From positions 1-56,366 of the IMG/VR virus record IMGVR_UViG_3300037840_000311: DNA of 56,366 nucleotides. One strand, given 5' to 3'. The position numbers were made by a program, and so were the translations under genes. Below are positions 1 to 56,366 of this stretch, in pieces; position 1 is the first letter of the stretch, and the number at the start of each line of letters is the position of its first letter. This DNA comes from a virus. Below the pieces are notes generated by a model. The model did no database searches, was not told where the DNA came from, and was given only the letters and a program-made list of their open reading frames with translations.

Positions 1-127
1 AGCACCAAAGTAACGAAGCAATCCGTACCCTTCAACCCGGCAGAACTCGCGACATGGGCCGAGGCTATGAAACTGGCGGCCCTCATCAACGGAAGCCAGT
101 TGTTTCAATCGGCGGGCCTGTTCATCA
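1..127. repeat. 127-bp terminal direct repeat, left copy
   Basis: Bases 1-127 are identical to 56240-56366. An exact 127-base overlap, together with a gene reading through the join, is what a circular molecule assembled with a 127-mer graph looks like, so the unit length is 56239 bp. A true short terminal repeat of a linear virus is the alternative, but the exact length of 127 favours an assembly overlap. Confidence 0.93.
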
Positions 128-369
128 TCCCCCAGGACCCGAAGCACGTTCACTCCGGCGCCTACATCCCTTCGTGGGTAGCAGGACCAGGCGGATTCCA
201 GGAGCCCGTCAACGGCAATCAGTATTTCATCCACTTCCGGTACTCGAATGGAATGGAAGGAATGAACGCAGGCCTGGTGCGCGAGAAGTTCAAGAGTTTC
301 CCGAATTCCCCGACGTACGTTTTGGGAACGCTTTTGGTGGAAGTTCAGCAGGGCGCGCGTACCGCATGA
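1..369 (+). CDS. Hypothetical small protein (5' end lies at 56237 across the circular join)
   Basis: This is the main part of a 123-residue protein whose GTG start is at 56237-56239; position 1 is the first base of codon 2. The N-terminus reads MSTKVTKQSVPFNP, followed by a hydrophobic helix-like stretch (AEAMKLAALINGSQ) and a compact, aromatic, glycine-containing domain (residues around 50-100 of the full protein) without a motif I recognise. The GTG overlaps the stop of the lipoprotein gene upstream (GTGA), and the stop at 367-369 overlaps the next ATG (ATGA), so translation is coupled on both sides. No function can be named. Confidence 0.8.
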   Translation, partial: STKVTKQSVPFNPAELATWAEAMKLAALINGSQLFQSAGLFIIPQDPKHVHSGAYIPSWVAGPGGFQEPVNGNQYFIHFRYSNGMEGMNAGLVREKFKSFPNSPTYVLGTLLVEVQQGARTA

Positions 370-536
370 CCGCGACGGAGCGCAGCTTGGTTCTATCGAC
401 TCCTCAACTCGATTGCGAAGCTTGTCAGACGCAATCGATTCACACCGCAGAGGACTGGAAACTCCATCCGTACGCCGGCCACGGTTTCAGCCCGGAGCGC
501 GGATGGAGTCACCCGAATCTTGGGAAAGCAAAATGA
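366..536 (+). CDS. Small Cys/His-containing hypothetical protein (56 aa)
   Basis: The ATG at 366 overlaps the preceding stop as ATGA. The 56-residue product has a C-x-x-C pair (CEAC) near residue 17, followed by histidines in a WKLHPYAGHGF segment, the arrangement of a small metal-binding or zinc-ribbon-like phage protein. It ends GKAK and its stop overlaps the next ATG at 533. I recognise the general type as a short phage accessory protein but not a named family. Confidence 0.65.
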   Translation: MTATERSLVLSTPQLDCEACQTQSIHTAEDWKLHPYAGHGFSPERGWSHPNLGKAK

Positions 537-664
537 AGCGCTGGGTATTCTGGCTGATTTTGGTTCCACTATTTGCTTGGTTTGGCCGGGATGGAGGGAA
601 TTGGAATCAGTGGCGAGTTTTTGGGGATAAACCGCCGTTCGCCAGTTGGGGCAATTTGAAATAG
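533..664 (+). CDS. 43-aa single-helix membrane peptide
   Basis: The ATG at 533 overlaps the previous stop. The product starts MKRWVFWLILVPLFAW, one hydrophobic N-terminal helix behind two basic residues, so it is probably an inner-membrane or exported peptide. The C-terminal third (GDKPPFASWGN) is encoded by a reverse-oriented copy of the recurrent gene-junction element at 622-681, so this end is probably a product of that element rather than a conserved domain. It is the last gene of its short plus-strand group; minus-strand genes converge on it from the right. Confidence 0.5.
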   Translation: MKRWVFWLILVPLFAWFGRDGGNWNQWRVFGDKPPFASWGNLK

Positions 665-681
665 TCAGGGCGCGGCGGCGG
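622..681 (-). repeat. Gene-junction element, reverse orientation
   Basis: The plus strand reads GGGATAAACCGCCGTTCGCC, the reverse complement of the conserved 3' half of the junction element (GGCGAACGGCGGTTTATCCC). After 19 bases come CAGGGCGCGGCGGC, the other end of the element. It overlaps the 3' end of the 43-aa gene and its stop, at the convergence with the minus-strand group. Confidence 0.8.
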
Positions 682-752
682 TTTCGTTTCATTTCCAGCC
701 CTACGAGAATCCCAAGTCTCAGGGCATCAGGACTCGAGCGCATCTTCGACGG

Positions 753-956
753 TCACGCCGGGTCCATCAACTTCGCCGCGAGCCTCAGAGCGCATTCTAC
801 CCCGCACACATGCTGATGTTTTGCGACAGCCTGAAACTCCCACGGCGCTATCAGAACTAAGCCGTCATCGGTACGCCAGACGCGCCACCAGTGATTTGTC
901 TCGCCCTTGAAGACGTTGCAGATATCGCACGTATACGGATTGGCTAATTCCGCCAT
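753..956 (-). CDS. Small zinc-ribbon-like protein (67 aa)
   Basis: The product has two Cys pairs, CDIC near residue 10 and a CGVEC segment near residue 51, with a Trp-rich middle (NHWWRVWRTDDG). This fits a treble-clef or zinc-ribbon fold of the kind phages use in small regulatory or DNA-binding proteins. Its ATG (956-954) overlaps the stop of the membrane-protein gene upstream on the same strand. It is the last gene of the minus-strand run that starts at 2253. The partner and function are unknown. Confidence 0.7.
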   Translation of the reverse strand: MAELANPYTCDICNVFKGETNHWWRVWRTDDGLVLIAPWEFQAVAKHQHVCGVECALRLAAKLMDPA

Positions 957-1129
957 CAGGACGCCTTTTGTTTGGCCGCATCTGTTGCCGCAGGTTGAGG
1001 ATCGGCATTGCGCGGAGGATCTTTCACCAGGACTCGATAGCGCATCATGCAGACAATCCGCGCCACGGGTCCAAATAGCGCTTCAATAATCAAGCAGGCA
1101 GCGAACGCCCACAACGCATCACCCAGCAT
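956..1129 (-). CDS. 57-aa membrane protein with junction-type C-terminal tail
   Basis: The ATG at 1129-1127 overlaps the end of the J-domain gene by 11 bases. Residues 5-25 (ALWAFAACLIIEALFGPVA) form one membrane helix, followed by a short basic stretch. The tail PQPAATDAAKQKAS is one of the recurrent Pro/Ala/Lys tails that the gene-junction element encodes in this genome (compare PTDAANKKESS at the end of the holin-like protein). The TGA overlaps the next ATG. Confidence 0.6.
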   Translation of the reverse strand: MLGDALWAFAACLIIEALFGPVARIVCMMRYRVLVKDPPRNADPQPAATDAAKQKAS

Positions 1130-1772
1130 GGGCAGGCTCCGGTTTCGGCGGGAATAGGACCGCTTCCGCTTTGGAAATCAGCACGCTCATTTCATGCCGC
1201 TGCTTTTTCATCCCCTCATCAGTCACGCCATCGGGATGGTAACGAATGCGCGCCTCTTTGATGAACGGAGCCGGATTTGCGGCAACGTTCTCACGCGGGA
1301 CATTCAGGATTGAGGCAATGGTTTGTATCGCCCCTTCGCGATTGGTTTCAGGTGACGGTGCTTCGAGCCTTGCCCAGCCCTTGTACTGCTCATTCCCTCT
1401 TGTGACTCCGTAGCGGTCCACCATGCGAAGCGCTTCGAGGGATTTCGCGATAGCGCGGAGGTTGTCCTGCCAATCGCCGAATCGATCGCATGGGAACGAC
1501 ATGGAGCCTTTCGGGGAATCGAAGGATAGAACCACCCCAGGCCCGCCGTATCCGTTTTTCCAGTTGCCGGAGCGCGGCCAGCCATCATTTCGGATATCGT
1601 CTCGCGTCAACCCTTCGATCTGGATAACCGTATCGTGGGCGCCCAAGCGCTGCAGTTCGTATTCGAGCTCATCCAGGGTTTTGACGTAGGTAGCGCGGAA
1701 GGTTGCATCGCGGCGCTTTTCGGTACGTTCTACCGGCCAGTGATCGAGTGGGCGAAATTGAGCGTTCAGCAT
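1119..1772 (-). CDS. J-domain (DnaJ-like) protein
   Basis: The protein has 217 residues. Near the C-terminus, an ARIRYHPDG segment (HPD at residues 179-181) is followed by a helix (HEMSVLISKAEAVLF), which matches helix II, the HPD loop and helix III of a J-domain, the part that stimulates the ATPase of Hsp70 (DnaK). The first 150 residues have no recognised domain. A J-domain at the C-terminus, rather than the N-terminus of a canonical DnaJ, is known from phage and cytoplasmic J-proteins. It probably recruits host DnaK to a viral process such as replication-complex remodelling or virion-protein folding. The start overlaps the neighbouring gene's stop (1772). Confidence 0.7.
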   Translation of the reverse strand: MLNAQFRPLDHWPVERTEKRRDATFRATYVKTLDELEYELQRLGAHDTVIQIEGLTRDDIRNDGWPRSGNWKNGYGGPGVVLSFDSPKGSMSFPCDRFGDWQDNLRAIAKSLEALRMVDRYGVTRGNEQYKGWARLEAPSPETNREGAIQTIASILNVPRENVAANPAPFIKEARIRYHPDGVTDEGMKKQRHEMSVLISKAEAVLFPPKPEPAHAG

Positions 1773-1981
1773 CAGGCGTTTCTCTTTTTGGTTTGGCCTT
1801 GAGATTCAGCAAGGTCTGTTTCTGTCTCGAGCGCGGCGGCTGTCCCGTTCTGCGCTTTCCGGGCTTTTGCTAATCCGCCTTGTCGCGCGATTTCCTGCCG
1901 TTCCTCAGCCGTGAGGACCTGTGCCCGGTTCTTCCCACCGATCCGGCCCAGTGCTGCCGCAGCTCCGTTCTTGCGCTTCAT
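1772..1981 (-). CDS. Small basic protein with GGLA motif (69 aa)
   Basis: The product begins MKRKNGAAAALGRIGGKNRA and carries EEIARQGGLAKA-like sequence (RQEIARQGGLAKARKA) in the middle. The short R-E-I-x-R-Q-G-G-L-A motif also occurs in the 66-aa protein at 54547-54747, so the two may be distant paralogues. High Lys/Arg content suggests nucleic-acid binding. It sits between the Cys-rich protein and the J-domain protein with overlapping start and stop codons. The function is unknown. Confidence 0.65.
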   Translation of the reverse strand: MKRKNGAAAALGRIGGKNRAQVLTAEERQEIARQGGLAKARKAQNGTAAALETETDLAESQGQTKKRNA

Positions 1982-2253
1982 GCCGGTATCCCGCGCCTGA
2001 TTTCATGTTTACTTTTCTCGAGCGCCCGTTCTCGAAGCGTTCCGGCCCATTCATGCGCGCCGGATTCAGCGAGCTTATCAGCCTTGGTAAGCAACTCGCG
2101 CGGCGTACACTGACAGTGTTCCAAGCATTTGTAGCAGCGGTGACAGTGGTCTAAGAAGTTCCCGGTTTCGCACCGGCAAGGGAACCCGATCACGCAACCG
2201 CGCGATTCTTCAACTCCGCAACACCAGCACCGACGTGGCCCAATTCTATTCAT
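1978..2253 (-). CDS. Cys/His-rich zinc-binding hypothetical protein (91 aa)
   Basis: I chose the ATG at 2253 (MNRIGPRRCWCCG) because a sigma70-type promoter lies at 2264-2292 and a start further upstream would overlap it. The first 50 residues hold about eleven cysteines and several histidines (CWCCG, CRCETG, DHCHRCYKCLEHCQC), enough for two or three zinc sites, followed by a charged helix. It is the first gene of the minus-strand group. It probably binds nucleic acid or protein; no family is recognised. Confidence 0.65.
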   Translation of the reverse strand: MNRIGPRRCWCCGVEESRGCVIGFPCRCETGNFLDHCHRCYKCLEHCQCTPRELLTKADKLAESGAHEWAGTLRERALEKSKHEIRRGIPA

Positions 2254-2263
2254 CGAAGTCCTC

Positions 2264-2292
2264 AGTGTAAAGCCTTTTCTGCTTAGCGTCAA
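2264..2292 (-). promoter_or_regulatory. Sigma70-type promoter for the minus-strand group
   Basis: Reading the minus strand, TTGACG (2292-2287) and TACACT (2269-2264) are separated by exactly 17 bases. The predicted transcript starts only a few bases before the ATG at 2253, giving a very short leader. The -35 box lies in the first of two 20-bp direct repeats. Confidence 0.65.
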
Positions 2293-2349
2293 GTACTCAG
2301 ACGGGTACTAGGTAAAGAATTCTTTTGCGTTTCTGCTTAGCGTCAAGTA
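2276..2349 (+). repeat. Two 20-bp direct repeats in the divergent promoter region
   Basis: TTTCTGCTTAGCGTCAAGTA occurs at 2276-2295 and again at 2330-2349, 54 bases apart. The copies overlap the -35 box of the minus-strand promoter and the spacer and first -10 base of the plus-strand promoter, so they are good candidates for operator sites. A shorter relative (TTTAGCGTCAA) lies at the minus-strand promoter near 43560. Confidence 0.75.
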
Positions 2350-2353
2350 GAAT
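2324..2353 (+). promoter_or_regulatory. Plus-strand promoter giving a probably leaderless transcript
   Basis: TTTGCG (2324-2329), 18 bases, then TAGAAT (2348-2353). The ATG at 2360 begins after only six more bases, where transcription would normally start, so the mRNA would be leaderless. No Shine-Dalgarno sequence fits between the -10 box and the ATG. The same 6-base geometry recurs at 50189-50201 and 36473-36485. Confidence 0.5.
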
Positions 2354-2359
2354 TAGGAC

Positions 2360-2656
2360 ATGAACACCGAAAACAATGAACATCTGATCGACCGAATTCA
2401 AATTCTCTTGCTCGGTTTTGAAGGGCGCATTGAGAAGCGTTTCATCGCACTAGAAAATAAGATGTCCGATGGCTTCGGTGCCGCGAATACTCGCCTGGAT
2501 TCCATCGACCGCCGTCTCACGCTCCATGCGGGCGCACTCGCTCACATTGTCGAATGGACCAATAAATACGAAGAAGAATTAATTCGTATGGCGTCCGAAT
2601 TGGCCGACGTGAAACAGCGGCTCGGCAAGTTGGAAAACCCGGCGGTGATTTCATGA
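2360..2656 (+). CDS. Coiled-coil protein (98 aa)
   Basis: The protein is almost entirely heptad-like helix (LIDRIQILLLGFEGRIEKRF, then TRLDSIDRRL and EEELIRMASELADVKQRLG), so it is a dimeric or trimeric coiled coil with no membrane helix. The ATG lies six bases after a TAGAAT -10 box. The stop overlaps the ATG of the DnaJ-type zinc-finger gene. It may be a structural, scaffolding or regulatory protein; nothing in the sequence decides. Confidence 0.7.
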   Translation: MNTENNEHLIDRIQILLLGFEGRIEKRFIALENKMSDGFGAANTRLDSIDRRLTLHAGALAHIVEWTNKYEEELIRMASELADVKQRLGKLENPAVIS

Positions 2657-2892
2657 CCTTTGAAATCCCCTGTCTCGAATGCTCCGGCGCTGGATTCTTC
2701 GGTGGTAACGGCCCCCAGGTTGAGCGCCGATGTGAAGCGTGCAACGGAACCGGCGTACTCGTGGAAGATGGGTTAGTGAACGTGCGGCCTGTTCCGAAGT
2801 CTGTTTTCTATTCGATGACCAAGGATGAGGGTAAGACGCTGTTTCATCAGATGGAGGAACGGCGCAGCCATCGGGAGTGTTTTGGTAATTAA
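2653..2892 (+). CDS. DnaJ-type zinc-finger protein (79 aa)
   Basis: Two CxxCxGxG modules, CLECSGAG (Cys 7 and 10) and CEACNGTG (Cys 27 and 30), form one four-cysteine zinc site of the type found in the central domain of DnaJ. There is no J-domain in this protein. A separate J-domain protein lies 0.9 kb away on the other strand (1119-1772), so DnaJ-like functions appear split over two genes. In DnaJ this zinc finger contributes to substrate binding and transfer to DnaK; here a chaperone or RNA-binding role is inferred. The start overlaps the previous stop. Confidence 0.75.
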   Translation: MTFEIPCLECSGAGFFGGNGPQVERRCEACNGTGVLVEDGLVNVRPVPKSVFYSMTKDEGKTLFHQMEERRSHRECFGN

Positions 2893-2894
2893 AT

Positions 2895-3218
2895 ATGTCA
2901 AAAAATAAAAAGCCTAAAAATAAAAAGCCTAAGGATTTAGCAGCCTCAGACGGCGCAGGCGTGGACAGTCAGGAGCGCGGAGGCGAGCCGTCAGCATTCG
3001 TGCAAGCGGATCGGATTTCAGATCGCATCGTGGATATTCTGAATGAGGAGCGGACCAAACCCGGCTTTAATCCAGTTCAGGCTTTCGCGGGCCAACTGCT
3101 AGCGATTCTTTCATTCGCGAGAACCGCGCCAGTCCCGCGACCTCAGCCAATGGCGAACCCGTCCGCTCCAGACCTTGCCCCACCGTCCAGCCCAAAAACC
3201 AAAGGAGACCCCGCGTGA
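2895..3218 (+). CDS. Hypothetical protein with Lys-rich duplicated N-terminus (107 aa)
   Basis: The start codon follows the previous stop after two bases. The N-terminus MSKNKKPKNKKPKD contains an in-frame tandem duplication of KNKKPK, visible in the DNA as a repeated AAAAATAAAAAGCCT. The middle is a short helical domain (DRISDRIVDILNEERTKPG). The end is a Pro-rich tail (SAPDLAPPSSPKTKGDPA) encoded by a junction-type sequence with CAGCCCAAAAACCAAAGGAG, which also supplies the ribosome-binding site of the next gene. The function is unknown. Confidence 0.65.
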   Translation: MSKNKKPKNKKPKDLAASDGAGVDSQERGGEPSAFVQADRISDRIVDILNEERTKPGFNPVQAFAGQLLAILSFARTAPVPRPQPMANPSAPDLAPPSSPKTKGDPA

Positions 3219-3805
3219 TTATCAGACCAGAACCCAACAAGCCCCTAACCGTAAACTTGCTCTACGCCTCAGCCAAAGAGACCAAGGGGAAATACGGCAT
3301 CGACTTTCAATACACCTTGCAAGGTGGACATGCGCTCTTCGTCCCACCGATCGCGCACGATGAAATCCAGAAACTTCACGCCGGCCCAGGCGAACCGTTC
3401 ACGCTGACAAAAAGCATCGGGCAAGGAAATCAAGCCGTCTGGAAAGTAGAACGTATTGTACAAAACGGCGGGAACGAGCCAGGAAATGTCCAACAGGTTG
3501 AACAACCGGGCGGCCAGCCTTCCGGGATGAACCGCCCAGTTGAGCCACTCCCTCTTAGGAGCTCTATTGCCCCGAAGTCTATCACAAACGGAAACAAGCC
3601 GGTATCGGTCATGCCGACCGCGCCCACGCTGACCACGCGGCAATCGAGCGCCATGGTTCGGCAACTGATCGCCGCCGTCGATGCCTGCAAACTCGCTCAG
3701 GACTACGCCAAGTCTCAGAATATCGAGTTTGAAATCACAAGCGATATCATCTGCCGAGTGGCCATCACCGGGGGGATTCAGAGCTTCAAGGAGGGAGTTT
3801 ACTGA
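3215..3805 (+). CDS. Hypothetical protein, possibly single-stranded-DNA-binding-like (196 aa)
   Basis: The GTG start at 3215 overlaps the previous stop and follows AAAGGAG. Residues 10-85 are a small beta-rich domain (LTVNLLYASAKETKGKYG, then GGHALFVPP and PFTLTKSIGQGNQAVWKVER), the pattern of an OB-like fold. A Pro/Gln/Asn-rich linker follows, and then a C-terminal helical domain (MVRQLIAAVDACKLAQDYA) ending in an FEITSDIICRVAITG strand. Similar proteins occur in many phages. A single-stranded-DNA-binding or replication role is a guess from this organisation and from the absence of any other SSB here. Confidence 0.65.
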   Translation: MIIRPEPNKPLTVNLLYASAKETKGKYGIDFQYTLQGGHALFVPPIAHDEIQKLHAGPGEPFTLTKSIGQGNQAVWKVERIVQNGGNEPGNVQQVEQPGGQPSGMNRPVEPLPLRSSIAPKSITNGNKPVSVMPTAPTLTTRQSSAMVRQLIAAVDACKLAQDYAKSQNIEFEITSDIICRVAITGGIQSFKEGVY

Positions 3806-4026
3806 TGGCAGACCAGCAGTTTTACACCGTGATTTTGACCACCGTCGGTATAGGCTTGATGAACATGATTTTCACCGGCGCGATGGTTTTCGTCCTCAAT
3901 TCCCGAATAAACGACCTGCGGGCAGACATGAACGCCCGATTCACAAACCTCGAAAAATTGATGGATCAGCGCTTTGAATCGCTGGAACAGGAGTTTATTC
4001 ACCATCGCCACGAGGATGCCCAATGA
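3805..4026 (+). CDS. Membrane-anchored coiled-coil protein (73 aa)
   Basis: One N-terminal membrane helix (residues 8-31, VILTTVGIGLMNMIFTGAMV) is followed by a coiled coil (INDLRADMNARFTNLEKLMD and onward). This layout resembles small phage proteins of the holin or spanin-accessory kind and the 62-aa protein at 43342-43530. The start overlaps the previous stop as TGATG, and its own stop overlaps the next ATG. Confidence 0.65.
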   Translation: MADQQFYTVILTTVGIGLMNMIFTGAMVFVLNSRINDLRADMNARFTNLEKLMDQRFESLEQEFIHHRHEDAQ

Positions 4027-4481
4027 GCGGATTTGTAAAGACTCCCACGGAGCGAGAATTAGAAATCCTGCGCTATCGGCTGGACAAGTTAGAAAAGCGT
4101 GTTGAGGATTTAGCCGCGACACCCCAACCCCCTTCGGGCGAACAGGAGCGCGGTAGCGAAGGGCGCGCGGCAGAGTTTTACGCTGGTTTGGATTATCGCT
4201 CCCTTGATGCCCGTCTGAAAGTTCTGGAGGCGTGGATATTGCCCAGCCGATCAAATCCAGCCACCGCGCCACCGGAGGCCGCGACGGCTACCCCGGCGCC
4301 GCCAAACGAAGATCTTGCGGAAGTACAATACGCCGCCATCAAAGAGAACCACGAAAGAGACCTCCGCATTCCCGATCCAACCAATGCTTACGAATGCGCC
4401 TATCATCAGTTCATCAACCTACTGGAACGAATCATGGCGGCTGAGATTCAACGTCTCCGCACGCTGAAAGGAGTAACCTAG
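4023..4481 (+). CDS. Coiled-coil protein with Pro/Ala-rich linker (152 aa)
   Basis: Residues 8-35 form a coiled coil (TERELEILRYRLDKLEKRVE). An Ala/Pro-rich linker (ATAPPEAATATPAPPNE) leads to a C-terminal helical region. The DNA at 4142-4170 (GGAGCGCGGTAGCG) resembles the end of the junction element inside the coding region. The stop overlaps the GTG of the following mini-gene. It may pair with the membrane coiled-coil protein upstream; no family is recognised. Confidence 0.6.
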   Translation: MSGFVKTPTERELEILRYRLDKLEKRVEDLAATPQPPSGEQERGSEGRAAEFYAGLDYRSLDARLKVLEAWILPSRSNPATAPPEAATATPAPPNEDLAEVQYAAIKENHERDLRIPDPTNAYECAYHQFINLLERIMAAEIQRLRTLKGVT

Positions 4482-4576
4482 TGGACCCACAACCCGGTAG
4501 CGCCGATTGGAATAGCCCGATTGTCGACTTTATTGTCGATTTTACGCTGTTGTACGTCTGGATTGTCGGCAGTTAG
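4481..4576 (+). CDS. 31-aa hydrophobic peptide
   Basis: The GTG at 4481 is preceded by a good ribosome-binding site (AAAGGAG, 7 bases upstream) and immediately follows the previous stop. The peptide reads MDPQPGSADWNSPIVDFIVD and ends in a short hydrophobic helix (TLLYVWIVGS). The ribosome-binding site is the main reason to believe it. Confidence 0.4.
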   Translation: MDPQPGSADWNSPIVDFIVDFTLLYVWIVGS

Positions 4577-4698
4577 TTTCTCGAGACCGGGCCGCAACTT
4601 CTAGCACGCGCATCCTAACCCCTTCGCGTGAAAAAAGGCTGGATCTCCTTCGAGTCCTCACCCCATGGAGTTGTGGCCCGATCTGGAGGGATTGAAAA

Positions 4699-4830
4699 AT
4701 GATCTTTTGGTCTGCTTTTTTCGCAACGATCCTGATAGTAGTCTCCGTCAACGAGTGGCGCGACCGGAGAGACGCCCGCCGCGCCGCCGACAGCCGGAGA
4801 CCTTCGCCGACCGACGAGCCCAAACACTGA
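4699..4830 (+). CDS. 43-aa membrane peptide with PTDEPK-type tail
   Basis: The ATG at 4699 has a strong ribosome-binding site (GGAGGG, 8 bases upstream). The product has one N-terminal membrane helix (MIFWSAFFATILIVVSV), an Arg-rich stretch, and the tail PSPTDEPKH. That tail is shared with minus-strand genes at 24248-24565 and 27739-27933, and is encoded by the copy of the junction element at 4778-4827. The 122 bases before it show nothing clear. Confidence 0.55.
   Translation: MIFWSAFFATILIVVSVNEWRDRRDARRAADSRRPSPTDEPKH
4778..4827 (+). repeat. Gene-junction element, variant tail GAGCCCAAAC
   Basis: GCCGCGCCGCCGACAGCC, then GGAGACCTTCGCCGACC, ending GACGAGCCCAAACAC. The first two thirds match the standard element, and the end is the GAGCCCAAAC variant seen in reverse at most island left borders. 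It encodes the C-terminal tail of the 43-aa membrane peptide. Confidence 0.7.
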
Positions 4831-4861
4831 AGATTTCCAACTGTCAGCCGATAATATTCTC

Positions 4862-5047
4862 ATGATTAAACAAACCGACATTTTTCAAACAGCCCGCCAG
4901 TATCTAGAAGCAAAACGGGATGAAGACGAATTGATAATCAGAACAGCAGGACGGCAATTAGAAGCCTTTGCCTACGTTCAGATGTTGAATACAGGCTTCC
5001 CCAACGGCTCAGGCATACCGGAGCGCGGGAGCGGGAGGCGCGATTGA
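4862..5047 (+). CDS. Hypothetical helical protein (61 aa)
   Basis: The product starts MIKQTDIFQTARQYLEAKRD and is predominantly charged helix, ending in a Gly/Arg-rich tail (GIPERGSGRRD) encoded by DNA resembling a junction-element end (GGAGCGCGGGAGCG). The 100 bases after it, before the DUF5131 gene, hold only a 14-codon open stretch. No family is recognised. Confidence 0.55.
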   Translation: MIKQTDIFQTARQYLEAKRDEDELIIRTAGRQLEAFAYVQMLNTGFPNGSGIPERGSGRRD

Positions 5048-5148
5048 TAACGGAAATAGAACTCCTGAAACTGAGAAATCCCGCGTAGCCGAATCGTATT
5101 CGCTATTCAAGAATTAATTCAGATCGCTCGTACCGCGTTGGTAGTCGA

Positions 5149-6039
5149 ATGACCAAGATCGAATGGACGGACGAGACCTGGAACCCGACCCGCGGTTGCT
5201 CTCGAGTTTCCGAAGGTTGCCGGAATTGCTACGCCGAACGGCAGGCAGCAAGATTCAGTAATTCAAAACGCAGTGATGACGAAACTGTAGAACCGTTTCA
5301 CCTTTTTGCTGAGAGAACGCCAGCCGGCCCGCGTTGGACCGGCCGCGTCGAACTGATTGAGTCTAAGCTAACCGAACCGCTCCACTGGAAAAAGCCCCGG
5401 CGTGTGTTCGTCAACAGCATGTCGGATTTATTCCATGAGGCGCTATCGGATAACGCGATTCAAGAAGTTTTCGCTGTCATGGCCCTTTGCCCCCATATCA
5501 AGTTTCAGGTTCTCACCAAGCGAGCACAACGGATGCGGGAATGGTTGGCACATCCGCACCGGGTCAATTTCACAGCTATCCGCGCAGCGAACCTGGCAAG
5601 CACACACTTTGACCGTTACGAACAATTGACGCGCGCCCCGTATCAATGGCCCCTGGCCAACGTCTGGCTCGGTGTATCTGTAGAAGACCAGGCCAACAAG
5701 GACCGCATCGACCTCTTGCGCCAGACGCCGGCAGCCGTCCGTTTTTTGTCGATTGAACCGCTACTAGAAGACTTCGGCATGTTGAATCCTTTGGGCATCC
5801 ACTGGGTTATCGTAGGCGGGGAATCCGGCCCTCAGGCACGGCCTTGTGACCTCGCATGGATCAGATCTATCCGCGACCAGTGCCGAGCCGCCAGCGTGCC
5901 TCTATTCGTCAAGCAACTGGGAGCACGGCCGGGTTATCAACGTAAAGACGGATGGCGAGATATCGATTTGAAAGACCCAAAGGGCGGCAACTGGGACGAA
6001 TGGCCGCGCGATCTCCGTATCCGGGAGTTTTCCCGATAA
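5149..6039 (+). CDS. DUF5131 / phage Gp37-Gp68 family protein
   Basis: The protein has 296 residues and a characteristic N-terminus: IEWTDETWNPTRGC followed by SEGCRNCYAE, with cysteines at 17, 24 and 27. Later come FVNSMSDLFHEA, a WLGVSVEDQ segment and IVGGESGPQARPC, all hallmarks of the Gp37/Gp68 (DUF5131) family common in phages and mobile elements. The three-cysteine cluster and TIM-barrel-like pattern suggest an iron-sulfur or radical-SAM-like enzyme, but the reaction is not established to my knowledge. The TAA overlaps the ATG of the next gene by one base (TAATG), so the two are coupled. Confidence 0.9.
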   Translation: MTKIEWTDETWNPTRGCSRVSEGCRNCYAERQAARFSNSKRSDDETVEPFHLFAERTPAGPRWTGRVELIESKLTEPLHWKKPRRVFVNSMSDLFHEALSDNAIQEVFAVMALCPHIKFQVLTKRAQRMREWLAHPHRVNFTAIRAANLASTHFDRYEQLTRAPYQWPLANVWLGVSVEDQANKDRIDLLRQTPAAVRFLSIEPLLEDFGMLNPLGIHWVIVGGESGPQARPCDLAWIRSIRDQCRAASVPLFVKQLGARPGYQRKDGWRDIDLKDPKGGNWDEWPRDLRIREFSR

Positions 6040-6485
6040 TGAACGCCACCGCGCGCCCGCGAGTCCAGATCGTTAGAAAAGCCCGTATTCCCAACAAAAG
6101 ATTAAAGCAACGCCGTGGCTCAGTGAAAGATCCAGCCTATCGAGCCTTTGTACGGAGTTTTGGGTGTATCGCTTGCTTCGGCGAACTCATACCGCCAGAC
6201 GAATTGGGCCCACTCGAATGCATGCTCCAAGGTTCAAGAACCGAATGCGCCCACGTCGGAGCCCGCGGTCTCTCCCAGAAGGCATCAGATTACGATTCTC
6301 TGCCTCTCTGTGCAATCGAACACCATCGAGTAGGCCCAGAGTCCCACCACAAGCTAGGGAAGCGATTCTGGGGCTTCCACGGGCTTAACCGAGTAGAACT
6401 TATCCACCAGTTGCAAGAGTTGTGGAAAACTGAAGTATTGGGCTCGACAGCCAAACCAAGAGGGGAATATGGAGGCGCGCGGTAG
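6039..6485 (+). CDS. HNH-like (DUF968/Ref-type) protein
   Basis: I chose the ATG at 6039, which overlaps the previous stop, giving 148 residues. Cysteines 43 and 46 (GCIACF), Cys 70-His 72 (ECAHVG), Cys 91 with His 95-96 (CAIEHHRVG) and His 103-104 form the zinc and catalytic pattern of small HNH nucleases such as DUF968 and P1 Ref-like proteins. The DSLPLC segment corresponds to the ordered-loop asparagine/aspartate region. It probably nicks or cuts DNA during recombination or host takeover. Its first codons (NATARPR) are encoded by part of a junction element. Confidence 0.7.
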   Translation: MNATARPRVQIVRKARIPNKRLKQRRGSVKDPAYRAFVRSFGCIACFGELIPPDELGPLECMLQGSRTECAHVGARGLSQKASDYDSLPLCAIEHHRVGPESHHKLGKRFWGFHGLNRVELIHQLQELWKTEVLGSTAKPRGEYGGAR

Positions 6486-6486
6486 C
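6436..6486 (+). repeat. Gene-junction element, A form
   Basis: ATTGGGCTCGACAGCCAAAC, then GAGGGGAATATGGAGGCGCG, ending CGGTAGCC. This is the left-type (A) half of the element; it overlaps the end of the HNH-like gene and supplies GGAGG-type sequence before the GTG of the methyltransferase gene at 6488. Confidence 0.65.
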
Positions 6487-6487
6487 C

Positions 6488-7273
6488 GTGAAACCCCGCG
6501 CTGTGGACCTGTTTTGCTGTGCAGGGGGAGCGACCCGCGGTCTACAACTCGCCGGCTTCCACGTAACCGGAGTGGACTGGAAACCCCAGCGGCACTATAT
6601 TGGTGACGAATTTCACCAGGCCGATGCGCTCACTTTTCCGCTTAACGGATTCGATTTTATCTGGGCCAGCCCGCCGTGTCAGAAATTCACTGCGCTACGC
6701 CACATGCCCACCGCGAAAGAATATCCTGACCTGATACCGGAAACGCGCGCCCGGCTTGTCGCTTCCGGGATACCTTACGCGATTGAGAACGTAGAAGGAG
6801 CGCCGCTGGGTGAAAGTGGATACTTGATAATGCTCTGCGGAACCATGTTTGGGCTTCAGACCGCGGACGGCCGCGCGGAACTCCGGCGCCATCGGCTCTT
6901 TGAAACCAGTTTTTCGATTCCGCTCCGTCCTGCCTGCCAGCATGGACACGTTCCGATTTTGACCGTGTGTGGACACACCCCGGTGGATAACCCGCGCACG
7001 ATCTCAGTTACCGGCACAGGCGGCCGCAAAGGTGGGATGAAGGGAAGGGTAATACGTTCTATCACCGTGACTGGCAACACACCGCAAACGAACACCGTCC
7101 GAAACCGTGAACGGCAAACTTTTACAGTCCAACAGGCCCGTGAAGCCATGGGAATCGACTGGATGCCGATGAGCGCCTTGTCGCAGGCTATTCCGCCAGC
7201 CTACGCGAAATTTATCGGCCGCCAAACTCTGGAATGGATCGCCGATCAATCCCCAGCGCTCTCGAAACCCTGA
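6488..7273 (+). CDS. C5-cytosine DNA methyltransferase
   Basis: This 261-residue enzyme transfers a methyl group from S-adenosylmethionine to C5 of cytosine in DNA. The order of motifs is canonical: motif I DLFCCAGGATRGL (7-19), motif IV with the catalytic cysteine SPPCQ (61-65), motif VI ENVEG (100-104), motif VIII RRHRLFET, and motif X SQAIPPAYAKFIGRQ near the end. The target-recognition part between VIII and X is short. There is no matching restriction endonuclease nearby, so it is probably an orphan enzyme that protects the replicon or regulates its genes. It starts with GTG. Confidence 0.93.
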   Translation: MKPRAVDLFCCAGGATRGLQLAGFHVTGVDWKPQRHYIGDEFHQADALTFPLNGFDFIWASPPCQKFTALRHMPTAKEYPDLIPETRARLVASGIPYAIENVEGAPLGESGYLIMLCGTMFGLQTADGRAELRRHRLFETSFSIPLRPACQHGHVPILTVCGHTPVDNPRTISVTGTGGRKGGMKGRVIRSITVTGNTPQTNTVRNRERQTFTVQQAREAMGIDWMPMSALSQAIPPAYAKFIGRQTLEWIADQSPALSKP

Positions 7274-7307
7274 AACCTGCCCCGACCGGCGAACGGCGGT
7301 TTATCCC
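7264..7307 (+). repeat. Gene-junction element, B form (3' half)
   Basis: GAAACCTGCCCCGACC followed by GGCGAACGGCGGTTTATCCC. It follows the methyltransferase gene directly and overlaps its last codons. Confidence 0.8.
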
Positions 7308-7416
7308 TAATCCCAGTTCGTGAAAACCTCCAGCCCAATTCGAAAACACGTCCACTGGAGTTCTTTTTCAAAAACTTTATCTATATTGTCTTTAAGAAGT
7401 AAGCGTAAGAACCGAG

Positions 7417-7425
7417 TGTGGATAA
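7417..7425 (-). promoter_or_regulatory. DnaA box
   Basis: TGTGGATAA on the plus strand is TTATCCACA on the minus strand, a perfect match to the strong bacterial DnaA-binding consensus. It is flanked by AT-rich DNA. Confidence 0.6.
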
Positions 7426-7461
7426 AAAAATTCCTCTTGCCGAAACACTGGGAGTGGGTGT

Positions 7462-7569
7462 ATGTTGGGTGAGTTGAAAATGCTACCAGAAAGCAAAAAG
7501 GCCCAAGCGGTTAAACATTTCCCAATGTCCGCAAGAGCCTTCCTGAACAACAATGCCACCTTATCATAA
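7462..7569 (+). CDS. Possible 35-aa peptide in the origin region
   Basis: The ATG at 7462 has GGGAG seven bases upstream. The peptide begins MLGELKMLPESKKAQAVKHF and ends NNNATLS, helical and basic. It could be a short regulator of the replication genes, or only a chance open frame. Confidence 0.3.
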   Translation: MLGELKMLPESKKAQAVKHFPMSARAFLNNNATLS

Positions 7570-7611
7570 ATCACGAGCCTACGCAAGTAGAAAAACCTGG
7601 GGGTTTCCCCA

Positions 7612-8622
7612 GTGACTACAACCGAACCCATCCAAACAGGCATAACTGGCAACTGGACAAGGGTGAGGCCGGCATTCTTCCGAGGATTGGCGAAGCGGCT
7701 TGAATACGCCGAGGATAAATGCTTTGGCTTAATTCTCCAATCAACCGTAGGCCGTGGCCGTGGCAGTTGGGAAAAAGTCACCTGGAAACGATTCTGCGAC
7801 GTGGCCGGCGTGACCCGGCGAAGGTGTGAGCAAGCGATCGCGTCACTACTCGGAAAAGAGGATCCAGACCAACCAGGTCTCTATTTTGAAGGCATCATCC
7901 GCCAACGAAAAGCGGCAACGGGCGGATTTGAATACTCGATAGCAGCACGGCCAGAAGGCGATCAAACAGGAATTGCAAAGTGCCGAAATTGCGGAACCAC
8001 CGGCGAAGTGGACCTCGACCTTGATTTCATCCCCGTACCCCACACGTTCTTTCTAAATCTCCCACTATCCTGCGATCACGGCATGTACCTTGTGGTAAAA
8101 ACCGTCGTAGAGCGGACGATGCGATGGGACAAGGAAACCAAGCAAATCGTCGTGATCCCCTGCGAGATCACGATAGAGGAATTCGAGCGGGCCACCGGCA
8201 AGAAGCGCAGCGAGATTTTACAGGACCTCGCGAAAGTCCAGGCGGAAGGCTACCAGTTCATCGGATCGGAAAAGATCGGACGGACCAATCGGTATTGGGC
8301 ACGGCCGGAAAACTTCGCATCGGCCCCGGCGCGGGCGGCTCGAGAAGTGAAACAGCCGAAAATACGAAAGAAACGGGAAACCCAAAAGGCTGAAAAGCCA
8401 GCGCAACCCGTTGAACCCACAAAGACCATACGTCCAGTTGAGTTCATAACCGTACCATGTGGAGTTTGCCGGCATTGCCAGTGCTATGGACCTGTGGATA
8501 TCGTGCCAGAGTCGGAAAAAGCGACCCGGAAGCCGCTGGAGCGGGCGCGAGCGGGTCCAATTCTACAGCCGTGGTCGAATTTACCCACCTTAGATAAGCC
8601 GATTTGGAAAAAGGAAGCCTGA
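7612..8622 (+). CDS. Winged-helix replication initiator or helicase loader
   Basis: The protein has 336 residues from a GTG start. Residues 20-110 look like a winged-helix domain (WEKVTWKRFCDVAGVTRRRC is its recognition-helix region). A Cys pair (CRNC) near 125 and a second helix-turn-helix-like region follow (IPCEITIEEFERATG, residues about 180-240). A basic Lys/Arg/Pro linker and a Cys cluster (CGVCRHCQC, about 285-293) complete the protein. Directly upstream of DnaB and beside a DnaA box, it best fits an origin-binding initiator or helicase-loading protein analogous to phage O or DnaD-like proteins. No close family is recognised. Confidence 0.6.
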   Translation: MTTTEPIQTGITGNWTRVRPAFFRGLAKRLEYAEDKCFGLILQSTVGRGRGSWEKVTWKRFCDVAGVTRRRCEQAIASLLGKEDPDQPGLYFEGIIRQRKAATGGFEYSIAARPEGDQTGIAKCRNCGTTGEVDLDLDFIPVPHTFFLNLPLSCDHGMYLVVKTVVERTMRWDKETKQIVVIPCEITIEEFERATGKKRSEILQDLAKVQAEGYQFIGSEKIGRTNRYWARPENFASAPARAAREVKQPKIRKKRETQKAEKPAQPVEPTKTIRPVEFITVPCGVCRHCQCYGPVDIVPESEKATRKPLERARAGPILQPWSNLPTLDKPIWKKEA

Positions 8623-8625
8623 ACC

Positions 8626-9939
8626 ATGTTTGACCGGCCCTTGCCGCAGGATATCCCCGCCGAAAAACTGATCCTAGGATCGCTGATCCTAGACCATGCG
8701 GCGCATGCGGAAGTTTTCAACTTGATCCAGCCGGAAGACTTCACCCTGGAAAAACACCGGCGCATCTTTGGCGCGATGAAGGCGATGGACTCGACAGGGG
8801 ATGTAATCGACCGAATCACTATTGCGAGGCGGCTGGACGATCTAAAACAATTGCAATCGATAGACGGACTAGCGTATCTCGTCTCGCTTGACGACGGGCT
8901 CCCGCAAATTCCACACCTCGATTCCTACGTCGAAATCATCCGCGAGAAAGCGGCGCAGCGTAAAATCATCCTACTTGCTCAACACCTAATGAACCAAACG
9001 ATGGCGCGGGACACGGACGCCGCAGGTCTGGTTTCGCTCGCCGAACAGATGTTGATGGATGTCAACTACAAAGCCGACGAGACGGCGGAAACCCTGAAAC
9101 CCGGCGAAGTGGTGGAGCAAGAAGGGGGAATCGAAAAGTTCCTCTATCCCACTCCGGGAGTCGCTACACCATGGGCGCGGTTTTCTGAAGTGACCGGAGG
9201 TTATCGCCGTGGCGAACTCTTTATCATCGCCGGCAACCCGTCTATGGGAAAGAGCGCTCTGGCGATGCAGATCGCCATGAAGGTAGCGGAGGAAAGCCTA
9301 GGTGTCAATGTTTTCAGTTTGGAAATGTCGCGCGTGTCCTGGGTGAAGCGGATGGCCTGTTACAAAGCCCGCGTCGATGGAGCAAAACTACGAGCTGGCT
9401 ACCTCAACAAGGAAGAACGCGACCGACTCCGCATCGCTATCAACGCGATTTCAGGCTGGCCCCTTTGGATTGCGGAACACGGAATCTCGACGGTGCCAGC
9501 GATCCGTTCCGCACTTCGCAAGAGGCGCGCGAAGCAGGATATTTTCATGGTAGTAGTCGATTACCTTCAACTTTTGCAATCGATAGGCAAGCACTCCAAC
9601 CGAAGCAACGAGGTATCGGAAATCACGCGTCAGTTGAAATTGATGGCGGTCGATGAAAAAGTGAACATGCAAGTCCTGTCGCAGTTGAACCGCGACAACA
9701 TGAAAGAGCGCCGGCCGCCAGAACTGCGAGACCTCCGGGAATCAGGATCGATCGAGCAGGATGCCGACGCGACAGCGTTCGTGTGGCGCCCGGAAATGCT
9801 GTTTCGGGACCGCGAAGACCTCCGCGGCGAAGCGGAGTTGATTCTAGCCAAGCAGCGGAATGGCCCAACTGGGAAAATCAGGCTGACGTGGTTAGGACAT
9901 CTTACGGCCTTTGAAAATCGAGCAGAGGATACCGAATGA
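8626..9939 (+). CDS. dnaB: Replicative DNA helicase, DnaB family
   Basis: This is a 437-residue hexameric 5'-3' helicase. The N-terminal domain (residues 1-150) begins LPQDIPAEKLILGSLILDH, typical of DnaB. The RecA-like motor has Walker A GNPSMGKSALAMQ (from residue 203), motif H1a FSLEMS, Walker B VVVDYLQLLQ (around 308-317), a QLNRDN segment and RESGSIEQDADATAFVWR. It would unwind the template at the replication fork and recruit primase. No polymerase or primase is present, so replication relies on host enzymes. The stop overlaps the ATG of the next small gene. Confidence 0.96.
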   Translation: MFDRPLPQDIPAEKLILGSLILDHAAHAEVFNLIQPEDFTLEKHRRIFGAMKAMDSTGDVIDRITIARRLDDLKQLQSIDGLAYLVSLDDGLPQIPHLDSYVEIIREKAAQRKIILLAQHLMNQTMARDTDAAGLVSLAEQMLMDVNYKADETAETLKPGEVVEQEGGIEKFLYPTPGVATPWARFSEVTGGYRRGELFIIAGNPSMGKSALAMQIAMKVAEESLGVNVFSLEMSRVSWVKRMACYKARVDGAKLRAGYLNKEERDRLRIAINAISGWPLWIAEHGISTVPAIRSALRKRRAKQDIFMVVVDYLQLLQSIGKHSNRSNEVSEITRQLKLMAVDEKVNMQVLSQLNRDNMKERRPPELRDLRESGSIEQDADATAFVWRPEMLFRDREDLRGEAELILAKQRNGPTGKIRLTWLGHLTAFENRAEDTE

Positions 9940-10112
9940 CCGACGACGAGCAATACGCCGATGAAAAACTGATCGAAGCGAAAGACCTTATTAAACTCGG
10001 CTTTGGAGCACTCAACCCGGCGCCCAAGGAACCATCAGCCGTAGCGATTCTGGCGGTACTCGATTCCATCGACGCAGCCCGGAAGGCGCTGAAAGAGAGG
10101 ATGCCGGCATGA
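9936..10112 (+). CDS. Small hypothetical protein (58 aa) downstream of DnaB
   Basis: The ATG overlaps the DnaB stop (ATGA) and the TGA overlaps the next ATG. The product is acidic and helical (MTDDEQYADEKLIEAKDLI, then AVLDSIDAARKALKERMPA). Both ends are translationally coupled inside the replication operon, which is the chief evidence for it. The function is unknown. Confidence 0.6.
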   Translation: MTDDEQYADEKLIEAKDLIKLGFGALNPAPKEPSAVAILAVLDSIDAARKALKERMPA

Positions 10113-10429
10113 GCGAGCATCAATGTCACGCAGTGGGATGCGCCGCTCTTGTTCCGCCCAAAATGCACATGTGCCTAAAGCACTGGCGCATGGTTCCAGA
10201 AGCCGTCAGGAATCTCATCTGGAAGCATTACCGACCCGGCCAGGAGATCGACAATCAACCATCGCTCGAATACATCATGACGGCCTTCGTCTCGATTTCA
10301 TGCGTTGCGCTGAAAGAAGGGCAACCGTTGCCCAAGTTGACGCAACGATTAAATAGTTTGGAGTTTGGCCGCGACACTTTGCCCGATTCGGAATCGGTAT
10401 TGCGCGAAGATCAGGAGAGCGCTTCGTGA
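10109..10429 (+). CDS. Phage hypothetical protein with Cys/His N-terminus (106 aa)
   Basis: The product starts MSEHQCHAVGCAALVPPKMH and continues MCLKHWRMVP, giving a Cys-Cys-Cys-His set within the first 25 residues typical of a small zinc-binding phage protein. Helices follow (EAVRNLIWKHYRPGQEI). Proteins of this type are common beside phage replication genes, but their role is not known. The last 33 bases (ATTGCGCGAAGATCAGGAGA and onward) are nearly repeated at the end of the next gene. Confidence 0.65.
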   Translation: MSEHQCHAVGCAALVPPKMHMCLKHWRMVPEAVRNLIWKHYRPGQEIDNQPSLEYIMTAFVSISCVALKEGQPLPKLTQRLNSLEFGRDTLPDSESVLREDQESAS

Positions 10430-10614
10430 CGCCAAGAGAGGCAGTTATCGAACTTGAGCGAGCCATAGCCCAGGCGATTGTAAAATACGAGATTGCCGTA
10501 CCAAGCGGCATTTGTATCGGCATTTTTGTAGACAGGCAGGCCGATGGATTCAAGGTGAAACCCCGCCTAAAAACACGTCCGGCATTGCGCGGAGATCAGG
10601 AGAGTGTTTCGTGA
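10426..10614 (+). CDS. Small hypothetical protein (62 aa)
   Basis: The GTG start overlaps the preceding stop. The product begins MTPREAVIELERAIAQAIVK, a helix followed by a short strand region (ICIGIFVDRQADGFKV). Its 3' end (10582-10614) repeats the 3' end of the previous gene (10397-10429) with few changes, so both genes encode the similar endings REDQESAS and RGDQESVS and supply the same GGAGAG-type ribosome-binding site. The function is unknown. Confidence 0.6.
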   Translation: MTPREAVIELERAIAQAIVKYEIAVPSGICIGIFVDRQADGFKVKPRLKTRPALRGDQESVS

Positions 10615-11240
10615 CCCTACCAACACAAGGCCAAGTTGATCCCTATCGGGTGGTAACGTCGCGACTTGGCGACTGGATTCAGACATTCACCGGGCTCGTC
10701 ATGTATCCACTCGATCCGCGACCGGAAGAGATTTGTATCGAAGACATCGCCCACGCCCTATCAAATCTGTGCCGATTCACCGGGCATTGCCGAGAGTTCT
10801 ACAGCGTTGCGGAGCATAGCGTCAGGGTCAGTTATGCCTGCGACCCGAAGGATGCTTTGTGGGGATTGTTGCACGATGCGCCAGAAGCTTATCTTGCCGA
10901 CATGAGCCGGCCCGTGAAGCGATATTCAGAATTTGGCGCGATCTATCGCCAGATTGAAGCGCGGCTCATGGATCAGATCGTTATTAAATTCGGGCTTTCT
11001 CAATTCGGCACGCCGGCCAGCGTGGAGTACGCCGACACCGTTTTACTGATGACTGAAAAGCGCGACCTGATGCACGGCTGCAACAAAGCATGGGAAGACA
11101 CGGCAGAGCCGCTCGAAGATATCATTCGACCGCGCTATCCCTACGATGCGCGCCAGATGTTTTTGAAGCGTTTCCGCCAACTCACAGCCAACGAGCGGAG
11201 CGCCCGCATAGAATCGCCCGATAGCCAACATTCAAAATAG
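10611..11240 (+). CDS. HD-domain phosphohydrolase (YfbR-like 5'-nucleotidase type)
   Basis: I chose the GTG at 10611 because it overlaps the previous stop and follows GGAGAG; the protein then has 209 residues. It carries the metal ligands of an HD phosphohydrolase: SVAEHSV (His 69), LLHDAPEAY (His 88-Asp 89) and a downstream YADTVLL aspartate. The beginning (GDWIQTFTGLVMYPLDPRPE) is typical of YfbR-like proteins that phages carry beside replication genes. It probably dephosphorylates deoxynucleoside monophosphates and so adjusts nucleotide pools for viral DNA synthesis. Confidence 0.88.
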   Translation: MTLPTQGQVDPYRVVTSRLGDWIQTFTGLVMYPLDPRPEEICIEDIAHALSNLCRFTGHCREFYSVAEHSVRVSYACDPKDALWGLLHDAPEAYLADMSRPVKRYSEFGAIYRQIEARLMDQIVIKFGLSQFGTPASVEYADTVLLMTEKRDLMHGCNKAWEDTAEPLEDIIRPRYPYDARQMFLKRFRQLTANERSARIESPDSQHSK

Positions 11241-11252
11241 GAAAACGCGAAC

Positions 11253-14081
11253 ATGGATAAGATTGAAAATCAGAGCTTGGGAGCACCACTCCAAACGGAC
11301 CCGGACCCGTCAGGGCGCGGCGGCATGCGGGAGAACTGCCCATCATGCAAGGTTCACCGCGGACACAAAGCGGGATGCCCACAAGCAAACGAAGTCGCAG
11401 ACCCGGCGGATTACTCCATTGAAGCCTACCGCGAATTCCTCAGAGCAAAATGCAATCTCCCGCAAGAGCTCGGCGTACCCGTCGAACCCGGCGACCTCCC
11501 GCTAACCTTCCCGAGCGGCTTCGAGTTGAAACCCCACCAGGCCGCGGCAATCATCTGGGGAGCAAAAGGCGGCCGGCGCGCGCTGTTTGAATCCTTCGGA
11601 CTGGGCAAGACGGTACAGCAACTCTTGATACTTTGGCTTATCCTTCGAGCACTGGCAAAGAAAGGCCAGAACGGTAGAGCCCTGATCGTGGCGCCGCTGG
11701 GCGTACGCCAGGAATTCATGCGGGACGCGCAGTGCGTCGGAATCGAGTTGAAATTCGTCAGGCGCATTGAAGAGTGCGAAGAGACCGGCATCTACCTCAC
11801 CAATTACGAAACCGTGCGAGACGGCAAACTCGACCCGGCGCAATTCGTCGCCGCGAGTCTTGACGAAGCAAGCATCCTGTCATCCTTCGGCGGTACGAAA
11901 ACCTTCCGCGAATTCATGCGCCTGTTTGAAAGCGTGCCCTACCGCTTCGTGGCGACGGCAACACCGGACCCAAACGAGTACATCGAGCTGCTCGCTTACG
12001 CGGCATTCTTGGGAATCATGGACGTGAGCCAGGCGAAGACGCGGTTTTTCAAACGCGACTCGGTACACGCTGATAAACTTACGCTGCATCCGCACAAGGA
12101 GAAAGAATTCTGGTTTTGGTGCTCCACCTGGGGATTGTTCCTGTATCGCCCGTCAGACTTGGGCTACGACGATACCGGATATGCAGTTCCCCCGCTGGAA
12201 GTCATCAAGCACGAAGTCAAAGTAGACCACTCGACCGCGCCGGAAGAAAAAGACGGCCAAGGAAGAATGTTCCGCGAGGCGTCCCACGGAGTGAGCGAAG
12301 CGGCTCGAGAAAAGCGCGACACCCTACCGGAACGAATCGCGAAGATGGAGGAGATTTTAGAAGCGGAGCCGGAGAAGCATTTCATCATCTGGCATGACCT
12401 CGAAGCGGAACGGCATGCTATTGAGAAAACGGTACCCAACGTGGTCAGTGTGTACGGAGGACTTCGGGCAAAACCGGGAGGCGATGAAGAAATCGCGGAC
12501 GCGGTAGCCAGATTCTCGGATGGGGAGATTCAATACATCGCCGGCAAGCCCGTGATGCTGGGCGCCGGCGTCAACTGGCAGCGGCATTGTGCGGATGCGA
12601 TCTTTCTCGGGATCGGCTTCAAATTCCGCGACTGGATTCAAGCCATCAAGCGTATCCATCGTTTTTTACAGACGCGCACCGTCCGAATCCATCTGATTTA
12701 CGCAGAATCGGAGCGCCTCATCCTCGAGAACCTCATACAAAAATGGGAGCGCCACAAAGAGCAATCGGCGCGCATGAGCGAGATCATCCGCGAGTACGGA
12801 CTCTCCCAGGCGGCAATTCAAAGCGTGCTTGCCCGTGCAATGGGAATCGAACGCGCCGAAGTTCAAACCGAAACCTGCAAGCTGGTGAACAATGACAGCG
12901 TAGAAGAACTCGAAACGATGGCGCCGAACAGCGTCGATTTAGTTCTGACCTCGATACCGTTCAGCACGCAATACGAATATACGCCGTCGTACAACGATTT
13001 TGGACACACGGACGGGAATGAGCACTTTTTCGCGCAGATGGATTTTCTAACCCCGCGGCTTTTGAAAGTCCTGAAACCCGGCCGCGTCTGCGCGATCCAC
13101 GTCAAGGACCGGATCGTCCCAGGCGGCATCACAGGCCTCGGCTTCCAGACCGTGTATCGTTTCCACTCGAAAACCGCCGACCACTTCGAGAAACACGGAT
13201 TCGCCTACATGGGAATGAAGACAATCGTCACCGACGTAGTACGAGAGAACAACCAGACGTACCGCTTAGGCTGGACAGAGCAATGTAAAGACGGTACGAA
13301 AATGGGCGTCGGGATGCCGGAATATCTTCTGATCTTTCGGAAGCCCCCAACCGATACGACCAACGCCTACGCCGACGATCCCGTAGTCAAGCATAAATCG
13401 CTTTGCATCGACAGCGAGACGGGAGAGATCGCGCCCTACGACAAAGACAACCGAAACCAGAACATTATTCCAACATCAGAAGGGAAGGATTGGGAAGAGA
13501 AGACCGGATACTCCCGCGCCCGCTGGCAGTTGGACGCGCACGGGTACGAGCGATCGAGCGGCGACCGGCTCTTGACGGCGGAAGACCTGGAAGGCATCGC
13601 CCATGCTTCGATCTACAAAAAGTACCGGCATCATTCCATGACGACGGTGTACGACTATGAGCACCACGTCGCCATTGCGGAATCGCTCGAAGCGAAAAAG
13701 ATCCTGCCCGTCAAGTTTATGCTCCTGCCCCCGCAGTCCTGGCACCCCGACGTGTGGACCGACATTACCCGAATGCGAACGTTGAACGGGGCGCAATCAG
13801 CGAAGGGAAGGGAGATGCATCTTTGCCCCATGCAGTTCGATTTAGCAAACCGGGTCATACGCCAGTGCTCCCAGGAAGGGGAGACGGTTTTAGATCCGTT
13901 CGGCGGCTTGCACACAGTCGCGTATTGCGCTGTACCGCTCAAGCGAAAGTCAGTCAGCATCGAACTGAACCCGCGCTATCACTTCGATGGAACCGCCTAC
14001 GTGAAACTGGCAGAGCAGAAGCTGAACGCGCCGACTTTGTTCGATATGTCGGAATACTTGCAGCCCGAAGAGGAGGACTAA
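11253..14081 (+). CDS. Fused SNF2-like helicase and DNA methyltransferase
   Basis: This 942-residue protein combines two enzymes. The N-terminal half is a superfamily 2 ATPase: a short zinc-like CPSCKVHRGHKAGC segment (25-38), Walker A SFGLGKTVQQL (about 114-124), a DEAS box (about 204-207), GVNWQRHCADAIFLG (about 439) and QAIKRIHRF (arginine finger, about 463). The C-terminal half is an N4/N6-type methyltransferase with target motif TSIPF near 566 (instead of the usual [DNS]PP[YFW]) and SAM-binding LDPFGGLHTVAY near 879, in the beta-class order. Such helicase-methylase fusions occur in phages and may modify DNA while tracking along it. The atypical motif IV leaves activity uncertain. Confidence 0.88.
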   Translation: MDKIENQSLGAPLQTDPDPSGRGGMRENCPSCKVHRGHKAGCPQANEVADPADYSIEAYREFLRAKCNLPQELGVPVEPGDLPLTFPSGFELKPHQAAAIIWGAKGGRRALFESFGLGKTVQQLLILWLILRALAKKGQNGRALIVAPLGVRQEFMRDAQCVGIELKFVRRIEECEETGIYLTNYETVRDGKLDPAQFVAASLDEASILSSFGGTKTFREFMRLFESVPYRFVATATPDPNEYIELLAYAAFLGIMDVSQAKTRFFKRDSVHADKLTLHPHKEKEFWFWCSTWGLFLYRPSDLGYDDTGYAVPPLEVIKHEVKVDHSTAPEEKDGQGRMFREASHGVSEAAREKRDTLPERIAKMEEILEAEPEKHFIIWHDLEAERHAIEKTVPNVVSVYGGLRAKPGGDEEIADAVARFSDGEIQYIAGKPVMLGAGVNWQRHCADAIFLGIGFKFRDWIQAIKRIHRFLQTRTVRIHLIYAESERLILENLIQKWERHKEQSARMSEIIREYGLSQAAIQSVLARAMGIERAEVQTETCKLVNNDSVEELETMAPNSVDLVLTSIPFSTQYEYTPSYNDFGHTDGNEHFFAQMDFLTPRLLKVLKPGRVCAIHVKDRIVPGGITGLGFQTVYRFHSKTADHFEKHGFAYMGMKTIVTDVVRENNQTYRLGWTEQCKDGTKMGVGMPEYLLIFRKPPTDTTNAYADDPVVKHKSLCIDSETGEIAPYDKDNRNQNIIPTSEGKDWEEKTGYSRARWQLDAHGYERSSGDRLLTAEDLEGIAHASIYKKYRHHSMTTVYDYEHHVAIAESLEAKKILPVKFMLLPPQSWHPDVWTDITRMRTLNGAQSAKGREMHLCPMQFDLANRVIRQCSQEGETVLDPFGGLHTVAYCAVPLKRKSVSIELNPRYHFDGTAYVKLAEQKLNAPTLFDMSEYLQPEEED

Positions 14082-14152
14082 ATTGCAGCGCTCCCACCTG
14101 TCGAAACCTTAGAAAAAGTACCAGCCAACCTATTAAAATCTTCCGAAAGGGA

Positions 14153-14181
14153 TTGACAGACGCAGAGAGTACGGTTATGAT
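14153..14181 (+). promoter_or_regulatory. Consensus-like sigma70 promoter
   Basis: TTGACA (14153-14158), 17 bases, then TATGAT (14176-14181). It lies in the 135-base gap after the helicase-methylase gene and would start a transcript about 28 bases before the ATG at 14217. It is the best promoter match in the window. Confidence 0.8.
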
Positions 14182-14216
14182 CGTCTACGACCATCAGTAA
14201 GGGCATTTGACGACCA

Positions 14217-14450
14217 ATGGTTACAGCCAAAAGACTCGCAGACGGGCGCTATGAGTGCCAGAACTGCTTGAAACGATTTAAGCGTAGCGAATCCAAGAAA
14301 TCCACCATAGAGCCAAAGTTCTGCGGTGACAACTGCCGCAAGGAATTTCACAAGACCGGCGCTCTATCGTTGCGAAAGATTCAGTCTTTCGTGAAGAAGT
14401 GGGTACGGGAAGAGTGGGCCGCTATCAAGGCGGAAGAGGCGCGCGCATGA
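14217..14450 (+). CDS. Small zinc-binding protein (77 aa)
   Basis: Two Cys pairs, CQNC (residues 14-17) and FCGDNC (about residues 39-44), with Lys/Arg between them and a basic helical C-terminus (RKIQSFVKKWVREEWAAIKA), form a single zinc-ribbon-like DNA- or RNA-binding domain. It is the first gene after the strong promoter at 14153-14181, so it may be an early regulator. The stop overlaps the next ATG. Confidence 0.65.
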   Translation: MVTAKRLADGRYECQNCLKRFKRSESKKSTIEPKFCGDNCRKEFHKTGALSLRKIQSFVKKWVREEWAAIKAEEARA

Positions 14451-14662
14451 CGTGGTTTGTCGTGAAACTCGTGTTCAATTTAGCTCTGTTCGTCAGCACT
14501 GGACTGGCAGGCATTCAGGCACTTCGTAACCACACGGATGCCGGATGGGTAGCGGGATTCGTGTTTTGCTCCTCAGGCAGTGCGCTGTTTGGTGCTGCTT
14601 TTTCGCGGCGACCGTTAATAGACGGGCCAGACCGATCCAAGCCGGAGGAGTTGCGCACATGA
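14447..14662 (+). CDS. Small two-helix membrane protein (71 aa)
   Basis: The ATG at 14447 overlaps the previous stop. Two hydrophobic stretches (MTWFVVKLVFNLALFVSTGL, and AGFVFCSSGSALFGAAF) are separated by a short polar turn. The tail (RRPLIDGPDRSKPEELRT) is charged and cytoplasmic-like. No family is recognised. Confidence 0.55.
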   Translation: MTWFVVKLVFNLALFVSTGLAGIQALRNHTDAGWVAGFVFCSSGSALFGAAFSRRPLIDGPDRSKPEELRT

Positions 14663-14943
14663 ACACCACTACGCGGACCTCCCACCGGAAACCTTCGCGC
14701 ACAGCCGCCATTCAACCTAAAAGCATTCTTTCAGAAGCGGCCCAAAAGACTTTCGACGCAGCCCTCAATAAAGCTTACGACCAAGGCGTATCAGATTGTG
14801 AAAACGGCACCCGAGATCATCCCCCTTATGGGTTCTCAGATTTACAACAAGCATGGAGATTAGGATGGTTAGCAGCGAAGCAGCGTAAAGATGGTTTGGG
14901 CTCAACAGCGCAACAAGGTCTGAAGAGAACAGGAGCGCGGTAG
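14659..14943 (+). CDS. Hypothetical protein (94 aa)
   Basis: The ATG at 14659 overlaps the preceding stop. The start is basic (MNTTTRTSHRKPSRTA). The core AAQKTFDAALNKAYDQGVSD and the LQQAWRLGWLAAKQ helix form a small helical domain with a YDQG-x-x-D motif that also recalls YNLGQADRQ of the large protein at 29885. The last codons are encoded by an A-type junction element (14892-14945). Confidence 0.55.
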   Translation: MNTTTRTSHRKPSRTAAIQPKSILSEAAQKTFDAALNKAYDQGVSDCENGTRDHPPYGFSDLQQAWRLGWLAAKQRKDGLGSTAQQGLKRTGAR

Positions 14944-14945
14944 CG
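14892..14945 (+). repeat. Gene-junction element, A form
   Basis: GGTTTGGGCTCAACAGCGC, then AACAAGGTCTGAAGAGAAC, ending AGGAGCGCGGTAGCG. It bridges the end of the 94-aa gene and the ATG at 14946 and contains the AGGAG ribosome-binding site used by the next gene. Confidence 0.75.
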
Positions 14946-15326
14946 ATGGGAAAACCAAGCGTTCCATTGGACGAGGCCACCTTCTGGAATCGCCACTACC
15001 TGTGGATTGAAAAGCAACTTATCAATGCTCGCGCCGTCGTAACGGGATTGGAGCGGGAATTGGATATCGCCGTTGACCGATTGGCTGAAATAGGATGTCC
15101 AAATCCTAAAGCGCTCTGCCGACTGTGCGGACATCGGGCCGAAGTCCACTTGACGGAATATGGCATAGATCGCGGTTGTTTTATTCTGAACTGCCCGTGC
15201 GTGCAATTTATGAACGCCGATGTAGCGGACGATGCAGCCAACGAGCGGCTACCCCGTCCCAACACCGAGACAGCCTCCATTCAACAACCCAAACGGGAAG
15301 AAAGCATTCCCCGAATTATCCCATGA
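14946..15326 (+). CDS. Hypothetical protein with Cys/His zinc motif (126 aa)
   Basis: A helical N-terminus (WIEKQLINARAVVTGLEREL) leads to a zinc-like segment: CPNPKALCRLCGHRAEVHL, then CFILNCPCVQF. The cysteines and histidines fit two zinc sites. The C-terminus is Pro/Arg-rich. AGGAG from the junction element precedes the ATG by 9 bases. The function is unknown. Confidence 0.6.
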   Translation: MGKPSVPLDEATFWNRHYLWIEKQLINARAVVTGLERELDIAVDRLAEIGCPNPKALCRLCGHRAEVHLTEYGIDRGCFILNCPCVQFMNADVADDAANERLPRPNTETASIQQPKREESIPRIIP

Positions 15327-15553
15327 CCCCCACCCGCTTACGTCAAATCGCCGACCGCATGGAACGAGTCTGCTCTAATTACCAAGAGTTGATAGGCGTA
15401 GGATACAAAGCCTGCCGATCCTGCCAGGATGTGGCGGCGGAACTGCGAGTCTTCGCAGCTAAGTTTGACAAGGGCGAGCAGCCAAGGACCGGGCCAACGC
15501 CGCTGGAAGTGCGGGACCATTTACCGAAGCCGACAGGACCGGCAGCCGCATGA
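15323..15553 (+). CDS. Hypothetical helical protein (76 aa)
   Basis: The ATG at 15323 overlaps the previous stop and the TGA overlaps the next ATG. The product is a helical domain (TRLRQIADRMERVCSNYQEL) with a KACRSC pair and a Pro-rich tail (LPKPTGPAAA). Tight overlaps on both sides support expression. The function is unknown. Confidence 0.55.
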   Translation: MTPTRLRQIADRMERVCSNYQELIGVGYKACRSCQDVAAELRVFAAKFDKGEQPRTGPTPLEVRDHLPKPTGPAAA

Positions 15554-15708
15554 AACAGCGCAGCCAGAATTACCCTGACCTTCCGAGAACTAAAGCGGAG
15601 AAATACGAATTTATGCGCCAGCGGCAGCAACGCAAGAAACGACTGAAACGAGACAGCCGCAAAACTCCCGCGCACGTCAAAGCGGAGATGGATACCTCTA
15701 CATCTTAG
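15550..15708 (+). CDS. Very basic 52-aa protein
   Basis: The ATG overlaps the previous stop. The product is dominated by KYEFMRQRQQRKKRLKRDSR, so it likely binds nucleic acid. It is the last plus-strand gene before the minus-strand operon; the stop at 15706-15708 overlaps the end of the converging gene by 11 bases. Confidence 0.55.
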   Translation: MKQRSQNYPDLPRTKAEKYEFMRQRQQRKKRLKRDSRKTPAHVKAEMDTSTS

Positions 15709-16018
15709 AATTAGACGGCGGCAACATCGTGGCGCCCACGATACCGCTCGACATCTGAGAGTAGGCGCGCAAGCTCAATTGCATCTCTTCAAGGTTCACT
15801 AATTCCTGATTGATCTTGGCCGTTAGGTAGTTATGGATGGCGGTTTGCACTGGCTGCTGTTTATCTTCGTCTCGAAAGTTGAAATGCTTTGCGATGACAT
15901 CGACGGCACAGGTCCGCATCTTACTCAGCGAATCGATCTCCAACATCTTCGCATCGACCCGCTTTTTAATATTCGATATCGCGTGTTCCAATTGCTGCTT
16001 GCTCAATTGTGGGCTCAT
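15698..16018 (-). CDS. Coiled-coil protein (106 aa)
   Basis: The product is nearly all helix with heptads (KQQLEHAISNIKKRVDAKML and INQELVNLEEMQLSLRAYSQ). Its ATG overlaps the preceding stop. It is the last gene of the minus-strand operon 15698-20805, which looks like an assembly or chaperone operon because of the GroES-like gene within it. No family is recognised. Confidence 0.65.
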   Translation of the reverse strand: MSPQLSKQQLEHAISNIKKRVDAKMLEIDSLSKMRTCAVDVIAKHFNFRDEDKQQPVQTAIHNYLTAKINQELVNLEEMQLSLRAYSQMSSGIVGATMLPPSNSKM

Positions 16019-16410
16019 ACGATTGGTGTCACGTCGATGGTTTCGCCTTCGGAATCTTCGCTACCCTCGTCATCGTCACCCGATTCATCGCTATCGAAAT
16101 CCGTTGGAACCAATTTAACGACAGGACCAGCGAGCGGCTTAACCGTGGGGAAATCGGTAATGTCGTAGATTGGGACGCTGTTGCAAGGCATCGAAATATG
16201 CAACGGGTCCGGGTCTTCGGCGACAAACTTCTCGGCCGCGGTGAGTTGCGTTTCCGATCCTCGCAAATATAGCCCGTACACTCGTCCATCGGCGGCAACC
16301 GCTGAGGAGACGCTACAGAATGGCTGTTCTGCCTGATAGCTCTCTTCACCATTCGATTCGAGGATGACTAAGAGAAAGTGTTGGTCTGAGAATTCTATAT
16401 GGAAGGTCAT
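16015..16410 (-). CDS. Hypothetical protein with acidic C-terminal tail (131 aa)
   Basis: A beta-rich N-terminal domain (MTFHIEFSDQHFLLVILESN, and VAADGRVYGLYLRG) is followed by a very acidic stretch (DFDSDESGDDDEGSEDSEGE). Acidic tails of this kind occur in DNA mimics and in chaperone-interacting or scaffolding proteins. Start and stop codons overlap those of its neighbours. The function is unknown. Confidence 0.65.
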   Translation of the reverse strand: MTFHIEFSDQHFLLVILESNGEESYQAEQPFCSVSSAVAADGRVYGLYLRGSETQLTAAEKFVAEDPDPLHISMPCNSVPIYDITDFPTVKPLAGPVVKLVPTDFDSDESGDDDEGSEDSEGETIDVTPIV

Positions 16411-16706
16411 TGGAGATTCCTTTTTAGAGGTTGGCTATTGGGACTCGGCGCGGTTAAGGAGGACGGCGCGATGGCAGTGGTCACGGGTCCATCCAAGCCT
16501 AGTTCGTGGCATTCTTCGCATGGAATCGAAACCCGCTGATTAACGATTACATGGACGCGGTGACCGCATTCAAGTTTTAAATGATCCCCATCGGACAAGC
16601 GAACGCGGCTGACAACATTCCGATACGGCGGGAAGGATCGGAGTGGCAATCGAAATAACCAATTCCAAAAGCGTTTCATTCCGGGGATCCTGGTAGAAAC
16701 CGGCAA
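16407..16706 (-). CDS. Hypothetical protein with CxxC motif (99 aa)
   Basis: The better start may be the second methionine (MKRFWNWLFRLP, residue 10), giving 90 residues. A beta-rich centre (RVRLSDGDHLKLECGHRVHV) ends with CEECHELG, giving a Cys-His-Cys-Cys-His zinc pattern. The tail is Pro/Ser-rich. The gene overlaps the neighbouring gene at 16676 by about 31 bases with the first start or by 4 bases with the second. Confidence 0.55.
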   Translation of the reverse strand: MPVSTRIPGMKRFWNWLFRLPLRSFPPYRNVVSRVRLSDGDHLKLECGHRVHVIVNQRVSIPCEECHELGLDGPVTTAIAPSSLTAPSPNSQPLKRNLQ

Positions 16707-17110
16707 TTGGGGCAGCCTGCGGTTGCCGCTGTAGGTTTCACGGGCGGCTTGAACCCTTGCGCCACGGCTTTACCGGCAAGCTCTTCCCAGTACTTCAACA
16801 CGGCTGGCATGTCCGATTCTCGAATAAGGGAGTACGTTTTGCAATTCTGGCAAATCCACTCCCAGCCTGGCTCGGGCCGGAGAACGTAGGATACCTCTTG
16901 ATCGGCCTTAATTGGCTCGATTCGTTCCACGCGGCTGAAGACTCGACCGCTGCGCGTCATGTTGCGCCAGTGCTTTCCCCAGCGCGTTTTCCCCGCTGCC
17001 GTTTTCGCCTTTAGACGGGCGGCGCTTTCTCGCTTGTCTTGACGGAGCGCTTTTTGAATCGGGTCTAGCTTGGCGGGACGAGCGCGGAACTTCCGGGCAG
17101 TTCTTGTCAC
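16676..17110 (-). CDS. Zinc-ribbon protein with basic N-terminus (144 aa)
   Basis: The N-terminal 50 residues are strongly basic (MTRTARKFRARPAKLDPIQK and onward), which fits nucleic-acid contact. Two Cys pairs, CQNC (about residue 88) and CPNC (about residue 134), with a helix between them would form one zinc site. It lies in the same operon as another protein of this plan (17107-17484). Confidence 0.6.
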   Translation of the reverse strand: MTRTARKFRARPAKLDPIQKALRQDKRESAARLKAKTAAGKTRWGKHWRNMTRSGRVFSRVERIEPIKADQEVSYVLRPEPGWEWICQNCKTYSLIRESDMPAVLKYWEELAGKAVAQGFKPPVKPTAATAGCPNCRFLPGSPE

Positions 17111-17484
17111 AGGCCCAAGTCCTCACGGTTGACGAAAGCTCCCCGGCGTTCCACCTGCCCGGCGTAAGCGGCTTGCTCACGCTCTTTTCGTCGCTCTCTC
17201 TTTTCGGCTGCGATGCAATCGGGACACCGATGGTTCGGCCCTTCGCGGTCTTCTGTGCTCCATCCGAAATGCGCGGCGGCTTCATTACCTTCGTCCTTGC
17301 TTGAAAACCATGCAATGTCCTCAGCGGTGACTTTTGCTAGGGGCTCCGGGATGCCTTGAGCGTTCATGCGCATTCCAGCCAGGGGCTTTCCATCTGGGGC
17401 CATCATGCGATAACATCCGCAACACATGACTCCGAGTCCTCTCAACTTTGGGAGTGGTGGGGGTTGCGGGAGATTGGAGCTCAT
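17107..17484 (-). CDS. Zinc-binding hypothetical protein (125 aa)
   Basis: Cys pairs occur at CCGC (about residues 21-24) and CPDC (about 87-90), the second followed by a long charged helix (IAAEKRERRKEREQAAYAGQ). The domain between them is mixed. The start follows GCGGAGG in a junction element that lies between it and the GroES-like gene. The function is unknown. Confidence 0.6.
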   Translation of the reverse strand: MSSNLPQPPPLPKLRGLGVMCCGCYRMMAPDGKPLAGMRMNAQGIPEPLAKVTAEDIAWFSSKDEGNEAAAHFGWSTEDREGPNHRCPDCIAAEKRERRKEREQAAYAGQVERRGAFVNREDLGL

Positions 17485-17541
17485 GCGGCCTCCGCGCTAT
17501 CGAATGCCGGAAACCTTGACGGACTGGTGAACGGCGGTTTA
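17485..17541 (+). repeat. Gene-junction element, B form, opposite to transcription
   Basis: CCTCCGCGCTATCGAATG, CCGGAAACCTTGACGGAC, then TGGTGAACGGCGGTTTA. It lies between two minus-strand genes but points along the plus strand, so on the transcribed strand it is an A-type copy whose last bases give the GCGGAGG ribosome-binding site of the gene at 17484. Confidence 0.8.
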
Positions 17542-17545
17542 ACAA

Positions 17546-18274
17546 TCATTCGTCTTCTCCAAGCACAGCCAGTACCGAGTGCTCTCCAATAATAAAGTAC
17601 GTTTCTCCATCTCCTAAATCGATTTGACGGTCGAAGCGTTGTACTGATGGGTGGTACCAGACTCGGTTTCCTACTTTGACGCTGAGTGGTATCAACTCAT
17701 CTTGACGGGCACGCCGAATCAACTCTTGATGCTTTTGAAATAAACGCAGGAAGAACTCCTCAGCATCATGCAGATCAGTCCTACCGCGCGGCGGTTCGAT
17801 ATGAAATTGCAAAGCATGCGCAAGCGCCTCAATCAGATCAGGCGATTTAGCCCGCCTCCCTGGCCCTACTGCTACTACTTCCGCTTCCACGAAGTTCAGC
17901 CCTGCTCCATTCTGCGGGATGATCCCCGTCGCGTTCTTCGGCAAGAGCGCTCGATTCGCTCGGAATACCAGATCCTTCAATGCTTCCTTGTCCGCATCCG
18001 TGAGGGGCATTCCGGTTAAGATGCGTTTCAGGCTCTCGGTGATGTCTTCGAACAGCCAGCGGTTGACGTATTGCAATTCTTCCGAGCCTGAGCCTGGGCC
18101 GTCGTCTTCTCCTTGGTGGGTGATTCGTTTTGCTGAGTCTGGGACTATGATGGAGCCTACTGATTCTGGTTGGATGAGGCGTATGATGATTTGATCGCCG
18201 AGGGGTCTGATGTTTTGAATACGGGCGGCACTGGCGCTGGAGAGTGGCGGGAGCGCGGCGGCGGTCTCGGTCAC
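17546..18274 (-). CDS. GroES-like co-chaperonin with two insertions
   Basis: The 242-residue product contains the pieces of a GroES chain in order: IRPLGDQIIIRLI (22-34), a mobile-loop-like ESVGSIIVPDSAK (37-49), VEAEVVAVGPGRR (129-141), then IPLSVKVGNRVWYHP (195-209) and TYFIIGEHSVLAVL (225-238). Two segments are inserted, about 52-125 and 143-193, both mostly helical. GroES caps the GroEL chamber; phages such as T4 (gp31) encode versions that help fold their capsid protein. This one probably works with host GroEL on virion proteins. The insertions are unusual; ordinary GroES has about 95 residues. Confidence 0.82.
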   Translation of the reverse strand: MTETAAALPPLSSASAARIQNIRPLGDQIIIRLIQPESVGSIIVPDSAKRITHQGEDDGPGSGSEELQYVNRWLFEDITESLKRILTGMPLTDADKEALKDLVFRANRALLPKNATGIIPQNGAGLNFVEAEVVAVGPGRRAKSPDLIEALAHALQFHIEPPRGRTDLHDAEEFFLRLFQKHQELIRRARQDELIPLSVKVGNRVWYHPSVQRFDRQIDLGDGETYFIIGEHSVLAVLGEDE

Positions 18275-18588
18275 TTTTGCACCTCACTGTCGGGAGTTTG
18301 CGGCAGCAGTTGGGATATCGACGTATTGGGGAGTTTATCTGCCACCATCCGCATGGCGTCTTTGAGTTGCTCCCCGAAGTCAGGGCGCTCGATTTCAGGC
18401 GGTTCTACTTCGTTTTCATCCATCCAATCGGCCCACACTGAAACCGCTTGGCGCGCGCGTTCCAACGCTTCCTCGGGAGATTTGTCCTGAGACAGGTACA
18501 TGCAGAACAGGCTCCAGGTTTCCTCAATGCGAAGATTGGCGCGCTGGGCGATTTTCAGGTGCTCTTGCTGTTCGGGTGTGAGATTCAT
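18271..18588 (-). CDS. Hypothetical helical protein (105 aa)
   Basis: The protein is helical and acidic (MNLTPEQQEHLKIAQRANLR, and SPEEALERARQAVSVWADWM), ending in a Gln/Pro/Ser tail. It sits directly upstream of the GroES-like gene with overlapping start and stop codons, so the two are made together. The function is unknown. Confidence 0.65.
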   Translation of the reverse strand: MNLTPEQQEHLKIAQRANLRIEETWSLFCMYLSQDKSPEEALERARQAVSVWADWMDENEVEPPEIERPDFGEQLKDAMRMVADKLPNTSISQLLPQTPDSEVQK

Positions 18589-19070
18589 GCGGCCTCCATC
18601 GCTCGCTGAATTTCAGATAGCCATCCTTGTGCACGCTTTAGATTGCCTTCCAACTGGGGCCGCGTGTATTGAGCCAGGAACTCGCCGGAGCCTTCCGGTA
18701 ATTCGTCCAGCGCTTCAAGGGTGGCTTGGCATTGCTCCACGTCTCGCTGCGCTCGCTCCATGTCTTCGAGCGTTGGAACCTGACGGGGTACAGCCTCGGC
18801 ATGGGCGATACGTTCCAACTGCTCGGCTATTTCGCTTCCGAGTAGGAATTCGATGGCGGCGCAAATATCGGCCACGCCTTCGGGACGCTGAGCACTCAGG
18901 TGTGCATGTAATCCTCGCGAAAGTTGCTGAATGGCTTCTTGCTTGCGCTTCAAGCGTTCAATCCATCGCGGATCAGGTCCGCATGGTGGAAGCCGGTATG
19001 CGGGAATAAAGTCGCCGCGCCCTGATGAGTCTGGAGCGGGCGGTACTGGTGAAGCCAAACCATCATCCAT
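18585..19070 (-). CDS. Hypothetical coiled-coil protein (161 aa)
   Basis: I chose the methionine at 19070 (MDDGLASPVPPAPDSSG), which overlaps the end of the preceding gene by 8 bases; a start 30 bases earlier is possible. After a Pro/Ser-rich N-terminus the protein is coiled-coil-like (RWIERLKRKQEAIQQLSRGL, and TLEDMERAQRDVEQCQATLE). It may associate with the long coiled-coil protein encoded just upstream. No family is recognised. Confidence 0.65.
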   Translation of the reverse strand: MDDGLASPVPPAPDSSGRGDFIPAYRLPPCGPDPRWIERLKRKQEAIQQLSRGLHAHLSAQRPEGVADICAAIEFLLGSEIAEQLERIAHAEAVPRQVPTLEDMERAQRDVEQCQATLEALDELPEGSGEFLAQYTRPQLEGNLKRAQGWLSEIQRAMEAA

Positions 19071-20805
19071 TTTGTTTCTCCTGCTCTGCCATGATTGCAT
19101 CGTAATTGAAAAACTCTACCAGAAATTGCCCAAAGGTCGAAAGCGGCGCTACCTTCTCCCAAAGCTTCGCGGTCTCCGGGCCTCTGCCAGGATGATTCAA
19201 AAGATTGCCTAGATTCGCCTTGAACGTCTCGAAATCATAAACCCCAGGCGACGTTTCTCCAAGAGACCGGATCATGTCGTATGCTGGACGGCGCTTCGTC
19301 TTGAGCACAATCTCGGCGAATTGCACACCGGTATCCCCATCATCGATACAGTTTGAGATCGTCTCGGCGGCCTTCTCCAAAGTTGTCAACATGAGGATAA
19401 GCCGGGCTTGCTGCGCTTGCTGCTCGGGCGTCAAGGGCGGGCCTTGTGGCTGAATCGGTTTACCGGGCTCGGGCGGGTTCTGCACGGCGGGAGGTTTCGG
19501 TTGCTCTCCGTTCTTCAGCAAAGCGTTATTGTACGCTACACTCTGCCAGGTTTGTAGCCCAAAGTGTATCGTCTGGAAAATCCCTTGCACGAAACTTTGC
19601 ACGATCGGACCCACGATGGGAGCGGCTTCGAGCCATTTGTCGATGTTCGCCGGCTTCTCTACTTCTTCGGTTGCGCCTCCGCGGCCAGTGAGTTGCTTGA
19701 GAAGGTTTTGTTTCTTTACCATCTCTTCCAAGACATCGACATCGGTACGAGGGGCGGGAACGGTTGCCGCGGCGGGCGGCGGCGCATCGGCTTTCTTGCG
19801 AAGATCGGCCAAAACCTCGGCCTGTAAATCGTCGGCGCGTTTTCGTTCGGCTTTTGCCGATTCTCGGGCGGCTTCGCGTTCGGCGGCCTCCTGAGCACGG
19901 CGCGTCTCTTCGCGGGCGGCTTCCAACTTCAGATAATCCGAGAGCGAATTGTCCGGGTTCGGCTTCACTGCATTAACCAGCGAAACGATTACGCCTCCCA
20001 TCGCTTCCAGGTCGGTAGTGGGGCGAACGGGCTCGATCGGTTTAGCGGCTTGAGCTCGGGCTAATGCTTCCTTGGCGTCCCTCGCTTCACGTTCGGCTTT
20101 CTCCGTCGCTTCTTTTTGTAACTGATCGGCGCGGGCGCGTTCCAGTCGCGCGTCATTCATCACGGTTTCGACTACATTGGCTTGAGCCATGTCGGCTTGT
20201 TCCTTTTCGGTATCCCGATCCTGCGGGAGTTTGCCTCTCGATTGCGCCCACTTGATGAAAACTCGATTCGCATCGTCATCCCAATCTAGCCGCTTATAAT
20301 CAAGCCAGGGCGGGTACACGTCCCAGTTCCGCATCGTGGAGAGTTTCTCTCCATGGACGACGGTAGCCTGATCCCATGGGCGGCGGGAGTCGTTCAGGCG
20401 AAACGTATAATCCCCCACGCCGATATCGGATAGCAGTTTTTTTTCATCCAGCGGGCCGTCCTCTTTGGTATACTTTTTTTCGCTGGGATGAGATTCACGA
20501 GTCAATCCGCTTTTCGCATCTTCGATCTCTTCAGGCAGGAGTACGGGGAACCATCGGCGGACGTAGATTCTGGCGTACTTGGAAACCGGTTGCTGAATCA
20601 AGTCGTTCCAGTAAGCGCAGAATTTTGGAAAGGGCAGAGTCTTAGAATCAGGGACGGGGAATGGGGTGCGGCTGATAATTGCGTCTTGCTCGCGTTGCGC
20701 GACAATGGCATCCCTGCCGCCTGTGCGGTCCCAGTCGTAGTGCTCAGTGGTTTTCAGGTCGATTCCATTGACCGGGGCGGGTTCCGGCGCGGGCTGGGTC
20801 TCCAT
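19063..20805 (-). CDS. Large coiled-coil protein, first gene of the minus-strand operon (580 aa or more)
   Basis: Residues 1-190 are a mixed, Trp/Tyr-rich domain (FPKFCAYWNDLIQQ, ARIYVRRWFPVLLP). Residues about 200-350 are a long charged coiled coil (ADQLQKEATEKAEREARDAK and onward). The rest includes a hydrophobic helical patch (PIVGPIVQSFVQGIFQTIHF) and a Pro/Gln linker. The ATG at 20805 has no ribosome-binding site, but the frame stays open upstream and GGGAGG lies in frame before an ATT codon at 20904-20902, which would give 613 residues. It could be scaffolding or a minor virion protein; there is no ATPase motif. Confidence 0.7.
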   Translation of the reverse strand: METQPAPEPAPVNGIDLKTTEHYDWDRTGGRDAIVAQREQDAIISRTPFPVPDSKTLPFPKFCAYWNDLIQQPVSKYARIYVRRWFPVLLPEEIEDAKSGLTRESHPSEKKYTKEDGPLDEKKLLSDIGVGDYTFRLNDSRRPWDQATVVHGEKLSTMRNWDVYPPWLDYKRLDWDDDANRVFIKWAQSRGKLPQDRDTEKEQADMAQANVVETVMNDARLERARADQLQKEATEKAEREARDAKEALARAQAAKPIEPVRPTTDLEAMGGVIVSLVNAVKPNPDNSLSDYLKLEAAREETRRAQEAAEREAARESAKAERKRADDLQAEVLADLRKKADAPPPAAATVPAPRTDVDVLEEMVKKQNLLKQLTGRGGATEEVEKPANIDKWLEAAPIVGPIVQSFVQGIFQTIHFGLQTWQSVAYNNALLKNGEQPKPPAVQNPPEPGKPIQPQGPPLTPEQQAQQARLILMLTTLEKAAETISNCIDDGDTGVQFAEIVLKTKRRPAYDMIRSLGETSPGVYDFETFKANLGNLLNHPGRGPETAKLWEKVAPLSTFGQFLVEFFNYDAIMAEQEKQNG

Positions 20806-20926
20806 AGTGGAGTTTTCGGGATTTTGAGGCTGCTCGGGCTTGGGTTTTGCGGAGCGTTTCGGCTTCTTTTTCTCGGGTGTCGAGACTTCTGGCGTGATGG
20901 AAATCGGCGTAAACCTCCCGCTGAGA

Positions 20927-20955
20927 GCTATACCTAGTGGTGCTCAGTAGCACAA
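20927..20955 (-). promoter_or_regulatory. Promoter with overlapping operator-like dyad for the minus-strand operon
   Basis: On the minus strand TTGTGC (20955-20950), 17 bases, then TATAGC (20932-20927). Inside the spacer and -35 box lies the perfect dyad GTGCTCAGTAGCAC (20940-20953), a likely repressor site. GGGAGG and the ATT codon at 20904 follow downstream. Confidence 0.5.
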
Positions 20956-20990
20956 TACCACAACTGCCCCATATATATAAATACTCCACT

Positions 20991-21018
20991 TTGCAACGGC
21001 TTGCGGAAAGTCTAGGAT
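20991..21018 (+). promoter_or_regulatory. Possible plus-strand promoter before the structural region
   Basis: TTGCAA (20991-20996), 16 bases, TAGGAT (21013-21018). It diverges from the minus-strand operon promoter and would drive the virion gene block starting at 21022; the transcript would begin close to or inside the first codons, so the second in-frame GTG at 21034 may be the real start. Confidence 0.4.
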
Positions 21019-21021
21019 TAG

Positions 21022-21696
21022 GTGCGAACAATTGTGAACCTCAGAGCCTACCACCCGGAGCTTGGAGAGCAGGTCTACGGCGTCCATTTGCTGTCAGACG
21101 ACCCGGATACCCAGGTAGCGCAGACCATCCACCGCATGGCTCAGAACGTCCGGGAGGACGCGAAGTCAGCTCCTATCCTTAATGAAGCGGCGGCGATTCA
21201 AGCTTTAGGCTCAGGGGATCCGGTCTCCGATACCTTCTGGCACGTCAAGAATCGGGTAGGCTTCCGGCAGGATGAGCAATTGGCGGCTCCGGTTCTGCCA
21301 TTGCTTCAGCAATACGATCCTGGCGCGAGCGTGGTTGAAGTCCTTGTACGGCCGCGGGACCTGGCGCAGATGCCGAACCCGATGGAAGACTGCGACGGTT
21401 TTGCATCCTACATGCCGGCATTGCTTCGAGCTCAGGGCGTGAAGTGCAACTTCGTCACGGTCGCGGCCGATGGGCGGGATACGTCGCGATTCTCCCACGT
21501 GTACGCAGCTTGCTATCCGAATGGGCAGCGAGTTTCCTTGGATGCTTCGCACGGACCTTACCCGGGATGGGAATGTTTAAGCGCTGGACCTGTCTGGAGA
21601 ATTAAAGAGTGGGATATCGATGCTGTGGACTGGGGTCAGGTTGTTCTGTGGGGACTGTTTTTATTTGCAGCCGGTAAGTTGATGGGGATTTTATGA
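21022..21696 (+). CDS. Transglutaminase-like protein with C-terminal membrane helix
   Basis: The protein has 224 residues from GTG at 21022 (GTG at 21034 is an alternative). The centre has the Cys-His-Asp arrangement of transglutaminase-like folds: MEDCDGFASY (Cys 124), RFSHVYAAC (His 159) and VSLDASHG (Asp 174). These enzymes cross-link or cleave at glutamine or peptide bonds; in viruses they could process or cross-link virion proteins. Residues about 205-222 form a membrane helix (WGQVVLWGLFLFAAGKLMG). It is the first gene of the candidate virion block, and its stop overlaps the ATG of the following corridor ORF (ATGA). Confidence 0.75.
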   Translation: MRTIVNLRAYHPELGEQVYGVHLLSDDPDTQVAQTIHRMAQNVREDAKSAPILNEAAAIQALGSGDPVSDTFWHVKNRVGFRQDEQLAAPVLPLLQQYDPGASVVEVLVRPRDLAQMPNPMEDCDGFASYMPALLRAQGVKCNFVTVAADGRDTSRFSHVYAACYPNGQRVSLDASHGPYPGWECLSAGPVWRIKEWDIDAVDWGQVVLWGLFLFAAGKLMGIL

Positions 21697-21896
21697 AGCG
21701 GCTTTTTGGTTGGGCTCTTCTGTGTTGGCGACTCCATGCAAGCTTGCGCGCGGCGAGAATCGCGATCGGTGAGGCGGGGCGTCAACCAATTAGAATCCGG
21801 CCCGCGGTTCGACTTCCCCGGTTTCAGGGCGCCCACATGCCGGAAGCCTTCATTGAACAGGTGAACGGCGGTTTATCCAAAAGGACCCACGCGTGA
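21693..21896 (+). other. Stop-free corridor ORF between A and B junction elements (67 codons)
   Basis: The ORF begins with an ATG that overlaps the upstream stop (ATGA) and ends in a TGA overlapping the GTG of the next gene (GTGA). Its first part is an A element (MKRLFGWALLCW) and its last part a B element (EAFIEQVNGGLS). No minus-strand gene is evident inside. It may encode a small peptide or only keep ribosomes moving between the flanking genes. Confidence 0.5.
21827..21878 (+). repeat. Gene-junction element, B form
   Basis: GGCGCCCACATGCCGG, AAGCCTTCATTGAACA, then GGTGAACGGCGGTTTATCC, followed by AAAAGGA, the ribosome-binding site of the GTG at 21893. Confidence 0.85.
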
Positions 21897-22249
21897 GAGT
21901 TGATACCCCATTCCCGGATCGTCCACTCATGCCACCCTTAACCGGAGGAATGGGAGACTTCACACTCTCCAACGGTCAAGCGTGCGATCCAGGGCTCATG
22001 GGGCCAGTGCTCTGCCAGGATACCACGGTGAGAATCATCAACGCGATCGCGGCTGGTACAGCAACGGCGGCGCAGATCGCGGCCGGCAACAGTCTGGGAG
22101 TATCCAGCGCGAATTGTCCACTGGGCACGATCTACAATCCCGCAACACTGAGTTGTCAGCCAGGCGTTACAGCGACGGCTTCTGCAAACAGCGGAATGAT
22201 TCTCCTGTTGATAGCCGGGGCGGTTGTGTACTTCATGATGAGGCGATGA
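21893..22249 (+). CDS. Small protein with C-terminal membrane anchor ending MMRR (118 aa)
   Basis: The protein is secretory-looking: a Gly/Pro/Ser/Cys-containing domain of about 95 residues (CDPGLMGPVLCQDTTVRIIN, and CPLGTIYNPATLSC), then one membrane helix (GMILLLIAGAVVYFMM) ending in two arginines. The same ending (helix plus MMRR or MMRK) recurs in the proteins at 23286 and 24634, so these are probably membrane-inserted virion proteins. AAGGA precedes the GTG. No homologue is recognised. Confidence 0.75.
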   Translation: MRVDTPFPDRPLMPPLTGGMGDFTLSNGQACDPGLMGPVLCQDTTVRIINAIAAGTATAAQIAAGNSLGVSSANCPLGTIYNPATLSCQPGVTATASANSGMILLLIAGAVVYFMMRR

Positions 22250-22252
22250 ACG

Positions 22253-22582
22253 ATGGCGAAGTCATGGGACGGTTGGACGCTACGGGCACGGGTTAGAGGA
22301 ATGAGATCAGCACGAGAAACAGCAGGGCGGCATCGCTCATATGGCGATGCGGTGCGGATCACGAAAATGAGTGGCGATTGGTATGGGGTTTATTCCAAAA
22401 CCACTAAGCGATCAAAGCCATATGGTCCGCCGGGATCGAATCCTCGGAAGCGGAAGCGGCACGCGAAACACCGGAAGAATCCTCGGCAACTTCTATTTCG
22501 CACGGCCAAAGCAGCTCGGGCCTACGCAAAGGCTCACGGCGCTAAGAAGTTCTCGGTTCGAAAGTTGAAAAGGGGCAAATGA
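22253..22582 (+). CDS. Basic DNA-binding-type protein with LLFRT-HGAK module (109 aa)
   Basis: The protein is strongly basic, with an RKRKRHAKHRKNPR cluster followed by the module QLLFRTAKAARAYAKAHGAK and KFSVRKLKRGK. The same module, nearly residue for residue, ends the 95-aa protein at 40084 and occurs in the large protein at 29885. Basic clusters next to NPR are typical of nucleic-acid-condensing proteins. A later start (the Met at residue 17 or MSGDWYG) is possible. It probably packages or binds viral DNA. Confidence 0.65.
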   Translation: MAKSWDGWTLRARVRGMRSARETAGRHRSYGDAVRITKMSGDWYGVYSKTTKRSKPYGPPGSNPRKRKRHAKHRKNPRQLLFRTAKAARAYAKAHGAKKFSVRKLKRGK

Positions 22583-23286
22583 CTCCAGCGCAACATAGAG
22601 CGGGTGAAGCCTTCATGCACCGGGGATACTTCGGCATGCAAGGGCTCGGCATCACGTCCCAGCAGATTACCTCGACCGTGGGCGGCTCGCTGATGGCTTC
22701 GGCTGGCGTCGTGGCGCTGATACCAGGCGGCCAACTTCCCGCGGCGATCATCGCGGCAGTGGGAGCGCTTACCAATCTGATCGGCGGATTGTTTAAACCG
22801 GACATTACCAAGATCCAGGCGTCCCAGATCGTAGACCAGATCGAAGCGCAGACGTTGAAACCCATGCGCGTTAGTTGGCAGGCGTTGCCGGCGAATCAGA
22901 AAACCGTGAGCATGCAAGCTCACTACTTGAACGTGTTCGATCAGGCATGGTCCGCGGTCATGCAAGGTTGCTCGAATCCGGCGCTCGGCAGCGCAGGGCA
23001 GAATTGCATCGGTGATCGGCAGCGAGGGGCTTGTCACTACACCCAGACGGGGCAGACTCCGGGAGCTCCACCGAACTGTGGGAACTGGTTCGTTTGGTAT
23101 CGGGACCCGATAGCGAATGACCCGAACGTGATTCCCGATCCTGTAGCGGGAGTTTCAACGGCTCCGGGCTCGGTGACGGGCGCGATCGATTCCACGGTAT
23201 CAAGCGTGTCGCAAGCGCTCGGCGGTATCTCTCCGCTGTGGATTGGTCTCGGGATTATCGTAGCGGCCTTCATGGTGAGCGACTGA
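22579..23286 (+). CDS. Membrane-associated probable virion protein (235 aa)
   Basis: The start overlaps the previous stop. Residues 30-75 are hydrophobic and Gly/Ala-rich (STVGGSLMASAGVVALIPGG, and AAIIAAVGALTNLIGGLF), like a membrane-penetrating or pore-forming segment. The middle is a soluble domain with four cysteines (GCSNPALGSAGQNC, ACHYTQTGQ, PPNCGNW). The C-terminus is a membrane helix (SPLWIGLGIIVAAFMV). Its stop overlaps the next ATG. No family is recognised; two membrane segments suggest a membrane-embedded virion protein. Confidence 0.7.
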   Translation: MTPAQHRAGEAFMHRGYFGMQGLGITSQQITSTVGGSLMASAGVVALIPGGQLPAAIIAAVGALTNLIGGLFKPDITKIQASQIVDQIEAQTLKPMRVSWQALPANQKTVSMQAHYLNVFDQAWSAVMQGCSNPALGSAGQNCIGDRQRGACHYTQTGQTPGAPPNCGNWFVWYRDPIANDPNVIPDPVAGVSTAPGSVTGAIDSTVSSVSQALGGISPLWIGLGIIVAAFMVSD

Positions 23287-24239
23287 TGGAATTGAACCTC
23301 AGACCTCCGGTATACCGATTCCATCCGTTGATGAGACCGCGGCGCGGTTTCGCCGGCATGGGCGCCGATCCGGGCGTCAATGCAACTACGATCTGGACAC
23401 CTTCAGGAGGATGGACGGGCGGCGGTGGAGCGGCGGTGTATCAGGCTCCCAGCGTTCCTCCGCTGCCGGCGTGTACGCAGGATACCCAACCAGGCGGCGC
23501 GGCATTTTCCCAAGCGTGCATCGATGCGTTGCAAAAACGGCAACAGGGGATTTTTCAAGCGAACAACAATGCGAATTTCCAGGTGGACTATACCAACTGC
23601 GTCAACCAAGGCCTCGACCCTTCGGTATGCGCCTCGCGAACCTACGGCCTGACTCCCGCAGGTGGGTACACGTCGGATGCTGGCGCAGGACCGGCCGGGT
23701 CGCAACTGATCCTTGACGCCAACGGTAATCCAGTACCTCCAGCGGGATCGAATCCACCGGCTCCGCATCCTCCAACTCCGGGGAGTGGAACCGTTCTCGC
23801 GTTCACAAACCTGACCTCTGGCGACAATACGAATTTCAAAGTAGGCGACCGCTGGCAAATCAAAATCACCGGCGCGGCGCCGAATGCTCCGGTTACGGTT
23901 TCCGGGGGTATGGCTGGCGGAAATACGTTTGCAAGCCAAGGGATGACTAATCAGGGAACGACCGATTCAGCGGGCAACTTCACGATGAACGGTCAGATGA
24001 CCCAAGGGCAGATCGGGAGTTGGTCGGAGTCCTGGAGCGTGGCGGGGGCTCCTATCGCGTCTTTCACGTTCAACGTTTCGGCGGGATCAACGGGCGGCGG
24101 TCAGTCCACACAGACCTCAACCTCTACAAGCGTCTTCGGCACGCTGCCCGGAGGTTCTGTTTTGATCGGCGGGACGAGCGTTCCTTGGCTTGCGATTGGG
24201 GCTGGTGTGGTGGTTTTGTTTTTGATGATGAGGCGATAA
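23286..24239 (+). CDS. Ig-like surface protein with C-terminal anchor ending MMRR (317 aa)
   Basis: The start is taken at the ATG overlapping the previous stop. Residues 1-35 contain RPRRGFAGMGADPG, a Gly-rich part follows, then a Cys-containing helical segment (CIDALQKRQQGIFQANNN). A Pro-rich hinge (PPAPHPPTPGSG) leads to a beta-sandwich domain (VLAFTNLTSGDNTNFKVGDR to SFTFNVSAG) of Ig-like character, then a Ser/Thr/Gln-rich stalk and a membrane helix ending FLMMRR. The layout suggests a surface-exposed, membrane-anchored virion protein. The TAA overlaps the ATG of the corridor ORF. Confidence 0.7.
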   Translation: MELNLRPPVYRFHPLMRPRRGFAGMGADPGVNATTIWTPSGGWTGGGGAAVYQAPSVPPLPACTQDTQPGGAAFSQACIDALQKRQQGIFQANNNANFQVDYTNCVNQGLDPSVCASRTYGLTPAGGYTSDAGAGPAGSQLILDANGNPVPPAGSNPPAPHPPTPGSGTVLAFTNLTSGDNTNFKVGDRWQIKITGAAPNAPVTVSGGMAGGNTFASQGMTNQGTTDSAGNFTMNGQMTQGQIGSWSESWSVAGAPIASFTFNVSAGSTGGGQSTQTSTSTSVFGTLPGGSVLIGGTSVPWLAIGAGVVVLFLMMRR

Positions 24240-24637
24240 TGAAAGGCTTATTGTTTGGGCTGATCTGTCGGCGTCTGGTCCGTGCTTGCCAGGGCGCGGC
24301 GATGTTTTATGCGGTCTGTGTGTGTTGCACATTCTCCCAAGGGGCATTTTGTTCCAGGGCATCCGCAACGGTGGCAGCCGTCGAAACGAAACCCTGCCAC
24401 GTTTGGACACGTGCGAGGGCAGGGAGTCCCGCCGTAAATTCCCATGACGTGGCAAACGCAATCGCACAAGCCGGACCGACTAGCGGGAGTCGCAAACAAT
24501 TCGCCGATAAAATCGAGCAGTCCCATCGAAACGCGCTTTGTTTGGGTCGTGGCCGTCCTTACCATACCCCCAGCCCTGACGTAAGTCCCTTTACCGCTGG
24601 TTTGGCCGCGACCGAATCAGCTTGGAGTTTAGCATGA
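24239..24637 (+). other. Stop-free corridor ORF over a minus-strand gene (132 codons)
   Basis: The plus frame is open from an ATG overlapping the upstream TAA to a TGA overlapping the next ATG at 24634. The first 63 bases are an A element (MKGLLFGLIC; DNA TTGTTTGGGCTGATCTG). It runs in exact codon register antisense to the minus-strand gene 24248-24565. The final codons (WSLA-stop) are identical to those of the corridor at 39395-40087. Confidence 0.5.
24248..24565 (-). CDS. Cys-rich protein ending PTDQPKQ (105 aa or 93 aa)
   Basis: The core has many Cys/His residues (LCDCVCHVMG, PCPRTCPN, CHRCGCPGTKCPLGEC), enough for two or three zinc sites. The second methionine (MGLLDFIGELF, 24529) is an alternative start. 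The tail ASTDQTPTDQPKQ is encoded by the A element and is nearly shared with the gene at 27739-27933. It is the only reverse gene between two plus-strand virion genes. The function is unknown. Confidence 0.6.
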   Translation of the reverse strand: MVRTATTQTKRVSMGLLDFIGELFATPASRSGLCDCVCHVMGIYGGTPCPRTCPNVAGFRFDGCHRCGCPGTKCPLGECATHTDRIKHRRALASTDQTPTDQPKQ

Positions 24638-24819
24638 ATTTCACAGGCTTAGGCAGTTGTCCAACAGGTCAGACCGATTCGAATGGCGTTTGCATCGCTG
24701 GTAATGTTCCGCCTTGGCCCGTTTTGTGCTTTTCAAATCCTTCAGCCGTTGGCGGGTTTAACTGCGGCTTGCTCTATCTCGGGATTGCCGTGGTTTTGTT
24801 TTTGATGATGAGGAAGTGA
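24634..24819 (+). CDS. 61-aa membrane-anchored protein ending MMRK
   Basis: The ATG at 24634 has GGAG seven bases upstream (TTGGAGTTTAGC, a sequence repeated before the gene at 40084). A short Cys-containing ectodomain (GSCPTGQTDSNGVCIAG, CFSNPS, FNCG) is followed by a membrane helix (LLYLGIAVVLFLMMRK). The final helix is almost identical to that of the protein at 23286 (VVVLFLMMRR), so the two probably share a location. Confidence 0.7.
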   Translation: MNFTGLGSCPTGQTDSNGVCIAGNVPPWPVLCFSNPSAVGGFNCGLLYLGIAVVLFLMMRK

Positions 24820-24989
24820 ACTTGTGGGAATTGCGCGTTTGCGATGTCTGTTTGTTGCTCGATCAGGATTCGACTCCGAAGCCTTGTCTATTTTGCCCAA
24901 GTTGTCAGGCGTGGATTTGTCAGCAGGATCAGGGAGACATGGTGAGACGAGCAAAAGCAATGTTCAAGCGACAGTGGGGTACGGAATGA
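24816..24989 (+). CDS. 57-aa zinc-ribbon protein
   Basis: The GTG at 24816 overlaps the previous stop (GTGA), and its TGA overlaps the ATG of the next corridor. The product (MNLWELRVCDVCLLL and onward) has three Cys pairs or clusters: CDVC, CLFCPSC and a final C-Q-Q. It ends in a basic helix (MVRRAKAMFKRQWG). Coupled overlaps and the Cys pattern support a real small gene of the zinc-ribbon type, possibly DNA- or RNA-binding. Confidence 0.6.
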   Translation: MNLWELRVCDVCLLLDQDSTPKPCLFCPSCQAWICQQDQGDMVRRAKAMFKRQWGTE

Positions 24990-24994
24990 AACGC

Positions 24995-25279
24995 TTATTG
25001 TTTGGGCTCGACAGCGGGCGCAGGCTTGGTGCTTGCGGGCGCGCGGTGAAGGACCACTTCGAGGTTCCCGTATGCATCCGCGAAAAACCCGCTGAGCGTT
25101 TCCTGGCCTTCCTCCGGGAAACAATCTCTCAGGCATTGAGCGTTGAAAAAATAACTCTCCAGAATATCCACGTCGAGAGGCTTGCCTTCGATGGCTCTGG
25201 ATATGATTTGGTGGGCCCGGCTCAGAAGATCAAGGGCTTCTTCGAGTGCATGGACCGCTTTATCAGGCTCAATCGTCAT
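24995..25279 (-). CDS. Helical protein with Pro-rich EPKQ tail (94 aa)
   Basis: The ATG follows GGAGG at short distance. The protein is alpha-helical and acidic (KAVHALEEALDLLSRAHQII and onward), ending in APASTKPAPAVEPKQ. The tail is encoded by the A element on the minus strand and matches the family of tails at other island genes. The sequence looks like a folded small helical domain, so this strand is the likely true gene. The function is unknown. Confidence 0.65.
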   Translation of the reverse strand: MTIEPDKAVHALEEALDLLSRAHQIISRAIEGKPLDVDILESYFFNAQCLRDCFPEEGQETLSGFFADAYGNLEVVLHRAPASTKPAPAVEPKQ

Positions 25280-25283
25280 ACAT

Positions 25284-25337
25284 CCTCCGCGCGCTCACAA
25301 GCCATCATAGCCCAACTGGTGAACGGCGGTTTACCCC
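25284..25337 (+). repeat. Gene-junction element, B form
   Basis: CCTCCGCGCGCTCACAAGCC, then CAACTGGTGAACGGCGGTTT and ACCCC. It starts just upstream of the minus-strand ATG (25279), where its CCTCC is that gene's ribosome-binding site, and ends 23 bases before the plus-strand ATG at 25360. One element therefore serves two divergent genes. Confidence 0.85.
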
Positions 25338-25359
25338 AAGAAACGAAAAGGAGCTTCGC

Positions 25360-26052
25360 ATGAGCCTAGGAGTCGTACGTTACTGCACACCGGAAGGCGG
25401 TTCAGGTTTCATTCCGAACTCGTCGCTTCCTTGGCTCTCGTCCTTTAACATTACTCAACAGGCTCCGGTTTACGATCAGTATCCAGGATGGCTGAGGGAT
25501 GCTCTTCCGGGAAGCTACACCAACTACTCGCGCTTCGGACCTCCCTACTCGATGGATGGGGGAGTGCTTCCGCCTTACTACGTTGATGAAACCGGGCAAC
25601 CCGTCCCAGTTCCGACGAGCTGCGGGATGGGCGCGGTCGATCCGGGACAATTTGAAGCGCAGTACGGCCATCCGGAACCGGACGCATCGACCTGCGTACA
25701 AATCCAGTGCGGGGCGATTTCCCAAACCCAAGCCGGGATGCAACTGATTGTCGATTGCGCCAACGCCGGGTACTCCGGGGTCCGTTCGTGTTTCGATCCG
25801 GCATGCTCTCCCTGGAGGTCTCGAATCCCAGGATGTTCGTTAGCGCCCAACGCTCCGTCGCCCGTGCTCTTGCGTTCCGATGTTGTGGCGCCCATGCCGT
25901 CGATTACCACCACAGCGCGAGGCGGGTGTCAGCAGCAATCGCGGCCGGCGTGTCCTTCGCCTCTGGCTAGTTGGCTTCAATCGAATCCGCTGCTTGCTTT
26001 GGGATTAGCGATTGCAGCCGGGGCCATTTTATTTGGAGGTGGCAAGAAGTGA
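25360..26052 (+). CDS. Pro/Cys-rich protein with C-terminal membrane anchor (230 aa)
   Basis: AAAAGGAG precedes the ATG. The ectodomain is rich in Pro, Tyr, Gly and Cys (YDQYPGWLRDALPGSYTNYS, CVQIQCGAISQTQAGMQ, CFDPACSPW), likely disulfide-bonded outside the cytoplasm. The C-terminus is a membrane helix (LLALGLAIAAGAILF) ending GGGKK. It overlaps the GTG of the next gene. It is a probable membrane-bound virion component; no homologue is recognised. Confidence 0.7.
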   Translation: MSLGVVRYCTPEGGSGFIPNSSLPWLSSFNITQQAPVYDQYPGWLRDALPGSYTNYSRFGPPYSMDGGVLPPYYVDETGQPVPVPTSCGMGAVDPGQFEAQYGHPEPDASTCVQIQCGAISQTQAGMQLIVDCANAGYSGVRSCFDPACSPWRSRIPGCSLAPNAPSPVLLRSDVVAPMPSITTTARGGCQQQSRPACPSPLASWLQSNPLLALGLAIAAGAILFGGGKK

Positions 26053-26774
26053 ACTCCAAAGACCTCATCAAATACGGACTGCTCGCGTTGGGAGCGTACC
26101 TGATTTGGAAGTACGTTCAAGATCACGGCGGCATTTCGGGATTATTCGGAACCACCGCGGCAGCGGGAACTACTGGTTTGAATGCAAACGGTACAGCCGT
26201 GCTGAATCAGGTTCTTGGGCAACTCCATATCAGTCCATCCGTAGCCGCCTCGCTGAACCTGACATCAAGCCAGATCGCCTTATTAAATTCAACGACCATA
26301 CCTACAGGGCAAGTTCCGGGTCCTGGGTTTCTTTCAGAGTTGGCATTCACGCCAGCACAAATGTCGATACTCAGCGGCGCTCCCTATATTGGGCCTGTCG
26401 GCGGAACGCTACCCGTGGGCAGCACGATTCCTTCAACGCCAGTGTCCACGCCGCCTCCGTTCACCACTCCGACTCCCGCGCCAATCGTACAGCCAGTTAC
26501 GCTTGCCCCCACCGTCTCCCAAAAGATGCTCGCAGCGGCAGGAACAAACAGCCTGAACATGGATCAATGGTGCTTCTATTACTCGGCGGCCACGGGGAAC
26601 GGTTGCCCGGTCGATCCGGGCTCGATCGATCCGAGCGTTTACGCCGGCGCGGGAATCGTGGACCGTACCACACCGACCGATGTCGGAACATGGATCGCAA
26701 TCATGCAAAACCAAGCGCCTCAGTTGGGCTTGATGGGACTTGGGGCGCGTTTCACTCCGGCTTGGCTCATGTGA
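26049..26774 (+). CDS. Protein with N-terminal membrane helix and Pro/Thr-rich stalk (241 aa)
   Basis: The GTG at 26049 overlaps the previous stop. Residues 6-22 form a membrane helix (LIKYGLLALGAYLIWKYV). A Gly/Ala/Thr-rich region, a Pro/Thr stalk (STPPPFTTPTPAPIVQP) and a C-terminal domain with one Cys pair (QWCFYYSAATGNGCPVDPG) follow. Unlike its neighbours the anchor is at the N-terminus, so topology would be reversed (type II). No homologue is recognised. Confidence 0.65.
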   Translation: MNSKDLIKYGLLALGAYLIWKYVQDHGGISGLFGTTAAAGTTGLNANGTAVLNQVLGQLHISPSVAASLNLTSSQIALLNSTTIPTGQVPGPGFLSELAFTPAQMSILSGAPYIGPVGGTLPVGSTIPSTPVSTPPPFTTPTPAPIVQPVTLAPTVSQKMLAAAGTNSLNMDQWCFYYSAATGNGCPVDPGSIDPSVYAGAGIVDRTTPTDVGTWIAIMQNQAPQLGLMGLGARFTPAWLM

Positions 26775-26781
26775 GGATGCG

Positions 26782-27396
26782 ATGGAACTAGCTCTCAGAC
26801 GCGCTTACGGATACGCTTTCGGATCTCCGCTACTTCATTCCCACTACGGAATGCGAGGATTGGGAGATACTGTCAGCGATCTGATAGCCGCTGGCGTGAA
26901 CCCCATTGACGCGCAAGCCTACGCGCCTCAGATCAACATGGACCCGTCACCAATTGGAACCACGCTGGCCCCACCGGAGTTAAGCCTTTATGCGCAATTG
27001 GTCCAGCAGGGAGTGAATCCGATTGACGCGCAGGTATACGACCCGACAGGAGCGGCTGCGGCGGGCTACATTCCAGGATCGGCAACCTCGCCGTCAACCT
27101 CGACCAGCACTGCGGGAGCGATTACGGCGGCGTCACAAATCGCGGCGGCACTGAGTCGCGCGCTGGCGCCTACTCCTGGAATCTTCGGAGGAACGCCAAC
27201 CAGTTGCCCAGCGGGGTACGTTTACGGAGCTCCGGGGGCTTCAGTCGCCATCGCGCCTGGTGTAGCGACCGTGGGCACGGGGAAATGCTTACCGAGCACG
27301 GTACCAGCGGGGATCATTCCGGGAGTCTCGAATACGACTCTTGGCATTGCGGTGTTTGCCGTGATTGTTCTGATGATGATGGGGAAAAAGCGGTGA
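26782..27396 (+). CDS. Repeat-containing membrane-anchored protein (204 aa)
   Basis: Two copies of a short motif, LIAAGVNPIDAQAYAP and LVQQGVNPIDAQVYDP (about residues 34-49 and 73-88), precede a Ser/Thr-rich region and an Ala-rich helix. A CPAGYVYGAPG segment and a second Cys follow. The C-terminal membrane helix (TTLGIAVFAVIVLMMM) ends GKKR. It belongs to the same set of small anchored proteins as its neighbours. The stop overlaps the GTG of the composite element. Confidence 0.7.
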   Translation: MELALRRAYGYAFGSPLLHSHYGMRGLGDTVSDLIAAGVNPIDAQAYAPQINMDPSPIGTTLAPPELSLYAQLVQQGVNPIDAQVYDPTGAAAAGYIPGSATSPSTSTSTAGAITAASQIAAALSRALAPTPGIFGGTPTSCPAGYVYGAPGASVAIAPGVATVGTGKCLPSTVPAGIIPGVSNTTLGIAVFAVIVLMMMGKKR

Positions 27397-27515
27397 AGGG
27401 TTTTGGGCTCGACAATTCGGAGCGGGTTCGGAATGCTCAGGGCGCGGCGGCTGTCTCCGCGCTTCCACGGGCTGAAAACCTTCGACCAATGGTGAACGGC
27501 GGTTTATCCCTATGA
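27393..27515 (+). repeat. Complete A-B composite junction element with a 40-codon ORF
   Basis: The A half (27396-27450, TTTTGGGCTCGACAATTCGG to GGCGCGGCGG) and the B half (27454-27510, TCTCCGCGCTTCC to TGAACGGCGGTTTATCCC) lie back to back and are imperfect inverted repeats. The unit is also an open frame: its GTG overlaps the upstream stop and its TGA overlaps the ATG at 27512. The encoded peptide ends ENLRPMVNGGLSL. This is the shortest form of a junction, with nothing inserted between A and B. Confidence 0.75.
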
Positions 27516-27730
27516 GCAAAACCGTACAAAAACAAGGCCGTCTCGATCATCTCGCCAAAGGAGTGCTTAACAAGTTGCTCAAGGAAATAGGCAACCCGGA
27601 AATGCGGTTCACGTGCAAACTTCTGGAGGAAGAAATAGACGAGACCCTGGAAGAGAATTTAGGACCGGGTACCCAAGTTCACAAAGTAGGGCAGAGAATT
27701 CTCCGGGCGATCAATAGGGGAGACCGCTGA
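27512..27730 (+). CDS. Small helical protein (72 aa)
   Basis: The ATG overlaps the composite ORF's stop and has no Shine-Dalgarno of its own, so translation must be coupled. The protein is helical and charged (LDHLAKGVLNKLLKEIGNPE, TCKLLEEEIDETLEENLGPG). It could be a regulator or adaptor. The stop overlaps the next ATG (TGATG). No family is recognised. Confidence 0.65.
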   Translation: MSKTVQKQGRLDHLAKGVLNKLLKEIGNPEMRFTCKLLEEEIDETLEENLGPGTQVHKVGQRILRAINRGDR

Positions 27731-27966
27731 TGGTTTCTTTATTGTTTGGGCTCATCTGTCGGTTGCGAGTCCGTGCTTGCCATTGCGCGGCGGCTGAGTT
27801 CTTCGCCGATCAGTTCTCTCAGGCGTCGTCCTCCATCCTGTTTTGCAAAGTGAATGAGAATAGTTGCCTGATCGCGGCTAAAACCCTGACTCATAAGTTC
27901 ACGCACTTCAGGGCTAAGCCGCTCTTCTTCCATGAATTCAGTCTAACTCACCGGGGGATTGCCTGA
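27730..27966 (+). other. Stop-free corridor ORF over a minus-strand gene (78 codons)
   Basis: The frame is open from an ATG overlapping the upstream TGA to a TGA overlapping the ATG at 27966. The first 65 bases are an A element (MVSLLFGLIC). It lies in codon register with the antisense gene 27739-27933. There is no B element on the right; GGGGG serves as ribosome-binding site for the next gene. Confidence 0.5.
27739..27933 (-). CDS. Small helical protein ending PTDEPKQ (64 aa)
   Basis: The product is a compact helical protein (MEEERLSPEVRELMSQGFSR, ATILIHFAKQDGGRRLRELI) with the recurrent tail ASTDSQPTDEPKQ from the A element. TAGACT lies six bases before the ATG, the same spacing as other promoters here, although no clear -35 accompanies it. 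The function is unknown. Confidence 0.6.
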   Translation of the reverse strand: MEEERLSPEVRELMSQGFSRDQATILIHFAKQDGGRRLRELIGEELSRRAMASTDSQPTDEPKQ

Positions 27967-28514
27967 TGCAACTGGCGCTGCGAGGGATGGGCGCGATAAG
28001 CGCGAACGGAATACCGTACAACGATACGGGAGATGGAATCTCGCTTGACAACTTCCAGTCCGGATGCTGTCCGTGGGAAATCACAACGCCCTCGTGTTCC
28101 GCATTTATTCAAGCAAATCAATCCCGGTTCGCCGGATACTCGCCTTGTTCATCGGCAGCCCAAGAAGCGCTGACGTTTCCAAATCTGCCAGGGCCAACCG
28201 GCGCAGCGGTTACGCCTCCGGTTTTGAATCCGGCTCTGTTGAACTCGCAAGATCCTAACACTACGATCAATCAGATTCTTGTAGCAAGCGCGGCAGCGGA
28301 TACGGCGCAGAATCGAGCGGCGGCAGCGGGCATTCTCGCCAACCTCTGCGCGACTCAGGCGGCAACCTGCCAATCCAGTTTCTTCAGCGCATTCGTTTCG
28401 CCAAGTCCCGATTGCACCGGGTGTGTGTTCGACTTCAGTAAGACCGCTTCAATGTTCTTGGTTGCCGGAATCGTTCTGCTCGGCCTTGCGCTGACAAAGG
28501 GGATTGTCCGATGA
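27966..28514 (+). CDS. Cys-rich protein with C-terminal membrane helix (182 aa)
   Basis: The ectodomain has several cysteines (SGCCPWEITTPSCSAF, YSPCSSAAQ, LCATQAATCQSS, DCTGC), probably paired in the periplasm or virion. A long Ala/Asn-rich helix lies in the middle. The C-terminal membrane helix (MFLVAGIVLLGLALTKGIV) ends in Arg. It is a further member of the anchored virion-type set. The stop overlaps the next ATG. Confidence 0.7.
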   Translation: MQLALRGMGAISANGIPYNDTGDGISLDNFQSGCCPWEITTPSCSAFIQANQSRFAGYSPCSSAAQEALTFPNLPGPTGAAVTPPVLNPALLNSQDPNTTINQILVASAAADTAQNRAAAAGILANLCATQAATCQSSFFSAFVSPSPDCTGCVFDFSKTASMFLVAGIVLLGLALTKGIVR

Positions 28515-28687
28515 GAACCGGCATGGAGCCATTTGTCGCATTGCTTGAAGCCGTCCGCTACGCCTTCGAGCAAATCCGAATCGAGCGCCGCGCCTGGCAA
28601 GCGTACCAGAGAAATCAGTCTCCGCGCCCTGTCTATTCCGAACATCCTGGACAGTTGAGCCCAAAAACAAACGAGGTATTTTCATGA
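28511..28687 (+). CDS. 58-aa helical protein with junction-encoded tail
   Basis: The ATG overlaps the previous stop, and the TGA overlaps the ATG at 28684. The first 40 residues are an amphipathic helix (EPFVALLEAVRYAFEQIRIE). The tail QLSPKTNEVFS is encoded by a plus-oriented junction element (28619-28676). Overlaps on both ends support expression. The function is unknown. Confidence 0.55.
   Translation: MRTGMEPFVALLEAVRYAFEQIRIERRAWQAYQRNQSPRPVYSEHPGQLSPKTNEVFS
28619..28676 (+). repeat. Gene-junction element, variant with GAGCCCAAAAAC tail
   Basis: CTCCGCGCCCTGTCTATTCC, GAACATCCTGGACAGTT, then GAGCCCAAAAACAAACGAGG. It is the exact reverse complement type of the A halves at island left borders, here in the direction of transcription, overlapping the 3' end of one gene and providing ACGAGG before the next ATG. 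Confidence 0.8.
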
Positions 28688-29124
28688 ACGCACTTCAAGA
28701 CTTTGTACCCGCCAGCTTTCCTCTACCCTGGAACGTCATTACCATGGCAGGACTCCAGGACTTCGTACCGGCAGACTTTCCCTTACCTCAGAATCCGATT
28801 CGCTTTGTTCCAGCGGCTAACGGCTCACTTCCGAAAGCTCCACCCATGCCCATGGCAAATATCGGAGCGAAAAACGGAAACGCCTACATGTCCGCAATCC
28901 TGAACAGCGGGTGCGGAGGCTGCGGATGCGGAGAAGGGATGGGAGCGCTCTGCCCAACCTGTTCGGCGAGCATGGCGACCGATACGTTTATCCCGCAGGC
29001 GAGCTTGCCCACTTTCCTGCAGGGAGATGCGTACATGGCTGGTTTTCCCACGGTCTACCTGGCTGGGGCCGTGGCGTTGACACTGGCGTTTATGTTTATG
29101 GGATCGAAAAGAGGGAGGCGGTAA
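28684..29124 (+). CDS. Membrane-anchored protein with duplicated DFVPxxFPLPQ motif (146 aa)
   Basis: The N-terminus has two near-identical repeats, LQDFVPASFPLPWNVI (4-19) and LQDFVPADFPLPQNPI (24-39), followed by RFVPAANGS. A Cys-rich loop (SGCGGCGCGEGMGALCPTC) precedes a membrane helix (VYLAGAVALTLAFMFMG) ending SKRGRR. The DFV..FPLPQ motif appears once more in the large basic protein at 34025, so it may be a docking motif for a shared virion partner. Confidence 0.7.
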   Translation: MNALQDFVPASFPLPWNVITMAGLQDFVPADFPLPQNPIRFVPAANGSLPKAPPMPMANIGAKNGNAYMSAILNSGCGGCGCGEGMGALCPTCSASMATDTFIPQASLPTFLQGDAYMAGFPTVYLAGAVALTLAFMFMGSKRGRR

Positions 29125-29125
29125 C

Positions 29126-29284
29126 GTGCTGCTGCTCATTATTCTTTTGATCCTGATTTTCGGCGGCGGCTTCGGTTACATCGGCCACGTCCACTCCTGG
29201 CCGGGAGGCGGGCCGGGTATCGGACTCGGAACGGTTGTGGTGATTCTGCTGATTATTTGGTTGCTCGGAGGATTTCGAGGTTAA
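29126..29284 (+). CDS. DUF3309-like small membrane protein (52 aa)
   Basis: The GTG at 29126 lies just after the previous stop. Two hydrophobic helices (MLLLIILLILIFGGGFG, and GTVVVILLIIWLLGG) flank a short loop HVHSWPGGGPG. This matches the layout of DUF3309 proteins (about 50 residues, two helices, with a W-x-x-G-P loop), which are widespread in bacteria with unknown function. Here it may be a virion-membrane or holin-like peptide. Confidence 0.65.
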   Translation: MLLLIILLILIFGGGFGYIGHVHSWPGGGPGIGLGTVVVILLIIWLLGGFRG

Positions 29285-29291
29285 AAACGTT

Positions 29292-29462
29292 ATGTCCACT
29301 CAATCCATTTTCTGTATCGTTCTCGCGTGCTTGTGCATCCTGCTTGGGCTTTTCGATTACTTCCGAACCCCACCGGCCAGCCCGCCAGGACGCGAGCCTT
29401 TATTCTGGCCATTGCTCGGTCTTCTCGTTATCGAGACTTGCAGGATGTTCGGGAGCCATTAA
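29292..29462 (+). CDS. Small membrane protein (56 aa)
   Basis: The ATG at 29292 follows the previous stop by seven bases. A first helix (SIFCIVLACLCILLGLFDYF) and a second, shorter one (PLFWPLLGLLVIETC) are separated by a Pro-rich loop (RTPPASPPGREP). It belongs to the run of small membrane proteins here; no homologue is recognised. Confidence 0.55.
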   Translation: MSTQSIFCIVLACLCILLGLFDYFRTPPASPPGREPLFWPLLGLLVIETCRMFGSH

Positions 29463-29465
29463 CCG

Positions 29466-29525
29466 ATGAGGTTTTGGGCTCAACAGCGCGGGCAGGTTCG
29501 GGCTACCGGGAGCGCGGCGGCATAA
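29466..29525 (+). repeat. Gene-junction element, A form, as a 19-codon ORF
   Basis: GAGGTTTTGGGCTCAACAGC, GCGGGCAGGTTCGGGCTACC, GGGAGCGCGGCGGC. The element is open from ATG (MRFWAQQRGQVRATGSAAA) to a TAA directly before the ATG at 29526, for which its GGGAG is the ribosome-binding site. Confidence 0.75.
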
Positions 29526-29885
29526 ATGGAAGTCGATCTCTATCAACGGCGACGGATGTACGGCCTGGGAGTGGTGGACCCGGTTACGGGCATCGACTCG
29601 TCCGTCACAACCCCTCCGGCTTCGACGGGAGCACTATCTTCATTCGGGATAGACCTCTCTTCCATGTCCCCGACTACGCTTCTAGTAGCGGGCGCTTTTG
29701 GATTGTGGATGCTTTCGTCTCTGTTCAGCGGCGGAAAGAAAGTCTACGGAAAAGTCGCACGGCCCATTAAGAAACGTCGCAAGAAAAAGCGTGCTCTCGA
29801 GGATGCGGAAGAGCGATACGAAAGCGAGCGGCGCCGCATTGAAAGAGGCGGATCGTCGCGCCGGGGCGGGGGAGGGTTCTTCTGA
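29526..29885 (+). CDS. Membrane protein with basic cytoplasmic-type tail (119 aa)
   Basis: The first 45 residues are a polar domain (YQRRRMYGLGVVDPVTGIDS), then one membrane helix (TTLLVAGAFGLWMLSSLF). The C-terminal 50 residues are very basic (KKVYGKVARPIKKRRKKKRA, and SERRRIERGGSSRRGGGGFF). One membrane helix plus a nucleic-acid-binding tail suits a protein tethering DNA to a membrane. The stop overlaps the next ATG (TGATG). Confidence 0.65.
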   Translation: MEVDLYQRRRMYGLGVVDPVTGIDSSVTTPPASTGALSSFGIDLSSMSPTTLLVAGAFGLWMLSSLFSGGKKVYGKVARPIKKRRKKKRALEDAEERYESERRRIERGGSSRRGGGGFF

Positions 29886-32026
29886 TGCCTGCCTCAGCCA
29901 GTCGCAAGCGCGGGCGTAACGCATTCGGAGATATCTTCCGCTCACGGGTAACGTATCACCGGGATGTCGCCGGAGAGCGCCGGGAATTGAAGCGCCAGGC
30001 GTTTGAAGAGCGGAAAGAACGGCTTCGGCTCAGGAAGCTGAAAGCTACGGAACGGGCGCAATCCCTGAGGGAGGCCAAGTTAGGAGAGCAAGAAAGAAAA
30101 CGTCAAGCCGGGCGCGATGCGGCCTCCATCATTTCCCGAAAGCAGGAACTGGCGGCAGAAGGGAAAATCCGCGCAGCGGAGCGCAAAATTGCCAAGGCGG
30201 AACATCAGATAGAGACGGCGGCTCAAAGGGCCAGCCGTGGTGCAAGCCGGGCCAGTGGGGGTCTCTCCGAGTCGGAATTCGACCGGATCAAAGCCCACAT
30301 GGAGAGCGAGATTGCCAAACAGGAAGACATGAAGCGGCGAGCGCTCGCTAGCGTGGGTAATCCGTCGTGGGGATTTGGAATTTACAAGGGCAGAGGTTTT
30401 GGAACCGAGCAACTGGCGCACTTCAAATCCAGGGAAGCGGCGGAAACTTATGCGCGGTCGCATGGCTTGACGGGGTATCGAATCCAGCGGGCCTTTGCGA
30501 AAGGCGCAAACCCGGCCAGTCGCCACCGCGCGCCCGCAAGCCGGAAACCCTCGACCACTGGTGAACGGCGGTCTACCCGAAATTGCGCCGTGGAATTCTC
30601 AACCGAATACCACCTAGGTTACAACCTAGGCCAAGCCGACCGGCAGAATGCCAGCCTCCGAAAGACGCCAGGTGAACTCCATGCGACCTTCGCCGCGAAC
30701 TTCGGGACCGTTCCATCCGCCAGTTGGGAAAGCTTCGAGCAAGCGTATCAAGCAGGGTACGGCGGGCAGATGGGCGCAGCGGCTCCGAATCCAAAGCATG
30801 AGACCCCGTTCCAGTACAAGGGAGTGACCATCACGCCGGTACCGCCGACCTTCACACGCTACGACGTGGCGCTACCGACCGGCATTATTCGACTCACGAG
30901 CCTACAGGACGCAAAGGATTGGGTTACGCGCAGTCAAGAACCGGCGCGGAATCCCGGTAGCCCGAAACTGCGAGCGCTTTTGAGACGAATGAGCACGGAC
31001 GAACAAGCGCAACTGCTCCAAGCGATTGACCGCTTCTACTATGCCGCAATCAGCGAAGGATTCAAACCGAGCGAGGCGCAGTCCTTCGCGGAAAAGCGAG
31101 CGATTCCAGAGGCGGAAAAGATTTTAAGGGGCCGATTCGCCAATCCCGAAGCATGGACCACGATTTACAAAACGAAAGCAGAAGCAAAAGCAGTATGGTA
31201 CGACAGCGCACCGGGCCGGAATGATCGAGCGACATTTCAGAAAGTTCGCGGCGGCTGGGTTATCAAAGCGGGGAATCCGCGCTCTGGCGGAATGAACGCG
31301 ACCGAGAAACGGCACGATGCGGAAGTCCGAAAACTGATCGCCAAACGATTTGGCGAAGGCGAGGACGCGACCAAGGTAGCGGCCCGCGTGTGGCGCAGTT
31401 ACGGTTATCTGACCGACGTGAAAGACGGCATCCTGATTGTTCAGTTGAACGCCGGAAGGGAAAGTTTCGCACCGGGCCAGCGCAACCCCGATGACGGCTC
31501 AGAAGAATACGCCCAAGCGAAACGCATAGCAGAACTCTTCCACGGTCACCCCGTCAAAGAAGAAATCACGGTAACCGAACAGATCGAATCGCATGATTGG
31601 CTGTGGAGAATCGGCCCCTTGGTGAAACTGAAAATCCGAACGCTGACCAAGCGAAACGCTACCCTGCCCTTCGGTCAGGACGAAACGAGCATGGTTCATC
31701 TGTTCTGTAGCCCGGACGGAAGGCAGTTCTATTTGCGCGGCGGCGACCAGGAGCTCGACATCGAAGCCCTCGGCATGGGACCGAAAACAGAATGGTTTCG
31801 AGATCAAATGCTGATCGGGGAAGCCAAGGAAATCACGTACCGGGACAAAAAGAAGTTTCACAAGTTCAAGCTGACCGACTACTTCCACAAGCTCGGGGAA
31901 GTCACGAAGAAAAAGCCAATGCTGGCCTATGACGCGCTCGCGCACAAGATGAGCATTTTGGGCGGCCAGTACAAAGTGGAAACCGAAGACCTGGTGGACG
32001 GGATGAGCCCCGGCATCGTGAACTGA
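29885..32026 (+). CDS. Large modular basic protein, apparently fused across a junction element (713 aa)
   Basis: Residues 1-150 are a highly charged coiled coil (GERRELKRQAFEERKERLRL and onward). Residues about 155-205 are a module like that of the proteins at 22253 and 40084 (FKSREAAETYARSHGLTGYR). Residues about 213-232 are encoded by a B junction element. Then come several domains separated by NP-containing linkers (ARNPGSP, FANPEAW, KAGNPRSG, QRNPDDG) and a final domain ending EDLVDGMSPGIVN. It looks like two or more formerly separate genes. It is probably a DNA-associated virion protein. Confidence 0.75.
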   Translation: MPASASRKRGRNAFGDIFRSRVTYHRDVAGERRELKRQAFEERKERLRLRKLKATERAQSLREAKLGEQERKRQAGRDAASIISRKQELAAEGKIRAAERKIAKAEHQIETAAQRASRGASRASGGLSESEFDRIKAHMESEIAKQEDMKRRALASVGNPSWGFGIYKGRGFGTEQLAHFKSREAAETYARSHGLTGYRIQRAFAKGANPASRHRAPASRKPSTTGERRSTRNCAVEFSTEYHLGYNLGQADRQNASLRKTPGELHATFAANFGTVPSASWESFEQAYQAGYGGQMGAAAPNPKHETPFQYKGVTITPVPPTFTRYDVALPTGIIRLTSLQDAKDWVTRSQEPARNPGSPKLRALLRRMSTDEQAQLLQAIDRFYYAAISEGFKPSEAQSFAEKRAIPEAEKILRGRFANPEAWTTIYKTKAEAKAVWYDSAPGRNDRATFQKVRGGWVIKAGNPRSGGMNATEKRHDAEVRKLIAKRFGEGEDATKVAARVWRSYGYLTDVKDGILIVQLNAGRESFAPGQRNPDDGSEEYAQAKRIAELFHGHPVKEEITVTEQIESHDWLWRIGPLVKLKIRTLTKRNATLPFGQDETSMVHLFCSPDGRQFYLRGGDQELDIEALGMGPKTEWFRDQMLIGEAKEITYRDKKKFHKFKLTDYFHKLGEVTKKKPMLAYDALAHKMSILGGQYKVETEDLVDGMSPGIVN
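30522..30578 (+). repeat. Gene-junction element inside a coding sequence
   Basis: GCCACCGCGCGCCCGCAAGC, CGGAAACCCTCGACCAC, then TGGTGAACGGCGGTCTACCC. It is a full B copy read in frame within the 713-residue protein, at the border between a module that elsewhere ends a protein and an unrelated domain. Confidence 0.85.
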
Positions 32027-32037
32027 GGAGAAAGTTT

Positions 32038-32226
32038 ATGAACTGTGACGCATGCGGAGTGGAACTGATCGACGGGGAACACCCGAAAACTGTTTGCACT
32101 GAAAAAGAGTGGGCCATCCATCAAGCCCGTCTCCTGGGCCAGATTGTGTATCTGCTGAAACAGAACGCCACCGCGCCCCCATCGGCACAGAGCGCTACGT
32201 CTGGCGCCGCCAAACAAAAAGGATAA
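32038..32226 (+). CDS. Small CxxC protein (62 aa)
   Basis: AGGAG precedes the ATG at suitable spacing. A CDAC pair at residues 3-6 and a later cysteine and histidines suggest one zinc site; a hydrophobic helix (ARLLGQIVYLLKQ) follows. The tail APPSAQSATSGAAKQKG is encoded by a junction-type sequence (32167-32222). The function is unknown. Confidence 0.55.
   Translation: MNCDACGVELIDGEHPKTVCTEKEWAIHQARLLGQIVYLLKQNATAPPSAQSATSGAAKQKG
32167..32222 (+). repeat. Gene-junction element, variant with GCCAAACAAAAAGG tail
   Basis: GCCACCGCGCCCCCATCGGC, ACAGAGCGCTACGTCTGGC, GCCGCCAAACAAAAAGG. It encodes the tail of the CxxC protein and supplies AAAAAGG before the DUF3494 gene. Confidence 0.7.
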
Positions 32227-32231
32227 CGATC

Positions 32232-33155
32232 ATGGCCTCCCCAGCTACAGTCAATATCGGCTCACTGAAAACCGTAGCAGTCTTGGGTCACACCACCGTA
32301 ACCAACACCGGCCCATCGGTAGTCCATGGCGACCTCGATCTAAGTCCGGGAACTTCGATAGTGGGATTTCCCCCAGGTACCGTGATTGGAACTATCCACG
32401 ACACCGACGCGCAAGCAGCCCAAGCCCAGACGGACTTGACGGCCGCTATTGCGGATGCCGGAGGACGCGCGGGCGCCGTACCGATCGTGGGAGACCTGGG
32501 CGGCCAGACCTTGACCACGGGAGTCTACAGCGCGGCCGCGGCGCAGGGATTGACCGGAGTACTCACGCTCAACGGAAGTCCTACCGATGTTTGGATATTC
32601 CAAATCGGAACCGCGCTCACGGTAGCAGGAACGATACTGTTCACCGGGGGAGCATCCGCGGCTAATGTCTTTTGGAATCTCGGCAGCTCGGCGACCATCG
32701 GCGTAGGGTCCGTGATGGCAGGAACGATCATGGCCCTTGCTTCCGTTACCCTGGCGACCGGCGCGAGCTTGAACGGTAGAGCGCTGGCCAGCACCGGCGC
32801 GGTATCGCTCGACACGAACAATATCAGCGCGCCGGGATCCGCTGGTTTCGGTTTGACGTGCGGAGCGGGACAAGACGGATACCTGGGAATCCCGTACTCG
32901 AAGCTCTTTCCGGTTACAGGAGGGACACCCCCTTACACGTTCAGCCTGAGCGCGGGAGTTTTGCCGATCGGCCTGAGCTTGAACTTCTCGACCGGCCTGG
33001 TATCTGGTACGCCCACGCAGTTGGGAGTTTTTGTATTCACGATCAACGCGACGGACTCTAACGGGTTTTCGTCGCCAGTGCAATGCTCAATTACAATCCG
33101 ACCCGCAGCTCAAGCCGGAAATCGCGGCGGGGGTACCGACTGCGGGTGTTGCTAA
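32232..33155 (+). CDS. DUF3494 ice-binding-like protein with C-terminal Ig-like domain
   Basis: The protein has 307 residues. Residues about 10-205 match the DUF3494 family: VLGHTTVTNTGPSVVHGDLD at the start, the helix AQAAQAQTDLTAAI, VGDLGGQTLTTGVYS, and the later repeats WIFQIGTALTVAG, VFWNLGSSATIGVGSVMAGT and IMALASVTLATGASLNGRAL. DUF3494 proteins form a right-handed beta-solenoid; some bind ice, others act in adhesion. Residues about 215-295 are a putative Ig-like domain of the He_PIG type (FPVTGGTPPYTFSLSAGVLP), and the end is Gly/Cys-rich (GGGTDCGCC). It has no signal peptide. In the virion block it is probably a spike or surface protein. Confidence 0.85.
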   Translation: MASPATVNIGSLKTVAVLGHTTVTNTGPSVVHGDLDLSPGTSIVGFPPGTVIGTIHDTDAQAAQAQTDLTAAIADAGGRAGAVPIVGDLGGQTLTTGVYSAAAAQGLTGVLTLNGSPTDVWIFQIGTALTVAGTILFTGGASAANVFWNLGSSATIGVGSVMAGTIMALASVTLATGASLNGRALASTGAVSLDTNNISAPGSAGFGLTCGAGQDGYLGIPYSKLFPVTGGTPPYTFSLSAGVLPIGLSLNFSTGLVSGTPTQLGVFVFTINATDSNGFSSPVQCSITIRPAAQAGNRGGGTDCGCC

Positions 33156-33397
33156 AAGAATCTGCGTCTGAGTAACGGCGCAAAAGGGATCCTAGCTCAA
33201 GGACGACGGTCCAAGAGTCAAGGCCGGTAACCAATCCGGGAACAACTCGGAAGGCAGCTTTCGCGAAAGGGCTGCTGGGTTCGCTTCACTCGCCAAACAC
33301 GAGAAGCGGATTCAGTAGCCCTTTTTGCTTTCCGGGGGGACTAGCACGGGCTAGGAAATTCGAGTCTTAGACGGGAACGAAAAGGAGAACAAAACGT
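33156..33397. other. Non-coding region with a long stem-loop
   Basis: These 242 bases hold no convincing ORF. They contain the 21-bp stem-loop at 33266-33323, a small CTAGCACGGGCTAG hairpin near 33341, and GAAAAGGAG before the next ATG. A structured leader or terminator region is likely. Confidence 0.6.
33266..33326 (+). terminator. Probable rho-independent terminator or structured RNA
   Basis: The 5' arm AAGGGCTGCTGGGTTCGCTT (33267-33286) pairs with GAAGCGGATTCAGTAGCCCT (33303-33322) over about 21 bp, with a 15-base loop, followed by TTTTT. Every imperfect position is a G-U pair in the plus-strand RNA, which points to selection on the RNA in this orientation. Confidence 0.75.
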
Positions 33398-33925
33398 ATG
33401 CCTTGCGGTTCAGGAAAAACTTACGGCGCTGCACTTACCGGATTGCTTCCGGGTACAGCGCCCACTTTCGCAGTTGCGGAGCTCGACGGATCGGCAACCC
33501 GCAAAATTCGGCTATTGCGCGTGGTTGTCAGCGGCATCGAAGCGACGGCGCTCGCGATCAACGATCTTCGATTGACCAAACTATCCAGCATTTCAACGGG
33601 CGGCACGGCCACAGTACCCCTACCCGTTCCGTTCGATTCGGCCTTTCCACCGGCCACCGCGATATTCCGCGGCTTCACCGTGGCGCCCACCGGAGGCGGC
33701 GTGGCTCTTGGCGCTTTTGCGTCCGTCAAACTTACCCTGCCGCTGGTGACGACTGCCACACCTCCGCCGATTATTTTCGACTTCGCCACGTTGCCATCAG
33801 GCCAACGGCCCACGCTCCACAACGCTGCGGAAGCGATCGGCATCGATCTGAACGGAGCGACACCGGCCAACGCTCCGAACCTCGATATCTACGCATGGTG
33901 GACCGAGGAGCCATTGAACGCCTAA
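33398..33925 (+). CDS. Beta-rich probable virion protein (175 aa)
   Basis: A strong AAAAGGAG precedes the ATG at 33398. The protein is built from short strands with Val/Thr/Leu (KIRLLRVVVSGIEATALAIN, TATVPLPVPF, ASVKLTLPLV), then NLDIYAWWTEEPLNA, a pattern like a single beta-sandwich or jelly-roll. Its own transcription unit, between a terminator and the basic protein gene, suggests high expression. It may be a capsid or decoration protein. No homologue is recognised. Confidence 0.65.
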   Translation: MPCGSGKTYGAALTGLLPGTAPTFAVAELDGSATRKIRLLRVVVSGIEATALAINDLRLTKLSSISTGGTATVPLPVPFDSAFPPATAIFRGFTVAPTGGGVALGAFASVKLTLPLVTTATPPPIIFDFATLPSGQRPTLHNAAEAIGIDLNGATPANAPNLDIYAWWTEEPLNA

Positions 33926-34024
33926 TGAAAACCGGCTAGCCAGCCGCCGCGCTTCTGGCAGTACGGAGCGCGGCGACTGACGAGGCCAAATAAAACTCGA
34001 CCTTAAGGAGGCGATGAAAGAATC

Positions 34025-34915
34025 ATGATTACTCCCCGAGTCACAAAGGCCCTGAACCCCCAGCGGAGAAAGTTGACCATCAAGCAGATCCGCGCGGGAT
34101 TCGGCGGCAAGCGGCGCCTAGCCTCTCTTAAGGCAAAGCGTCACACTCACAAAAGACCCAAAGCCAAAGCGTCGAATCCCAAGAAGCACCGCCGACGCAC
34201 GGCTAAGGCCAAGAACGCGACCAGAGTCGTGTACCGCACGAAATACAAGACGCGGACCAAGAAGGTCTACGTCAAATCGAAACCCCGGCGCAAGGCAAAC
34301 GCCAAGCATCGGAGAAGCAGTAATCCCGGACAGTACTTATTGACCATGAGCCCTGCCGGCTTCGGAAACCCACACAAGAAAAGGAGAAAGACCAGTATGG
34401 CGAAACATCGCAGAAAAGCATCCGCCAGGGGCCGCTCCGGGAAGCGAAATCCGACCCGGCGTGCCTATCGGCGGAAAAGTAATCACCGTCCGCGCTCGAG
34501 AAATCCGTTCGGTGAAGGCACAAGCGTCCTGATGAAAAAGGGCTTTGGCGTCTTCCTGGGATTCTCGGCAGCGAAGAAAGTACCACCCATGCTCGGCGCG
34601 AGCATGAATTCCAGCCCCGGCATGAGCCTGCTCTCGACCGCAATCACGGCGGGAGTGCTGGCTTGGGCCGCGAAAAAGTTCATCCCCGGCCCTATTGCCG
34701 AGGGTGTTCTTTGGGGAGGCGTGGGAGGCGTGATCAACGTCGCCTGGAACGCCTGGGCGCCGCCCTCAATCGCGGGCTATGCCGGCGTTGGGGATTTTGT
34801 CAATGGGAGTTTCCCGCTACCCCAAGGACCTGTACGGTTCCCGATGGTAGCGGCTCCGAGCACCACACCGACCGGCTCACCCGTCAACCTGAGCGCGTTC
34901 GGAAGGGCCTGGTAA
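34025..34915 (+). CDS. Very basic DNA-binding protein with hydrophobic C-terminal domain (296 aa)
   Basis: Residues 1-165 are extremely rich in Lys/Arg (KRRLASLKAKRHTHKRPKAK, and TRVVYRTKYKTRTKKVYVK), with NP-containing spacers, as in protamine-like condensing proteins. Residues about 175-260 are hydrophobic and Gly/Ala-rich with two or three possible membrane helices (LLSTAITAGVLAWAAKKF, and EGVLWGGVGGVINVAWNAW). Near the end, GDFVNGSFPLPQGPVRF repeats the motif of the protein at 28684. It could join the viral genome to an internal membrane or capsid. AAGGAGG precedes the ATG at 34025. Confidence 0.7.
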   Translation: MITPRVTKALNPQRRKLTIKQIRAGFGGKRRLASLKAKRHTHKRPKAKASNPKKHRRRTAKAKNATRVVYRTKYKTRTKKVYVKSKPRRKANAKHRRSSNPGQYLLTMSPAGFGNPHKKRRKTSMAKHRRKASARGRSGKRNPTRRAYRRKSNHRPRSRNPFGEGTSVLMKKGFGVFLGFSAAKKVPPMLGASMNSSPGMSLLSTAITAGVLAWAAKKFIPGPIAEGVLWGGVGGVINVAWNAWAPPSIAGYAGVGDFVNGSFPLPQGPVRFPMVAAPSTTPTGSPVNLSAFGRAW

Positions 34916-34995
34916 TCAAGAAGGAGGGATTCCGGCAGGGGGAATTGAAAACCGTCTGCCGGGTCTAACATTTTGAAGTTTCAGGAAAGAAAAAC

Positions 34996-35652
34996 ATGCC
35001 AGCAGCAGTAGTCAATCGAACCATCGACCAGGCGAATCGCGCCGGAGCGTATCAACCCGCGAGCGGGTATTCGCAGCAACAAAACATGATCATGGAGGCG
35101 TTTCGCGCCGACGAGTACATCAAGAACCAGATGGATGTCCAAGCGGAGCCGATCTATGACACCAACACCCAGGTAGCGGGAGACATCATCCAGCAGGGTC
35201 AACCCTCCGGCGTCTTCTTCACCAACATCAGCGGCAAGGCTCTCAATCTGACCAACATGAAACAGCCGAACCAACTGATGAACCCCGAGGCCTTGGCGAT
35301 CTTTTGTTATCGCTACTACCTCGATCCGCGCAACGAAGTGCTCGACGCGGAAAACGTCATGGCCGACTTCGCCCTTCGCTTCGTGATGGGGCAGAAGCCG
35401 TACCAGACCATCCCGCTGTGGATGATTCCCCAGGGCGGCGGCCTCGATCTCCAGGGCTGCTGCTCAGACTGCGTTGTCCACAACGGCCGGCCCACGAAGG
35501 AAGCCATCCGGCCCATCGCCATCACGCTCGTTCTGGAGCAAGGCGTGTGGTTTGAAGGGGAACTCTTCGGAGGCCCCTACACCATCGATTCAACAGGTGG
35601 ATTCATTCACTCGCTGAATCTCGATGGATTGCACGCCCGAGGCATCCAGTAG
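34996..35652 (+). CDS. Candidate major structural protein (218 aa)
   Basis: The protein is soluble, without signal or membrane helix. An N-terminal helical part (MIMEAFRADEYIKNQMDVQA) is followed by beta-rich sequence (SGVFFTNISGKALNLTNMKQ, AITLVLEQGVWFEGELFGG). It has one Cys pair (GCCSDC). It is followed by a strong stem-loop and preceded by GAAAG, and lies at the centre of the structural block, so it may be abundant; a capsid role is inferred from position and composition only. Confidence 0.6.
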   Translation: MPAAVVNRTIDQANRAGAYQPASGYSQQQNMIMEAFRADEYIKNQMDVQAEPIYDTNTQVAGDIIQQGQPSGVFFTNISGKALNLTNMKQPNQLMNPEALAIFCYRYYLDPRNEVLDAENVMADFALRFVMGQKPYQTIPLWMIPQGGGLDLQGCCSDCVVHNGRPTKEAIRPIAITLVLEQGVWFEGELFGGPYTIDSTGGFIHSLNLDGLHARGIQ

Positions 35653-35696
35653 CCAATCTGGTTTTTTCTTCGGTTCGTGGTATTGTTTTTGATGTT

Positions 35697-35742
35697 CGAG
35701 GCGGGCTCCCGTTCTCTCACGTTTTTCAGGGAGTCCGCTTCG
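35697..35742 (+). terminator. Stem-loop after the candidate structural gene
   Basis: CGAGGCGGGCTCCC (35697-35710) pairs with GGGAGTCCGCTTCG (35729-35742): a 14-bp stem with only G-U imperfections and an 18-base loop containing TTTTT. It lacks a strong T-run after the stem, so it may be a partial terminator or an mRNA-stabilising 3' structure. Confidence 0.6.
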
Positions 35743-35824
35743 ACTCGTTCACTTTTATGAAGATGCTTTTTGTTTGGGCTCAACTGTCGATCACGCTCTG
35801 TGCTTGCCAGGGCGCGGGGGAAGT

Positions 35825-36157
35825 CTACTCGATCAATTCTCCGCGCTCATTATTCTCAGCGGGCGTGTGGGGCTTGCCGTCAATCATTGTCGCGCCCAGC
35901 CATCGTTTACCCTTGCGTGATTTTGTGAGGGCATCTACAAGCGCTGGAGTAGGCTCGACCGATGGCGGGAGCGGCCTACTGGGAGCAATGGGAATCATGC
36001 GAGGCGAGGAATCGGCACGAGGCGGGGGATCGGCACGGCGCAACCCCGTCGCGATTTCATGTAGAATCTGTTCCTCAGCGGCGCGGCATTCCTTTGGAGT
36101 AATCGGCAGCAACTTCCAGCGGCGCACCATTTCTAGTCGGCGAGTTGTCAAGTCCAT
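35825..36157 (-). CDS. Small hypothetical protein (110 aa)
   Basis: I chose the ATG at 36157 (MDLTTRRLEMVRRWKLLPIT), which overlaps the end of the DUF1003 gene. The first 45 residues are helical (PKECRAAEEQILHEIATG), then a Pro/Ser-rich segment (SRPLPPSVEPTP) and a short basic region. It is in the same orientation as the DUF1003 gene and probably cotranscribed with it. The function is unknown. Confidence 0.5.
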   Translation of the reverse strand: MDLTTRRLEMVRRWKLLPITPKECRAAEEQILHEIATGLRRADPPPRADSSPRMIPIAPSRPLPPSVEPTPALVDALTKSRKGKRWLGATMIDGKPHTPAENNERGELIE

Positions 36158-36473
36158 GGTTTTCCAATCGAGCGGCCAGCGCGTCAAGTTTTGCGTGCAA
36201 CCCCTGAACAATCACCCTGTCTCGCTCAATCTGGCGATTCTGCGACATCATGATGAGCGGGCTTTGGAATGTGCTCACGATGGTCAACACCAGATTGAAC
36301 AGGATAAATGGGTACGGATCAAAGATACCTGTCAAAACCAGGACCGTGTTCAGGATGATCCAACCGGCAGTGAGCGCCGAAAATACGGCGATGAACGTCC
36401 AGGAGCCGCAGAATTCCGTCACGGCATCAGCGGCCCGTTGCGACCTTGTGAGTTGCGGCGGCTTATTGTCCAT
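36075..36473 (-). CDS. DUF1003 family membrane protein
   Basis: The protein has 132 residues. It shows the DUF1003 pattern: FCGSWTFIAVFSALTAGWII (first helix), FDPYPFILFNLVLTIVSTFQ (second helix) and the signature PLIMMSQNRQIERDR. These two-helix inner-membrane proteins are widespread in bacteria and of unknown function. A phage copy could alter the host membrane or contribute to a virion membrane. TAGGAT lies six bases before the ATG. This identification fixes the coding strand of the island. Confidence 0.88.
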   Translation of the reverse strand: MDNKPPQLTRSQRAADAVTEFCGSWTFIAVFSALTAGWIILNTVLVLTGIFDPYPFILFNLVLTIVSTFQSPLIMMSQNRQIERDRVIVQGLHAKLDALAARLENHGLDNSPTRNGAPLEVAADYSKGMPRR

Positions 36474-36479
36474 GCGCCT

Positions 36480-36509
36480 ATCCTAGCGGTCCAGCACGGT
36501 CCCGCGCAA
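36480..36509 (-). promoter_or_regulatory. Possible promoter giving a leaderless DUF1003 transcript
   Basis: On the minus strand TTGCGC (36509-36504), 18 bases, TAGGAT (36485-36480), then six bases to the ATG at 36473. Spacing and -10-to-ATG distance equal those of the promoter at 2324-2353. The -35 is weak. Confidence 0.4.
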
Positions 36510-36540
36510 CCGGCCCCAGCGCTCCCAGTAGTACGAATCG

Positions 36541-36568
36541 GCGCGACTGGTGAACGGCGGTTTATCCC
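36541..36568 (+). repeat. Gene-junction element, B form (3' core)
   Basis: GCGCGACTGGTGAACGGCGG followed by TTTATCCC. The 5' part upstream (36501-36540) is diverged. It ends 24 bases before the ATG at 36593. Confidence 0.8.
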
Positions 36569-36592
36569 TGATCTTCCAAGGAGCCTCTCTCT

Positions 36593-37033
36593 ATGAATAA
36601 TTACCCCTTCCAAGACTACGCGGGAGACAACTCCTTCGACTACCCCTTCGACATCGTTCTAACGCCAAACCAGAACGCACCGAACGAAGGGAAGCGCACC
36701 GATACGGACTCGGACTTCCTGCTCTTCGGCTTGACGCTGAACAATTTCTCATCGATCCTGTTCACAATCCAATTCAAGGACGCCAACGGAAACTATTTCT
36801 CGAGCGCTCCAATCTTCGCATCGAATTACAACGGACAAGGAAGCGCGCCCTACATGTTCCCCGGGACGCCTAGAATCTTTCCGCCTGGCTCTCAGATCGG
36901 TATCGGCCTTTTGGAACTCTCCGGGTTTACGAACACGATCGAGATGACGTTCCGGGGTATCAAACGATTTGTGAAGCCTCAGCCTATCTGTGGGCAGGAC
37001 GCTCTTACGAATCGACTTTTAGTGAGGGCGTGA
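36593..37033 (+). CDS. Small beta-rich structural protein, F-x-G-x-K-R-F family (146 aa)
   Basis: CAAGGAG precedes the ATG. The protein is beta-rich: FDIVLTPNQ, a strand with FLLFGLTLNNFSSILFTIQF, then FPPGSQIGIGLLELSG and the closing strand TIEMTFRGIKRF. The same closing pattern (hydrophobic strand, F-x-G, K-R-F) ends the proteins at 37158 and the first half of 38502. These look like paralogous beta-sandwich virion proteins, perhaps capsomer or spike subunits. It has no signal peptide or membrane helix. Confidence 0.68.
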   Translation: MNNYPFQDYAGDNSFDYPFDIVLTPNQNAPNEGKRTDTDSDFLLFGLTLNNFSSILFTIQFKDANGNYFSSAPIFASNYNGQGSAPYMFPGTPRIFPPGSQIGIGLLELSGFTNTIEMTFRGIKRFVKPQPICGQDALTNRLLVRA

Positions 37034-37161
37034 GAATGCTTTTTGTTTGGGCTCGACAGCGCGGGCTGTCCTGTGCGACCGGGAGCGCGGCGGCCACCGC
37101 GCGCCCACAAGCCGAAAACCTTGACCCGCTGGCAAACGGAGGTTCACCACCAAGCGTATGA
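37030..37161 (+). repeat. Complete A-B composite junction element with a 43-codon ORF
   Basis: The A half (37042-37093, TTTGTTTGGGCTCGACAGC to GGGAGCGCGGCGG) abuts the B half (37094-37148, CCACCGCGCGCCCACAAGCC to GCAAACGGAGGTTCACC). GGGAGCGCGGCGG and CCACCGCGCGCCC pair directly at the centre. The unit is open from a GTG overlapping the upstream stop to a TGA overlapping the ATG at 37158; the peptide includes MLFVWARQRG and TARPQAENLDPLANGG. Confidence 0.8.
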
Positions 37162-37622
37162 ACCAACCCATCTTCAACCAGTGGGCTCCACCCCTTCTCA
37201 ACGGATTCAACGCAACCTCTCCTGACGGTTGTGAAGACGTAGACGCGGGGTACGTCTGGCCCCAATCGAACGGCTTCCAAACCCTCGCACCGGGAGAGCA
37301 GCGCGAAGTTACGATCATTCTGGAAGGGGGAGACGATTTCCTATTCAAGAGTTTCATCTGGGCCTTGAAACCAAGCGAAGAATTCCCCAATCTAGGGTTT
37401 CTCTATCGAATCCAGGACGACGCCGGCAAGTTCATCAGCGATGGATTCGTGTACTGCTACGCGACCCCAGGAACGCTCGCTAACCCATGGCCGATGTTTC
37501 CGCATATCACCTACGCGGCGCATCAGAGAATCGTGTTCGAGATTATCAATCTCGACCCGGCGAACAGCCAGGGATTTCAAATCATGTTCCGCGGATGCAA
37601 GAGGTTCAGGAGGGTAGGGTGA
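37158..37622 (+). CDS. Small beta-rich structural protein, F-x-G-x-K-R-F family (154 aa)
   Basis: The protein has repeated strands: FQTLAPGEQREVTIILEGGD, FLFKSFIWALKPSE, LGFLYRIQDDAGKFISDGFV, then RIVFEIINLDP and the closing QGFQIMFRGCKRF. The order of strands and the ending match the protein at 36593. The ATG overlaps the composite element's stop and has no separate ribosome-binding site. It is a probable virion protein; the fold is inferred from strand pattern only. Confidence 0.68.
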   Translation: MNQPIFNQWAPPLLNGFNATSPDGCEDVDAGYVWPQSNGFQTLAPGEQREVTIILEGGDDFLFKSFIWALKPSEEFPNLGFLYRIQDDAGKFISDGFVYCYATPGTLANPWPMFPHITYAAHQRIVFEIINLDPANSQGFQIMFRGCKRFRRVG

Positions 37623-37624
37623 GC

Positions 37625-38050
37625 CTAAAACAGACTTTCGGTGGTTGGGCTCTGCTTTTCTGTACGTTTATTGCTGGCGGGAGCGCGGGGGCCTTTCTTT
37701 TCGATCCGTGCTGGCGGCTGGACCGGCGCGGGGATATCGAAGGTCATCAAGCGATGTTCTCGCACGCAGCGGGCAACCAGTTCGCCGGTGAACAGAAATA
37801 CCTGATCCATCTGCCCGTTCCCATGAAGTTCGGGCCGGAATTCGATACGGCGACCATCAGTCAAATCCAGAAGTCCGCCCTGGAGACGAACCCAGATAGA
37901 CGGGTTACCATATTTCGCAGGCGCTTGCATATCGGCGGCCATTTCCGGGCAGATCACCGAGAATGTAGCGGTTTCACCCTTCGGCCCTTTGACCTCGAAC
38001 AGGTCTCCGATCCGTACTTCGACCTCTCCGTATTCGTCGCGCAGGATCAT
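37625..38050 (-). CDS. Hypothetical beta-rich protein (141 aa)
   Basis: The sequence begins MILRDEYGEVEVRIGDLFEV, then strands (ETATFSVICPEMA, SIWVRLQGGLLDLTDGRRIE), a compact domain of about 105 residues resembling a small barrel. The tail is Pro/Lys-rich (APVQPPARIEKKGPRAPASN) and overlaps the A element. It lies immediately after the gene at 38054 on the same strand. No family is recognised. Confidence 0.6.
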   Translation of the reverse strand: MILRDEYGEVEVRIGDLFEVKGPKGETATFSVICPEMAADMQAPAKYGNPSIWVRLQGGLLDLTDGRRIEFRPELHGNGQMDQVFLFTGELVARCVREHRLMTFDIPAPVQPPARIEKKGPRAPASNKRTEKQSPTTESLF

Positions 38051-38053
38051 GGG

Positions 38054-38251
38054 TCACTTGGCCTTGTTGCGCGGCAATGGAAAACCACAATACCAATCAG
38101 GCAAATAGCCCATGAGCTTCGGACGCCACAAGAGCCGATAGACAAACCGGGCGAAATTAAACAGGTGCGGATACTGCCAGATTCGATATTTCACGCGACT
38201 TTCAACCTCCTCATCACCGCTTTCCGGTACCGCCAATTGTACAATTTCCAA
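38054..38251 (-). CDS. Hypothetical protein with uncertain start (65 aa or more)
   Basis: TTG at 38251 gives 65 residues (MEIVQLAVPESGDEEVESRV, then YRIWQYPHLFNFARFVYRLL and WRPKLMGYLPDWYCGFP). The frame remains open about 26 further codons upstream (AGTCLRVSKVGEKSDADKL), so the real start may be further up with an unusual codon. It is aromatic-rich and followed by the 141-aa gene. No family is recognised. Confidence 0.45.
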   Translation of the reverse strand: MEIVQLAVPESGDEEVESRVKYRIWQYPHLFNFARFVYRLLWRPKLMGYLPDWYCGFPLPRNKAK

Positions 38252-38380
38252 AACCAGTTTATCAGCATCGCTTTTTTCTCCTACCTTAGAGACGCGCAGA
38301 CAAGTACCAGCGTGACACGTTTCAGGACTATTTCTTCACCTAGGCCGTTGGTTCTACGCACCTACGCGGATGAGACCTTA

Positions 38381-38490
38381 GGTTTGGGGTCGACGGTGCG
38401 GGCGGCTCGGAATGGCCAGCGCGCGGCGGCTGTCTCCGCGCTTCCACCGGCCGGGAACCTTGTCCCGCTGGTGAACGGCGGTTTATCCCA
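38381..38490 (+). repeat. Complete A-B composite junction element
   Basis: The A half is GGTTTGGGGTCGACGGTGCG to AGCGCGCGGCGGC (38381-38430); the B half is TCTCCGCGCTTCCACC to TGGTGAACGGCGGTTTATCC (about 38434-38489). It is nearly identical in layout to the composite at 27393, including the encoded segment AAAVSALP and the ending LVNGGLSQ. Confidence 0.8.
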
Positions 38491-38501
38491 AAGAGGCCCG
38501 C

Positions 38502-39398
38502 ATGCGTAACCTCTACTCTCCTTACCAAACACCTCGAGGCTGCCATGACGTTCCCTTCATTTATTTATTCGACGGGAACTCCCTGACCAATGGAACCGAC
38601 GTAATGGACCAGTTGAGCATGAAGGTTTTCTCCGACGCGGATTTCTATCTTCGTCGAATCGCGGGAACTCAATCAGTCGCGGAATTCTTCAGCTACCGCA
38701 ATGCGAGCTCTTCGTACGTCTGGCAACAGCCATTCTGGACACGCGGTATCAACGCCGCGCTCGGAGCTTCCAACCAGGGCGATATCGGCGTAGTCCCTGA
38801 GAAACTGTATCCCGGAAACAGCGTGATTCGCTTCGACCTCCTCACGGTCAACAAAGCGCTTGCGGTCTCAGGCGGTACGGACTGGCTCGCCTACATCGCG
38901 TTTCAAGGCGTCAAGCGCTTCCCGTACGACGTGACCGAGGCTCCATGCCCCTACACCACCAGGGCAGCGCAATACGCCATCACCGTAGGGCCAGTCGACT
39001 GGACGCGAGGGAATTACAAGCGCTTCAAGATCAAGATCAACCGGGGGTACGATTTTGAGCTTTTGCGATTGCAGCAATTGGACCTTGGGCAGACCACGCC
39101 GGCCTCAGGGGGAGGCATTCCGACCGTGGCAACCGATCGCGTGGGAAACTTCAATTACGTGCTCTACGACTCGAACGAATACCAAATGATGAGCGCGCCC
39201 GTGCCGGATTCCTACATCATCGATCAGACAGCGCCAATCTTCGCGGACCCGTCACCGTGCCCAGGAGTTTTTCCGTGTCCAGGAGTGCTTTACCCAGCTA
39301 CCACGCAAATAGTCTTCGATTTGTATGCAGTGCAGAGCGCTCCCCAAGGAAGCATCTTTCAGATAGTGTTTGATGGAGTAGAGAGGATACCCGTGTGA
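38502..39398 (+). CDS. Two-domain beta-rich structural protein, F-x-G-x-K-R-F family (298 aa)
   Basis: The protein appears to be an internal duplication of the single-domain proteins at 36593 and 37158. The first half ends VIRFDLLTVNKA to WLAYIAFQGVKRF (about residues 108-143); the second ends QIVFDLYAVQSAPQGSIFQI followed by VFDGVERIPV (about 268-298). A double beta-sandwich of this kind would be of interest for capsid architecture, but the fold is not proven. AGAGG precedes the ATG. The stop overlaps the GTG of the next corridor. Confidence 0.65.
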   Translation: MRNLYSPYQTPRGCHDVPFIYLFDGNSLTNGTDVMDQLSMKVFSDADFYLRRIAGTQSVAEFFSYRNASSSYVWQQPFWTRGINAALGASNQGDIGVVPEKLYPGNSVIRFDLLTVNKALAVSGGTDWLAYIAFQGVKRFPYDVTEAPCPYTTRAAQYAITVGPVDWTRGNYKRFKIKINRGYDFELLRLQQLDLGQTTPASGGGIPTVATDRVGNFNYVLYDSNEYQMMSAPVPDSYIIDQTAPIFADPSPCPGVFPCPGVLYPATTQIVFDLYAVQSAPQGSIFQIVFDGVERIPV

Positions 39399-39463
39399 AG
39401 ATTTTCAGTGTTTGGGCTCGACAGCGCGGGCAGGTTCGGAATACCGGGAGCGCGGGGGAAGTC

Positions 39464-39679
39464 TCAAAACTTCTCACGCGCTTTGCGGATTTCTTCGGCT
39501 GTGAGCCGAGCATGACGAAAGGCCGGAGTCTCCGACTGATCTCTCAGCGTGTAGCAGATTTTTCGCAGCAGGGCGGCCCGCTTGCCAAACTCTTTACTCT
39601 GAGACGCCGCAAGCATCCGGGCGCGGAGTGCGGCCGTAATCAGGCTCCATTCTGCGTCAGTCAAATCGATGGATGGCAT
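39464..39679 (-). CDS. Small helical protein (71 aa)
   Basis: The product MPSIDLTDAEWSLITAALRA continues as charged helices (RAALLRKICYTLRDQSETPA, LTAEEIRKAREKF). GAAGGG lies upstream of the ATG. The opening resembles small phage helix-bundle proteins of the kind that bind other proteins. The A element follows its stop. The function is unknown. Confidence 0.6.
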   Translation of the reverse strand: MPSIDLTDAEWSLITAALRARMLAASQSKEFGKRAALLRKICYTLRDQSETPAFRHARLTAEEIRKAREKF

Positions 39680-39685
39680 AACCCT

Positions 39686-40063
39686 TCACTGGCAGAGGTA
39701 CTCTATCTCGCTTTCGGCTACGTATGTACTCATGGTTCCAGATCGGCTAAGTTTTGCGCTGACCTCATAGCAGGGGCTCCCGTCTGTGCATTGCGTTATG
39801 CCGATGATCGTTACGTTACGCCCACCGAAGCCGAACGGATCATGGGCGCCCAAGAATGGAATCCGCTCTTTCAACTTGACCAGATCGCCGGTTCTGTAAG
39901 TTCGATGTTGTTTTTTCTCTTTCTCCCGCATCATCGCAACCCACGGATCGCGGATGATATGGTCGGCTCGTTTCGCCTCTTGCAACCACCTGAGAGTCCA
40001 TCCCCCGGCGAAGAATCCGGCCAGGAATGCCGCCATCATAGTGCCACTGGGAATCGCGCTCAT
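39686..40063 (-). CDS. Membrane-anchored protein with SH3-like domain (125 aa)
   Basis: One N-terminal membrane helix (MMAAFLAGFFAGGWTLRWL) is followed by a basic linker and a beta-rich domain (TYRTGDLVKLKERIPFLGAH, RNVTIIGITQCTDGSPCYEV) that resembles a small SH3-like barrel. GGAG four bases before the ATG is part of a palindrome shared with the divergent plus-strand gene. The function is unknown. Confidence 0.6.
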   Translation of the reverse strand: MSAIPSGTMMAAFLAGFFAGGWTLRWLQEAKRADHIIRDPWVAMMREKEKKQHRTYRTGDLVKLKERIPFLGAHDPFGFGGRNVTIIGITQCTDGSPCYEVSAKLSRSGTMSTYVAESEIEYLCQ

Positions 40064-40079
40064 AACTCCATTTGGAGTT
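40064..40079. promoter_or_regulatory. Palindrome giving ribosome-binding sites to two divergent genes
   Basis: AACTCCATTTGGAGTT is a 16-base inverted repeat between the starts of the genes at 40063 (minus) and 40084 (plus). Read on either strand it presents GGAGTT just before the ATG. Confidence 0.65.
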
Positions 40080-40083
40080 TAGC

Positions 40084-40371
40084 ATGAACTACTACATGAT
40101 TACGTACGTGTTTCGGCGGGGCGCTCCCAGATCGTTGTATTCCACAACCAGATACTCGACGAAAGCAGACGCTAACGCCGCAATTCGTCGACTGAAAGAA
40201 ACGTATCCAGGGCGGGCATTTAAAGTGTTCTCCGTTCCAATCACTGGGTTTGTCTCAAAGCGCAACAATCCAAGGCCACTTCTTTTCCGCACCCGTGCCT
40301 CCGCACTGAAGTACGCCCGTGAGCACGGAGCAAAGCGATTCTCCATCCGAAAGGTGAAGGCGGGCCGATGA
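40084..40371 (+). CDS. Basic protein with LLFRT-HGAK module (95 aa)
   Basis: I chose the ATG at 40084 with GGAG six bases upstream. The N-terminal half is a small beta/alpha domain (YYMITYVFRRGAPRSLYSTT, DANAAIRRLKETYPG). The C-terminal half (NPRPLLFRTRASALKYAREH, GAKRFSIRKVKAGR) is the same module as the end of the 109-aa protein at 22253. It is a probable nucleic-acid-binding protein and a paralogue of that gene. Confidence 0.7.
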   Translation: MNYYMITYVFRRGAPRSLYSTTRYSTKADANAAIRRLKETYPGRAFKVFSVPITGFVSKRNNPRPLLFRTRASALKYAREHGAKRFSIRKVKAGR

Positions 40372-40565
40372 CCACCGCGCGGCAAATCATGCAAGAATTC
40401 CGCGACGATGAATACTGGGAGAATTGCGAACCATTCCGCGCTCACCGTTTCGCTGAATATAAATCCCTGTGCGCTGACCTAGGATTGTTGACAGCCACCG
40501 CGCGCCCGCAAGCCGGAAACCTTCGCCCGCTGGTGAACGGCGGTTTACCCCAGATGGTACGATGA
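40368..40565 (+). CDS. Small acidic protein with junction-encoded C-terminus (65 aa)
   Basis: The start overlaps the previous stop. Residues 1-40 are a helical acidic domain (TTARQIMQEFRDDEYWENCE). The last 25 residues (TARPQAGNLRPLVNGGLPQM and VR) are encoded entirely by the B element at 40494-40550, so the native protein is about 40 residues plus an element-derived tail. Confidence 0.55.
   Translation: MTTARQIMQEFRDDEYWENCEPFRAHRFAEYKSLCADLGLLTATARPQAGNLRPLVNGGLPQMVR
40494..40550 (+). repeat. Gene-junction element, B form
   Basis: GCCACCGCGCGCCCGCAAGC, CGGAAACCTTCGCCCGC, TGGTGAACGGCGGTTTACCC. It is one of the most complete copies and can serve as the reference sequence. It ends 19 bases before the glycosyltransferase ATG at 40570. 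Confidence 0.9.
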
Positions 40566-40569
40566 CCGC

Positions 40570-41736
40570 ATGAAGATACTCTTATCACTCCCGGAATCCC
40601 CCTTCGATCCAACCAACGGCGCCGCTCAATCCATGCGGACCATTGCGGAACTGATGGCGAAAGCGGGGCATCAGGTTCGATGCGTGGCGACGACAGCCAT
40701 GGAGAGACGGGGAACTCTCCCCGGAGTAGCGCCGTGGGGCCTGAACCATCGCGATGTAGTCTATAGTTTAGTGAACGTCGATGTAGCCTCTACGCAGAAC
40801 TGGCGCAACGAGGATAACGAAAAGACCTTCACCTGGGCCTTTACGCGGGAACTGGAAATCATCGGACCTCCAGACCTCTTGCTCTGCTACGGCGGCCACC
40901 CCACCGATGCAGCCCGCTACAATCGCGCGAAACGCGCCGGCGTCAAGATCGTCTTCGGACTCCGCAACTACGGCTATCAAAAGCGCGGTTTCTTCGACTT
41001 TTGCGACGGCGTAATCACCAGCTCGCAATTCCTGACCGACTGGTACAAAACCAAGTTCGGGATAGACTCGACTCCCCTGCCCTTACCGATCTGGCCCGAG
41101 GACGTCATCGCGGAAAAGCGAGACCCGATCTACTTCACAGCCATCAACCCGACACGGGAAAAGGGCTTGAGACTTTTGGAAACGGTCTGGCGACATTTGG
41201 GCGAGAAACGACCCGATATCCCGCTCATGGCCATTGACAGCAGCGATAGTCTACTGTGCGGATATTATCCGGCCATTGTGAAACCCTGGCAACCCAACCC
41301 GCGCGACATCTTCGCGCAAACGAAAGTGCTCCTCGTCCCCTCCGTTTGGGAAGAACCAGCTGGCCGCGTAATCGCCGAAGCGATGCTCAACGGAATCCCG
41401 CCAATCATCACCGACCGGGGAGGCATGCCGGAAGTGGCCAACGGCGGCGCCATCGTGATACCGCTGGACAAGCGAATCACGCCGGAGCGGACCCAGCCCG
41501 TACCGCTGAGCGTGGCCCAGCCGTGGATCGATGCGATTATCGAGTTACAGGACCATCCGGAATGCTACGCTACGCATGCGAGCACAGCGGAATATGCGGC
41601 ATCGATTTACGAAAACGTCACCCCCCTGTATGAGGACTATTTCGGGCGGATTCTGACCGGGACGCCAATTCCCGCGCGTCCGCATGCCCACATCGCGCCG
41701 TCTGACGAGGCCAACAACAAAGAGGCCACTGCATGA
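40570..41736 (+). CDS. GT4-type glycosyltransferase
   Basis: This is a 388-residue GT-B enzyme. The N-terminal domain begins MKILLSLPESPFDPTNGAAQ with the Gly-containing donor/acceptor loop. The C-terminal domain contains AINPTREKGLRLL, the EX7E motif EPAGRVIAE (Glu 262 to Glu 270) and MLNGIPPIITDRGGMPEV, all typical of GT4 retaining glycosyltransferases using nucleotide-sugars. It may glycosylate virion proteins, DNA, or host surface polysaccharide to prevent superinfection. A second, unrelated glycosyltransferase lies at 51484. The junction-type tail (PSDEANNKEATA) overlaps the next gene. Confidence 0.9.
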   Translation: MKILLSLPESPFDPTNGAAQSMRTIAELMAKAGHQVRCVATTAMERRGTLPGVAPWGLNHRDVVYSLVNVDVASTQNWRNEDNEKTFTWAFTRELEIIGPPDLLLCYGGHPTDAARYNRAKRAGVKIVFGLRNYGYQKRGFFDFCDGVITSSQFLTDWYKTKFGIDSTPLPLPIWPEDVIAEKRDPIYFTAINPTREKGLRLLETVWRHLGEKRPDIPLMAIDSSDSLLCGYYPAIVKPWQPNPRDIFAQTKVLLVPSVWEEPAGRVIAEAMLNGIPPIITDRGGMPEVANGGAIVIPLDKRITPERTQPVPLSVAQPWIDAIIELQDHPECYATHASTAEYAASIYENVTPLYEDYFGRILTGTPIPARPHAHIAPSDEANNKEATA

Positions 41737-42299
41737 ACGAAACCAACTATCCTCAAATCCAAGACGGCTTCTGCTACTCGGGATTATTCGGAACCAGACC
41801 TCTGAATCACTCCTCCTGGTATTGGTCCTGTCTCGCCAACATGGACGACTTGAGACTCGCAGCCGATTCCTACACCCCGCGATGGTGGATAGTTCCCAAA
41901 AACTTCTTGGACCCAACCAATCCAGGAAGCGTGAATATCCTAAACGGGAAAACGGTGTTCTATGAATTTCAGGTGAAGCCGGGCTCGTTCCTGTGGGGTT
42001 TGCAATTCGGAGTCTCCGATAACGGCTTTCTCGCGGCGCAAGCTTCGCTCTCGGTGATTATCCGGCAAGGATCGGACTTACCCTTATTCGATCGCGTCAT
42101 GACGTGCTCCGGTATCGCGTCAGGGAATCCAGCGGACCCGTTGAACACGCTGTTCCCCGCCGTCGATTTACTTTGGAAACCGCGGCTCATTCTCGAGCCT
42201 GCTCAGATTCACGTGGAAATCTCGAACAATTTGGAACCGACAGATCCATCACTCATCAACGCACAATTGTTGATGCTGTTTGCGGAGCCGAAGGTATGA
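41733..42299 (+). CDS. Beta-rich probable structural protein (188 aa)
   Basis: The start overlaps the glycosyltransferase stop. Strands with aromatic residues alternate (SWYWSCLANMDDLRLAADSY, FYEFQVKPGSFLWGLQFGVS, ASLSVIIRQG) and the end is QIHVEISNNLEPTD to INAQLLMLFAEPKV, in the position where related proteins end with F-x-G-x-K-R-F. It is probably a more distant member of that family. It has no signal peptide. The stop overlaps the ATG of the next corridor. Confidence 0.62.
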   Translation: MNETNYPQIQDGFCYSGLFGTRPLNHSSWYWSCLANMDDLRLAADSYTPRWWIVPKNFLDPTNPGSVNILNGKTVFYEFQVKPGSFLWGLQFGVSDNGFLAAQASLSVIIRQGSDLPLFDRVMTCSGIASGNPADPLNTLFPAVDLLWKPRLILEPAQIHVEISNNLEPTDPSLINAQLLMLFAEPKV

Positions 42300-42361
42300 A
42301 AACGCTTTTAGTTTGGGCTCAACTGTTCGGGCTATTCTGTGCGACCGGGAGCGCGGCGGCT

Positions 42362-42553
42362 TCAGGTTTCGCGCGTGTCGATCTCGACCGGCGCGGCTTC
42401 GCTGTTCGGACGGGTTGCCACTTGCACGATGGTGAACTTCTTACGGCCCGCGGCGACGATGACGGTCTTCGCGCCGTGGCCGCCGTCAATCAATCGCGCC
42501 AGAGCGGAGTACAGATCGTAGACGGTGGGATTCTTCAAGGTGTGGACGTTCAT
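42362..42553 (-). CDS. Small hypothetical protein (63 aa)
   Basis: The product MNVHTLKNPTVYDLYSALAR, then LIDGGHGAKTVIVAAGRKKF and TIVQVATRP, has the alternation of one helix and two strands of a compact small domain. It lies just right of the A element. No ribosome-binding site is clear. No family is recognised. Confidence 0.55.
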   Translation of the reverse strand: MNVHTLKNPTVYDLYSALARLIDGGHGAKTVIVAAGRKKFTIVQVATRPNSEAAPVEIDTRET

Positions 42554-42720
42554 AAATGGAGCGGGCCGGGCCGACTATCGTTTGTTCCGTCCCCGAAGGG
42601 CTCTCAAACCGGACCCGACTCCCCTGGTAAAACCCAAGGGAAAAGCACCCGCTCCCGTCGCGTGGTTTATAAGTTTCAGCGAATCCAAGCCACAGCGCAT
42701 GGATATTTTGTAGCACCCAT

Positions 42721-42776
42721 CACCGCGCCCTGTCAAGCTGAAAACCTTCGACCGCTGTACAACGGCGGTTTTCCCC
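42721..42776 (+). repeat. Gene-junction element, B form
   Basis: CACCGCGCCCTGTCAAGCTG, AAAACCTTCGACCGC, TGTACAACGGCGGTTTTCCC, followed by AAAGGAG, the ribosome-binding site of the ATG at 42793. Confidence 0.85.
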
Positions 42777-42792
42777 AAAGGAGCTTCTAAAA

Positions 42793-43350
42793 ATGCCTCT
42801 AGGACACCTCGGAACCTGCTCCTCAGACCTTCTCCAAGCAGAACAAAACATCAAGCGCTACACCAAAGACTACTGCGACATCATGAGCCAAAGGCCCCGG
42901 CCTCACGGTCTCCCGCCCTACATTCAACCTCCCAAGAACGCGGTACGCTGGCAACCGGGCAAGGACCAGCCGCTCGTCATCCCAGTCGGGCCGGAAACGG
43001 GATTCGACATCCTGGTATTCCAAGACCGCATCCCACCGGGCTATGACGGACTTCTCGTAGCGCTCACAAACATCTGGAATGGAACCGGCTTTGTGGAAGC
43101 GTCAGGAGACATCACCTGGCGCGTAAAGATAGATCAGCGATTCATCCCTTACTACGATACGATTCTCACCACGCTGGGGAGCCTGGCTGTGCCCTTCGAT
43201 ATCATCGGGCAAGGAATCCCGCTACTCTCCGGGCAACTCGTTCAGTACTTCGTGAACTTCGCCGTGGGATCGGATGCGCGATTGAATGCCGGAGGAATGA
43301 CGATTTGCGCGGCAACAGGATACGTCTGGCCGAGGGAGAGGTTAGCGTGA
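42793..43350 (+). CDS. Beta-rich probable structural protein (185 aa)
   Basis: An AAAGGAG lies 9 bases before the ATG. A helical N-terminus (SDLLQAEQNIKRYTKDYCDI) is followed by a Pro-rich stretch and a beta-sandwich-like domain (LVIPVGPETGFDILVFQDRI, SGDITWRVKIDQRFIPYYDT, LVQYFVNFAVGSDARLNAGG) ending GYVWPRERLA. This layout resembles a minor capsid or vertex protein. The stop overlaps the GTG of an open frame that continues in frame into the fibre gene at 43671. Confidence 0.65.
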   Translation: MPLGHLGTCSSDLLQAEQNIKRYTKDYCDIMSQRPRPHGLPPYIQPPKNAVRWQPGKDQPLVIPVGPETGFDILVFQDRIPPGYDGLLVALTNIWNGTGFVEASGDITWRVKIDQRFIPYYDTILTTLGSLAVPFDIIGQGIPLLSGQLVQYFVNFAVGSDARLNAGGMTICAATGYVWPRERLA

Positions 43351-43530
43351 AAATGCTAATCGCTGCTCGATGCGGTCTAGGATCGTTTCAATGCGGTCAA
43401 GTCGACGGGCAAAATAGTCCAGTCGCCTTGATAGCCCGTCGAGTTGCTTATTGTTCGTCCAGATCCCGAACAAGACCGCGAGTACTATCGGAAGCGCGGT
43501 CGAAAGAAAAGACTGTAGCATCGGATTCAT
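43342..43530 (-). CDS. Small membrane coiled-coil protein (62 aa)
   Basis: I chose the ATG at 43530 (MNPMLQSFLSTALPIVLAVL) because the promoter at 43539-43567 would exclude the earlier one. One membrane helix is followed by a coiled coil (DGLSRRLDYFARRLDRIETI). The layout matches the 73-aa protein at 3805. It may be a holin-like or anti-holin-like protein. It overlaps the end of the plus-strand gene before it by nine bases. Confidence 0.65.
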   Translation of the reverse strand: MNPMLQSFLSTALPIVLAVLFGIWTNNKQLDGLSRRLDYFARRLDRIETILDRIEQRLAFSR

Positions 43531-43538
43531 TGGCTTCC

Positions 43539-43567
43539 AGTGTGCCACGAATCAGGTTTAGCGTCAA
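43539..43567 (-). promoter_or_regulatory. Promoter for the small membrane protein, related to that at 2264-2292
   Basis: On the minus strand TTGACG (43567-43562), 17 bases, CACACT (43544-43539). The -35 sequence and the bases after it (TTGACGCTAA) equal those of the 20-bp repeats at 2276 and 2330. The ATG at 43530 follows the -10 by eight bases. Confidence 0.55.
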
Positions 43568-43615
43568 TGAACCGAATTACTTAGTACTGTTTTTGGCCGC
43601 GTCATTCGACCCGCT

Positions 43616-43660
43616 CCGTCTCCGCGCTCCTGACCGCTGGAAACCTTCGACTTCAGCCGA
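43616..43660 (+). repeat. Gene-junction element, partial B form
   Basis: CCGTCTCCGCGCTCCTGACC, then GCTGGAAACCTTCGACTTC. The GGTTTATCC end is missing. It lies between the minus-strand promoter and the fibre gene at 43671. Confidence 0.55.
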
Positions 43661-43670
43661 GCCTCAAAAT

Positions 43671-45077
43671 ATGAAGACACTACTGCTCGCCTTGCTCATT
43701 CTCCCGTTAGCCTACGCTCAGCAACTCCAGCCGGTAACCTCCCAGCAAGCGGACTGCGGAAAGTTCATCCCGGCAATCACCACGGCAGGCACTTTCACAA
43801 GCGCCACGGTCACCAACACTCAGGCGGCTTGTGACGGATGGGTAGTCACCTACTCCTCTTTCGGCTTCGCTACGGTGTCCGTATTGCTTCAGGATGCCCC
43901 TCTGACAACCAACGGGGCAGCGGGAACCTTCGTCTCCTTCGCCGGCACAATCGTAACCGGCTTCACCAATCCATCGACGGCGACACCCCAGGGCGAAATC
44001 CGGGCCACGGGATACTTTCCGTACGTGCGTGTGCAAATCACCACAACAGGAACCGGATACCTCACTGCCGAATTTCACGGCTTCAAGACCAATCCCAATT
44101 CAGGCGTAGGAGCCTCGGGAGGCGGCGGGGGAGGAGGTTGTACCGCGCCGTGCGTTGTCATCGGCCCCACAGCAGCCGGAAGCCCACCTACGACCGCGCC
44201 AGTGCTGGTAGCCGGGCAGGATGGAGCACCGGGGAATATCCGAGTGATCCTGACCGATTCCAGCGGCCGGCAAATCATGAACGTCGCCCAATGGGGCGGA
44301 ACGACGGTATTGAACGGTGGAACTGCCGGATCGGTCGCAGTGGGAGGACTCGGAACGGCAGGAACACCTTCGGGCGGCGTTGTTTCAGTGCAAGGTGTGG
44401 CGGGAGGCACAGCCCAGCCGGTAACGCTGCCTGCAAATCAATCCGTGAACGTGGCCCAGGTAGCAGGAACGAATACCATCACCGGCGGCGTGGCGGGATC
44501 TCTGGGAATCGGAGGACTCGCGGCCGCTGGCGCCGCCATCGCCGGAAACTCAGTCCGAATCGGAGGCGTGGATGGAGGGGGAACCAAGCGGGATATTCTG
44601 ACCGATACCGCCGGACGGGTAATTGTTGCATCAAATGCCGGTTCCATCGTTTCAATCATAGGAACCCTCTTAAATAATGCAGTCTCGGCCACTACAACTA
44701 ACAATTTAGGCGTACTCCCAGCCGTGGCAAACGCCGCGCCGCAAACCTGGACAGAAGGTGATCAGGTTCTTGGGTCCGTCGACTTGAAAGGCAACCTCCG
44801 CACCACCATCGCCGGTAACGCGACCGTGCTCTCCGGCCAGCAAGCCGTCACCAACGCAGCAGTAGCCCTAGCAACCAACACGGTGAAGAATATCTGTGTG
44901 AAAGCCCTCGCTGGGAACACTCAGAATGTTTACGTGGGTCCAACCGGCATCACTACTTCCACAGGAATGGAACTTGCAGCCGGAGACGCTTATTGCAGCC
45001 CGGTAACCAACACCAATCTCATTTTCGTCATAGCCGCAGCGGGAGGCCAGAGCGTATCATGGATCGCCGAAAACTAG
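43671..45077 (+). CDS. Secreted fibre-like protein 1 (468 aa)
   Basis: I chose the ATG at 43671 because it gives a clear Sec signal peptide (MKTLLLALLILPLAYAQ, cleavage after AYA). The mature protein is Gly/Ala/Thr/Val-rich beta repeat: a head domain to about residue 140 with a Cys pair, a GGGGGGGCTAPC hinge, then phage-fibre-like sequence (VLPAVANAAPQTWTEGDQVL, GSVDLKGNLRT) and a C-terminal domain. Such segments are frequent in phage tail or surface fibres. A cleavable signal peptide on a fibre protein is unusual. The frame is open 108 codons upstream, across the minus-strand gene. Confidence 0.75.
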   Translation: MKTLLLALLILPLAYAQQLQPVTSQQADCGKFIPAITTAGTFTSATVTNTQAACDGWVVTYSSFGFATVSVLLQDAPLTTNGAAGTFVSFAGTIVTGFTNPSTATPQGEIRATGYFPYVRVQITTTGTGYLTAEFHGFKTNPNSGVGASGGGGGGGCTAPCVVIGPTAAGSPPTTAPVLVAGQDGAPGNIRVILTDSSGRQIMNVAQWGGTTVLNGGTAGSVAVGGLGTAGTPSGGVVSVQGVAGGTAQPVTLPANQSVNVAQVAGTNTITGGVAGSLGIGGLAAAGAAIAGNSVRIGGVDGGGTKRDILTDTAGRVIVASNAGSIVSIIGTLLNNAVSATTTNNLGVLPAVANAAPQTWTEGDQVLGSVDLKGNLRTTIAGNATVLSGQQAVTNAAVALATNTVKNICVKALAGNTQNVYVGPTGITTSTGMELAAGDAYCSPVTNTNLIFVIAAAGGQSVSWIAEN

Positions 45078-47014
45078 CTCTCCTCTTTCTTTTTTTGTCC
45101 TCAGCATTGGCGCAAGGACCGATTTTCGTGTCGGGGCGAAAAGCAGGTACGGTCACCGTCGTAGGTGGAGGAAACCTCACCAATAACGCGATCGTCACCG
45201 GAGGCGGGAGTCAGGCCGTGCAAACCCCCTCGCCCGGTTCCACCTTGGATTCGAGCGGCAATGAAGTTTTGGCCGGCAGCTTATCCACAGGCGGGGGAAC
45301 GGCCCCTGCGCTTCCGTCTGGCGCCGCAACCTGCGTATTTATGGGAACGACAAACTATGTCGCCTGGTGCATTCCTACGGGTCTCAGCGTCTCGCTTGGA
45401 CTTTTTTTCCCAAATACAACCCCTACCGCGAATCAATTCCTCTTGTGCGGAAACACTTCAGGTGGGATATCCTCCTGTGTCTGGACTACCTTTGCAGTGG
45501 CGAATTTGACCGGGGCGGCGAACAATACTCTACCCAAAGGAAACGGCACCGGGGGACTCGTCAGCTCCTCTATTACCGACGACGGAACGGTCATCAAAAC
45601 GGGCGAGAATCTAGACCTCCAGACCAATAGCCTGCTTGTCGAGCTTGCCAACTGCGCAGCCTCCTGCGGCCATGGTGGTACGGGAACGGTACTCAATAAG
45701 ATCGCCGTCCTGGTTGCCGTCAATCCAAGTACTGTAACCCTCGCGGGAACCGGAGACACCACAGGCGGATCGGGCATCGTGATCGGCGGGGCGGGAACAA
45801 CCGGCAATGCTCAGATCGCTCGAGAGGGGGAAGCCCTGTGCGTATTCGACGGGGCTACAACGGCCAGCGATTACGTGCAAATGAGCCCCACGGTAGCGGG
45901 AGATTGCCATGATGCCGGGGCCGCGGTTCCCGCTTCCGGGCAAATCTTCGGACGGGTCCTGAGCACCAACGGCGCTGGTGGTACCTACAACATGACCATC
46001 GCGCCTCCTCACTATGGAGGCGGGGCATCAGGGGGATTACTGGGCGATCCGGGATCAAACGGAGTCGTTATCCGAACCGCTCTGAACACGACCACAGCCC
46101 GCACTATCACCGGAACGTCCCCAATCACGGTGACCAACGGAGACGGCACGGCAGGAAATCCCACCATCGCCTGCGCGACGTGCGCGCCTCTCAATAGCCC
46201 GACCTTCACCGGAACGCCAGCAGCCCCCACGCAAACAGCCGGAGACAACACCACGGCTCTTGCTACCGATGCCTTCGTGACCACAGCTATAAACAACGCC
46301 ATCGCCGGCGTGAACCCCGCTGTAGCGGTTCTGGCGGCAAGCACGGCCAACGTGGTAGGCACCTACAGCAATGGCGTGGCGGGAGTCGGAGCGACCTTCA
46401 CAGTCACGGCAACCGGGGCCTTCAGCCTGGATGGAGTGGCCATCAATACCATCGGCCAGCGAGTACTGCTCAAAAATCAGAGCACGGCCTTTCAGAACGG
46501 CATCTACACGGCAACAATTGTAGGCGCCGTGGCGGTTTCGCCCGTCTTCACACGCGCGCTCGATTACGACCAACCTTCGGACATCAATAGCACCGGAGCA
46601 ATCCCAGTTCAGAGCGGCACGGTGAACGCGCTCACAAGCTGGCTGCTCACCTCGACGGTGAATACTGTCGGAACGGATGCGTTGACTTATGCGCAGTTTT
46701 CAATCAGTCCAACCGTGACAACCCAACTCATCGCAACCGGCTCAACGGCGTTCGCAACGGCCTCAATCCCTGGCAATTCGTGCGCCACAACCATCACCGT
46801 CGCAGCAACCGGAGCGACCGTGGCCACCGATCGTATCACCTGGACTCCGAATGCGGATATCAGCGGCGTGACAGGATACGGCGTGCTTTCGACGGACGGC
46901 CTGAAGGTCTATAGTTGGCTCACGGCGGGCAATATCAATTTTCACGTGTGCAACGGAACCGGCACAGCGATCGTTCCAGGAGCGGTTACCGCTGTCTGGG
47001 GAGTGACACGATGA
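45059..47014 (+). CDS. Secreted fibre-like protein 2, receptor-binding type (651 aa)
   Basis: The ATG at 45059 overlaps the previous gene by 19 bases and gives the signal peptide MDRRKLALLFLFLSSALAQ. The body has phage-fibre repeats: SPTFTGTPAAPTQTAGDNTT with LATDAFVTTAI (about 382-412), then a widespread tail-fibre domain (STANVVGTYSNGVAGVGATF, INTIGQRVLLKNQSTAFQNG, IYTATIVGA) around residues 425-545. The last 100 residues form a separate head (ITVAATGATVATDRITWTP). It probably binds the host surface. The export signal again distinguishes it from ordinary phage fibres. Confidence 0.8.
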   Translation: MDRRKLALLFLFLSSALAQGPIFVSGRKAGTVTVVGGGNLTNNAIVTGGGSQAVQTPSPGSTLDSSGNEVLAGSLSTGGGTAPALPSGAATCVFMGTTNYVAWCIPTGLSVSLGLFFPNTTPTANQFLLCGNTSGGISSCVWTTFAVANLTGAANNTLPKGNGTGGLVSSSITDDGTVIKTGENLDLQTNSLLVELANCAASCGHGGTGTVLNKIAVLVAVNPSTVTLAGTGDTTGGSGIVIGGAGTTGNAQIAREGEALCVFDGATTASDYVQMSPTVAGDCHDAGAAVPASGQIFGRVLSTNGAGGTYNMTIAPPHYGGGASGGLLGDPGSNGVVIRTALNTTTARTITGTSPITVTNGDGTAGNPTIACATCAPLNSPTFTGTPAAPTQTAGDNTTALATDAFVTTAINNAIAGVNPAVAVLAASTANVVGTYSNGVAGVGATFTVTATGAFSLDGVAINTIGQRVLLKNQSTAFQNGIYTATIVGAVAVSPVFTRALDYDQPSDINSTGAIPVQSGTVNALTSWLLTSTVNTVGTDALTYAQFSISPTVTTQLIATGSTAFATASIPGNSCATTITVAATGATVATDRITWTPNADISGVTGYGVLSTDGLKVYSWLTAGNINFHVCNGTGTAIVPGAVTAVWGVTR

Positions 47015-47079
47015 CCGCCACCGCGCGCCCGCAAGCTGAACGCCTTCGAGCACTGGCGAACGGAGGTTTATCCCAATGA
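47011..47079 (+). repeat. Gene-junction element as a 22-codon coupling ORF
   Basis: The B element (47017-47073) is itself open from an ATG overlapping the fibre gene's stop (ATGA) to a TGA overlapping the ATG of the next gene at 47076. It encodes MTATARPQAERLRALANGGL and SQ. It is a clear case where the element alone links two genes through stop-start overlaps. Confidence 0.8.
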
Positions 47080-49094
47080 ATCCGTTTCTCGCTTGCCTCA
47101 TAGCTCTCTGGCACTCGCTCTGGTTCTCGCCTCAGTTGTATCCGTTTCCTGGGAATCCACCAGTTGGTTCGGCACCAATTACTCTCGACGCCTCTTGCAC
47201 TGGAATAGGCAGTGCTTTCACCACCCCATGTTCATCACCAATGACCGTGACTGCTGGCGACACAATAACCTGCGAAGGTGTTATCTCTGCTTTCTCCGGA
47301 GAGTTTGGCTGGTTCAATGATGCTACCAACAATGCAATTTACGATACCGTCTACGGAGGACTTAATGGGACCAGCACGAATAACTGGGTAATCAGCGCCG
47401 TATATCCCAATTCAGCGGGTGGCTCTATAACCCCACAGATAAACGGATGGCCTTCCGGAGCTACTTCGTTTTTACTTTTGGCCTGTCAGGCGTGGAAAGG
47501 GACTCGCAGCACTTTTGTAGTAGATCCAACTCCGATCTTATTTAATGCCGCAAACGCATCGAATCCTACGGCAGGAACGGCGGTGACTCCTACAAACATC
47601 AATGAATTGATTGTTTGTCAGCTATCGCGTGCATCGGCGGCCACCACTTCTGCCGGATCGGGATTCAGCCCTGCCGGGACACTGACAGCCGTTACAGAAA
47701 ATTTGAGCCAATACTTTCAGTATCAGATTCAGACTGCCGCGACCGCCGTGAATTGCCCCTACACGTCCGCTTCGGCACAGTATACCGATACTCAGTTCGC
47801 ACTTCTGAATGCCGTCAATCCGGCGGGATATAGACCGCTCGGTGGAATGTACGGCTTCCCTGCATCGGCTCAGACCAATGGTGCGACCGCCACGCTAGCA
47901 ATTCTGAATACATCCAACTCAGGCTCCATTTGGGCCACGCACGGAAATCCTACTAACGCACCGTGGACCCAGTATTCCGGCGCTACAGTAACTTTCGATA
48001 CCTCGGTGAACCCCACAGGCACCGGAAAGATCATGGTCAACGGAAAGACCCATACATTCGGCGATGCGGGCGGCAGTGTGGCATTTCCCAACGGCAATGC
48101 AAGTAAAAACGCCTATCTGTTCACAGATTTGTCAGCTAATCAAGGCACTCCGATGTGGCTGTCTTATTTCTTTCGGGCCGCATCTGCTGGAGCAACTGCA
48201 TCGACGGGCTGCGATACGGTAGATTTATCGGGGGGAATCGTGGAGGGGGGCGTGGATGTTCAAGCACAATACACCACCGGCGGAACTCCTTTAGGATTTT
48301 TCATTGAACCCGCTGAAGGCGGTCATTCACCGGCCATAAGCGGGTTCAGCGCAGACACAGACTACTGGATACAGATTCACTCGGCGGGGGTAAATGAGCG
48401 ATACCACCAGGTGCTTGTGTCCAGCAAATCCGGTGGGGTATGGTCGTTATCAAGTACATTGAATTTCGACGCGCTGTGTGCAGCCCAAGGCGGCACTAAC
48501 TGCACGACGCCAGCTACGGTTGCCACGGGTTCAGGAACAGTGTCTTCAGGATCGAACTCTCTGGTACTCACGGGAGTAACCGGGACGGTATCGGTCGGCA
48601 ACGTCGTACTTGCCGCGTCGGGGAGCGCCATTCCCTATATCACGACAGTAGCGGCCTCGACGGTTTCGGCGGGTTCGGGAACGGTCACACTCTCTCAAAA
48701 CGCCGCCTCTCCCTTAAGCGCGGCGACCGTCAATTTCATAGCCAAGCCTGCCAATTTAATCGCAGCGACAACCGGGACAGTTTCAGCCGGTTCCACCGCA
48801 ATGACCATAGTAGTGCCGGGATCTGGGACCGTCGCTGTCGGGCAAGCGATCGGGAGCACAGATGGCAACATTCAGATGGGCACTGTAGTCGCCGCCGTAT
48901 CGGGCACCTCTGTCACACTTAACCAGGCTCCGGCCATCGCCGAATCTAGTGGCGTGTCATTTTGGAGAACATCACCAGGCTTGCCTAACTTTCCAATTGG
49001 AACATGGTCGTCTTGTGCGTTTACGAACACGCTTTGGTATAGCGGGGTAGTGTGGGACCCGTTAGGAACTTGGGGCCAGTTTGAGCCGAACTAA
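47076..49094 (+). CDS. Secreted fibre-like or adhesin protein 3 (672 aa)
   Basis: The N-terminus MNPFLACLIALWHSLWF resembles a signal peptide. Residues about 30-240 look like a beta domain with repeated Cys (CTGIGSAFTTPCSSP, FLLLACQAWKG). Residues about 255-470 form a lectin- or LamG-like region (TGKIMVNGKTHTFGDAGGSV, LGFFIEPAEGGHSPAISGFS, YHQVLVSSKSGGVWSLSSTL). About 490-640 are Ser/Thr/Val repeats (GTVSSGSNSLVLTGVTGTVS). It is a probable surface adhesin. No enzyme motif is visible. Confidence 0.7.
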   Translation: MNPFLACLIALWHSLWFSPQLYPFPGNPPVGSAPITLDASCTGIGSAFTTPCSSPMTVTAGDTITCEGVISAFSGEFGWFNDATNNAIYDTVYGGLNGTSTNNWVISAVYPNSAGGSITPQINGWPSGATSFLLLACQAWKGTRSTFVVDPTPILFNAANASNPTAGTAVTPTNINELIVCQLSRASAATTSAGSGFSPAGTLTAVTENLSQYFQYQIQTAATAVNCPYTSASAQYTDTQFALLNAVNPAGYRPLGGMYGFPASAQTNGATATLAILNTSNSGSIWATHGNPTNAPWTQYSGATVTFDTSVNPTGTGKIMVNGKTHTFGDAGGSVAFPNGNASKNAYLFTDLSANQGTPMWLSYFFRAASAGATASTGCDTVDLSGGIVEGGVDVQAQYTTGGTPLGFFIEPAEGGHSPAISGFSADTDYWIQIHSAGVNERYHQVLVSSKSGGVWSLSSTLNFDALCAAQGGTNCTTPATVATGSGTVSSGSNSLVLTGVTGTVSVGNVVLAASGSAIPYITTVAASTVSAGSGTVTLSQNAASPLSAATVNFIAKPANLIAATTGTVSAGSTAMTIVVPGSGTVAVGQAIGSTDGNIQMGTVVAAVSGTSVTLNQAPAIAESSGVSFWRTSPGLPNFPIGTWSSCAFTNTLWYSGVVWDPLGTWGQFEPN

Positions 49095-49106
49095 GCGAGG
49101 CTGTTT

Positions 49107-49574
49107 ATGATTCTCCTCACCTTCGAAGACATCCAACCCGCGAACCCAAAACCACCCTCCAACTGGCCCTACCTGATAGCCGTGATCCTCATGGCTGCTT
49201 TCGGCGTGATCGCCGTATTGATCTTGACCAAGCTGCGCCCGACTCAGGACAACAGCATGCTGATTACAACGGTGATCGGGTTCTTGTCAACAACAACAGG
49301 CGTGATCCTGACCTTCATGAAAGCGGCCGATACCCACGATGCAGTGAACGGGCAACTCAGACGATTCCTGGATACAGCAAGGCAGGTATCGCACTACGAA
49401 GGCCAGGCACAAGGAAGGATCGAGGGAATCGCTGAAGGGGAATTGAGACACCCGATGCAAGCCGTCATCCCGGTTGTGCTTCAGCCAGCGCCGCCGATTC
49501 TACCCACCGCCCCCGCGCTTTCACCCGTACAACCCGCGCCCACTGATGCGGCCAACAAAAAGGAGTCCTCATGA
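49107..49574 (+). CDS. Holin-like two-helix membrane protein (155 aa)
   Basis: Two membrane helices (about 21-40, YLIAVILMAAFGVIAVLILT, and about 50-66, SMLITTVIGFLSTTTGVILT) are followed by a charged cytoplasmic region (AVNGQLRRFLDTARQ) and a long Pro/Ala tail ending PTDAANKKESS, a junction-encoded tail. Its stop overlaps the start of the lysin gene. Membrane protein followed by lysin is the usual phage lysis cassette, so it probably forms the membrane lesion that releases the lysin. Confidence 0.7.
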   Translation: MILLTFEDIQPANPKPPSNWPYLIAVILMAAFGVIAVLILTKLRPTQDNSMLITTVIGFLSTTTGVILTFMKAADTHDAVNGQLRRFLDTARQVSHYEGQAQGRIEGIAEGELRHPMQAVIPVVLQPAPPILPTAPALSPVQPAPTDAANKKESS

Positions 49575-49978
49575 GCCTAACAGATCAAATCGCCAAATCC
49601 ATCGCCAATGTCGAATCGGGCGGCAACCCCAACGCCTTATCGTATCGAAACAACAATCCGGGAAACCTCCGCTCCTGGGGATCGAACCCGATCGTCAACG
49701 GCTACGCCAAATTTCCCACGATGCAAGACGGATGGAACGCTCTCTATTCCCAGATCAACACAAACATCGGCCGCGGCCTCACATTGAATCAGTTTTTTGC
49801 CGGCCAGCGAGATGCTAACGGCAACGTCATCCCAGGCGGATACCCCGGCTACGCTCCAAGTGGAGACAGCAACACGCCATCGGCTTACGCGGCTCGTGTG
49901 GCGTCAGACGTAGGCATTGACCCGAACACCCCGCTGAACGCCTTGGGAAGCCCGCCAAACCCTCACAAGCCCTCCTGA
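49571..49978 (+). CDS. Peptidoglycan-degrading lysin (lytic-transglycosylase/lysozy­me-like)
   Basis: The 135-residue product starts MSLTDQIAKSIANVESGGNP with Glu 15 in the IANVESGG motif, the catalytic glutamate of lytic transglycosylase-type folds, then YRNNNPGNLRSWG, NGYAKFPTMQDGWNALYSQI and NIGRGLTLNQFFAG. This matches the small phage lysins often annotated as structural protein P5-like. It would cut the glycan chain of the host wall at release or entry. It has no signal peptide. A -1 frameshift near its end would add a membrane helix. Confidence 0.85.
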   Translation: MSLTDQIAKSIANVESGGNPNALSYRNNNPGNLRSWGSNPIVNGYAKFPTMQDGWNALYSQINTNIGRGLTLNQFFAGQRDANGNVIPGGYPGYAPSGDSNTPSAYAARVASDVGIDPNTPLNALGSPPNPHKPS

Positions 49979-50151
49979 ACGCACAAACAGGCGGGCCAGA
50001 CACCAGCGCAATCGATCCGGTAACCGGCCTGCCAATCGATTACACGAATTCAATCACGTCCGATCCTTCGCAGTCAGGAGTAGTGGATTACACAGGTTTA
50101 GTTCTGTTGGGATTAGGATTGTTGGCAGCCTGGTACTTTTTCACGGATTGA
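49957..50151 (+). other. Possible -1 frameshift extension of the lysin
   Basis: At 49957-49963 the lysin frame reads A-AAC-CCT (AAACCCT), a slippery-type heptamer. Slipping back one base gives about 63 more codons (KPSQALLNAQTGGPDTSAID and onward) ending in a membrane helix (GLVLLGLGLLAAWYFF) and a stop at 50149. The extension has no ATG, GTG or TTG of its own. It resembles the C-terminal anchors of the virion proteins. A simple frameshift mutation is the alternative. Confidence 0.45.
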
Positions 50152-50165
50152 AGCCTTTTTTTAGG

Positions 50166-50194
50166 TTGACCGCCTCTCGTTCTAAGCGTAGAAT
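50166..50194 (+). promoter_or_regulatory. Sigma70-type promoter with leaderless start
   Basis: TTGACC (50166-50171), 17 bases, TAGAAT (50189-50194), then six bases to the GTG at 50201. A block with the same -35 and following bases (TTGACCGCCTCTC) lies near 50931, before the promoter at 50950. A T-run precedes both. Confidence 0.65.
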
Positions 50195-50200
50195 ACTTTC

Positions 50201-50485
50201 GTGCCCGCTCCAAACTATCTAGTGTGCGCTCCTGCCGATGGGCCACTTTGCGTTGCGGGAACCGTCTTCAAGCATTTTTGCTCCGTTTGTCACCAACGCG
50301 TCATGCTCTCACCTTCCGGCCAGGAGCGTTTGAAATCTCTCGCGGATGTGAAAATTATCTGCTTGGACTGTTTTACTGAGCACCCACCAGAGGACGCCAA
50401 TTATCAGCATTCAGCAGGATCGGCAGAAAACGCCAGCCGCGAACTTTCGACGGCTGTACCGAATTCTTGGAAAAGCCGGAACTGA
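50201..50485 (+). CDS. Zinc-ribbon protein (94 aa)
   Basis: GTG start six bases after a -10 box. The core has two Cys pairs, CSVC (about residues 27-30) and CLDC (about 55-58), with a short beta/helix between them (HQRVMLSPSGQERLKSLADV). The C-terminal third is Ser/Asn-rich. It probably binds nucleic acid; it begins a new transcription unit after the lysis genes. The stop is followed by a B element. Confidence 0.65.
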   Translation: MPAPNYLVCAPADGPLCVAGTVFKHFCSVCHQRVMLSPSGQERLKSLADVKIICLDCFTEHPPEDANYQHSAGSAENASRELSTAVPNSWKSRN

Positions 50486-50489
50486 ACTA

Positions 50490-50545
50490 GCCACCGCGCG
50501 CCCACATTTCCAACCCTGCCCCGGCTGGCGCACGGCGGTTTTCCC
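50490..50545 (+). repeat. Gene-junction element, B form
   Basis: GCCACCGCGCGCCCACATTT, CCAACCCTGCCCCGGC, TGGCGCACGGCGGTTTTCCC. It lies between two plus-strand genes. Confidence 0.85.
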
Positions 50546-50559
50546 AAAAACATCGTAAA

Positions 50560-50847
50560 ATGGAATCCATGCCAAAACCAACAGATGAAGTATCCGTACC
50601 CTTCCCCATGAAGCAGTCAGCTCTTGACAAATTGATAGCCTGGGGGAAAACCCAAGGGCTCACCGAACCAACGGCGATCCTCGAAGCCTTCATGCTCAAA
50701 GTGGGTTCAGTCGCGGCGCAGCATCCCGACAAGCACGCCAAATTCGGCGACTCCCCATTCTTCCCGCCCGATCCGACAGCGCCCGATCCGTGCGACGGCT
50801 GCCGAGGATGGGATTGTGTGATTTGCACGTTCACCGGGTCGTACTGA
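50560..50847 (+). CDS. Hypothetical protein with Cys-rich C-terminus (95 aa)
   Basis: The start may be the second ATG (residue 4, MPKPTDEVSVPFPM). The middle is helical (QSALDKLIAWGKTQGL, TAILEAFMLKVGS), resembling a ribbon-helix-helix or small DNA-binding helix pair. The C-terminus has CDGCRGWDCVICTF, enough for one zinc site. It is followed by a terminator-like hairpin. The function is unknown. Confidence 0.6.
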   Translation: MESMPKPTDEVSVPFPMKQSALDKLIAWGKTQGLTEPTAILEAFMLKVGSVAAQHPDKHAKFGDSPFFPPDPTAPDPCDGCRGWDCVICTFTGSY

Positions 50848-50881
50848 TATACTGGACTTGCGTTTGCATTGTCAGCCTCTT

Positions 50882-50919
50882 GGCCCGTTTCCACACGAAC
50901 TGGAGCGGGCCGTTTTTTT
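50882..50919 (+). terminator. Rho-independent terminator
   Basis: GGCCCG (50882-50887) pairs with CGGGCC (50906-50911), with TCCA-TGGA extending the stem across a small internal mismatch, followed by a run of seven T. A promoter follows immediately downstream. Confidence 0.65.
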
Positions 50920-50949
50920 GTTTGACCGCCTCTCATTCCCAAGCTCCCC

Positions 50950-50978
50950 TTGACAACGAATGCTTCATGGAGCATACT
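50950..50978 (+). promoter_or_regulatory. Sigma70-type promoter
   Basis: TTGACA (50950-50955), 17 bases, CATACT (50973-50978). It lies right after the terminator at 50882-50919. It overlaps the first possible ATG (50967) of the next gene, favouring the ATG at 51006 for transcripts from here. Confidence 0.55.
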
Positions 50979-51155
50979 GACCACTTGAACCGGCAAGAGC
51001 AATTCATGCGCGAGCTTCAAGCCCTCGTCAATAAATATTTCGTCCCGACGATGAACGAGCTCCGATCCGAAAAGCTCACACCAAAGAAGCGTAAGGAAAT
51101 AGCCCAAAAAGCGGCAAGGGCCAGATGGGGGAAGAAACCAGATGTCAATCCATGA
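50967..51155 (+). CDS. Small basic helical protein (62 aa or 49 aa)
   Basis: The product MEHTDHLNRQEQFMRELQAL, then VNKYFVPTMNELRSEKLTPK and KRKEIAQKAARARWGKKPD, is helical and becomes strongly basic. The KEIAQKAARARWGKK ending is a common pattern of small phage and plasmid DNA-binding proteins. If the promoter at 50950-50978 is used, translation must begin at the ATG at 51006. The end overlaps the next gene by 14 bases. Confidence 0.58.
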   Translation: MEHTDHLNRQEQFMRELQALVNKYFVPTMNELRSEKLTPKKRKEIAQKAARARWGKKPDVNP

Positions 51156-51462
51156 TGGAATACGCCTGATAGCGATTACGTGCCCGCGTATTTATTGCGA
51201 TGTCTGCCAGAGGACTTTCCCGCGCGGACTTGAACCGATCATGACGATTCGGCTGGCAACGGAAAAGCCCAGCGCATACCGTTGGGACAACAGCGAAGCG
51301 ACGTATACAGCCGATGGAATTCCAACGACTGTAGATGCCTACCTCGCCGACGCAATTGCTGCCGGATGGAAACAGGTGGACTTTTTCGGGAAACCGCAGA
51401 TAGTCTGCACAAATTGCGCCACCGCGCCCCCGCGACCGCCGAAAACCCCGTGGAACCGTTGA
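51142..51462 (+). CDS. Zinc-binding hypothetical protein (106 aa)
   Basis: Cys pairs lie at CPRIYCDVC (about 14-22) and CTNC (about 89-92), flanking a small mixed domain (AYRWDNSEATYTADGIPTTV, ADAIAAGWKQVDFFG). The tail APPRPPKTPWNR is encoded by a junction element (51418-51474). It resembles other small phage zinc-ribbon proteins; the function is unknown. Confidence 0.62.
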   Translation: MSIHDGIRLIAITCPRIYCDVCQRTFPRGLEPIMTIRLATEKPSAYRWDNSEATYTADGIPTTVDAYLADAIAAGWKQVDFFGKPQIVCTNCATAPPRPPKTPWNR

Positions 51463-51474
51463 GCCCAAAAACAG
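51418..51474 (+). repeat. Gene-junction element, hybrid form
   Basis: GCCACCGCGCCCCCGCGACC, GCCGAAAACCCCGTGGAACC, GTTGAGCCCAAAAACAG. It has the B-type head and the GAGCCCAAAAAC tail of reversed A copies, showing that A and B belong to one family. Confidence 0.8.
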
Positions 51475-51483
51475 AATGAGCCC

Positions 51484-52647
51484 ATGCCCGACAATTTCAA
51501 ATTCCTACCAGATCATTCGACCAACCCTGATCATTCTCCTCTCAGGAGACACACCCCCACTCCCCACCCCGACAGTTTCATCGACGACTACTCCCACGCC
51601 AGACCGGGCATCTGGCCCCTGCCCGACAAGTTGCACGTGATGACGGTTCTGAGCAACCCCCCGCGGTTTCGATCCAGGTACAACCTCTACCGCGAGTACT
51701 CGAAACGTGTGCTCGACTCCTCGGCCATCCTTCACACCTGTGAAATCGCTTTTGGTCAGCGGCATTTTGAAATCACGGACCCCAATAACCCCCATCACCT
51801 TCAACTTCGCACTAGCCATGAACTTTGGCACAAAGAGAACGGCCTGAATCTGCTGATCGCCAACGCGCGGCGGCTCTACCCGGAAATGCGGTACGTTGCA
51901 TGGATCGACGCGGATATTCAATTCGCCCGGCCAGATTTCGCGCAAGAAACCCTCCATCAACTGCAGCATTTCGACTTCGTGCAGATGTTTTCTCACGCTC
52001 AGAATCTTGGACCGGAAGGCCAGCCGATCGATGAGAAAACCACGCCAGGTTTCATGTGGAGCTACGCCAATGATCGGCCGAACCCTCACGACGCCCCGGA
52101 CGGTTGGGACTGGGCAACCCAATTTCAAACCTCATCGGCCGATGGCGTAAGCCCTATGTGCTACTACTCCATGCTGCCGGAGCAAGCCGGCCCGATTTCG
52201 TGGAAATTCACGCACCCCGGTTTTTGTTGGGCAGCCCGCGTCGACGCCCTCGACAAAGTAGGCGGTTTGATCGATTTCGGCATCCTGGGATCCGGCGATT
52301 ATCACATGGCTTGTGCCCTGGTAGGCCACGTCGAATACAGCCTCGCTAGAGAAATGCCGGAGCGGTACAAGTACCTCTGCTACCAGTGGCAAGAGCGGGC
52401 GGAAAAGCACATTCGCCGAAACGTGGGATACGTGCCCGGTTTGGTCAATCACGGATGGCACGGCAGACGCGCAGCCAGGCTCTATGACAAGCGCTGGAAG
52501 TTCCTGAAGGTCTCAGGCTTCGATCCAGATCTAGACCTCAAGAAAGACTCGCAAGGTCTCTGGCAGTTGACGGACAGAAGCTATCAACTGAGAGACGGGC
52601 TCAGGGATTACGCCCGATTGAGAAACGAAGATTCCATTGACCTATGA
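51484..52647 (+). CDS. GT-A-type glycosyltransferase (GT2-like)
   Basis: The protein has 387 residues. After a Pro/His-rich N-terminus comes LHVMTVLSNPPRFRSRYNLY, the nucleotide-sugar-binding entry of GT-A enzymes, and the metal-binding DxD motif in YVAWIDADIQF (Asp 142, Asp 144). A conserved-looking second half includes GFCWAARVDALDKVGG, ILGSGDYHMA and LVNHGWHGRRAARLYDKRWK, features of glycosyltransferases carried by large phages. It may decorate virion proteins or DNA, or alter host glycans. The stop overlaps the next ATG. Confidence 0.85.
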   Translation: MPDNFKFLPDHSTNPDHSPLRRHTPTPHPDSFIDDYSHARPGIWPLPDKLHVMTVLSNPPRFRSRYNLYREYSKRVLDSSAILHTCEIAFGQRHFEITDPNNPHHLQLRTSHELWHKENGLNLLIANARRLYPEMRYVAWIDADIQFARPDFAQETLHQLQHFDFVQMFSHAQNLGPEGQPIDEKTTPGFMWSYANDRPNPHDAPDGWDWATQFQTSSADGVSPMCYYSMLPEQAGPISWKFTHPGFCWAARVDALDKVGGLIDFGILGSGDYHMACALVGHVEYSLAREMPERYKYLCYQWQERAEKHIRRNVGYVPGLVNHGWHGRRAARLYDKRWKFLKVSGFDPDLDLKKDSQGLWQLTDRSYQLRDGLRDYARLRNEDSIDL

Positions 52648-52796
52648 ACCTCCCCACTAATCAAGCCGAGATGATCGAATTCCGCAAGCGATTGATTGAC
52701 GCACGGCGCCGCAACCCAGAAGCACTCCAGACTTTCGCGGATGAAGTGATCGCAGCGGCTGACAAACTTATCGCAGAATACCAGGAGAACGAATGA
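52644..52796 (+). CDS. Small helical protein (50 aa)
   Basis: The ATG at 52644 overlaps the glycosyltransferase stop, and its TGA overlaps the peptidase ATG at 52793. The product is a continuous charged helix (AEMIEFRKRLIDARRRNPEA, FADEVIAAADKLIAEYQEN). The coupling on both sides is the main evidence. It could be an adaptor or inhibitor of the peptidase, but this is only suggested by position. Confidence 0.6.
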   Translation: MNLPTNQAEMIEFRKRLIDARRRNPEALQTFADEVIAAADKLIAEYQENE

Positions 52797-53539
52797 GAAC
52801 CACCAAACGCATGGGATGGATACCGGACCTCCCCGACCAGAGAGACCACAAGTATGGCCGTGCTCTGTTGGCGAAACTCCCCTTCGCCGTCTCACTCCGC
52901 GCCAACGCCGGGCCGATCTACGATCAAGGAAACATCGGCTCATGCACCGCGCAAGCCATCGCCGCGGCCATCGTGTACGAAGAGAAGAAACAGAGCCTAC
53001 CCGAAATCTTCCCCTCGCGCTTGTTCATCTACTACAACGAGCGGGTGATCGAGAATTCCGTATCGAGCGACTCCGGCGCCCAGATCCGGGACGGCATCAA
53101 GAGCGTAGTGAACCAGGGAGTTTGCAACGAAAGATCCTGGGGATACGAACACGCTTTTGACGATGTACCGTGGTCGAAGTGCTACACCGAGGCCAAGCGC
53201 GATCTCGTCAAGCAGTATCTGAGCTTGGACCCCGACTTGAACCAGATGCAAACCTGTCTCGCGGCAGGCTTCCCTTTTATCGTGGGATTCACGGTGTACG
53301 ACTCGTTCCAATCGGACGCGGTAGCTAACTCTGGACATGTGCCGATGCCGGGACCCTCTGAGCAGGTGATCGGCGGGCATGCGGTTTTGTGTTTGGGGTA
53401 CGATAACGCGAGTCAAACATTCCTTTGTCAGAACTCGTGGGGAAAAGACTGGGGAATGCAAGGGTTTTTCACAATGCCCTATGCGTATTTAACGGATTCA
53501 AATTTAGCTGGAGACTTTTGGTCTATCAGGATGGTGTGA
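52793..53539 (+). CDS. Papain-like (C1 family) cysteine peptidase
   Basis: The 248-residue protein has all active-site elements: oxyanion Gln 45 and nucleophile Cys 51 in YDQGNIGSCTAQ, His 196 in IGGHAVLCLGYDN, and Asn 214 in QNSWGKDWGMQG. It has no signal peptide and no long propeptide; WIPDLPDQRD at the N-terminus is typical of this bacterial/viral subfamily. It could mature virion proteins in place of a standard prohead protease, or act on host proteins. Confidence 0.93.
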   Translation: MRTTKRMGWIPDLPDQRDHKYGRALLAKLPFAVSLRANAGPIYDQGNIGSCTAQAIAAAIVYEEKKQSLPEIFPSRLFIYYNERVIENSVSSDSGAQIRDGIKSVVNQGVCNERSWGYEHAFDDVPWSKCYTEAKRDLVKQYLSLDPDLNQMQTCLAAGFPFIVGFTVYDSFQSDAVANSGHVPMPGPSEQVIGGHAVLCLGYDNASQTFLCQNSWGKDWGMQGFFTMPYAYLTDSNLAGDFWSIRMV

Positions 53540-53889
53540 GTTTGGCTTCACCAGACGAACGCAAGAGCGAGACAGAACGGCAGCGCGGCGGCGATTTGTA
53601 TAGCGTTGTTCTTGACAGGGCAACCGAGAACTACGAGCAGGCTTTCGCGTGGAACAAGCCGGAAAATGGATCTGGTTATCATGCCATCAGCCTAAACAGG
53701 CTCATCCATGCAGAAGCTCAGATTGAAGTGTTGGAAATCTTCAATTGCGGCCAAGTTGGGGGTTATGATCGCGGACAGGAAGCGGCAGGCCGCCGATCAC
53801 TGAAAGATCGGCTCGCTTGGCTCAAATCTCATCGCCCCAGCGCCCCAACAAGCCCGGACCCGAGACCAACAGGTGAACCCAAACCATGA
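53536..53889 (+). CDS. Hypothetical helical protein with PTGEPKP tail (117 aa)
   Basis: I chose the GTG at 53536, which overlaps the peptidase stop (GTGTGA). The product is charged (SLASPDERKSETERQRGGDL, then YSVVLDRATENYEQAFAWNK) with helical regions, ending in PSAPTSPDPRPTGEPKP, another member of the junction-encoded tail family (53842-53885). The function is unknown. Confidence 0.6.
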   Translation: MSLASPDERKSETERQRGGDLYSVVLDRATENYEQAFAWNKPENGSGYHAISLNRLIHAEAQIEVLEIFNCGQVGGYDRGQEAAGRRSLKDRLAWLKSHRPSAPTSPDPRPTGEPKP

Positions 53890-54188
53890 AACGCTCTTGT
53901 CTCATCTGCCTCATCCTCCCCTTGCTGTTCGCCCAAACCCAGCTCCGCATTGACTCCCAAGTATCCCCCTTGCCTACCGTGATCGTGGCTCAGTACGCCA
54001 CTTGCATCGGACTACCCTCTTGCGCCGGGATACAGTACGCGCAGTTCAAGATGAGCGACGGCACGACGCGCGGCCCCTTTTGGCTTGTGCCGACCACTCC
54101 AGGTTTCGCGCTTGATGTGAACTGGACCTCGATTCCGGTTACCACGCCGGCAGGAACCGCAGCAAATTGCTCACAGGTGAAGCCATGA
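53886..54188 (+). CDS. Small secreted protein (100 aa)
   Basis: A signal peptide (MKRSCLICLILPLLFAQ) starts the protein. The mature part is beta-rich with a Cys pair (TCIGLPSC) and the motif YAQFKMSDGTTRGPFWLVPT, then a final Cys. It may be an exported virion or periplasmic protein. The stop overlaps the next ATG (ATGA). Confidence 0.65.
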   Translation: MKRSCLICLILPLLFAQTQLRIDSQVSPLPTVIVAQYATCIGLPSCAGIQYAQFKMSDGTTRGPFWLVPTTPGFALDVNWTSIPVTTPAGTAANCSQVKP

Positions 54189-54550
54189 CAACAACAGGTT
54201 GGAATACGGTCAATATAGCGATGTTGACGGTCGCCGTTATCTTGATGAACTTGCCGACGTTTCTTCACGGACAGCCCACCGTCACCCAGTCCTACGGTCT
54301 CACTTTAGAGCGAGACGACTTTCCGCCATCGAACGCCGGCGATACGACCTTTCAGACGCCAGTCTCGACGCGCAGCTCGTTCGTGTTGGTCTATCGAAAC
54401 GGACTCCTGCAGCGGGCGGGAACCAATTGTACGCCAGTTCCGCCAGCGTCCGCAAATTGCGATTATTCGGTATCGGGGAATGTCACAGTGACCTTTCCAG
54501 GGCCAGGAATGGCAGCGGGAGACCTCGTTACGATTCTGTTTCAGCGATGA
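54185..54550 (+). CDS. Small secreted or anchored fibre-like protein (121 aa)
   Basis: I chose the ATG at 54185, overlapping the previous stop. A signal-peptide-like N-terminus (VNIAMLTVAVILMNLPTFLH) precedes a beta domain containing STRSSFVLVYRNGLLQRAGT and VTFPGPGMAAGDLVTILFQR. That domain resembles short phage tail-fibre modules (YRNGLLQ...GDLVTI). It probably acts with the three large fibre-like proteins. The stop overlaps the next ATG. Confidence 0.65.
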   Translation: MTTTGWNTVNIAMLTVAVILMNLPTFLHGQPTVTQSYGLTLERDDFPPSNAGDTTFQTPVSTRSSFVLVYRNGLLQRAGTNCTPVPPASANCDYSVSGNVTVTFPGPGMAAGDLVTILFQR

Positions 54551-54747
54551 AAAGGCTATCACCTGAACGGCGGCGAGAAATTGGAAGGCAGGGCGGATTA
54601 GCCGCTCAAGAACGGCGCCGAGCATGGGTAGTAAGCTGGGCGCGAACCTGTGCGATTTACCGTTGGGCTGCACTCATCGTGAGGGATTTTCACGGCCCCA
54701 ATGCGATCCTGCAATCGAGTCTAGGCCCAACCAAAGGAGCACGGTAA
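54547..54747 (+). CDS. Small basic protein with GGLA motif (66 aa)
   Basis: The ATG overlaps the previous stop. The N-terminus MKRLSPERRREIGRQGGLAA repeats the R-E-I-x-R-Q-G-G-L-A motif of the minus-strand protein at 1772-1981. A Trp/Arg-rich helix follows. The tail SSLGPTKGAR comes from a junction-type end. It is probably nucleic-acid-binding; the function is unknown. Confidence 0.55.
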   Translation: MKRLSPERRREIGRQGGLAAQERRRAWVVSWARTCAIYRWAALIVRDFHGPNAILQSSLGPTKGAR

Positions 54748-54954
54748 ATGTGTTGGCATCGACCCGGTAGAAAGACGAAATCAGGAACGGTCACCTGTCG
54801 CTCTTGCGGAGTCGCTATCGAGCAATGCCCCTGTGTTGGGCAGTGGAGCCGGAGCGTCGACCATGATTGTACGGCCTGTCTTGGTTCGATGTGGTGCGCC
54901 ATCGTGCGCGGATGGAGAGCAAAACTGTGGGAACTCCTGGAGAACGCCGCATGA
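54748..54954 (+). CDS. Cys-rich zinc-binding protein (68 aa)
   Basis: Cysteines are arranged as CRSCGVAIEQCPC and CTACLG with a His between them (SVDHDC), a double zinc-ribbon pattern in a small basic protein. The ATG follows the previous stop directly with GGAGC nine bases before. The TGA overlaps the next ATG. It belongs to the many small zinc proteins of this genome. Confidence 0.62.
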   Translation: MCWHRPGRKTKSGTVTCRSCGVAIEQCPCVGQWSRSVDHDCTACLGSMWCAIVRGWRAKLWELLENAA

Positions 54955-55460
54955 GCGAAACAGACCAAGTTTCGATGAAGCGCCACACCCCGCGAAAGTA
55001 TCGCCGAGGTTCCCGCAAATGGCGCGAACACTGGACGGTAATGCTGGAGTGGATCGGCAACAAGCCCCAGGTTCTACCGTTGATCGAGCACCACATCCGA
55101 TTGGCAAGCGATGGCTCAGGAACCATGCTGGCATGCAGCCTGAATGATGCAACCTGGACATGCTACCGTAAGACTGACGCGGAGCATCTATTCGGAAGGC
55201 TGAAACGCTTGGGCCGAATACGATTCTCGCCCTACGTTCGCGTCCAACTGTTCCACGATTTCAAGGATGTGCCGATCCATTTTGGGCCAGAGGGATCAAT
55301 CGCCATATCTGAACTCGGCAGAGGCGTCAAGCGGCTCGCGGTCTACCGGCTCGGCAAAACGCCCGACTTTAGCAAACTCTACCGTAAGCCACCGCGCGCC
55401 CGCAAGAAAAAGAGCGTTTCAAGCCTCAAGCCCAAACAAAAAGGAGCAAAGAGCAAGTGA
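54951..55460 (+). CDS. Basic hypothetical protein (169 aa)
   Basis: A Lys/Arg-rich N-terminus (MKRHTPRKYRRGSRKWREHW) leads to a mixed domain (LIEHHIRLASDGSGTMLACS, TDAEHLFGRLKRLGRIRFSP, ELGRGVKRLAVYRLG) and a Lys-rich C-terminus (PRARKKKSVSSLKPKQKGAK) partly encoded by a junction-type sequence (55388-55445). It may be nucleic-acid-binding. It overlaps the GTG of the next gene. Confidence 0.6.
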   Translation: MSETDQVSMKRHTPRKYRRGSRKWREHWTVMLEWIGNKPQVLPLIEHHIRLASDGSGTMLACSLNDATWTCYRKTDAEHLFGRLKRLGRIRFSPYVRVQLFHDFKDVPIHFGPEGSIAISELGRGVKRLAVYRLGKTPDFSKLYRKPPRARKKKSVSSLKPKQKGAKSK

Positions 55461-55732
55461 CACCACAAGAATTCGCCAACTTGAAATACGGCAACATCAT
55501 CACCTCCGGAGGATTCTCAGGAGTCCCCTTCCGCCAAATGATGGTCATCCACACCAACCGGGACGATCAGGACAACTGTACCGCCATCGTAGCGCTCGAT
55601 TGCTTGTTGCCGGCCAACGCCGCCGCGTTGCAGTTGGTCAATCCTATTTCGCAACAAACCGTCCTGCTCGATCCAAACCTAGGACCGGAGCCCAAGGTTT
55701 TAGGTATCCTAAAGACAGTTCTGGAGAAATAA
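55457..55732 (+). CDS. Small hypothetical protein (91 aa)
   Basis: The GTG at 55457 has AAAAAGGAG upstream and overlaps the previous stop. The product contains a helix (MTPQEFANLKYGNIITSGGF) and beta sequence (RQMMVIHTNRDDQDNCTAIV, QQTVLLDPNLG). No family is recognised. It is followed by the lipoprotein gene. Confidence 0.62.
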   Translation: MTPQEFANLKYGNIITSGGFSGVPFRQMMVIHTNRDDQDNCTAIVALDCLLPANAAALQLVNPISQQTVLLDPNLGPEPKVLGILKTVLEK

Positions 55733-55733
55733 C

Positions 55734-56240
55734 ATGAAACTACGAATCTTCCCTATCGGTGTTTTGATCCTGATATTGCTACTGGCAGCCTGCCAGACCT
55801 CAACCATCATCGCCAGCCTCGAGGCCGCCGTCTCAGCGGCTGAAATCGCCATACCGGTAATCGGGGCAGCGACCGGCCTGAACGCGCAGACCTCCGCGCT
55901 GATCGTGGCCTATCTCCAACAGGTGAACGTCGCGACCGCGGAAGCGGCTACCATCCTCGCAAACACCAGCCTGACGAGCGCGCAGAAGACAGCGCAGATC
56001 GTCAAGGCGTTCGCAGCGATCGCGGCGGGATGCAACTGTATTCCACCAGGGACTCCGCAGGAAGTGGTAGCCGTGGTGAACGCGGTAGCCCAAGCTGTCC
56101 TGAACTTCCTGACCAACTTCCAGCCCGCCCCCGCGCCCCCGCCAGTCGTAAAGGTCAGCACGGCCGATGCCCAAAAACTAGCAAGCCTCAGAACCCGGAG
56201 CGAGGCTAATATCACGAAACTGAAAGGAGTCAAAAAGTGA
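55734..56240 (+). CDS. Lipoprotein (168 aa)
   Basis: The N-terminus MKLRIFPIGVLILILLLAAC carries a lipobox (LLAAC, lipidated Cys 20). The mature protein is helical and Ala/Thr/Ile-rich (LEAAVSAAEIAIPVIGAATG and onward), with a Cys pair (GCNC) and a Pro-rich C-terminal region (PAPAPPPVV). It probably resides in the outer or inner membrane of the host or in a virion membrane, for example for superinfection exclusion or virion assembly. The stop overlaps the GTG of the gene that crosses the circular join. Confidence 0.75.
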   Translation: MKLRIFPIGVLILILLLAACQTSTIIASLEAAVSAAEIAIPVIGAATGLNAQTSALIVAYLQQVNVATAEAATILANTSLTSAQKTAQIVKAFAAIAAGCNCIPPGTPQEVVAVVNAVAQAVLNFLTNFQPAPAPPPVVKVSTADAQKLASLRTRSEANITKLKGVKK

Positions 56241-56366
56241 GCACCAAAGTAACGAAGCAATCCGTACCCTTCAACCCGGCAGAACTCGCGACATGGGCCG
56301 AGGCTATGAAACTGGCGGCCCTCATCAACGGAAGCCAGTTGTTTCAATCGGCGGGCCTGTTCATCA
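56237..56366 (+). CDS. 5' end of the join-crossing hypothetical gene (continues at position 1)
   Basis: The GTG at 56237-56239 overlaps the lipoprotein stop. From 56240 onward this is the repeated copy of bases 1-127, so the gene continues at position 1 and ends at 369. See the entry at 1-369 for the whole protein. Confidence 0.85.
   Translation, partial: MSTKVTKQSVPFNPAELATWAEAMKLAALINGSQLFQSAGLFI
56240..56366. repeat. 127-bp terminal direct repeat, right copy
   Basis: Identical to bases 1-127. It marks closure of a circular molecule of 56239 bp. Confidence 0.93.

Follow-up and report, generated by a model that had tools for sequence, protein, structure and literature searches.

A run of small membrane-anchored proteins, most sharing a G-[LM]-G tag, in a probable lineage of tailless, internal-membrane phages

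For icosahedral dsDNA viruses that contain a membrane, a packaging ATPase was long regarded as a hallmark. The architecture of SSIP-1, an isolated icosahedral phage with an internal membrane, has been described together with an assembly model for corticovirus PM2, in which the genome is enclosed while capsid and membrane form (PMC6356626, PMC6260650). What the ATPase does in members with circular genomes, PM2 among them, is described as unclear, and FLiP (Finnlakeviridae) and the Odin group are reported without a packaging ATPase (PMC6260650). Gp34 of SSIP-1 is annotated as a structural protein.

The 56,366-nt stretch of DNA analysed here (the window) is the entire virus record IMGVR_UViG_3300037840_000311, with a 127-nt end repeat. 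Its relatives in IMG/VR form a diverse lineage with genomes of 38-56 kb, five of which are terminally redundant, and the genome is probably circular. About 12 small membrane proteins are encoded in the stretch. We think it likely that the run of their genes serves as the membrane-protein module of a dsDNA phage that is tailless, has an internal membrane and belongs to an undescribed lineage. The run and the adjacent enzyme gene are listed below; L003 is the first relative, IMGVR_3300021559_000001.

21022-21696, plus strand: transglutaminase-like cysteine enzyme with a C-terminal helix; Cys-His-Asp motif DCDGF...SHVY...LDASHG.
21893-22249, plus strand: protein A, C-anchored and ending in MMRR, with a GMG tag at 21947-21955; the start may be 21929.
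22253-22582, plus strand: small basic protein with NP repeats, encoded between A and B; positional counterpart L003:1823-2080, with a similar C-terminal repeat.
22579-23286, plus strand: protein B, with a C-terminal helix, a hydrophobic stretch at the N-terminus and a GLG tag at 22642-22650; 49% identity to L003.
23286-24239, plus strand: protein C, C-anchored and ending in MMRR, with a GMG tag at 23355-23363; 56% identity to L003; also in G002, G017 and G019.
24634-24819, plus strand: protein D, of 61 aa, C-anchored and ending in MMRK, with a GLG tag at 24646-24654.
25360-26052, plus strand: protein E, Cys-rich, C-anchored and ending in GGKK; an internal CGMG at 25624-25632 is conserved.
26049-26774, plus strand: protein F, reversed, with an N-terminal anchor and an LMGLG tag (26736-26744) at the C-terminal end; same layout in G005, G015 and G019.
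26782-27396, plus strand: protein G, C-anchored and ending in GKKR, with an MRGLG tag at 26857-26865; 34% identity to L003.
27512-27730, plus strand: protein H, small, soluble and conserved, within the cluster; 61% identity to L003.
27966-28514, plus strand: protein I, Cys-rich and C-anchored, with an LRGMG tag at 27984-27992.
28684-29124, plus strand: protein J, C-anchored and ending in SKRGRR; its DFVPAxFPLPxNPI module is repeated and also found in 34025.
29126-29284, plus strand: protein K, two helices; positional equivalent L003:8584-8793.
29292-29462, plus strand: small membrane protein, one or two helices; near-identical in G002 and conserved in 3300050133.
29526-29885, plus strand: protein L, one internal helix and a long basic C-tail; MYGLG tag at 29562-29570; counterpart L003:9690-10001.

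The cluster genes are real: orthologues of most of them lie in the same order in IMGVR_3300021559_000001 and 3300050133_000100. Protein D had no counterpart in L003. The module of protein J was matched between L003:8059-8133 and window protein 34025.

As the initial annotation had described, anchored proteins ending in MMRR (21893 and 23286), MMRK (24634), GGKK (25360), GKKR (26782) and SKRGRR (28684) are encoded in the run, and each of these, like 27966, which ends in GIVR, has one C-terminal helix. Helix prediction also bore out the one or two helices ascribed to 22579, 26049, 29126, 29292 and 29526. A single C-terminal hydrophobic helix was predicted in eight window proteins, usually with basic residues after it; the helix of 22579 has no basic tail. 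The helices of neighbouring cluster proteins are N-terminal, internal or paired, and the N-terminal anchor of 26049 scored weakly. K, R or H lies within the last five residues of 38 of the 47 C-anchored proteins found lineage-wide. Outside the cluster, a C-terminal anchor was predicted in only 2 of 69 genes, one being the adjacent 21022. The Cys-rich ectodomains proposed earlier were recovered in proteins E (10 and 11 Cys in the two genomes) and I (8 and 12); the Ig-like ones stayed unconfirmed, since the cluster proteins had no Pfam match above cut-off.

A feature absent from the initial annotation is a common G-[LM]-G tag, which often reads RG(hydrophobic)G. Across the lineage, most membrane proteins carry it at their membrane-distal end. 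RG(hydrophobic)G lies within the first 60 residues of 23 of 47 proteins against 0.36 expected, a count reached in 0 of 5000 shuffles. In SSIP-1, an N-terminal G[LM]G is present in gp36, gp37, gp52 and gp53, with a weak enrichment reached by 129 of 5000 shuffles. The tag may be a cleavage site or a docking motif.

The transglutaminase-like enzyme encoded at 21022 was likewise missing from that annotation. Its match to Pfam Transglut_core (E 1.4e-3) was under the cut-off, and its catalytic motif is kept across the lineage. The 21022 family is homologous to SSIP-1 gp34 (E 3e-14; hhalign 97%). Gp34 and the fused forms of the lineage have the same order of enzyme domain, RGMG, linker and anchor, so that the tag lies between enzyme domain and anchor. 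In relatives where the enzyme is fused, its membrane half corresponds in position to protein A. Transglutaminase folds are widespread, and matches in GacPV1 and MT839222 appeared to be to the generic transglutaminase core, without the tag. The family profile found nothing among solved structures. A papain-like protease (52793) was considered as a tag-cleaving enzyme and set aside; it is present in G002 and absent from G001.

The putative capsid and DNA-binding proteins, a lytic transglycosylase and a lipoprotein lie downstream of the run:

29885-32026, plus strand: basic protein of 713 aa with NP repeats; the lineage conserves its C-terminal domain.
34025-34915, plus strand: membrane protein with an Arg-rich NP-repeat N-terminus, a hydrophobic middle and then a G[LMV]GD tag; in all lineage records.
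34996-35652, plus strand: 218-aa putative capsid protein; in all lineage records, always adjoining 34025.
36593-37033, plus strand: single predicted jelly-roll protein (AlphaFold pLDDT 73, pTM 0.65); family in all lineage records.
37158-37622, plus strand: second single domain of the 36593 family.
38502-39398, plus strand: tandem duplication of the 36593-family domain, putative large capsid protein.
49571-49978, plus strand: lytic transglycosylase, 79% identity to G001; PHROG match limited to the lytic domain.
55734-56240, plus strand: lipoprotein, lipobox LAAC; the L003 copy is located within the membrane cluster.

In the longer relatives the transglutaminase-like anchored protein, protein B, 34025, 34996, the single and tandem beta domains and the lytic transglycosylase form a syntenic core. 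Protein B occurs in 9 of 10 lineage records and is absent only from the 23-kb fragment G003. Protein 34025 is a candidate link between DNA and membrane. The AlphaFold model of 34996, built from three sequences, was poor (pLDDT 43) and was discarded; conservation and position are the grounds for taking it, as a guess, for the main capsid protein. The single and tandem beta domains are predicted from the model of 36593 to be of jelly-roll type. Jelly-roll folds are also found in tail fibres and spikes. Foldseek matches to the 36593 model were weak, with the Ena2A fibre subunit ranking first, and profiles of 34996 and of the jelly-roll family matched nothing among solved structures.

The Ena2A match, together with the circular or terminally redundant genomes, the exported proteins and the want of a recognised capsid, would suit a non-viral, plasmid-like element that builds a cell-surface or pilus-like structure. 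This we consider highly improbable: no conjugation or partition module was present among the families searched, the G005 putative capsid protein found no match in 72,556 plasmids, the lytic transglycosylase is conserved, and gp34 carries the annotation of a phage structural protein.

The apparent lack of a packaging ATPase, also not remarked on in the initial annotation, was seen in several searches. Against the full Pfam list, the 68 ORFs of two terminally redundant relatives gave no packaging ATPase, and neither they nor the 30 window ORFs scanned gave an HK97 capsid, portal or terminase. A Walker A scan, which recovered the ATPases of PRD1, PM2, P23-77 and SSIP-1 as positive controls, gave no packaging ATPase candidate in the window or in several terminally redundant genomes. 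The only P-loop candidates were DnaB and an SNF2 helicase, with no Zot-like morphogenesis ATPase. Phmmer found no homologue of SSIP-1 gp40, and neither capsid proteins nor FtsK-HerA-type packaging ATPases of Tectiviridae, Corticoviridae or Matsushitaviridae had a homologue. Phrog_2 matched 13 of 14 control genomes, including archaea, and hence was not used as a terminase proxy.

These results bear on the idea of a tailed phage, with head and tail genes diverged beyond recognition and anchored proteins that act in the host membrane in lysis, superinfection exclusion or injection. The IMG/VR context, the large fibre-like proteins at 43305-49094 and the resemblance of the lytic transglycosylase to podovirus internal and tape-measure lytic domains speak for it. 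However, Pfam and Walker scans of several terminally redundant genomes yielded no terminase or portal, the PHROG 'tape measure' match covers the lytic domain only and was rejected as a sign of a tail, gp34 homology ties the lineage to an icosahedral membrane phage, and the syntenic set of anchored proteins is unusually large. A tailed phage is thus unlikely.

The apparent lack of a packaging ATPase would also fit enveloped or extruded particles of the filamentous or pleomorphic kind, with the DNA coated by these proteins inside a membrane that leaves by budding or by extrusion through the envelope. A Sec-signal protein is encoded at 43671, MKTLLLALLILPLAYAQ; its counterparts in four relatives also bear a signal, and G019 has a similar ORF. 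The lipoprotein is conserved, and the basic tails fit an N-out topology. The outer membrane or filamentous particle offered in the initial annotation is nevertheless unsupported: neither filamentous morphogenesis genes nor a small major coat protein with a signal peptide turned up, the genome is 56 kb, and the predicted jelly-roll family and 34996 have no Sec signal peptides. The virion-type lytic transglycosylase and the gp34 link to an icosahedral phage also count against budding or extruded particles, to which we give little probability. The internal viral membrane that the annotation also offered is the reading best supported, by the gp34 homology and by the synteny of the cluster in a lineage with predicted jelly-roll proteins and without recognised genes for tailed-phage morphogenesis.

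Most likely, the lineage represents tailless viruses of bacteria, of a group not described before. No description of it was found in a literature search that took in a minority of subscription journals. The structural proteins tried had no match in PHROGs or 50,697 phage records, a scan of genome contigs gave no host copies, and DNA pattern searches with conserved peptides returned the known relative only, or nothing. Sigma-70 promoters were not enriched.

We infer a virion membrane, and for a tailless, internal-membrane phage the following route may be proposed. The anchored proteins would insert post-translationally into the host cytoplasmic membrane through the C-terminal helix (26049 through its N-terminal helix), leaving their larger domains in the cytosol. 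The basic C-terminal tails and the positive-inside rule would place the large domains outside the cytosol, contrary to this step. Arg-rich 34025 and basic 29885 would tether the probably circular genome to a membrane patch, over which 34996, 36593, 37158 and 38502 would assemble as capsid proteins, touching the membrane-distal ends of the anchored proteins. Membrane and genome would then become enclosed jointly, a course proposed for PM2, and no packaging motor would be involved. The lytic transglycosylase is likely virion-associated. The tag would mark where the membrane-anchored part meets a terminus that is removed or serves in docking, and the transglutaminase-like neighbour is a candidate processing or cross-linking enzyme.

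Only tentatively do we suggest a fuller scheme, possible though somewhat doubtful, in which the RG(hydrophobic)G tag of about ten membrane proteins is read by one partner (the anchored enzyme or the capsid), the Arg-rich membrane protein binds DNA, and 38-56 kb of dsDNA is enclosed without a motor. With a single partner, one tag would register or mature the whole virion membrane. The tag is one mutable motif in most membrane proteins of the putative virion, which makes it a concrete handle; genomes of 38-56 kb, probably circular and apparently without a packaging ATPase, make motor-free enclosure directly testable.

Among known systems, FLiP and the Odin group have jelly-roll capsids, the fold predicted for putative capsid proteins of the lineage, but FLiP is a 9-kb ssDNA virus with no profile match. 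Thermus phage P23-77 (Matsushitaviridae) encodes single- and double-barrel capsid proteins with small membrane proteins, to which the putative set of the lineage is similar; in contrast to the lineage, it has 17 kb and a packaging ATPase, and gave no significant profile match. PM2 has circular dsDNA and C-anchored virion proteins with basic tails (P3 and P8), but differs in its 10-kb genome, double jelly-roll P2 and P9 ATPase, and matched no lineage profile significantly. The capsid, B, F and 34025 families showed no significant similarity to SSIP-1, gp34 being the sole significant match; for the capsid proteins gp45-gp48, the best hhalign value was 2% (34996-gp45, ranked first), with none for the jelly-roll family. 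SSIP-1, unlike the lineage, has an ATPase (gp40). Its circular dsDNA genome of 43.8 kb is of similar size to those of the lineage, and it too has several C-anchored proteins. C-tail anchors with basic ends in small proteins are shared with PM2, FLiP and SSIP-1. The run is best read as virion proteins of an internal membrane that would follow an SSIP-1/PM2-like assembly route.

The run of small anchored membrane proteins at 21893-29885 is best read as a genuine and conserved set of virion membrane proteins, a reading that we consider likely; the strange features are a common tag and a missing packaging motor. The initial annotation had described proteins with single terminal membrane anchors, and every start and tail that it gave was right on re-check in the window. 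A single C-terminal hydrophobic helix was found in eight proteins of the run and in 2 of the 69 other gene calls, one of these two being 21022, a transglutaminase-like gene that adjoins the run. The helix calls come from Kyte-Doolittle windows and not from trained topology prediction. In 26049 the N-terminal anchor (LIKYGLLALGAYLIWKYV) was under the threshold used, yet it is conserved and plain to the eye. None of the C-anchored proteins has an obvious N-terminal signal peptide, an observation suggestive of tail anchoring and a cytosolic large domain. By the positive-inside rule, the basic C-termini of the same proteins would argue for the opposite topology. Some E. coli tail-anchored proteins likewise end in RR.

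The first relative, G001 (56,029 bp), was reached through the 713-aa basic NP-repeat protein (29885) and is collinear with the window over much of its length at ∼50-60% identity. A diverse set was reached next through the lytic transglycosylase (49571).

Further lineage members by profile search
G002, 53.7 kb
G003, 23 kb
G004, 41.8 kb
G005, 45.0 kb
G007, 86 kb record, of which 40 kb was covered
G015, 44.1 kb
G017, 29 kb
G019, 38.3 kb

G017 and G019 are almost identical to each other. The core order is transglutaminase-like protein, B (22579), variable anchored proteins, NP-repeat protein, Arg-rich membrane protein 34025, putative capsid protein 34996, then jelly-roll proteins, both single and tandem. 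Iterated profile searches placed the families of 34996, 34025 and the jelly-roll proteins in all lineage members, fragments included. The window is a complete virus record whose ends are identical over 127 nt, and end repeats of 127, 123, 97 and 127 nt were found in relatives (29 nt in G001). Several of these lengths resemble k-mers used in assembly, and circular or circularly permuted genomes are therefore probable.

A repeated leader ending CTGGTGAACGGCGGTTTATCCC lies directly ahead of many start codons, those of membrane and jelly-roll genes among them, and one copy falls within 29885-32026. G001 and G002 share its core pattern, and more distant relatives lack it. A second repeat, with GTTTGGGCTCAACTGT, lies at plus-strand gene ends and in places overlaps small minus-strand ORFs ending in PTDEPKQ-like sequence.

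Positions of the two repeats
7251-7307, leader
17489-17545, leader
21856-21881, leader
25314-25339, leader
27454-27510, leader
30523-30579, leader
36512-36568, leader
37094-37150, leader
38433-38489, leader
40495-40551, leader
42720-42776, leader
47018-47074, leader
21692, plus strand, second repeat
24237, plus strand, second repeat
24984, plus strand, second repeat
27728, plus strand, second repeat
35756, plus strand, second repeat
37029, plus strand, second repeat
39394, plus strand, second repeat
42295, plus strand, second repeat

Other genes of the window
17546-18274, minus strand, GroES-like (Cpn10) protein
32232-33155, DUF3494 ice-binding domain and putative Ig domain, among the structural genes, with conserved counterparts in G001 and G002
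40570-41736 and 51484-52647, glycosyltransferase and a conserved protein, glycosyltransferase-like by eye and with no Pfam match
43671-45077, fibre-like protein with Sec signal peptide
52793-53539, papain-like cysteine protease, in G002 and not found in G001

The Sec signal of 43671, also present on its counterparts in G002, G004, G007 and G015 and on a similar ORF in G019, is unusual for an icosahedral-phage virion protein.

The tag is G-[LM]-G, often RG(hydrophobic)G. It was present in 10/10 anchored window proteins tested, in eight of them no more than 35 residues from the membrane-distal end; that end is N-terminal where the anchor is C-terminal, and C-terminal in 26049. The corresponding count in G001 was 9/10. 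The counts for the window and G001 were reached by 0/20,000 shuffles, a figure that overstates the case, as motif and window sizes were picked after the sequences had been seen. With six more relatives, G[LMVFI]G lay within the first 60 residues of 33/47 C-anchored proteins (shuffle mean 9.0) and RG[LMVFI]G in 23/47 (shuffle mean 0.36), against 8/69 and 2/69 of the other window genes. Each count was reached by 0/5000 shuffles; the 47 proteins were hand-picked from anchored ORFs, related proteins do not count as independent and not every start is certain, and therefore the size of the effect counts for more than the shuffle number.

The tag separates the enzyme domain from the anchored part in the fused proteins of G004, G005, G007, G015 and G019, and in gp34 of the isolated internal-membrane phage SSIP-1. 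The window has these two halves as separate genes, 21022 and 21893, of which 21893 starts with the tag. The placement of the tag where two domains meet speaks for a cleavage site, to which we give not far short of an even chance. A docking peptide, a somewhat less probable reading, is favoured by the extended module GxGDFVPAxFPLPxNPI, common to 28684, 34025 and the counterparts of both.

A Walker A scan of window ORFs of at least 120 aa gave DnaB, a helicase-methylase and chance matches, and that of G015 and G019 gave no candidate that looks real. The identical regular expression recovered PRD1 P9, PM2 P9, P23-77 gp15 and SSIP-1 gp40. The complete Pfam list for the 68 ORFs of G015 and G019 included no family of terminases, portals, capsids or packaging ATPases. 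In PHROGs, one weak 'terminase small subunit' family was among the best 25 of 67 families for these ORFs, a selection that makes this list weaker evidence. It is possible that a motor is present whose P-loop is degenerate, or that an ATPase is borrowed from the host. As the ATPase is reported missing in FLiP and the Odin group (PMC6260650), its absence here would be unusual rather than unprecedented.

The name putative capsid protein for 34996 is based on conservation and position. A second copy of its family, at L006:3839-4528 of G001, has an N-terminus resembling a Tat signal (RRGFLKLFG). Profile and pairwise tests showed that the beta family of 36593 comprises single domains and tandem pairs. 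A model from ten sequences gave a beta sandwich (pLDDT 73, pTM 0.65), with weak Foldseek likeness to Ena fibre subunits, Pam1 capsid, STMV, SPV1 and PRD1 P3 (E 6e-4 to 1e-2); this fits a jelly-roll but does not identify a capsid.

SSIP-1 is listed at 100 nm and T=49, its genome being 44 kb of circular dsDNA (PMC6260650). The transglutaminase-family profile matched one SSIP-1 protein, gp34 (E 3e-14), which ranked first among ∼68 proteins by hhalign (97%) and is annotated in GenBank as a structural protein. Since the other lineage families gave no significant match to SSIP-1, the lineage is not classed as SSIP-1-like; most likely it works like SSIP-1. For the single and tandem domains the closest analogy is P23-77, described with one single-barrel and one double-barrel capsid protein (PMC4958249).
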